A DNA stretch of 23,553 nucleotides, from contig JAGGWO010000104.1 of the NCBI GenBank assembly GCA_021157485.1, forward strand, positions 1-23,553, in the 5' to 3' direction. Under the pieces are notes generated by a model. It made no database searches. It had not been told where the DNA came from and worked only from the letters and a program-made list of their open reading frames with translations. The position numbers and the translations under genes were made by a program. How positions within the stretch are numbered: position 1 is the first letter of the stretch; the number at the start of each line of letters is the position of its first letter. This DNA is from Sulfurimonas sp. GTDB taxonomy: Bacteria; Campylobacterota; Campylobacteria; Campylobacterales; Sulfurimonadaceae. Below, piece by piece: positions 1 to 23,553 of the stretch.

Positions 1-338
1 CAACTGCTGCATGTAGTGTGATAGATATTTTAAATGAGTATAAAGCGAGTGGTAAACTAGATGAGACTTTTGAGTATTTTGCTCAAAAGCAAGAAGAGTT
101 TTTTAGCTCAAACAGAAACCTCTTTACCCAAAAAGTTGGAATCGGAATGATGTGTGGACTACGTTGTAAAAATGCAGACACACTTACAAATATAATGAGT
201 AATGCTAAAGAAAATGGTGTTATGGTGCTTAAGGCTGGACGTAATACACTGCGTTTCTTGCCACCACTGACAATTACAAAAGAGGAAATCGATGAAGGCT
301 TTAAATCTCTTAGTGCTGCTGTCTCTACTCTTAAGTAG
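1..338 (+). CDS. argD: Acetylornithine/succinylornithine aminotransferase ArgD, C-terminal part (5' truncated by window)
   Basis: The reading frame is open from base 3 and ends at the TAG at 336-338, giving about 112 residues of the C-terminal domain. ArgD is a PLP-dependent class III aminotransferase of arginine synthesis that converts N-acetylglutamate semialdehyde to N-acetylornithine. The visible part fits the small domain of this family: an Ala-rich start (TAACSVIDIL), a mid-region GIGMMCGLRC strand, then the GVMVLKAGRNTLRFLPPLTI segment and the KEEIDEG helix typical of ArgD C-termini. The PLP lysine lies upstream of the window. Other class III aminotransferases such as GabT share this fold, but the RFLPPLTI end favours ArgD. 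Its last 47 bases overlap the next gene, in a different frame. Confidence 0.88.
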   Translation, partial: TAACSVIDILNEYKASGKLDETFEYFAQKQEEFFSSNRNLFTQKVGIGMMCGLRCKNADTLTNIMSNAKENGVMVLKAGRNTLRFLPPLTITKEEIDEGFKSLSAAVSTLK

Positions 339-1506
339 TACACTTTTAGCAAATGAGAATAATTCATCATTAGATGGGTATATCTCTAAAATTAAAAATG
401 CTGAGTTTAATTATGATTACTCAAAAAATGAGGCCGAAAACTCTAAACTTAGAGACTCTTGGATAGCTCCATTAAATCTTAATTATTCACACTCTACAAG
501 TAATCCATATGATGCTGATCAGGTTTCTCAAAATGCAGCTATTAAGATGGATCAGCCGATTTTTAGAAGTGGTGGTATTTACTATGGAATTAAATATGCT
601 AATGCTTTAAGAAAGTACTCTGACTACTCCGTAGATGTGGCAAAACGTAAGATGATTAAAGATGCTATATCTCTTCTTATCCAAATAAAACAGTCTGACC
701 TTAAGCTTATGCGTCAAAATTTACAGATAAAAAATTCTGAAATTAACTTAGCCCAAAATAAGGAACAATATCTAAACGGTCAGCTTGATTCAGGTTTTTT
801 AGATAATGCTATTATTGAGAGAAACTTTGTTATACAAAACCTTTATGATATGCAGACAGCAAAAGAGAGACTCATATCTAGTTTTAATACACTGAGTGAT
901 TTAGACTATATGAAAGTTACTATACCCCACCTTGAGTTACTTAATAAAGAGGAGTTTTTAAAGCATAATATTGTTCTGAAAATGGTAGATTCTCAGATAG
1001 AAAAAGATGATTACAATAAAAATGTAACTATAGCTAAATATCTACCTGCAGTTAGTTTAACGGCAGGATATAATTGGAGTAAAAGTGATTCTCCATTTAA
1101 GTTTGGTCCTGACGAAAAAGAGTATTATGATTATGGTCTTAGAGCTAACATGCCAATTGATATAAATACTTTTAGAGATATTGAATCTGCAAGAATTGAT
1201 TATTTAAAATCAAATGTGATTAAAGAAGACAAAAAGATTCAACTAGACTCTGTTTTTGAACAGGTTATGCATAATATAAAAAATCTAGAGAAGAAAAAAC
1301 TTTTAAGTATAGAGAATATAGATATTTACTCTAAGCTTTTAAAAGATACAAAAGACCTCTATAGTGCTGGATATAAAACAGAGTATGATGTGAATTTATT
1401 GAAAAACTCAGTTGAAATATCAAATATAGATTCTAAAATATATGAGATGGATAAACAGTTAGAGCTTTTAACACTCTATGAGATGTATGTTAACGATGGA
1501 AAGTAA
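292..1506 (+). CDS. TolC-family outer membrane efflux channel protein
   Basis: A 404-residue protein with a clear signal peptide (hydrophobic residues 4-19, predicted cleavage after LLA near residue 20). The rest resembles the outer membrane factor (OEP/TolC) family: long amphipathic helices with few Cys, alternating with beta-strand segments such as the Asn/Ser/Tyr-rich 60-75 region and the second-repeat strand LPAVSLTAGYNW near residue 250. TolC proteins form trimeric channels across the outer membrane and periplasm for RND, MFS or ABC exporters. At 404 residues it is slightly short for the family. The start at 292 is supported by AGAGGA at 281-286, five bases upstream, even though this puts it 47 bases inside argD. 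No adaptor or inner-membrane pump gene is adjacent on this strand. The RND gene at 3278-6364 is encoded convergently and could be its partner, which is inference only. Confidence 0.85.
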   Translation: MKALNLLVLLSLLLSSTLLANENNSSLDGYISKIKNAEFNYDYSKNEAENSKLRDSWIAPLNLNYSHSTSNPYDADQVSQNAAIKMDQPIFRSGGIYYGIKYANALRKYSDYSVDVAKRKMIKDAISLLIQIKQSDLKLMRQNLQIKNSEINLAQNKEQYLNGQLDSGFLDNAIIERNFVIQNLYDMQTAKERLISSFNTLSDLDYMKVTIPHLELLNKEEFLKHNIVLKMVDSQIEKDDYNKNVTIAKYLPAVSLTAGYNWSKSDSPFKFGPDEKEYYDYGLRANMPIDINTFRDIESARIDYLKSNVIKEDKKIQLDSVFEQVMHNIKNLEKKKLLSIENIDIYSKLLKDTKDLYSAGYKTEYDVNLLKNSVEISNIDSKIYEMDKQLELLTLYEMYVNDGK

Positions 1507-1543
1507 ATGATGAGAACTAAAGTTCAATGCAGTGAGGCACTAA

Positions 1544-2542
1544 ATGCCGAATCGTAAATTTAGTGAATATATGACAGACTGGCTGTATGGTGATGATGGT
1601 TACTATGCAACTTATAAAAATATAGGTAGGAGCGGTGACTTTTATACTGCAGTAAGTACAAGTAAGTTTTTTGGTGGGAGTGTTGCAAAACATATAATCT
1701 CTTTAGTCGATGAAGGTTTTTTAGAAACAAACGCAACTATATGTGAAATAGGTGCTCATCATGGCTACTTTTTAGCTGATGTAATAGAGTTTATATATAC
1801 GCTTAGACCTGCGCTACTCTCTACCTTGAACTTTGTTATTATTGAGAGGTTTGATGACCTGCAAGAGCAACAGACAAACTATTTTAAAGAGTCGTTTGGT
1901 GATGTTATCTCTTTAACGCACTATAAATCACTTAGTGAACTTAAATGTAAAAATGCTTTTTTTATAGCAAATGAAATATTTGATGCATTTCCTTGTGAGC
2001 TTTACTTCAAAGGTAAAACTGCTCGTGTAGATGGACACAAAGTTGAATTTGATGTAGATAACAAATGGGTTGATGAAAAAGCTAAGAAGTACTATAAAGA
2101 TAGAGGTGAGATTGCTATCGGTTATGAGGAGTTTGCACGTGAGATGGCTGATTCTTGTGATAAGTTTGAGTTTATGACTTTTGATTATGGAGAGATGCAG
2201 GCTCGCCCTGATTTTTCAATAAGAGTTTATGCAAAACATGAAGTTATTCCATTCTTTGATGAAAATATTAAACGTGAAGAGCTCTTTGGAAAGAGTGATA
2301 TAACTTATGATGTTACATTTGCTCACGTAAAAGATGCATACGAAGAAGCAGGGGTAGAGTTTGTAGAGTTAAAAGCTCAGATGGTTGCACTTGTTGATAT
2401 GGGGATACTTGATTTGTTAGAGATACTAAAAGAGAATGTAGATGAGAAAATTTACACTCAAGAGTTGGAAAAAGCTAAGATGCTTATCCTGCCTAACTTT
2501 TTAGGAGAGCGTTTTAAGATGGCAAAGTTTAGAAAGTCTTAA
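1544..2542 (+). CDS. MidA-family (COG1565/DUF185) SAM-dependent methyltransferase
   Basis: A 332-residue soluble protein of the MidA/NDUFAF7 family. Visible family motifs are the N-terminal KFSEYMTDWLYGDDGYY segment, GDFYTAVSTSKFFG at 31-44, the SAM-binding glycine-rich loop EIGAHHGYFLADV at 68-80, an acidic residue after the second strand (IIER, 99-102) and IANEIFDAFP at 141-150. In mitochondria the homologue methylates an arginine of a complex I subunit. The role of the bacterial proteins is not settled. The start codon at 1544 directly follows an in-frame stop (TAA 1541-1543), so no longer N-terminus is possible in this frame. AGTGAGG at 1531-1537 is a suitable ribosome site. The N-terminus is about 15-20 residues shorter than in many relatives; see the separate observation about the short frame just upstream. 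Confidence 0.86.
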   Translation: MPNRKFSEYMTDWLYGDDGYYATYKNIGRSGDFYTAVSTSKFFGGSVAKHIISLVDEGFLETNATICEIGAHHGYFLADVIEFIYTLRPALLSTLNFVIIERFDDLQEQQTNYFKESFGDVISLTHYKSLSELKCKNAFFIANEIFDAFPCELYFKGKTARVDGHKVEFDVDNKWVDEKAKKYYKDRGEIAIGYEEFAREMADSCDKFEFMTFDYGEMQARPDFSIRVYAKHEVIPFFDENIKREELFGKSDITYDVTFAHVKDAYEEAGVEFVELKAQMVALVDMGILDLLEILKENVDEKIYTQELEKAKMLILPNFLGERFKMAKFRKS

Positions 2543-2550
2543 AATAAGAA

Positions 2551-3285
2551 CTACTTTAAAATATATGCTATTTTAACTTTGAATAGTTCAGGAAAATCAA
2601 ATAGTGAGGAGTCTACTTCTATTGGAAAACTTCTCTCTATAGCTTGAATAGTCGCTTTTTTAAAGATACTTTTTCCTGAGATTATCTCAATATCTTCTAC
2701 AGTACCATCTGCTAATATTTTAAACTTAACATCAACAACTCCCTCAATACATCTTCTTCTAGCCATATTTGGATATGATTTATTACTGTTGATTCTTTTT
2801 ACAAGTTGTTCAACAAATTTTCTTTGTTTAGCTTCTCGTACATCTTGGTTTATTTGCTGTTGAACATTTGAGATATTTTCAGTTTGCACTACTTCTTGTT
2901 CTTGAACTTCTTCGACTATTTCCTCTTCAGAAACTTCTTCTATAATTGGCTCTTCAACAATGGGTTCTTGCTTAGCAACAGGCTCTTGAATAATTGGCTC
3001 TGGCTTGATAATAGGTTTTGGCTTTGGCTTTGGCTTTGGCTTTGGTGGTAGCTTTTTCTTTTTTTTCTTCTTAGGCTTTGGTTTTCTTTTTTTCTTTTTT
3101 TCTTTTATATTTTTTACTTCTTGTACTTTTGCCGGAGCAATAATAGAAAATTGTACACATTTTAGATTGTTTTTTTGAACTTTTTTTGTAGAGTAATCGT
3201 TTTTGCTAAAGAGATAAAACATAGTTGCAATTATTGCTATATAAGCGATAGCACTAATTATAAAAGAGGATAGATATCTATGCAT
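2551..3285 (-). CDS. tonB: TonB energy-transducing protein
   Basis: A 244-residue inner-membrane-anchored periplasmic protein that passes proton-motive energy from ExbB-ExbD to outer-membrane receptors. Residues 6-26 form a single N-terminal membrane helix. A strongly basic Lys/Pro stretch follows at 62-92, with KP dipeptide repeats at 82-91, then an acidic Glu/Pro/Val stretch at 94-135. This is the extended periplasm-spanning linker of TonB proteins. The C-terminal domain (about 155-244) carries the TonB signature: YPNMARRRCIEGVVDVKFKI followed by LADGTVEDIEIISGKSIF. It is the last gene of the ten-gene minus-strand block. Its start overlaps the end of the RND gene by 8 bases, which suggests translational coupling. 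A TonB at the end and a receptor plus ExbBD at the beginning imply one dedicated TonB system. Confidence 0.92.
   Translation of the reverse strand: MHRYLSSFIISAIAYIAIIATMFYLFSKNDYSTKKVQKNNLKCVQFSIIAPAKVQEVKNIKEKKKKRKPKPKKKKKKKLPPKPKPKPKPKPIIKPEPIIQEPVAKQEPIVEEPIIEEVSEEEIVEEVQEQEVVQTENISNVQQQINQDVREAKQRKFVEQLVKRINSNKSYPNMARRRCIEGVVDVKFKILADGTVEDIEIISGKSIFKKATIQAIERSFPIEVDSSLFDFPELFKVKIAYILK
2556..2576. terminator. AT-rich stem-loop at the convergent end of midA and tonB, possible weak bidirectional terminator
   Basis: TTAAAATA (2556-2563) and TATTTTAA (2569-2576) form a perfect 8-base inverted repeat with a 5-base loop. It lies in the last codons of tonB and just past the midA stop. The stem has no G-C pairs and no clean U-run follows on either strand, so termination is only a possibility. 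Confidence 0.25.
3020..3043. repeat. Hexanucleotide tandem repeat (GGCTTT x4) inside tonB
   Basis: Four perfect consecutive copies of GGCTTT on the plus strand encode the Pro-Lys dipeptide repeat of TonB on the minus strand (CCA-AAG codons). The unit is six bases, so changes in copy number would lengthen or shorten the linker without shifting the frame. Confidence 0.8.
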
Positions 3286-6200
3286 CTTTATAGCTTCTTA
3301 AAAAGTTGTACATTGTCGGTAGGTAGAATAGATTTAAAATCGTTCCCCAGAGTAGTCCAAAACCGATAGTTACAGCAAGTGGTTGAAAGGTAACTGCTTG
3401 TGCTGTAGCAAAGAATATTAGTGATGATAGACCTATAATAGTTGTAATGGATGTAAGCAAAATTGGTCTTAATCTTCTTTTTGCAAGTATTAAAATCTCA
3501 TCTTTAGATGTTGCACCCTTTAGTGTTGACATCATTATGATTCCATCATTAACGATAACACCGGCGAGCCCAAGTGCACCGATGAGAGATGGAAGGGAGA
3601 TATTAAGTCCCATTATGAAGTGACCTATATAAACGCCAAGAAGAGAAAAAGGGATAACTGACATAACTATAATAGTTTCTCTAAAAGAGTTAAAAAGATA
3701 AAGAATAGAGATAAAAATAAGAATAATAGCTAGGATAGAAGCTAAAACCATCTCCGTCTGCATAGTTCTTTTCTGCTTTCTTTCTCCCTTAAACTTCAGT
3801 TTAATTCCTTTTACTGCATTTAATTCATCTATGATTGGCGATATCTTCTCTAGTACTTCTGTAGCAGTTACTATTGATGGATTTACATTTGCAAATACAT
3901 AAAAATTAGTTTCACCATTATCTTTAACCAGTCTCTCTAAAGATTCCACTTTTTCAAACTCACAAATATCTTTTAGCTTTACGAGCATATTATTTTTAAT
4001 AGGAATCTCTAGTCTTTTAAAGCTCTCTAAATCATTTTGGATATTAAATGATTTCACCTTTATATCTAAGAGCTCATTGCCATCAAAAATAGTCCCAACT
4101 TTTCTTGATAGATAGAGACCAGATATATAGTTACCAAGATACTTTTCAGTAATTCCTAACTCTTCACCGTAACTGTTTAGTTTTAGTTTTATCTCATCTG
4201 GTCCTACTTTAACATTGTCACCATAGTACTTTATTCCCTCGATTTTTGAAAAACCATCTTCAATCGCTCTAATAGCTTTTATCGCTTTTTGGTAATCATT
4301 ACTAATCACACCAATTCGAATATCAGCTTTTGTATGGCCCATTTTATTTTCAACAACCATTAGGTTACTAAGTTCAAACTTCTTTTTATAAGCTTGTTCT
4401 TTAAGCCAGACTCTAAGCTCTTTTGAGATTTCTTGTGAAGATTTTTCTCTTATTCTATCTGTAGAATCATAATAAAAACTTAGATATGGAGTAATGAACT
4501 TATCTACAAAGTTTGACTCTTTCATCTTATGTAACTCGATGGAGATATATCCAACATAAGGGTACATTTCAGCAGAGCCCGTTGCACTTCTTCTGTAGCC
4601 TGCCGTAGAGCTTACATGTTTAACAGAGAATCTGTCTCTATTTTTTAAGATATCTTTTTCTAAAGTTTGTACAATTTTTAGAGATTCTTCAAGAGTTGTT
4701 GTGGGCTGTGCTTTGAATGTAATGTTTATTGATGAAGCATCAAAGGACTTGAACATCTGAAACTTCGAACTCTTTACACCATAAAAAATTAAAACAGGAA
4801 CGATGATTAAAAAAGTGAGTAAGAAGCTCTTTTGATATTTAACTAACTGTCTTAAAGCCTTTGAGTAGAGTATATTTGCTTTTTCCCATGATAGAGTTCT
4901 AGAGTTCGCGGAAAGTGTATGTGAAGCATGTATAGGTAAAAATATAAATGACTCTATAAGAGAAGCCACTACAAGAGCAGAAAATGCAATAGGAATCAGT
5001 TGTATAATCTCTCCAAGTCTACCACTAAGCATAAGCAGAGGTATAAAAGAGAATAGGGTAGTCAGTGAAGCAATAGTAACTGGTTTTGCTACCTCTTTTG
5101 TACCTAATAATGCTGCCTCTTTGGCACTGTAGCCTTTTTCAATATACTGCTGAATATTCTCACTTACAACAATAGCATCATCAACAATAATACCAATTGC
5201 AATCAGTACACCTATTAGGGAATTTACATTTATACTGTAGCCTGTGAAATAGAAATATATTGCTCCGATGACAAAAGAGGTAGGTATTCCCAAGGCTATG
5301 ATAAAAGCTATACGAACATTAATTAAAATAGCTGTTAGAAGTGTGATGAGAATTACACCGAGTAAAATGTTTGAAATGACAATATTGAGTCTATCTTTTA
5401 TGATAGTTGACTTATCCATTCTAACACTAAAGTTAACACCATCAATATTCATCTTTGATATAAGGGAGTTAATATCTTCAGCGATAGTTACTGCGTCACC
5501 ATTTGGATTTTGTGATACAGCGAGAGTGATAGAGTTGTTCCCATTCATACTCGCAAGTGTTGCCGAGTCCTCGTAGCGTTTTTCTATTTTTGCGATATCT
5601 TTTAAGGCGATTTGCTGGTCATTAATATTGACAATAGTATTTTCAAGGTTATCGGCAAATTTTTTATCATTATGAGTAGAGATATAGTATTGTTCTTTGA
5701 TATTATCTATTTTTCCCAGTGGAAATATATAGGACAATTCAGAAAACATTCGCAGTGTTTCCTCTAAAGATAGATTATAAGCATTTACCTTTTTTTCATC
5801 TATAAGAACTTCATAAAAAAGGTCAGAATCTCCAAAGATAGTAACATCTGATACATCTTTTATAGAGAGAAGTTTGCTTTTAAATTTTTTAGAGAGAGCT
5901 TTTAGCTTTGCTCTAGGAACTTCATCTGAAAGAATTGATACATGCATTATACTTCTAGAGTGCGCAACTCCTCTTATTATAGGCTCATCCATATCACTTG
6001 GAAGGTTCTCTCTTATCAGAGCTAAGGCATCCTCTGTGTCACTTACAGCTACTGCTTTATCAGCCCCTTTTTCCAGTTCGAGAATTATTGTAAATCTACC
6101 TGGTGATATTACAGATGTAACAGTCTCTACTCCAACAATAGTCTTTACTTCATCTTCTATTTCTTGGACAGCCATTTTATTCAAAGAATCTACCGAAGCA

Positions 6201-6364
6201 CCGGCATATGAGCCTCGAATTGTTAAAGAGTTAGGCTCAATAGTTGGAGATATCTCTTTTGGAATTTGAGTGTAAGAATATATACCCATTGCGAATAGTA
6301 GTAAAAATAGAGTATAGTTTATTTTATAATTATCAATAAAAAATCTTAAAAAATTTTCAAACAT
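3278..6364 (-). CDS. RND-superfamily efflux transporter (AcrB/HAE/HME-like inner membrane pump)
   Basis: A 1028-residue protein with the duplicated RND layout. TM1 is at about 15-33, a large periplasmic loop follows (about 35-325), TM2-6 lie at about 325-480, TM7 at about 512-530, a second loop at about 535-865, and TM8-12 at about 868-1022. The proton-relay pair is present in TM4 (D395-D396 in GIIVDDAIVV), and TM10 has the matching GVIVNDGIIM (N939, D940). The RRLRPILLTSITTIIG motif at 963-978 is typical. The family exports drugs, metals or other compounds from the periplasm or inner membrane, normally with a periplasmic adaptor and a TolC channel. No adaptor gene is present in this operon. 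It starts 10 bases after the activase gene, with AGGA upstream, and overlaps tonB by 8 bases. The substrate is unknown. Confidence 0.9.
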   Translation of the reverse strand: MFENFLRFFIDNYKINYTLFLLLFAMGIYSYTQIPKEISPTIEPNSLTIRGSYAGASVDSLNKMAVQEIEDEVKTIVGVETVTSVISPGRFTIILELEKGADKAVAVSDTEDALALIRENLPSDMDEPIIRGVAHSRSIMHVSILSDEVPRAKLKALSKKFKSKLLSIKDVSDVTIFGDSDLFYEVLIDEKKVNAYNLSLEETLRMFSELSYIFPLGKIDNIKEQYYISTHNDKKFADNLENTIVNINDQQIALKDIAKIEKRYEDSATLASMNGNNSITLAVSQNPNGDAVTIAEDINSLISKMNIDGVNFSVRMDKSTIIKDRLNIVISNILLGVILITLLTAILINVRIAFIIALGIPTSFVIGAIYFYFTGYSINVNSLIGVLIAIGIIVDDAIVVSENIQQYIEKGYSAKEAALLGTKEVAKPVTIASLTTLFSFIPLLMLSGRLGEIIQLIPIAFSALVVASLIESFIFLPIHASHTLSANSRTLSWEKANILYSKALRQLVKYQKSFLLTFLIIVPVLIFYGVKSSKFQMFKSFDASSINITFKAQPTTTLEESLKIVQTLEKDILKNRDRFSVKHVSSTAGYRRSATGSAEMYPYVGYISIELHKMKESNFVDKFITPYLSFYYDSTDRIREKSSQEISKELRVWLKEQAYKKKFELSNLMVVENKMGHTKADIRIGVISNDYQKAIKAIRAIEDGFSKIEGIKYYGDNVKVGPDEIKLKLNSYGEELGITEKYLGNYISGLYLSRKVGTIFDGNELLDIKVKSFNIQNDLESFKRLEIPIKNNMLVKLKDICEFEKVESLERLVKDNGETNFYVFANVNPSIVTATEVLEKISPIIDELNAVKGIKLKFKGERKQKRTMQTEMVLASILAIILIFISILYLFNSFRETIIVMSVIPFSLLGVYIGHFIMGLNISLPSLIGALGLAGVIVNDGIIMMSTLKGATSKDEILILAKRRLRPILLTSITTIIGLSSLIFFATAQAVTFQPLAVTIGFGLLWGTILNLFYLPTMYNFLRSYKDA

Positions 6365-6374
6365 ATATCAGTTC

Positions 6375-7175
6375 CTAGTTTTCATATCCATAAGATTCAT
6401 TGGCTAAAATAGCCGCACCATATGCAGTCGTTATTTGAGGATATTTTGGTATAAATATCTCTTTAGATAGCTCATTCTCGATTGCATAAACCAAACCAGC
6501 GTTAAGAGCAGGTCCTCCATCAAAATAGATGCTATCTTTTATCCCAACTCTTTTTACAAGTTTTATAATTCTTTTTGCTATAGAGTAGTGAACTCCGGCA
6601 ACAATATCCTCAACACTATTGTCATTTCCCAAAAGCCCAATAATTTCTGATTCAGCAAAAACTGCACATGTGCTATTAATCGCTAAGGGAGCCCCTTCTG
6701 ATTTAAAGTGGTAGTCACCCAGTTCACTAACTTCAAGTTCTAAGTTCATAGCAACAACATCTAAAAATTTTCCAGTTCCAGCTGCACACCTGTCGTTCAT
6801 AGCGAAATTAACTACACTGCCTTCACTGTCAAGTGAGATTGCTTTAGAATCTTGACCACCAATATTAATGATAGTCTTAATGTCACATTCACCTTTAGCG
6901 GCGGCTACTGCACCAATGGCATTAGCTGTAATCTCACTAATGTTCTCATCAGCTTCTTTAAATAGTTTTCTTCCATAACCGGTTGCAACAGTATAGACAA
7001 CATCTTTTTCATCTATCTTTAACTCAATAAGTAATTCGCTAAGACTTTGCTTCGCATACTTATAAAACATACTTCCACTAGCACTTATCCTATGGCCAAT
7101 TAACTCTTCATTCTCATCTACAAGTGCAACTTTTATGGCAGTTGAACCGATGTCTATTCCTACAAAATATTTCAC
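6375..7175 (-). CDS. BcrAD/BadFG-type ATPase, activator/reductase of 2-hydroxyacyl-CoA dehydratase-like (double-cubane) protein
   Basis: A 266-residue ASKHA-fold ATPase (HgdC/YjiL type). Visible features are the phosphate-1 loop GIDIGSTAIKVAL at 6-18, INIGGQDSKAI at 103-113, C130 in NDRCAAGTGKF, C170 in NSTCAVFAESEIIG, and the adenosine loop YFDGGPALNAG at 217-227. In characterised activators the two Cys of each monomer hold one [4Fe-4S] cluster at the homodimer interface, and ATP hydrolysis drives single electrons onto the partner enzyme at very low potential. The start is GTG, overlapping the upstream partner gene's stop by 4 bases (GTGA), so the two are probably translationally coupled. 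By pairing, it is the dedicated reductase of the protein encoded at 7172-8452. Confidence 0.9.
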   Translation of the reverse strand: MKYFVGIDIGSTAIKVALVDENEELIGHRISASGSMFYKYAKQSLSELLIELKIDEKDVVYTVATGYGRKLFKEADENISEITANAIGAVAAAKGECDIKTIINIGGQDSKAISLDSEGSVVNFAMNDRCAAGTGKFLDVVAMNLELEVSELGDYHFKSEGAPLAINSTCAVFAESEIIGLLGNDNSVEDIVAGVHYSIAKRIIKLVKRVGIKDSIYFDGGPALNAGLVYAIENELSKEIFIPKYPQITTAYGAAILANESYGYEN

Positions 7176-8452
7176 TGTTTTTTTCTCCGTCTATTTTTAA
7201 GAGATTCGATAAATGCTTCGATTCTAGTTGTTAGCTGTCCTAAGTGACTTGGAGAGTAATCACTCTCTAAGTATATAATTGGAATACCTTCTTTTTCCAT
7301 AGCTTGAAGTACAGATCTCTGTTCCATCTCATAAACTTGGCATCCTGCAAAAGCTTGATAAACAACACCATCAGCTTTATACTCTTTAACTAAATCGATT
7401 ATTCGTCTGATTCTATCATTGTTTTTTGTAAAAATAGGGCAAGTACACCCTTTTAAATATCTATCTGCAACAGAATCAACCATATCATTAACAAACCACT
7501 CATCAACGCTTACCATATCGTTAAACATTCTGTTTGAAGAACATGTTTCATCTGCGACTATAATGGCATCTGAATCCTCTATTAAAAGAGGAATTTTTAG
7601 ATTTGGAAATATTGGAGGCGAACCAGTATATACAATTCTTGGACTCTTTTTGGTTGCTGTATTGAACTCATCTTCTACTCTCTGCGCACACTCTTTTAAT
7701 AGTTCTGAAGTAGCTTTAATCCAGTTATCTAAGTCATCAAAGAAGAAAGCATTTGTCACTAAAAACATATCTAAACCCAGTATAGGAGAGTTTTCATTTT
7801 TTCGTAGAATATTGAGTTTATGGTAAAGATGTTGAGCATATCCTACTTTTTTTATTGACTCTTTTAAATTCTTTTTTGTCAGTTTTTTACCTAGGTCAGT
7901 TGAGAGCTCTTTTGTGAATTTTCTAACACTTCTTCTCCAGTACTCACGACTCTCTGCACTCTCTTTTGTTCTTGGGAATTCCATATCAAAAAGCTTATAG
8001 CCCATCTCTTCGATTATAGCACCGGACTTTGCTTTTTGATCACATGTAGTTGGAGATATAACAAGGTCAGGTTTGTCAGAAAAGTTACCAGATACAAACT
8101 GTCCAACAGTTGCTTTTACAAGAGGACAAGCTTTAGAAGGTAGCAGATCACTTCCAATCTCATCATCAGTATAGAAACCATTACATAGTCTTAATGGAAC
8201 TGCGTCAAGTGCATGGATTATTTCAGATGGCACTTGAATACACATAGTACCTACCTTTACTTTATCAGCATGTAGAGATTCATGTCTGCAGTGTACTCTT
8301 TCATAAAGGTCATAAAAATAATTCATAGCCTTTGGAGGCTCTTTAAAGTCATGCTTTATCTTTTCTAATAGTGAAATAGCTTCCATCGCTTTATGACGGT
8401 TTTGTTTCTCTTTAGGAGTTTCTATTTTATGCTCTCTAACTCTTTTAGTCAT
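7172..8452 (-). CDS. 2-hydroxyacyl-CoA dehydratase D-component-like protein, probable double-cubane cluster protein (YjiM/DCCP type)
   Basis: A soluble cytoplasmic protein of 426 residues from the chosen ATG at 8452, which has GGGAG seven bases upstream. An ATG at 8470 would add six residues but lacks a good ribosome site. The family pattern is clear: C71-I-Q-VPSEIIHALDAVPLRLC (C90), KACPLVKATVG (C109), SPTTCDQKAK (C137), then in the second half ADETCSSNRMF (C304), RYLKGCTCPIF (C336/C338), AFAGCQVYEMEQ (C371) and the ending ESDYSPSHLGQLTTRIEAFIESL. Three Cys per half on a single chain, next to one activase gene and without a second dehydratase subunit, matches the double-cubane cluster proteins (DCCP) and E. 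coli YjiM rather than two-subunit acyl-CoA dehydratases. Characterised DCCP reduces small molecules such as acetylene, azide and hydrazine when driven by its ATPase; the natural substrate is unknown. Which Cys bind iron is my inference. Confidence 0.85.
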   Translation of the reverse strand: MTKRVREHKIETPKEKQNRHKAMEAISLLEKIKHDFKEPPKAMNYFYDLYERVHCRHESLHADKVKVGTMCIQVPSEIIHALDAVPLRLCNGFYTDDEIGSDLLPSKACPLVKATVGQFVSGNFSDKPDLVISPTTCDQKAKSGAIIEEMGYKLFDMEFPRTKESAESREYWRRSVRKFTKELSTDLGKKLTKKNLKESIKKVGYAQHLYHKLNILRKNENSPILGLDMFLVTNAFFFDDLDNWIKATSELLKECAQRVEDEFNTATKKSPRIVYTGSPPIFPNLKIPLLIEDSDAIIVADETCSSNRMFNDMVSVDEWFVNDMVDSVADRYLKGCTCPIFTKNNDRIRRIIDLVKEYKADGVVYQAFAGCQVYEMEQRSVLQAMEKEGIPIIYLESDYSPSHLGQLTTRIEAFIESLKNRRRKKQ

Positions 8453-9425
8453 CTTTTTTCTCCCAATCATCCATCTGCATTCTCTTTACAAAACCACCTT
8501 TTGTGGATGTGAAAACTGGCATATTTAAAATATCTACATGTAGAACATCATCTTCAGGACATGCTGCAACACATTTCATACATAAAATACAGTCATCTCT
8601 TAAAATATTAGTGCTTTGTACATCATCGGCTATATCTTTTATTTGCATGTCACAAACATTGTAACAGTCACCACATTTAGTACATTTATCGCCATCTTTT
8701 CTTAGTTTTATGAGTGCAGCGTCACTAAAAATATAGTGCATTGCACTCATTGGACAGAAGAAACAGAAAAATCTTTTTTTGACAAATGAACCAACGAAAA
8801 ATAGACCTGTGAACATAAGACCTAAAGTCGTCAGTACCATAGCACTTTTAGTGGAGAAGTCTAGACTCCACTGCGAAGTATCTCCGACAAAAAGAGGTGT
8901 TATCATCCTTCCTGGACATATCTCACAAAACGCAGTCCTCCACTCTCCACCAAGAATTCCTAAACCAACACCTATAGGTGCAAGTATTACAAGGGCGAGT
9001 AAGAGGTACTTAATCTTTTTAAGAGAGTTAAACTGAGGTTGCGTATAAGTGCTATAGTTGATACCCATTCTTTTTCTCAAACCTGTTATCCAGTCCTGCA
9101 TAGTCCCTAAAGGACATGCATAACCACACCAAGCTTTATTAAAAACTATAAACCATAGTAAAAAAGTTAGAAATCCAATAAGTACAGAGATACTTGCCGC
9201 ACTTAAAAGTACATCTAGTGGACGAGCGAGTTGGTGTTGTAGAGGAAGAAAGTAGCACATTCCTCCAACTTCTCTATCATACCCACATGAAAATACAGGA
9301 ATACTATTTCCTAGATTAATAGAAAAATATCCTCCATATACAAAAAGTATAAAAAAGAAGAGCTGTAACCAGAAGCGAAACTTACTGATATCTGCTCTGT
9401 TTATAAAGTCTCTAATCTTTTTCAT
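8445..9425 (-). CDS. NapH/NosH-like membrane polyferredoxin
   Basis: A 326-residue inner-membrane iron-sulfur protein. The chosen start is ATG at 9425; a TTG one codon upstream is possible. Four membrane helices lie at about 17-37, 75-96, 137-159 and 195-215. Three CxxxCP/CxxCP motifs sit near helix ends (CGYACP 100-105, CEICP 167-171, CFFCP 221-225). Two complete [4Fe-4S] ferredoxin motifs follow: C248, C251, C254, C258 and C279, C282, C285, C289. NapH, NosH and related proteins move electrons between the quinone pool or ferredoxin and partner proteins across the membrane. No periplasmic nitrate or nitrous oxide reductase gene is present, so this is a family member used in another pathway. 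It overlaps the 919-residue fusion gene upstream and the double-cubane protein gene downstream by a few bases each. Confidence 0.88.
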   Translation of the reverse strand: MKKIRDFINRADISKFRFWLQLFFFILFVYGGYFSINLGNSIPVFSCGYDREVGGMCYFLPLQHQLARPLDVLLSAASISVLIGFLTFLLWFIVFNKAWCGYACPLGTMQDWITGLRKRMGINYSTYTQPQFNSLKKIKYLLLALVILAPIGVGLGILGGEWRTAFCEICPGRMITPLFVGDTSQWSLDFSTKSAMVLTTLGLMFTGLFFVGSFVKKRFFCFFCPMSAMHYIFSDAALIKLRKDGDKCTKCGDCYNVCDMQIKDIADDVQSTNILRDDCILCMKCVAACPEDDVLHVDILNMPVFTSTKGGFVKRMQMDDWEKKDD

Positions 9426-12171
9426 CAAACCTTACCTCTTTAAATGGTTGTTGATTTCTTTTTCTATACCAATATATTGCAACTCCTGAGAGTAGCATAG
9501 TGATAATAGCCGCTAAAAGACCATAAGCGTAAGAACTGTAAGCACTATCATTAGGATAGTATACAGATGGATAAGTAGTTGTATGTTTTATTTTTTTGTA
9601 TGGTTCATAGAGATACTCTCCAGCACTGTTTTGTGTATATGTTGCCGTTAGCAAAAAATTGTTTTTATGTCTTCTGTCAAATTTATTCCACTCTGGAAAA
9701 TAATCTTTTAGAAGTACAAAAGTTGCAATTCCATCTTTATCAGTTTTAATTGTTTTTGACCAGCCTGTTTTTGTTGAGAGTGTTACACTTGCTCCCTCTA
9801 TAGGTTCAGAGTTTAAAATCGCTTTTATTCTTACTTTCTCACCAGCATATAGACGATGATAAAAAGTTTCACCTTTTTCTCTTACTCTCAATATATCAAA
9901 AGGTACTTCTTTAATGCTATGTGCTGACATGTTTTCATTATCATAAATAGCATCATTGCTATGGTTAAATCTCATATGCTCATATTTGGCAGTTGTCATA
10001 TAGAGTGTGTCATCTTGAATGTTACCATCTACATAATAAAGGTTATAGTATCCATTATCAGGCATCCTAAAACTAACAGTTTTACAATCTCTGCCTCTTG
10101 ATTGTTTGGCTTTAGTAACTTCTAAATTTGCATCAAGTAGAAATAGTTCTGAGCGTATATTACTAATACAGTTTAATCTTCCTGAGTTATTTATAAAGAC
10201 TGGCCATACTTTTTTAGATGGAATTTCTCCACGTGAGCCACCATGTATATGTCCACCGTGACCGCCTTTACCTCTTCTTGCTGCAGGATTTTTATCCGTA
10301 AAGTATACGATATCAGTAGCTGAAACCTCTTTAGCCATTCTTTTTGCCGGAGTATCAAAGTCTTTCATAGCAATTTTGAGTGCTTCATCAAAATTTAAAA
10401 CTTTACCTTTATTGCGTTTTGAGAATTTTATAGCATCTTTTTCATTGGTAAAAGCGTATTTGCTAACCTCACTCATTGTCGGTTTTTTCTTGCTTCCAAC
10501 AACATAAAATGCACTCTTGGCATCAATGAACTTTAGACTTTTAACATCAACAACTTTCAAATCACTGAGAGGCATTTTTTTAAGGTTTTTCTCTTCTGCC
10601 AAACAGTGAATAGAACAGTACTGTCTAGTCGTGTCATTGAGATGTGCAGCGTGATTTGTTTTGTAGAATTTTACGAGATTCATTCCACATACAATACATG
10701 ACCCTTTGTCTTTTCCTGACTGTAAAAGAGTAGCTTTGTCTTTTGAAACACTTTGGAACATCGCTCCAGCACCATGGCTTCCATGACCACCAGATGCTCT
10801 GCCATAAGTGTCTATAATATAACCTCTATACATATTAACGCTTAGAAAGAAGATAATTAAAGAAGCTGCAAAAGGGTAGGCAATAATTTTTCTCATCTTA
10901 TCAGCATCTAGAAGCTTCATTCTTTTGTATAAAATTATTAAAGCCCAAATAATTGCAACCCATTTTAGTAAGTCAAATATATGTAACCAGCTATCGCCCC
11001 TTTGCGCTAAAGATGTTACATCTATATCAAATCCAAAACCGTGACCAAAGCCTTCTACAATTTGTTTGTATCCTCTCATGAAAAATGTTTCAAGTGAGTG
11101 AGCGATAGAGCCTAATATAAAGAGTGGAGCATATGAGTAACCAAGGTTATAAAAGACGTCTTTAAAATTTTTGTTTAGTATTTTAGCTGCTATAAACATA
11201 CCAACTACAGCAGCAGAAACTGTAAATAATATAGCATAAAGAAACGCGAATAGTCCTATCGGGTCAATAGAACCAAAGCTGATGTATCCTTTAAAAAACT
11301 CAGCAGTTGTTGACCATATCATATCACCAGCAGCATTACTTCGCCCGATTCCATGGTGAAATGCCATTGTAATCGGAATAGAGGCTAAGATAAGAATATA
11401 TGCCCAAACTTCAGCTTTTAGAGTTTGAAATTTTGAAAACAGTGAAAAAGATGGTTTTTTGTATTTAAAACTTACAGCTTCACATGCACTACTACAGTCC
11501 ATACAAAGAGTACAGTCTGTCATAGAGTTTCTGCTATCAAATGTAAAAGGTTTTAAGTTGTATGGACAAGCGGTGGCACACTCAAATGTTTTACACTCAT
11601 TACAAGCACTTTTATATGTTCCAAGCCATGTAAATGATAGTTTAGAGTAAGCACGGGTAAGTGTTCCAATAGGGCAGATATATTTACAGTAACTCATATC
11701 TCTGTATACAAAATAGACTACAAATGAGATAAGTGTCATTACTGTAAAAAGAGTAGCTGTTCCAAGAGGTGTTCTATAGAGACCAGGGAACATATAGTAT
11801 ATTCCCCACCAACCAAGTACAAGTAAAAATAGACCTATATATCTGTTTTGCATCCACTTGGGCATTTTCTTTTGTAGACCATATTTTGTAATGTATTTCC
11901 CCATAAATCCGTGAGGGCATATCCCACAAAATATTCGTCCAAATGTTGGAAGAGTAACTACCATAAATAGAGACCAGAATATTCCCCAAAATAGCGCATA
12001 CGTGAAGGTGTTATCTTTACCGGTATGTGCGAAACCAAAGTATAGAGCATATAAAAATAGAGCTAAAACTACTATTTTTAGAGTTAGTAAAAATTTCTGA
12101 TTTTTAAATAAAAAACCCATAATTGGTTTTGAATATATATCATTATTGTCACGTTTTATAAAATTTACCAT
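9412..12171 (-). CDS. Multidomain membrane protein: NosR/CcoG-like polyferredoxin fused to NosL-like and DUF4198-like periplasmic domains
   Basis: A 919-residue fusion. Residues 25-155 hold several membrane helices with the NosR-type motif CGICP (82-86), then CKYICP (162-167). Two [4Fe-4S] motifs follow: C190, C193, C198, C202 and C220, C223, C226, C230. About five further helices occupy 254-446. The periplasmic part begins with a His-rich stretch (GGHGSHG, 461-467). Next is a NosL-like domain with SCIVCGMNL (C492, C495, M497) and YCSIHC (C519, C523), then a second His-rich loop (GGHGGHIHGG, 636-645). The Ig-like segment at about 770-845 has carboxypeptidase-regulatory/DUF4198 (NikM-like) character (PIEGASVTL, DKDGIATFVL). 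A C-terminal membrane helix lies at 882-901. NosL binds Cu(I) in nitrous oxide reductase maturation; here Cys, Met and His richness points to metal handling coupled to electron transfer. The exact fusion is not one I recognise by name. It has GGGA upstream of its ATG and lies 12 bases after the CcdA-like gene. Confidence 0.82.
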   Translation of the reverse strand: MVNFIKRDNNDIYSKPIMGFLFKNQKFLLTLKIVVLALFLYALYFGFAHTGKDNTFTYALFWGIFWSLFMVVTLPTFGRIFCGICPHGFMGKYITKYGLQKKMPKWMQNRYIGLFLLVLGWWGIYYMFPGLYRTPLGTATLFTVMTLISFVVYFVYRDMSYCKYICPIGTLTRAYSKLSFTWLGTYKSACNECKTFECATACPYNLKPFTFDSRNSMTDCTLCMDCSSACEAVSFKYKKPSFSLFSKFQTLKAEVWAYILILASIPITMAFHHGIGRSNAAGDMIWSTTAEFFKGYISFGSIDPIGLFAFLYAILFTVSAAVVGMFIAAKILNKNFKDVFYNLGYSYAPLFILGSIAHSLETFFMRGYKQIVEGFGHGFGFDIDVTSLAQRGDSWLHIFDLLKWVAIIWALIILYKRMKLLDADKMRKIIAYPFAASLIIFFLSVNMYRGYIIDTYGRASGGHGSHGAGAMFQSVSKDKATLLQSGKDKGSCIVCGMNLVKFYKTNHAAHLNDTTRQYCSIHCLAEEKNLKKMPLSDLKVVDVKSLKFIDAKSAFYVVGSKKKPTMSEVSKYAFTNEKDAIKFSKRNKGKVLNFDEALKIAMKDFDTPAKRMAKEVSATDIVYFTDKNPAARRGKGGHGGHIHGGSRGEIPSKKVWPVFINNSGRLNCISNIRSELFLLDANLEVTKAKQSRGRDCKTVSFRMPDNGYYNLYYVDGNIQDDTLYMTTAKYEHMRFNHSNDAIYDNENMSAHSIKEVPFDILRVREKGETFYHRLYAGEKVRIKAILNSEPIEGASVTLSTKTGWSKTIKTDKDGIATFVLLKDYFPEWNKFDRRHKNNFLLTATYTQNSAGEYLYEPYKKIKHTTTYPSVYYPNDSAYSSYAYGLLAAIITMLLSGVAIYWYRKRNQQPFKEVRFDEKD

Positions 12172-12183
12172 TGTTTCCCTTTT

Positions 12184-12843
12184 TTAAAGTACCAAAATAC
12201 CGTTTAAAACTAATACACCTACAACTATCAGAAGAAGTGCTGCTACTCTCTCTATCCAAAGTTTGTAGGATGAAAACTCAGAGATTAAGCCTCTGATCAC
12301 TTTTGAGACTATGAAGCCGTAAAATATAATTGAAAATATAACTGCCCCTAATCCAAAGAATATTCCTACCCCTATTGCATGATAGATAGTGCTACTATTT
12401 ACAGCTACTGCTAGCAGTGCTAATATGGGAGCACAAGGATTGATTGACATTGTTGCACCAATAGTAAAAAAACCAAGTTTATTGAGTTTTGGTTTCTTTA
12501 ATAGTGATGTTGGTTGAGAACATGAACTTGCCGGTTTATAACTTTTGTATAGTAGATATAACCCCATACTAATAGTACTAACTCCAAGAATAACACTGAA
12601 TAGAGTGTTGTCATCAAGTATCTGCTTTACCCATGCTGAACTTAAAAATGCAATAGCAGCTAAAAATGTATAACTAAAGATTCTTCCTAAACTAAAAGGC
12701 AATATAATTCCAAGAGCTTCTTTTGTACTGTTTGAATTACTGATAAGCAGAGGACTTAAAAATGGCATACATGAGAACATACATGCTGTTGCTCCATAAG
12801 AGAGTCCGATTATAAAGATTGAAGTAAAAACTGTAAATTCCAT
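12184..12843 (-). CDS. CcdA/DsbD-like thiol-transport membrane protein
   Basis: A 219-residue protein with about six membrane helices. It carries the paired-cysteine layout of the DsbD membrane domain/CcdA family: C21 and C25 in the first helix (GATACMFSCMPFLSPLL) and C137 in SINPCAPILALL of the fourth. These proteins carry reducing equivalents from cytoplasmic thioredoxin to periplasmic thiol proteins, or in related branches support metal export or cytochrome assembly. A Lys-rich cytoplasmic loop joins the halves (about 113-122). It sits 12 bases from both neighbours in the TonB block. A natural partner would be the Cys pairs of the NosL-like domain in the next gene, which is inference. A TauE/SafE-type exporter is the main alternative. 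Confidence 0.78.
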   Translation of the reverse strand: MEFTVFTSIFIIGLSYGATACMFSCMPFLSPLLISNSNSTKEALGIILPFSLGRIFSYTFLAAIAFLSSAWVKQILDDNTLFSVILGVSTISMGLYLLYKSYKPASSCSQPTSLLKKPKLNKLGFFTIGATMSINPCAPILALLAVAVNSSTIYHAIGVGIFFGLGAVIFSIIFYGFIVSKVIRGLISEFSSYKLWIERVAALLLIVVGVLVLNGILVL

Positions 12844-12855
12844 ACTAACTTCTTC

Positions 12856-13239
12856 TTATGAGTCTTTTTTCGTGATGATTCCAAGATTTTTGAAATCTTT
12901 CTCTTTTAAAATATCTAGGAGAATAACAAAGGTATCAAACTTTGCTTCTTTATCACAGTTGATATGAACAGGCATATTCGCTTTATATTTTGAAAGTGCT
13001 ACTTCTAAATCTTTTTCTAAAATAGTTTCTTTGTCAAATAGAATCTCGCCATTAGCTTTTATAGTTATAGTAAGATTCTTTTGATTATCCTGCTTTGCTG
13101 CACTCTCTGATTTTGGAAGATCAACAGGAATAATCCCCTTAGCCACAAAGGTCGCTGTGATTAGAACTATCACTAGAAGTACGAGCATAATATCTATAAA
13201 GGGAACTACATTTATAGTGTCAAATTTTTTAATTTGCAT
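12856..13239 (-). CDS. exbD: ExbD biopolymer transport protein
   Basis: A 127-residue protein with one N-terminal membrane helix (about 11-33) holding the essential aspartate D16 in the NVVPFIDIMLVLLVIVLITATF context. A short periplasmic domain follows with the family segments VDLPKSES and LTITIKANGEILFD. ExbD dimers sit inside the ExbB pentamer and use proton flow to energise TonB. Its ATG overlaps the end of exbB by 11 bases, typical of coupled exbB-exbD. TolR is related, but the receptor next door and TonB at the end of the block favour ExbD. Confidence 0.9.
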   Translation of the reverse strand: MQIKKFDTINVVPFIDIMLVLLVIVLITATFVAKGIIPVDLPKSESAAKQDNQKNLTITIKANGEILFDKETILEKDLEVALSKYKANMPVHINCDKEAKFDTFVILLDILKEKDFKNLGIITKKDS

Positions 13240-13675
13240 TATTCATCTTCTTTTGTGCTATATCCCAATGTGCTAGAAGGACTTCTATCTTTCTAGCTAG
13301 GTGGTTATAGAAGACGATAGAAGGAATAGCGACAATCAGACCCATAGCAGTTGCCTTTAGAGCAAGTGCCAAAGATGTCATAATCATTTTAGCATCAAGA
13401 TCTGCGGACTGTCCCATAGAGTAAAAAGTGATAATAATCCCAAAGACAGTTCCAAGAAGCCCTATATATGGAGCATTGGAACCAAAGGTTGAGATGATGT
13501 TGATGTTATTTGTAAGAGCAATTTCAAGCTCCTCTTTTGTCTCAAAAGTTTTTACATCTACTCCTCTATAAAATAGAATTCGTTCAATCCAAAACCAAAA
13601 GGCCATGAAACTCATAACTCCAAGAAGTCCAATAACACCGTAGTCAACAATATCTTTTATTAGTTCTATGTTCAT
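13229..13675 (-). CDS. exbB: ExbB proton channel protein
   Basis: A 148-residue MotA/TolQ/ExbB-family protein with three membrane helices (about 12-36, 68-88 and 101-124). The conserved stretch GSNAPYIGLLGTVFGIIITF precedes ALALKATAMGLIVAIPSIVFYN, the pore-lining region of the family. This is the short ExbB form found in Campylobacterota, well below the about 240 residues of the E. coli protein. It lies 18 bases after the receptor gene, with AGGT upstream of its ATG, and forms the proton-driven motor with ExbD and TonB encoded in the same block. Confidence 0.9.
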   Translation of the reverse strand: MNIELIKDIVDYGVIGLLGVMSFMAFWFWIERILFYRGVDVKTFETKEELEIALTNNINIISTFGSNAPYIGLLGTVFGIIITFYSMGQSADLDAKMIMTSLALALKATAMGLIVAIPSIVFYNHLARKIEVLLAHWDIAQKKMNNAN

Positions 13676-13693
13676 ATTTTTACCTACTTATTA

Positions 13694-15841
13694 TTAGAAT
13701 TTAGCAGACAGTCCAGCTAAGAATGTTCTCCCAGGATTAACTGTTAAACCCATATCTCTTATATCATATAAATCATCTCCGTTTCTGTCACCAGTAACAC
13801 GAGGCATCATATAGTACTGCTCATCAAAAACATTTTCAACTTTACCAAACATCTCTATATCAAAACTTGCTAGTGTTACGTTATATTTAGCTCTTAAATT
13901 AACAACTGCATAACCATCGACTTTTACTTCATTTAACTCATCTGCATATTGAGAAGACCTGTAGTTTATATCAGCTGTTAATAATACACTAGGTATTATC
14001 TTATAATTACCCTCTAAATAAACAGTATGCTTTGATGTTCTTGGAATAGTATTTCCAGTGAGGTCATGTGTACTAGTTGTATTATTTAGTACTAATTTAT
14101 ACTCATTAAATCTTGTATATTTTGAGTCTAAGTATGTATAGTTAAATACAAATGATAAATCTTTCGATCTATCACTGTTTAATCCAAGTTCTAAACCTCT
14201 ATTTTGAATATCTGAATAATTTCCATATGTTATTGGAAATGCTGTTGTATTCGCATCAGCTGCATAATTACCACTATCTCTAGTAATTACATCATTTCTA
14301 TCAAGTTGAAAGATTGAAACTTCATATGATATTAAATCAGTCTGTTGTCTAAAACCTATTTCAAAATTAAGTGTTTTTTCAGTGTCTATATTAGAATTGT
14401 TAGCATATGTGGCTCTACTACTTGAACTAATATCACCCGCAAATAGTTGTGAAATTGTTGGAACTCTAAAGCCAGTTGAAACACTTGCAAATATTATTTG
14501 TTTAGCAGCAAGGTTATATGTTAAACCAGCTCTATATGAGTTTTCATTATATATTTTATCCCAATTATCTGAGTTCATATTGTTTTTATAATCATAACTA
14601 ATTTGATCATATCTTGCATTTAATGTAGCTACAAAATCTTTTGCTATTTGGTACTTAAACTCACCATAAATAGCATTTATATCCTCAGTAGAACTTGTAT
14701 CACTTACTAATTCACCTATTTGATGACTGCCATCAACAACTCTATATTTAGTATTTCTATCTTCTTCATTTCTTGCAATATCTAAACCAAGCATTCCAGC
14801 TACTACTTGTCCACCAAGTCTATATTCTGATTTTAAACCTACTTGATCTGTATTAGCGTAAGCATCATATTTATGGTCATCCCTTGGATCGCCACGAACG
14901 CCACTAGTTGCAAAAGCACTAGTTCTATTTTTTGTTATATCTTCATATTTATATACTTGAGCCATTAAGTTTGAATCATTTTCAAAATCTTTTGAGTAAG
15001 TTAAAAATAGTTTTGTTAAGTCAATATCATAGTTAGTTGAATATCCAACTTCACCTTTACTCGTTGGATTTGTTTCAACATTGTTGGTATATACTCCTGA
15101 ACTTTGTGTGGAATGGGTAATAGAACCAGTGTCATTCTCAAATCTAAGAGTTTTATCAGCACCAAGTGTAATATCACTACTATCATCTATATAGTATTGA
15201 AACTTACCATTAATTGATTTAGTGTAATAATCAGAATCTTCCCAATACCCATCAGCTGCTTTATAACTTGCTTGGATATTCGCTGCAAAATTTTCTGTAC
15301 CCATGTTGTATGAAGCTAAATACTTTTGGTATCCATAACTACCTTGTTCTGTAGCAACAAAACCTTGATTTTTATTTTTAGGTCTTTTTGTTGTAATGAT
15401 AATAGCACCTGCTAAAGCATCATTACCATATAGATAAGATGCACCACCCTTTAAAACTTTAATAGACTCTATATTATCAACATCAATATTTACAGCACCA
15501 GCTCTCTCTTGTACAGGTACACCATCAATAACTATGGCAACACCAGGCTGTTCACCCATATACATCTCAGTAGCCACACCCCTGATATGTATCTTGTTTG
15601 AATCACCTTCATTTTTTCTAACTGTTACACCGGGAAGTGTATTTAAAACATCAGCAATATTTTCTGCATGAAACTCTTCCACTTCAGCTCCACTCATAGT
15701 TGCTGTACTAGATATTTCAGTTGCTTTATTAGCAAATTTATCATCAATAGTAGATGACTCAACCTGTATCGTTCCTAAATCTGATGCTGCTGCATTTATG
15801 GCTAATGCACAGATTACAGACAGATAGATGTTCTTTTTCAT
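13694..15841 (-). CDS. TonB-dependent outer membrane receptor
   Basis: A 715-residue outer-membrane protein. It has a signal peptide (KKNIYLSVICALAINAAA, cleavage near residue 20) followed directly by a probable Ton box, DLGTIQVESS (21-30). The plug domain (about 40-155) shows VLNTLPGVTVRK, VVIDGVPVQERAG, IESIKVLKGGASYLYGNDALAGAIIITTKRP. A 22-strand barrel is suggested by alternating aromatic strands, with STGFRVPTISQLF and the C-terminal ENVFDEQYY and a terminal Phe for barrel assembly. Receptors of this class import ferric siderophores, cobalamin, haem or other metal complexes. The sequence has no feature that names the ligand, and I see no lipoprotein or ABC transporter partner here. A GGGA site precedes the ATG. 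It is the first gene of the probable ten-gene operon, so its upstream region (15842-15975) should carry the operon's regulation. Confidence 0.93.
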   Translation of the reverse strand: MKKNIYLSVICALAINAAASDLGTIQVESSTIDDKFANKATEISSTATMSGAEVEEFHAENIADVLNTLPGVTVRKNEGDSNKIHIRGVATEMYMGEQPGVAIVIDGVPVQERAGAVNIDVDNIESIKVLKGGASYLYGNDALAGAIIITTKRPKNKNQGFVATEQGSYGYQKYLASYNMGTENFAANIQASYKAADGYWEDSDYYTKSINGKFQYYIDDSSDITLGADKTLRFENDTGSITHSTQSSGVYTNNVETNPTSKGEVGYSTNYDIDLTKLFLTYSKDFENDSNLMAQVYKYEDITKNRTSAFATSGVRGDPRDDHKYDAYANTDQVGLKSEYRLGGQVVAGMLGLDIARNEEDRNTKYRVVDGSHQIGELVSDTSSTEDINAIYGEFKYQIAKDFVATLNARYDQISYDYKNNMNSDNWDKIYNENSYRAGLTYNLAAKQIIFASVSTGFRVPTISQLFAGDISSSSRATYANNSNIDTEKTLNFEIGFRQQTDLISYEVSIFQLDRNDVITRDSGNYAADANTTAFPITYGNYSDIQNRGLELGLNSDRSKDLSFVFNYTYLDSKYTRFNEYKLVLNNTTSTHDLTGNTIPRTSKHTVYLEGNYKIIPSVLLTADINYRSSQYADELNEVKVDGYAVVNLRAKYNVTLASFDIEMFGKVENVFDEQYYMMPRVTGDRNGDDLYDIRDMGLTVNPGRTFLAGLSAKF

Positions 15842-15851
15842 TATAGTTCCC

Positions 15852-15885
15852 TTATTATTTTAAATTCTAATATGAAGTATAATAA
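15852..15885 (-). promoter_or_regulatory. Candidate promoter/operator of the TonB block: TTATTAT-N20-ATAATAA inverted repeat with overlapping -10
   Basis: TTATTAT (15852-15858) and ATAATAA (15879-15885) are perfect inverted half-sites, 11 bases upstream of the receptor ATG. On the minus strand a -10-like TATACT (complement of 15876-15881) lies within the repeat. A repressor bound here could block the promoter. AT-rich inverted half-sites of this type are used by Fur and NikR regulators in Campylobacterota, but spacing and sequence do not match a consensus I can assert, and the region is AT-rich enough for chance. Confidence 0.3.
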
Positions 15886-15968
15886 GAAAGTGTTACATTT
15901 ATGTTAATTTTATAGATTAAGAAAAATTTTATATTTGTTTGTGGAGTTTTGTGAAGTGAGAGGGTTTA

Positions 15969-15987
15969 GAAAGGCTTAGAGCCCTTC
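15969..15987 (-). terminator. Weak stem-loop overlapping the pilT stop codon
   Basis: On the minus strand GAAGGGCT and AGCCTTTC pair over eight positions with one mismatch around a 3-base loop, spanning the pilT stop. No U-run follows, so it may only attenuate read-through into the receptor gene. Confidence 0.25.
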
Positions 15988-17079
15988 TATTAATTTAATA
16001 AGTTCTTCAGGTCTGTTTGAGTTTTTAATAGCATGGTCTTTTGTAATAGTTCTTTTTTGAAGTAGTTCAATTAGTTGTTGTGATTGTGTTGTCATATGTG
16101 TCTCTTGCTGATTTAACTGCATTTGAGAATAAATTTGGTGTACTTTATCTTCACGAATCTGATTCTGTACAGCTGGATTAGTGATAAGAATCTCTTGAGT
16201 AGCAACCTTACCGCCACCAATCTGTGGAATAAGAGTTTGAGATATAACAGCAACAAGTGAAGTTGCAAGTTGAGCTCTAACTTGAGCTTGTTCCTCACCG
16301 TCAAAAACATCAATAATACGGTTAATAGTACCAGGTGCAGAGTTGGTATGCAGAGTTCCAAAAACCAAGTGACCAGTTTCCGCCGCAGTTAGAGCAGCAC
16401 CAATAGTTTCAGCATCTCTCATTTCCCCGATTAGGATAACATCTGGATCCTGTCTTAGTGCATATTTCAGTGCAGCAGAGAAAGAGGCTGTATTTGTACC
16501 AACATCACGTTGTGAAAATAGACATTTGATATTTGTATGAACAAACTCTACCGGATCTTCAACTGTAATGATATGACGATGCTCAGTCAAGTTAAGTTCA
16601 TGAAGCATAGAAGCTAGAGTTGTTGACTTACCACTACCAGTTGGACCAGTTACAAGGATAAGACCTTTTTCTCTTTTAATAAGCTCTTTAAAGATAGGAG
16701 GGTTTCCATACTCATCAAGTGTAGGAATATCGATTGGAATCATACGAAAGGCACAACCAATTCCTCCAATTGTTCTATAATAGTTGGCACGGAAACGTCC
16801 AATATTTTTTAGTTCAAAAGAGAAATCAAGTTCATTATGCTCTTCAAACTCTTTCTTTAGCTTATCTTCGATGAGAGAGTATGCCATCTCTTCAATCTCT
16901 TTTGCATTAAGCTTAGGAAGATTAAGCGGTCTAAGCTCTTTATCTATCCTAATTTGAGGCTCACTACCAACAACAAGGTGCAAGTCAGAAGATTTAAAAG
17001 CCATAACACTTTTAAGTAATTTTTTAATATCTATCGTCTTTTTTGAAGCACCTTCTGGTGCAGTTGTCTGTTCACTCAT
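15976..17079 (-). CDS. pilT: PilT-like type IV pilus retraction ATPase
   Basis: A 367-residue cytoplasmic hexameric ATPase of the secretion ATPase superfamily that powers pilus disassembly in twitching motility. An N-terminal PAS-like domain (about 15-115) holds SSDLHLVVGSEPQIRI. The RecA-like domain shows Walker A GPTGSGKST (145-153), an Asp box (ITVEDPVEFVH, 171-181), Walker B DPDVILIGEMRD (211-222), a His box TGHLVFGTLHTNSA (235-248) and the C-terminal AVQNQIRE (303-310), close to the AIRNLIRE motif needed for retraction. The length is close to that of other PilT proteins. The ATG overlaps the stop of the ArsC-like gene by 4 bases (ATGA). No other pilus gene is in the window. Confidence 0.92.
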   Translation of the reverse strand: MSEQTTAPEGASKKTIDIKKLLKSVMAFKSSDLHLVVGSEPQIRIDKELRPLNLPKLNAKEIEEMAYSLIEDKLKKEFEEHNELDFSFELKNIGRFRANYYRTIGGIGCAFRMIPIDIPTLDEYGNPPIFKELIKREKGLILVTGPTGSGKSTTLASMLHELNLTEHRHIITVEDPVEFVHTNIKCLFSQRDVGTNTASFSAALKYALRQDPDVILIGEMRDAETIGAALTAAETGHLVFGTLHTNSAPGTINRIIDVFDGEEQAQVRAQLATSLVAVISQTLIPQIGGGKVATQEILITNPAVQNQIREDKVHQIYSQMQLNQQETHMTTQSQQLIELLQKRTITKDHAIKNSNRPEELIKLIEGL

Positions 17080-17417
17080 AGAAAAACTCCTTTAAAATTT
17101 TCTTCATTAAAACCTACAATTATTTTCTTATTAAACTCCACAACAGGACGCTTTATAAGTAAATTTTCTTTGCAAAGCCACTCTTGTTGTGCGGCTTCAT
17201 CGAGATTCATCGCTTTTAGTCTTAAATTTCTATATGTTGTACTTCTTGAGTTAAAAAGAGTTTTTATATCAATCTCTTTAAGCCAGAAAGAGACTCTATC
17301 ACAAGAGACAGGGTCTGTTTTGAAATCGTGTAGTTCATATTCTAGGTTATGTTTCTTAAAAAATGAGAGTGCTTTTTTTACACTGTCACAGTTTTTAATT
17401 CCATAAACTTTTATCAC
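17076..17417 (-). CDS. ArsC/Spx-family (YffB-like) thioredoxin-fold protein
   Basis: A 113-residue thioredoxin-fold protein. The active-site region is GIKNCDSVKKA with a single Cys at position 10. The family arginine/proline region follows (LLIKRPVVEF, about 87-96) and a final IIVGFNEENFKGVF strand. The single Cys without a CxxC pair and the GIKNCD start match the YffB/Spx-type branch rather than proven arsenate reductases, so arsenate reduction should not be assumed. The start is GTG. It lies four bases after gatC and overlaps pilT by four bases, so gatC, this gene and pilT probably share a transcript. Confidence 0.82.
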   Translation of the reverse strand: MIKVYGIKNCDSVKKALSFFKKHNLEYELHDFKTDPVSCDRVSFWLKEIDIKTLFNSRSTTYRNLRLKAMNLDEAAQQEWLCKENLLIKRPVVEFNKKIIVGFNEENFKGVFL

Positions 17418-17421
17418 TGAA

Positions 17422-17712
17422 CTACTCTATGATTTTTGGCACTATAAAGAAATGATCACTACTTTGTGGAGCATTTTTTATAATATCATCATTTATATCT
17501 GTATCACAAGAAGGGCTATCTTCTCTAAGAGGTGTCGCCATGTCACTCATAGCAAAGTTATCATCAACTCCTGCAGTATCTAAATCGCTAAGGTTATCAA
17601 CAAAGCTTACAATTTCAGACAACTGAGAGATAATTTCTTCTCTTTTATCATCACTTACTTTTAAAAATGATAATTTTTCTAATCTTGTTAATAGAGCATC
17701 ATCTACTTGCAT
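17422..17712 (-). CDS. gatC: Aspartyl/glutamyl-tRNA(Asn/Gln) amidotransferase subunit C
   Basis: A 96-residue protein, the normal size for GatC, the small subunit that stabilises GatA-GatB in making Gln-tRNA and Asn-tRNA by transamidation. The signature is clear: an N-terminal helix region with LEKLSFLKVSDDKREEI, PLREDSPSCD near 61-70, and the ending IIKNAPQSSDHFFIVPKIIE. AGGA lies upstream of the ATG. gatA and gatB are not in this window, so the operon is split as in many bacteria. Confidence 0.93.
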   Translation of the reverse strand: MQVDDALLTRLEKLSFLKVSDDKREEIISQLSEIVSFVDNLSDLDTAGVDDNFAMSDMATPLREDSPSCDTDINDDIIKNAPQSSDHFFIVPKIIE

Positions 17713-17741
17713 ATATATGGTCCTAATAAATTATTTAGATG

Positions 17742-17750
17742 ATTTTAGCA
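17742..17750 (-). promoter_or_regulatory. Extended -10 promoter element for gatC
   Basis: On the minus strand this reads TGCTAAAAT, an extended -10 (TGn plus TAAAAT), about 30 bases upstream of the gatC ATG in the short divergent region 17713-17817. No -35 is obvious, as is common in this phylum. Confidence 0.45.
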
Positions 17751-17782
17751 TATGTTTGATGAAACTTTAACGAAATATGCGA

Positions 17783-17788
17783 TATTAT
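17783..17788 (+). promoter_or_regulatory. Candidate -10 element for the yfgM-like/bamB-like operon
   Basis: TATTAT lies about 30 bases upstream of the TTG start at 17818 in the divergent intergenic region. Other AT-rich hexamers nearby could serve equally well. Confidence 0.3.
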
Positions 17789-17817
17789 TTTGAACTTTTT
17801 GATAATAAGGATAATTT

Positions 17818-18414
17818 TTGAGTTTAAAAAATGATTTAGATATGGTGAAAGAGGAGTTAAACTCCGAAGAGAAGTTTTTTGAAAAAGCGGTTATTACAGA
17901 AAGATTTGTAAAAAAATATAAAAATTTAATGATAGCGTCAGTAATTGTTATAGTTATACTTGTAAGCGCAAATATAGCGTATGACATAAACAAACAAAAT
18001 ACAAAAGATGCAGCAAACGCAGCTCTTTTAGAACTTATGAGTGATCCTTCTAATGAAGCAGCACTTGCAAGATTAGCTTCACTAAGTCCAACACTTAGAG
18101 ATGTTTGGGTTTATTCTCAAGCAGTTTCAAGCAGAGATAGTGCTGCTTTAGAGTCTGTAAAAAGTTCTAAAGATGTAATTATCGCAGATTTAGCATCGTA
18201 TGAATTGGCTGTAGATTCTAAAGATGAAGCTACATTAGAGAGTTATGCATTAAAACAAAACTCAATATATAAGGATTTAGCACATATTCAAAGTGCTGTT
18301 TTATTAATTGAAAATGGTAACACTGCAGAGGCTCAAGAGAAATTATCTATGATTAGTATTGACTCTTCATTAGCACAAGTTGCTGCATCACTTATGCATT
18401 ACGGAGTAAAGTAG
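17818..18414 (+). CDS. YfgM-like membrane-anchored TPR-type protein
   Basis: A 198-residue protein with a cytoplasmic N-terminus (1-36, charged helices), one membrane helix (about 37-55) and a periplasmic alpha-helical domain of repeated Ala-rich helices of tetratricopeptide character (for example YKDLAHIQSAVLLIENGNTAEAQEKLSMI). The layout matches YfgM of E. coli, an accessory protein of the Sec translocon and periplasmic chaperone network. The start is TTG with AAGGA at 17807-17811, six bases upstream. The following gene is a BamB-like lipoprotein, and E. coli also has yfgM directly before bamB, which strengthens the assignment. Sequence similarity itself is modest. Confidence 0.65.
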   Translation: MSLKNDLDMVKEELNSEEKFFEKAVITERFVKKYKNLMIASVIVIVILVSANIAYDINKQNTKDAANAALLELMSDPSNEAALARLASLSPTLRDVWVYSQAVSSRDSAALESVKSSKDVIIADLASYELAVDSKDEATLESYALKQNSIYKDLAHIQSAVLLIENGNTAEAQEKLSMISIDSSLAQVAASLMHYGVK

Positions 18415-18418
18415 AATT

Positions 18419-19411
18419 TTGAAAAACTATATTCTCTTGGCCTCGATTTTTGCACTACTTTTTAGTGCTTGTAGTACAAAAGAGGTTTATAAACCTATCT
18501 ATTTAGATGCTGATTGGGAAAAATATGAAAATGCAGATGCTGAGATTATTGACAAAAGTTTAAATATAGCTCTTTTAGATAATTCAAAAGTATTAGTAAA
18601 AGATGATATTTTAGATGTAGCAATAGATGAGACTCACAGAGTGATATCTTATAGTGATGGCTGGGTTTTCACTTCTTCTATCGATGGAAATGCCTCTCTT
18701 ATATCAGTAAATGACACTACAAGAGTAGAACATTTTGAACTCAAGAAAAGTATTGCTAGTGCTACTGTTAATGGTGATAATTTAGCTATTTTATTTGCAG
18801 ATAATGAAATAGCTATCTATTCTATATCTTCAAAAAAAGCTATTTTTAAAGAGCAGGAATCAAAATCATTGGCAGTTGATGCAAGAATAGTAAATCCATA
18901 TTTTATGAATGACTTAGTTCTTTTTTCTACACTTGATGGAAAAGTGATCATTGTAAATATTAAATTAAAAAAGAAATTAAGAACAGTTATTGTCTCTTCG
19001 GAAGACAACTTTAATAATATCATTTATTTTAATGTAATTGACAACAAAATTATAGCTGCAACAAGTTACAAAATACTCTCTTTAGCATCCAAAGAAATAA
19101 GAGCTAAATATGAGATTAGAAGTGTAGTTAATGATGATAAAGATATGTTTATCACAACTAAGCAGGGCGAAGTTATATCTCTAACTCCAGACCTACAGGT
19201 AAATGCAAAAATTAAGTTCCCTTTTGCTCACTTTCTTGGAATGATATCTCAAGGAGACAAGTTGTATATACTGGAAAAAGAGGGTTATATGATAGTTCTT
19301 GATAAAGATATGTATAACTACACTGTTCATGAAGTAGATCTTGAAGATGGCTTCGTTTTTGTAGCAGATAAACTCTTTTATGTTGCAGATGAGAAGATCT
19401 CAATAGAGTAA
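18419..19411 (+). CDS. BamB-like beta-propeller lipoprotein
   Basis: A 330-residue lipoprotein. The lipobox LFSAC places the lipidated Cys at residue 18. The mature part alternates short strands in a repeating pattern of PQQ/WD-type propeller blades, for example RVISYSDGWVFTSSIDGNASLISVN, LVLFSTLDGKVIIVNIKLKK and DMFITTKQGEVISLTP. This is what is expected of BamB, the outer-membrane assembly (BAM) complex lipoprotein, or a related propeller. The start is TTG; GGAG at 18403-18406 is a rather distant ribosome site. It is four bases after the YfgM-like gene and its TAA shares one base with the ATG of the recombinase gene. Confidence 0.68.
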   Translation: MKNYILLASIFALLFSACSTKEVYKPIYLDADWEKYENADAEIIDKSLNIALLDNSKVLVKDDILDVAIDETHRVISYSDGWVFTSSIDGNASLISVNDTTRVEHFELKKSIASATVNGDNLAILFADNEIAIYSISSKKAIFKEQESKSLAVDARIVNPYFMNDLVLFSTLDGKVIIVNIKLKKKLRTVIVSSEDNFNNIIYFNVIDNKIIAATSYKILSLASKEIRAKYEIRSVVNDDKDMFITTKQGEVISLTPDLQVNAKIKFPFAHFLGMISQGDKLYILEKEGYMIVLDKDMYNYTVHEVDLEDGFVFVADKLFYVADEKISIE

Positions 19412-20235
19412 TGTCTAAAGAGCTAGAAGCATTTTTAGAGTATATTAGTGTAACAAAAGCGCTAAGCCCTAAAAGTGTTGAAGCATATAAGAGTGATTTA
19501 ACGTCTATCGAGACAAAGCTTGAAAAACCTCTCATAAAATTAGATTCTAAATCCCTTTTAAACTCACTCTCTTCATATTCTAATAAACGTACATTAAATC
19601 GAAAACTATCTTCAGTTAATGCCTTCTTTAATTTTTGTTACAAACAGCAGTTTAATCATGAACAGACAAAATTAAAATTATCCAAGATTCCTAAACTACT
19701 GCCAAAGTTTCTCTCATTTGATGAAATACAAAACTCTCTTAAACTTATAGATAGAACTTCTTGGATTGGTAAGCGAGATTATGCACTGATTTTGTTTTTA
19801 TATGCAACTGGGACTAGGATAAGTGAGTGTTTAGAACTTGGACGTGAGGATATAGATGAAGAGTGGCTTCATGTGAGACATGCCAAGGGTGAAAAAGAGC
19901 GTATAGTTCCAATAGCGAGAGTTGCAATAAAAGCAATAGATGAGTATTTGAATGATTTCAAGTATGAAAAAGACTTCATCTGGGCAAATTACAAAGGTGA
20001 TAAACTCAGTAGAATTTCTGCATATAAAATTACTCAAAAATATCTAGGTGTTTCTCCTCACGTACTTCGTCACTCCTATGCTACTTCACTTATTAGTGGT
20101 GGTGCAGATTTACGAGTTGTTCAAGAGCTCTTAGGTCACTCTTCTCTTCTTACAACACAGATATATACGCACATACAGAAACAGGATTTAAAAGAGACTG
20201 TAGAAGTTTGTCATCCTATGAGAACATATCATTAG
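19411..20235 (+). CDS. Tyrosine recombinase of the XerC/XerD/XerH type
   Basis: A 274-residue tyrosine site-specific recombinase. An N-terminal SAM-like core-binding domain (about 1-90: LEYISVTKALSPKSVEAYKSDL) precedes the catalytic domain. All the catalytic residues can be seen: R136 (ATGTRISECLELG), K159 (HAKGEKERIVPI), H217 and R220 (SPHVLRHSYATSL), H243 (ELLGHSSLLTTQIYTHI) and the nucleophile Y252. Xer proteins resolve chromosome dimers at dif. Campylobacterota generally use a single XerH of about 350 residues, and this protein is nearer the XerC/D length, so I do not assign a symbol. The gene is embedded in a housekeeping operon, without phage or integron genes around it, which argues for a chromosomal role. 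Confidence 0.85.
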   Translation: MSKELEAFLEYISVTKALSPKSVEAYKSDLTSIETKLEKPLIKLDSKSLLNSLSSYSNKRTLNRKLSSVNAFFNFCYKQQFNHEQTKLKLSKIPKLLPKFLSFDEIQNSLKLIDRTSWIGKRDYALILFLYATGTRISECLELGREDIDEEWLHVRHAKGEKERIVPIARVAIKAIDEYLNDFKYEKDFIWANYKGDKLSRISAYKITQKYLGVSPHVLRHSYATSLISGGADLRVVQELLGHSSLLTTQIYTHIQKQDLKETVEVCHPMRTYH

Positions 20236-20255
20236 AATTTTTGTATAATTTCAAC

Positions 20256-20732
20256 ATGAACAGTGTAAATAATTCTCCCTTGTCAATACCCTTTTTAAAA
20301 TCACTATTTTTTACGCAAAATAAATGGCATCAGCATGGTGTTTTTCTTCATACGCTTAGAGTTACTTACTATATTTTAAAATATGGAGAGTTTAAACTCT
20401 TTGGGGCTGGTTTACTTCATGATATAGGTAAACCATTCACTGCGTTTAAGAAAGATGAAGAGGATATTGAGTTTAATGAGTATAGTTTTACAGACCATGA
20501 AGAAAAAAGCTATCAAATCATAAAAAATTGGTTTTTTATAAGTGAATATACTAAAAATATAGTTAGATATCACTACCTCATAAGAGATATAAAAAAATCT
20601 AAAAAAGAAGATTTAGAGCGATATGCTCAGAAACAGCTTATTTGGGACTCTTTAGATGAAGAGATAAAAGATGATTTGACTAGATTTTTAAAGTATGATG
20701 ATCTGGGAAAAGGTAAAAAAAGACGAGATTAA
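20256..20732 (+). CDS. HD-domain phosphohydrolase-like protein
   Basis: A small 158-residue protein with the metal-binding HD pattern: H25, H27 and H32 in WHQHGVFLHTLRVTYY, the HD pair H55-D56 in GAGLLHDIGKPFTAF, H81 in FTDHEEKS, and IVRYHY near residue 108. HD proteins hydrolyse nucleotides or phosphodiesters, and this compact form resembles the multifunctional tRNA nucleotidyltransferase HD domain standing alone. The substrate is unknown. The chosen start is the ATG at 20256, 20 bases after the recombinase stop. A TTG at 20208 would add 16 residues and overlap that gene by 28 bases. Neither has a strong ribosome site, so the start is uncertain. Confidence 0.75.
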   Translation: MNSVNNSPLSIPFLKSLFFTQNKWHQHGVFLHTLRVTYYILKYGEFKLFGAGLLHDIGKPFTAFKKDEEDIEFNEYSFTDHEEKSYQIIKNWFFISEYTKNIVRYHYLIRDIKKSKKEDLERYAQKQLIWDSLDEEIKDDLTRFLKYDDLGKGKKRRD

Positions 20733-20766
20733 CAGAGGGTTTAACTCCTTTGTAACAATATCTATA

Positions 20767-20772
20767 TATAAT
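20767..20772 (+). promoter_or_regulatory. -10 element for the NosL-like operon
   Basis: A perfect TATAAT lies 34 bases upstream of the preferred start at 20807 in the 74-base gap after the HD gene. No good -35 is seen at 17 bases. Confidence 0.45.
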
Positions 20773-20806
20773 GTCAAAAATTGTCATAATTTTCTGGAGT
20801 CAGGTA

Positions 20807-21313
20807 ATGTTGAAAAAATTACTACCTTTTTTTATTGTTGGAATGCTTATATCTATAATAGTTGTTATATTTATGTCTTTGGCCAAAAATCAGAATATGA
20901 CTGTAATACATGAAGGTAATCTTGATAGGTTACCAATCGATATGCAACTAAATAAATACCAAGATAGTGACTGTGGCATGGTTATAGAAGATTTAGAGTA
21001 TGCTTCTCAAGTAGTGTCGAGTGATGGTAAAACATGGTTTTTTCATGATCATGGCGGTTTTATTCATTGGTTAAAAGATAAAAGTTTTAAAGATGATGTT
21101 GTTATTTGGGTGATGGCTAAAGATACTCATAAGTGGATAAACGCAAAGAATGCTTACTACTCCTTAACAGATAAGACACCAATGGGTTATGGTTTTGGTG
21201 CTTATGAGAATAAATCTGATAATATGGTAGATTTTGATACAATGAGTCTTAAAATGTTAAGAGGAGAGACTATGAATAATCCTCAAATAAGAAAACAGTT
21301 ACTAGGTAAATAG
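20807..21313 (+). CDS. NosL-like membrane-anchored protein
   Basis: A 168-residue protein anchored by one N-terminal membrane helix (about 7-25) with a periplasmic domain. It contains a reduced NosL motif, DSDCGMVIED (C56, M58), followed by a His segment WFFHDHGGFIHWL (H80, H82) and GYGFGAYENK. NosL proteins bind Cu(I) through Cys and Met and deliver it to nitrous oxide reductase, while relatives occur next to other copper enzymes. The start at 20807 is chosen over an in-frame ATG at 20771 because GGAG (20796-20799) lies seven bases upstream and the upstream ATG overlaps the -10 TATAAT. It shares one base with the next gene (TAGTG), suggesting coupling to the membrane protein. No nosZ gene is in the window. 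Confidence 0.72.
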   Translation: MLKKLLPFFIVGMLISIIVVIFMSLAKNQNMTVIHEGNLDRLPIDMQLNKYQDSDCGMVIEDLEYASQVVSSDGKTWFFHDHGGFIHWLKDKSFKDDVVIWVMAKDTHKWINAKNAYYSLTDKTPMGYGFGAYENKSDNMVDFDTMSLKMLRGETMNNPQIRKQLLGK

Positions 21314-22020
21314 TGGAAACAGTAAATATTTTAACAATTATCTCTATTGCATTTCTTGGCTCTTTTGGTCACTGTATTGGTATGTGTGGTGGTATTGTTG
21401 TTGCGTATTCAACTATAAAAATTGACCCTAAAAGTTCAAAAGTTTCTCAAAGTATTGCACATCTTCTTTACTCTTTTGGAAGAGTCCTCACGTACACTGT
21501 TTTAGGTGCTATATTTGGAACTCTTGGTGGAGTGGCTCTTTTTAGTAACAATGCTAATGGTGGACTTCTTATCTTTGCAGGTATAGTTATGATACTTGCC
21601 GGATTATCACTCATGGGTAAGATTAAATTTTTAACGCTGATTGAGCACTCTTTTTCCTCTTCACCTCTTTATAAAAATGCTTTTAAAGCTGTTTTAAACT
21701 CAAAATCAAACCTTAGTTTTTTTGTTCTTGGTATGTTAAATGGATTACTGCCTTGTGGGTTTGTTTACTTCTTTGCTATTACAGCAGCAAGTACAGCAGA
21801 TCCTTTTTATGGGGCTTTAGTGATGTTTATTTTTGGAATCAGTACGATTCCAGCAATGTTTGGTGTTGGATTTTTATCTTCACTTGCATCTGCTACAAGC
21901 TTTAGAAATATGATGATGAGCCTCTCTTCTGTTGCCGTAATTCTTTACGGCGCCTTTACTATCTATAATGGTTATGAGTATATTTCAAATCCTCAAAAAA
22001 CCCTTAGAGATTGTCATTAA
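21313..22020 (+). CDS. TauE/SafE or DsbD_2 family membrane protein
   Basis: A 235-residue polytopic protein with about six membrane helices. The family motif GHCIGMCGGIVVAY is at 19-32 (C21, C25) and NGLLPCGFVYFF (C148) opens the second half, giving the inverted-repeat Cys pattern of the DsbD_2 family. Members are annotated as heavy-metal or sulfite exporters and are often found near copper and cytochrome oxidase assembly genes. The start is GTG at 21313, sharing one base with the NosL-like stop. The pairing with a NosL-like protein suggests metal (copper) handling at the membrane, which is inference from context. Confidence 0.8.
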   Translation: METVNILTIISIAFLGSFGHCIGMCGGIVVAYSTIKIDPKSSKVSQSIAHLLYSFGRVLTYTVLGAIFGTLGGVALFSNNANGGLLIFAGIVMILAGLSLMGKIKFLTLIEHSFSSSPLYKNAFKAVLNSKSNLSFFVLGMLNGLLPCGFVYFFAITAASTADPFYGALVMFIFGISTIPAMFGVGFLSSLASATSFRNMMMSLSSVAVILYGAFTIYNGYEYISNPQKTLRDCH

Positions 22021-22034
22021 AAAGTGGATATAAA

Positions 22035-22772
22035 ATGAATAATTTTTTTAAATATGGCGAGATTGTGGATGGTTATGATGTTCGTGTGATTAATGAGCGA
22101 GAGGCTAGAGCTGCTGCTGGAATACTCTTTGCCATAGGAATGTTGAGTTTAACAAATGCTGCGATGCTTGGTCATGTTGTAGTAACAAAATTTTTCATTA
22201 GTTTTTTTACTTTAGATTTTTTAATCAGAGTCATTAACCCTAGCTACTCTCCAAGTATGTTATTAGGACGTATTTTTGTGCAAAATCAAATACCTGAGTA
22301 TGTCGGAGCAGCACAAAAAAGATTTGCATGGGGTTTAGGCTTGGCTCTTGCTATACCTATGTTTTATATGTTGGTAATTGATTTTCAGCCAAATCCAATC
22401 AAGGTATTTATCTGTATAGTATGTCTGCTTTTATTATTTTTTGAGTCAGCATTCTCTATCTGCTTTGGATGTAAAATTTACAATCTTGTGATGAGTTCTC
22501 GTGCTTCACATTGCCCTGGTGGTGTGTGTGAGATAGTGAAAAAAGATAAGATACAAACTTTTAATTCTGCACAAAAATTCATAGTTGTTTTGGTTACTTT
22601 AACTTTTTTCTCTGGTTTGTATGCCTATTTTACAAAAGTAGAAAGCAAGACCTTTCTTTCAAAAAAATTACATTCGGTGATGTTAAGTGATGAAGAAAAA
22701 CAAGCACTTCAAGATGAAAAAACAGAAGAAGCCTTCCGTGCTTTTGATGAAGATGATGAGGATTATGAATAA
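22035..22772 (+). CDS. DUF4395-domain membrane protein
   Basis: A 245-residue protein beginning with the DUF4395 pattern VDGYDVRVINEREARAAAGILFAIG and having about four membrane helices (about 30-55, 100-118, 125-145 and 180-198). ESAFSICFGCKIYNLV, near 140-155, holds a CxxC pair, and a second pair follows in SHCPGGVCEIV. The C-terminus is acidic (ending DEDDEDYE). The function of the family is unknown. The ATG at 22035 has AGTGGA six bases upstream. A TTG at 22011 would overlap the previous gene by 10 bases and has no better support. It follows the NosL-like and TauE-like genes closely, so it probably acts in the same thiol or metal process. Confidence 0.78.
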   Translation: MNNFFKYGEIVDGYDVRVINEREARAAAGILFAIGMLSLTNAAMLGHVVVTKFFISFFTLDFLIRVINPSYSPSMLLGRIFVQNQIPEYVGAAQKRFAWGLGLALAIPMFYMLVIDFQPNPIKVFICIVCLLLLFFESAFSICFGCKIYNLVMSSRASHCPGGVCEIVKKDKIQTFNSAQKFIVVLVTLTFFSGLYAYFTKVESKTFLSKKLHSVMLSDEEKQALQDEKTEEAFRAFDEDDEDYE

Positions 22773-22794
22773 GCATTGAACTCTATTAGTAAAG

Positions 22795-22817
22795 TATAAT
22801 AAGAATAAAGTTATAAT
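22795..22817 (+). promoter_or_regulatory. Two tandem -10-like TATAAT boxes upstream of the HDOD gene
   Basis: TATAAT occurs at 22795-22800 and again at 22812-22817 in the 66-base gap before the TTG at 22839. Either could be the -10 element of this gene. The second is 21 bases from the start codon. Confidence 0.4.
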
Positions 22818-22838
22818 AAAACAAAAAAAGGCACAACT

Positions 22839-23553
22839 TTGAAAAGCTCAATTATAGATAGTATTAAATCACTCCCACCTCTTTCAAAAACAATTGCAGA
22901 TATAAACAGAGTTTATGCAGATGAAGAGTCGGGTATCGCTGATTTGGCAAAGGTGATTGAGCCCGATCCTATGATTGTTGCCAACCTTTTAAAAGCTGCT
23001 AACTCGCCTCTGTACTCATTTGCACGTGAGATAAGAAATGTTGAGCAAGCAGTTAGTCTTTTTGGTATGAGTATGACTCGCTCTATCGCTTTAGGTAACT
23101 CCATTCGTAAGCTCTTAAATGTAGATATGAAGCCATACGGTGTGACAAGTGAAAAGTTTGCGGAGATTTCATCATATCAAGCAGCACTCATTCTTAACTG
23201 GTATAAAAAAATAGATAAACAAAAAGCAGAGAAACTTTACCTCGCTGCGTTTTTGCAAGAAACAGGTAAAATTCTTATTGCAAGCGATATAATTGAAGAA
23301 GATGAAGTGACACCTTTTTACTCAGAAGTAGAGACTACAGGTAATTTGGCAATGGTTGAGAAATCTTTTGTAGAGGTGAGTAGTTCAGAAGTTACTGCAA
23401 AAGTTTTTGAACACTGGGGCTTTGACGAAGAGTTTATAAATATGATTAAGTATGCAGATAATCCAGCAGCAGCTCCTGGGGAACTTCAAGAGTTTTCAAC
23501 TGCACTCCATATTGTAAAAACTATTATTCCAATCAACAAACCATATTCTGAAC
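22839..23553 (+). CDS. HDOD-domain signalling protein, N-terminal part (3' truncated by window)
   Basis: Open from the TTG at 22839 to the window end, about 238 residues. The start has AAAGG at 22827-22831, seven bases upstream. The HDOD signature is clear: LPPLSKTIADINRVYADEES, then VIEPDPMIVANLLKAANSPL, YSFAREIRNVEQAVSLFGM and RSIALGNSI, followed by a helical region with YLAAFLQETGKILIA. HDOD proteins are HD-fold regulators, usually without nuclease activity, that act in signalling, sometimes with GGDEF, EAL or kinase domains. Any such C-terminal domain would lie past the window end. Confidence 0.85.
   Translation, partial: MKSSIIDSIKSLPPLSKTIADINRVYADEESGIADLAKVIEPDPMIVANLLKAANSPLYSFAREIRNVEQAVSLFGMSMTRSIALGNSIRKLLNVDMKPYGVTSEKFAEISSYQAALILNWYKKIDKQKAEKLYLAAFLQETGKILIASDIIEEDEVTPFYSEVETTGNLAMVEKSFVEVSSSEVTAKVFEHWGFDEEFINMIKYADNPAAAPGELQEFSTALHIVKTIIPINKPYSE

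What the first reader, a model, noticed from the sequence alone, without database searches (positions are those of the whole stretch)
2551..15841. Ten-gene block joining a complete TonB import system to a membrane polyferredoxin chain and an ATP-driven double-cubane reductase
Seen: receptor, ExbB, ExbD, CcdA-like protein, polyferredoxin/NosL fusion, NapH-like polyferredoxin, double-cubane-type protein, its activase, RND pump and TonB lie on one strand with gaps of 18 bases or less and five overlaps. Known: TonB systems import metal complexes or other scarce ligands; activase/DCCP pairs perform very low-potential reductions. Inference: the operon imports a compound and reduces it, or reductively releases a metal from it, using electrons supplied at the membrane, with the RND pump returning a product or ligand. 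I know of no described pathway with this composition.
Basis: partly seen in the sequence, partly recalled or inferred. Interest (0 to 1): 0.88.

Follow-up and report, generated by a model that had tools for sequence, protein, structure and literature searches.

The report
Copper-import operon with ATP-driven reductase
This ten-gene operon from a Campylobacterota bacterium most likely imports copper and reduces it, and it unusually joins the importer to an ATP-powered, nitrogenase-like reductase whose natural job is unknown.

Summary
The ten-gene block is real, at the stated coordinates, and conserved. A distinct subfamily of double-cubane protein (DCCP) travels with the receptor, CcdA-like protein, polyferredoxin, NapH-like protein and activase across Campylobacterota. 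A direct-repeat promoter element (TTAACA-N5-TTAACA) precedes the receptor in 47 of 53 related operons. Genome-wide (94 of 179 Campylobacterales genomes; reversed-pattern control 5 hits) it precedes copper genes above all: of 112 distinct fetched sites, 28 OprC-type copper receptors, 17 NosL, 4 PCuAC, 1 MbnP. The 919-aa central protein carries a NosL domain with its copper ligands and a DUF4198/Zcp-type metal-binding fold. So this is most likely a copper-acquisition operon (about 0.8). Two simpler operon types with the same element lack DCCP, so DCCP and activase are an add-on, probably supplying ATP-boosted, low-potential electrons; the direction of that flow is unproven. New variant of a known kind; I found no description of it in nine literature searches of open papers.

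The parts
15876..15907 (-). promoter element: direct repeat TTAACA-N5-GTAACA and -10-like TATACT; 34 bases between it and the receptor ATG
   Evidence: exact match to the derived pattern; counterpart in 47 of 53 upstream regions, window included
13694..15841 (-). TonB-dependent outer-membrane receptor (715 aa)
   Evidence: Plug + beta-barrel; no TIGR01778 copper-receptor match at E<=1e-3; only Cys is C11; nearest solved PqqU/YncD, weak
13229..13675 (-). ExbB (148 aa)
   Evidence: TIGR02805 over cut-off
12856..13239 (-). ExbD (127 aa)
   Evidence: PF02472
12184..12843 (-). CcdA/DsbD_2-like membrane thiol-electron carrier (219 aa)
   Evidence: PF13386; C21, C25, C108, C137 invariant in 47 sequences
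9412..12171 (-). 919-aa fusion (PFD): membrane polyferredoxin core (1-~470), NosL domain (~488-596), DUF4198/Zcp-like domain (~650-870), C-terminal TM helix
8445..9428 (-). NapH-like membrane ferredoxin (327 aa, TTG start), 16 Cys invariant in 50 sequences
7172..8470 (-). double-cubane cluster protein, module subfamily (432 aa)
   Evidence: seven Cys shared with ordinary DCCPs, C61 and C342 its own
6375..7175 (-). ATP-dependent activase of DCCP (266 aa)
   Evidence: TIGR00241 over cut-off; C130, C170 invariant in 44 sequences
3278..6364 (-). RND transporter, closer to drug/organic pumps than to CusA
   Evidence: present in only some relatives
2551..3285 (-). TonB (244 aa)
   Evidence: PF03544
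20741..20772 (+). second copy of the promoter element, one mismatch, before the genes 20771-22772
20771..21313 (+). 180-aa protein with a C-G-M motif, NosL-like by eye only
   Evidence: no Pfam or NCBIfam match
21313..22020 (+). second DsbD_2 protein, probably in one operon with 20771
   Evidence: PF13386

Best explanation
A copper-acquisition operon belonging to a Campylobacterota copper regulon. Shown by sequence: operon structure, conservation, an operator shared with copper genes, Fe-S and metal-binding domains. Inferred: an OmpR-type response regulator controls the operon (whether copper lack or excess is the signal is not known); the receptor, driven by TonB-ExbBD, brings a copper complex into the periplasm; there it meets the DUF4198/Zcp-like and NosL domains of the 919-aa protein; electrons cross the membrane through its polyferredoxin core and the NapH-like protein, and as thiols through CcdA, and reduce Cu(II) or its ligand, releasing Cu(I) to NosL and on to cuproenzymes; DCCP and its activase use ATP to give the cytosolic Fe-S clusters electrons of very low potential, so that copper can be stripped from chelates which an ordinary reductant could not reduce; RND, where present, exports the emptied ligand.
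For: Operator: 47 of 53 receptor upstream regions reach >=10/12 (25 of 28 operons with DCCP, 22 of 25 without); TTAAC-N5-7-TTAAC in 14 of 28 and 14 of 25 against 0.1-0.2 expected. Regulon: 94 of 179 genomes, reversed control 5 hits. Of 112 distinct fetched sites the first gene is an OprC-type receptor in 28 (28 of 28 match TIGR01778, all below its cut-off where I saw scores; CxxxM and HxM, the OprC copper motif named in PMC7558416, are invariant), NosL in 17 (17 of 17 match PF05573), PCuAC in 4 (one tested), MbnP in 1. By coordinates 22 sites, 21 of them not fetched, lie just before a NosL match. Own genome: near-operators before a NosL gene (Pfam) and a second NosL-like gene (by eye). NosL ligands C495, M497, M566 kept in 25 of 25 comparable sequences. 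Fold matches to Zcp with Zn, Co or Cu and to Ni-bound DUF4198. Twelve Cys, H87, H273, H358 invariant in every PFD sequence that covers them. Precedent: the polyferredoxin CcoG reduces Cu(II), not Fe(III) (PMC7558416 passage). NapH and DCCP subfamilies co-occur; in L096 the polyferredoxin core is gone but DUF4198, NapH and DCCP remain.
Against: The receptor is not of the OprC family and its ligand is unknown. Cu(II) is usually easy to reduce, so copper alone does not explain DCCP. Of 112 sites 33 have a first gene with no evident copper link (some look like chance, e.g. a ribosome recycling factor), 9 have no called ORF, 9 a regulator, 6 DsbD_2, 5 TonB/ExbB. Five of 14 module genomes have no NosZ match. 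DUF4198 proteins elsewhere bind Ni or sit in iron-reduction clusters (passages). NosL is missing from 29 of 45 DUF4198-bearing fusions. The His/Met-rich linker is variable; 4 of 49 rows have neither. The model is modest (pLDDT 73, pTM 0.45; residues 176-250 under 50). At two mismatches the own-genome scan gives 26 sites against 14 in the control.
Confidence: 0.5

Rival explanations
1. Copper import as above, but DCCP works the other way: it takes electrons from NapH and, with ATP, reduces or cleaves the imported copper ligand (a chalkophore-like organic molecule) in the cytosol.
Against: No inner-membrane importer for a ligand is in the operon; NapH is DCCP's constant partner, and in L096 each DUF4198 unit has its own NapH while DCCP is single.
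Confidence: 0.22
2. Iron: reductive release of Fe(III) from a siderophore in the periplasm, like PepSY-DUF4198-TonB clusters.
For: Fe(III)-catecholates need a very low potential (recalled); DUF4198 sits in iron-reduction clusters (passages); the receptor scores best against the siderophore-receptor model, below its cut-off.
Against: A crude 19-bp Fur-box scan found nothing better than shuffles in 53 upstream regions (lowest p 0.115); the shared operator precedes copper genes; NosL domain.
Confidence: 0.13
3. Copper-stress or sulfide-related envelope defence, with RND as efflux, rather than acquisition.
For: A response regulator gene followed by OMF, MFP and RND genes carries the same operator in L131/L101, L133/L102 and L146/L104.
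Against: The regulon is led by import receptors and chaperones; this RND is not CusA-like and is missing from many relatives.
Confidence: 0.08

Closest known systems
NosA/OprC TonB copper receptors
   Same: TonB-dependent copper uptake; OprC-type genes share the operator in these genomes
   Different: this receptor is of another subfamily without CxxxM; I recall no redox chain with OprC
CcoG/FixG polyferredoxin cupric reductase
   Same: membrane polyferredoxin with two [4Fe-4S] clusters and a periplasmic C-terminal domain (passages)
   Different: no CcoG model among the NCBIfam matches; extra TM region, NosL and DUF4198 domains; sits with a receptor
PepSY-DUF2271-DUF4198 flavinylated clusters, some with TonB (PMC8238504)
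   Same: transmembrane electrons and DUF4198 for periplasmic metal reduction (passages)
   Different: Fe-S instead of flavin; copper regulon; ATP-driven DCCP
Double-cubane cluster protein with its reductase (7yyl, 6eno)
   Same: same family, seven Cys kept, activase partner
   Different: extra C61 and C342; comes with NapH and a receptor, whereas 11 of 11 fetched ordinary Campylobacterales DCCPs (of 21 found) stand as a DCCP-activase pair without the other window genes
Pseudomonas FpvGHJK/PvdRT siderophore reduction and recycling (recalled)
   Same: periplasmic reduction, then ligand export
   Different: metal and components differ

Membership tests
Double-cubane cluster proteins (NF040772) | whole-protein score over 350 bits | tested here: not met
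   346.5 bits
Double-cubane cluster proteins (NF040772) | cluster-binding cysteines and activase partner | tested here: met
   seven Cys shared with ordinary DCCPs; activase adjacent; that these Cys are the ligands is recalled
Double-cubane cluster proteins (NF040772) | [8Fe-9S] cluster, ATP-dependent reduction | not testable with these tools
   needs purified protein
NosA/OprC copper receptors (TIGR01778) | model match and CxxxM-HxM copper motif | tested here: not met
   no match at E<=1e-3; only Cys is C11
NosL copper chaperones (PF05573) | domain and Cu(I) ligands | tested here: met
   60.6 bits over 24; C495, M497, M566 in 25 of 25; that these are the ligands is recalled
CcoG cupric reductases | match to the CcoG model | tested here: not met
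   not among NCBIfam matches at E<=1e-3
DUF4198 (PF10670) | Pfam match | tested here: inconclusive
   no match for the window PFD at E<=1e-3; precomputed for many homologues; fold match to 9gcb, E 5.9e-5
Copper regulon defined here | TTAACA direct repeat + -10 box upstream | tested here: met
   exact match at 15876-15907
CusA heavy-metal RND (TIGR00914) | score over 701 bits | tested here: not met
   252.6 bits; NF033617 scores 401.9, also below its cut-off

The most novel reading that the evidence does not exclude
An ATP-powered, nitrogenase-like electron source working outward: DCCP and its activase charge a NapH/polyferredoxin wire that reduces copper chelates in the periplasm. It would be the first physiological role for a double-cubane protein and the first ATP-driven reductive step in metal acquisition that I know of.
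Probability: 0.33. Interest if true: 0.92.

Novelty: new variant of a known kind. Interest (0 to 1): 0.78.

Why it matters
DCCPs are structurally known but, as far as I recall, have no known natural job. Here one is tied to a membrane chain and to a nutrient, copper, so the question becomes directly testable. The work also exposes a Campylobacterota copper regulon with a recognisable operator, in organisms many of which need copper for N2O reduction and cbb3 oxidases while living in sulfide, where copper is scarce (habitat statement recalled).

Tried and rejected
Fur box: best 19-bp matches no better than shuffles in 53 upstream regions. NosZ as only destination: 9 of 14 module genomes have a NosZ match (71 of 179 overall), so not required. 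Nitrogenase link: 3 of 14 have NifH. Sulfur uptake by TonB receptors (Sulfurovum indicum paper, outline and passages): names no such operon in what I saw; its supplements could not be read. His/Met-rich linker as a copper signature: too variable. Receptor likeness to PqqU: weak, not used. Terminator-like sites: 8 against 5.5 expected over 2400-16200, not informative. Nine literature searches (open PMC papers only) showed no description of this operon; I saw listings, and passages of PMC10045233 (plus outline), PMC12537917, PMC8238504, PMC11870441, PMC8267372, PMC7558416 and PMC9449129 only.

Full report
What is there. The window is contig C141 of an assembly of 1.79 Mb in 249 contigs, 80% complete. 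Ten minus-strand genes from 15841 to 2551 encode, in order, a TonB-dependent receptor, ExbB, ExbD, a CcdA/DsbD_2-like protein, a 919-aa polyferredoxin fusion (PFD), a NapH-like protein, a double-cubane protein (DCCP), its activase, an RND transporter and TonB. Junctions are four gaps of 10-18 bases and five overlaps of 4-26 bases. The DCCP is nearest to the solved DCCP (7yyl, 6eno) and misses the curated NCBIfam cut-off by 3.5 bits.

The fusion protein. Among 92 PFD sequences from fetched loci (88 unique, because four G contigs repeat named ones) there are four lengths: core ~475 aa, core+NosL ~610, core+DUF4198 ~775, core+NosL+DUF4198 ~915 (sorted by length, so pieces cut by a contig end are sorted too: at least L017 and L077). 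Twelve Cys, H87, H273 and H358 are invariant wherever covered. The AlphaFold model (pLDDT 73, pTM 0.45, Fe-S region poor) matches Zcp with zinc, cobalt or copper and a Ni-bound DUF4198 protein, and NosL with E about 1e-3; which part of the model matches which is my reading from aligned lengths and sequence. Charged loops fit cytosolic Fe-S motifs and periplasmic metal domains (inference).

Conservation. One scan of named genomes found 128 places that encode a relative; the best 80 were kept. Among unique loci, a DUF4198-length PFD is followed by NapH in 45 of 45 and by DCCP in 43 of 45; the two misses end within 0.5 kb. With core or core+NosL length, 0 of 43 have NapH or DCCP, though 13 of the 43 contigs end within 3 kb downstream; one (L039) has an activase fragment and looks decayed. 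A receptor precedes 39 of 45 and 40 of 43; of the 9 misses 6 are near contig ends, while L050 and L053 have a receptor further down and L054 has none. In 179 Campylobacterales genomes 14 have a module-type DCCP (59-100% identical) and 21 a distant one (30-33%). I fetched the 13 others of the 14, and 11 of the 21. The module type lies in the block each time, except that a truncated contig (L107) lacks the upstream part and L096 lacks the polyferredoxin core; the distant type is a DCCP-activase pair without the other window genes in 11 of 11. The module-type NapH (50-100%) is in 13 genomes, all among those 14. Receptors 67-73% identical to this one occur in operons with core-length PFD. In L052 a receptor-core-TonB operon sits between the same neighbours (pilT side, methyltransferase/TolC side) as the window operon; in L063 likewise with four extra genes between.

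The operator. Upstream words showed a strong direct repeat. Scored as TTAACA-N5-TTAACA, 47 of 53 upstream regions reach at least 10 of 12, usually 55-90 nt before the mechanically called receptor start, both with DCCP (25 of 28) and without (22 of 25). With a -10 box added, the exact pattern is in 94 of 179 genomes; read backwards it gives 5 hits. I took 110 loci: 30 returned and 80. I left out sites already explained by coordinates (22 before a NosL match, one of which, in G037, fell into a fetched locus all the same; about 10 before receptor-PFD operons), a few more, and those beyond the listing. The 110 loci hold 112 distinct sites. First genes: 28 OprC-type receptors (28 of 28 match TIGR01778, with invariant C96-x3-M100 and H294-x-M296), 17 NosL (17 of 17 PF05573), 9 response regulators, 9 none called, 6 DsbD_2, 4 PCuAC, 4 FtsX, 4 ExbB, 4 DUF4405, 27 others, among them one MbnP and one TonB. 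A ccoN gene is called after a DsbD_2 gene in L187. In G102 an operator also lies between activase and ExbB, by coordinates. In the window's own genome two mismatches give 26 sites against 14 in the control, so only the best count: the exact one here; one-mismatch sites before a NosL gene (C1) and before 20771 in this window; and a two-mismatch site before a NosL-like gene, by eye, on the contig that holds the NosZ fragment. The two other one-mismatch sites (C153, C165) have no recognisable copper gene.

Simpler operons. Five genomes with a distant NapH (33-38%) carry NapH followed by CcdA, without DCCP or PFD core. In four a receptor of the window's family precedes them and has the repeat upstream; the fifth contig is truncated. 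A small periplasmic protein lies between receptor and NapH in three, and a piece of one before NapH in the truncated locus; Pfam sees DUF4198 in one of two tested, below cut-off. One (L249) continues with ExbB, ExbD and TonB. L096 has two receptor-DUF4198-NapH units and a single DCCP-activase-CcdA. So the chain exists without DCCP, and DCCP's constant partner is NapH: 46 of 47 loci with DCCP, duplicates included, the miss being the truncated L107.

Mechanism. Copper acquisition is the best-supported reading (about 0.8). CcoG, a polyferredoxin, reduces Cu(II) but not Fe(III) in vitro (review passage), which gives a working precedent. That DCCP and activase push low-potential electrons outward through NapH is inference; the main alternative is reduction of the imported ligand. 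Some Cu(II)-nitrogen chelates have potentials well below NADH (recalled), which would give DCCP a purpose.

Names. L099 is probably Nitrosophilus alvini because contig lengths agree (1,807,889). S. denitrificans is known here only as the named source of one PFD protein.

Noticed in passing
window 20741-22772 (+): A second operator copy (one mismatch) heads a small operon (C-G-M protein, DsbD_2, DUF4395), probably also copper-related.
   Followed up: partly
window 292-1506 (+): TolC-like gene convergent to the operon; in L024, L052, L063 and L076 it lies near an adaptor-like (HlyD-type by eye) gene, so RND may find its partners there.
   Followed up: partly
L006, L029, L035, L045, L050, L053 and others: OmpR-type response regulator and often sensor kinase genes lie near these operons; 9 regulator genes carry the operator themselves.
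   Followed up: partly
L115, L117, L204, L205, L124: FtsX and ABC, DUF4405 and PepSY-like genes also follow the operator: possible unknown members of the regulon.
   Followed up: no
L195 and L223: A related TPR-like protein follows an operator in a same-genus genome and a one-mismatch operator (C165) in the window's genome.
   Followed up: no
L096 16206-17312 (-): PFD without the whole Fe-S core but with its N-terminal 45 residues and the DUF4198 part.
   Followed up: yes
L024 167-4710 (+): Core PFD followed directly by the RND gene beside the same methyltransferase/TolC neighbours as in the window.
   Followed up: no
L042: The operon on a contig binned as Petrimonas (Bacteroidota): binning error or transfer.
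   Followed up: no
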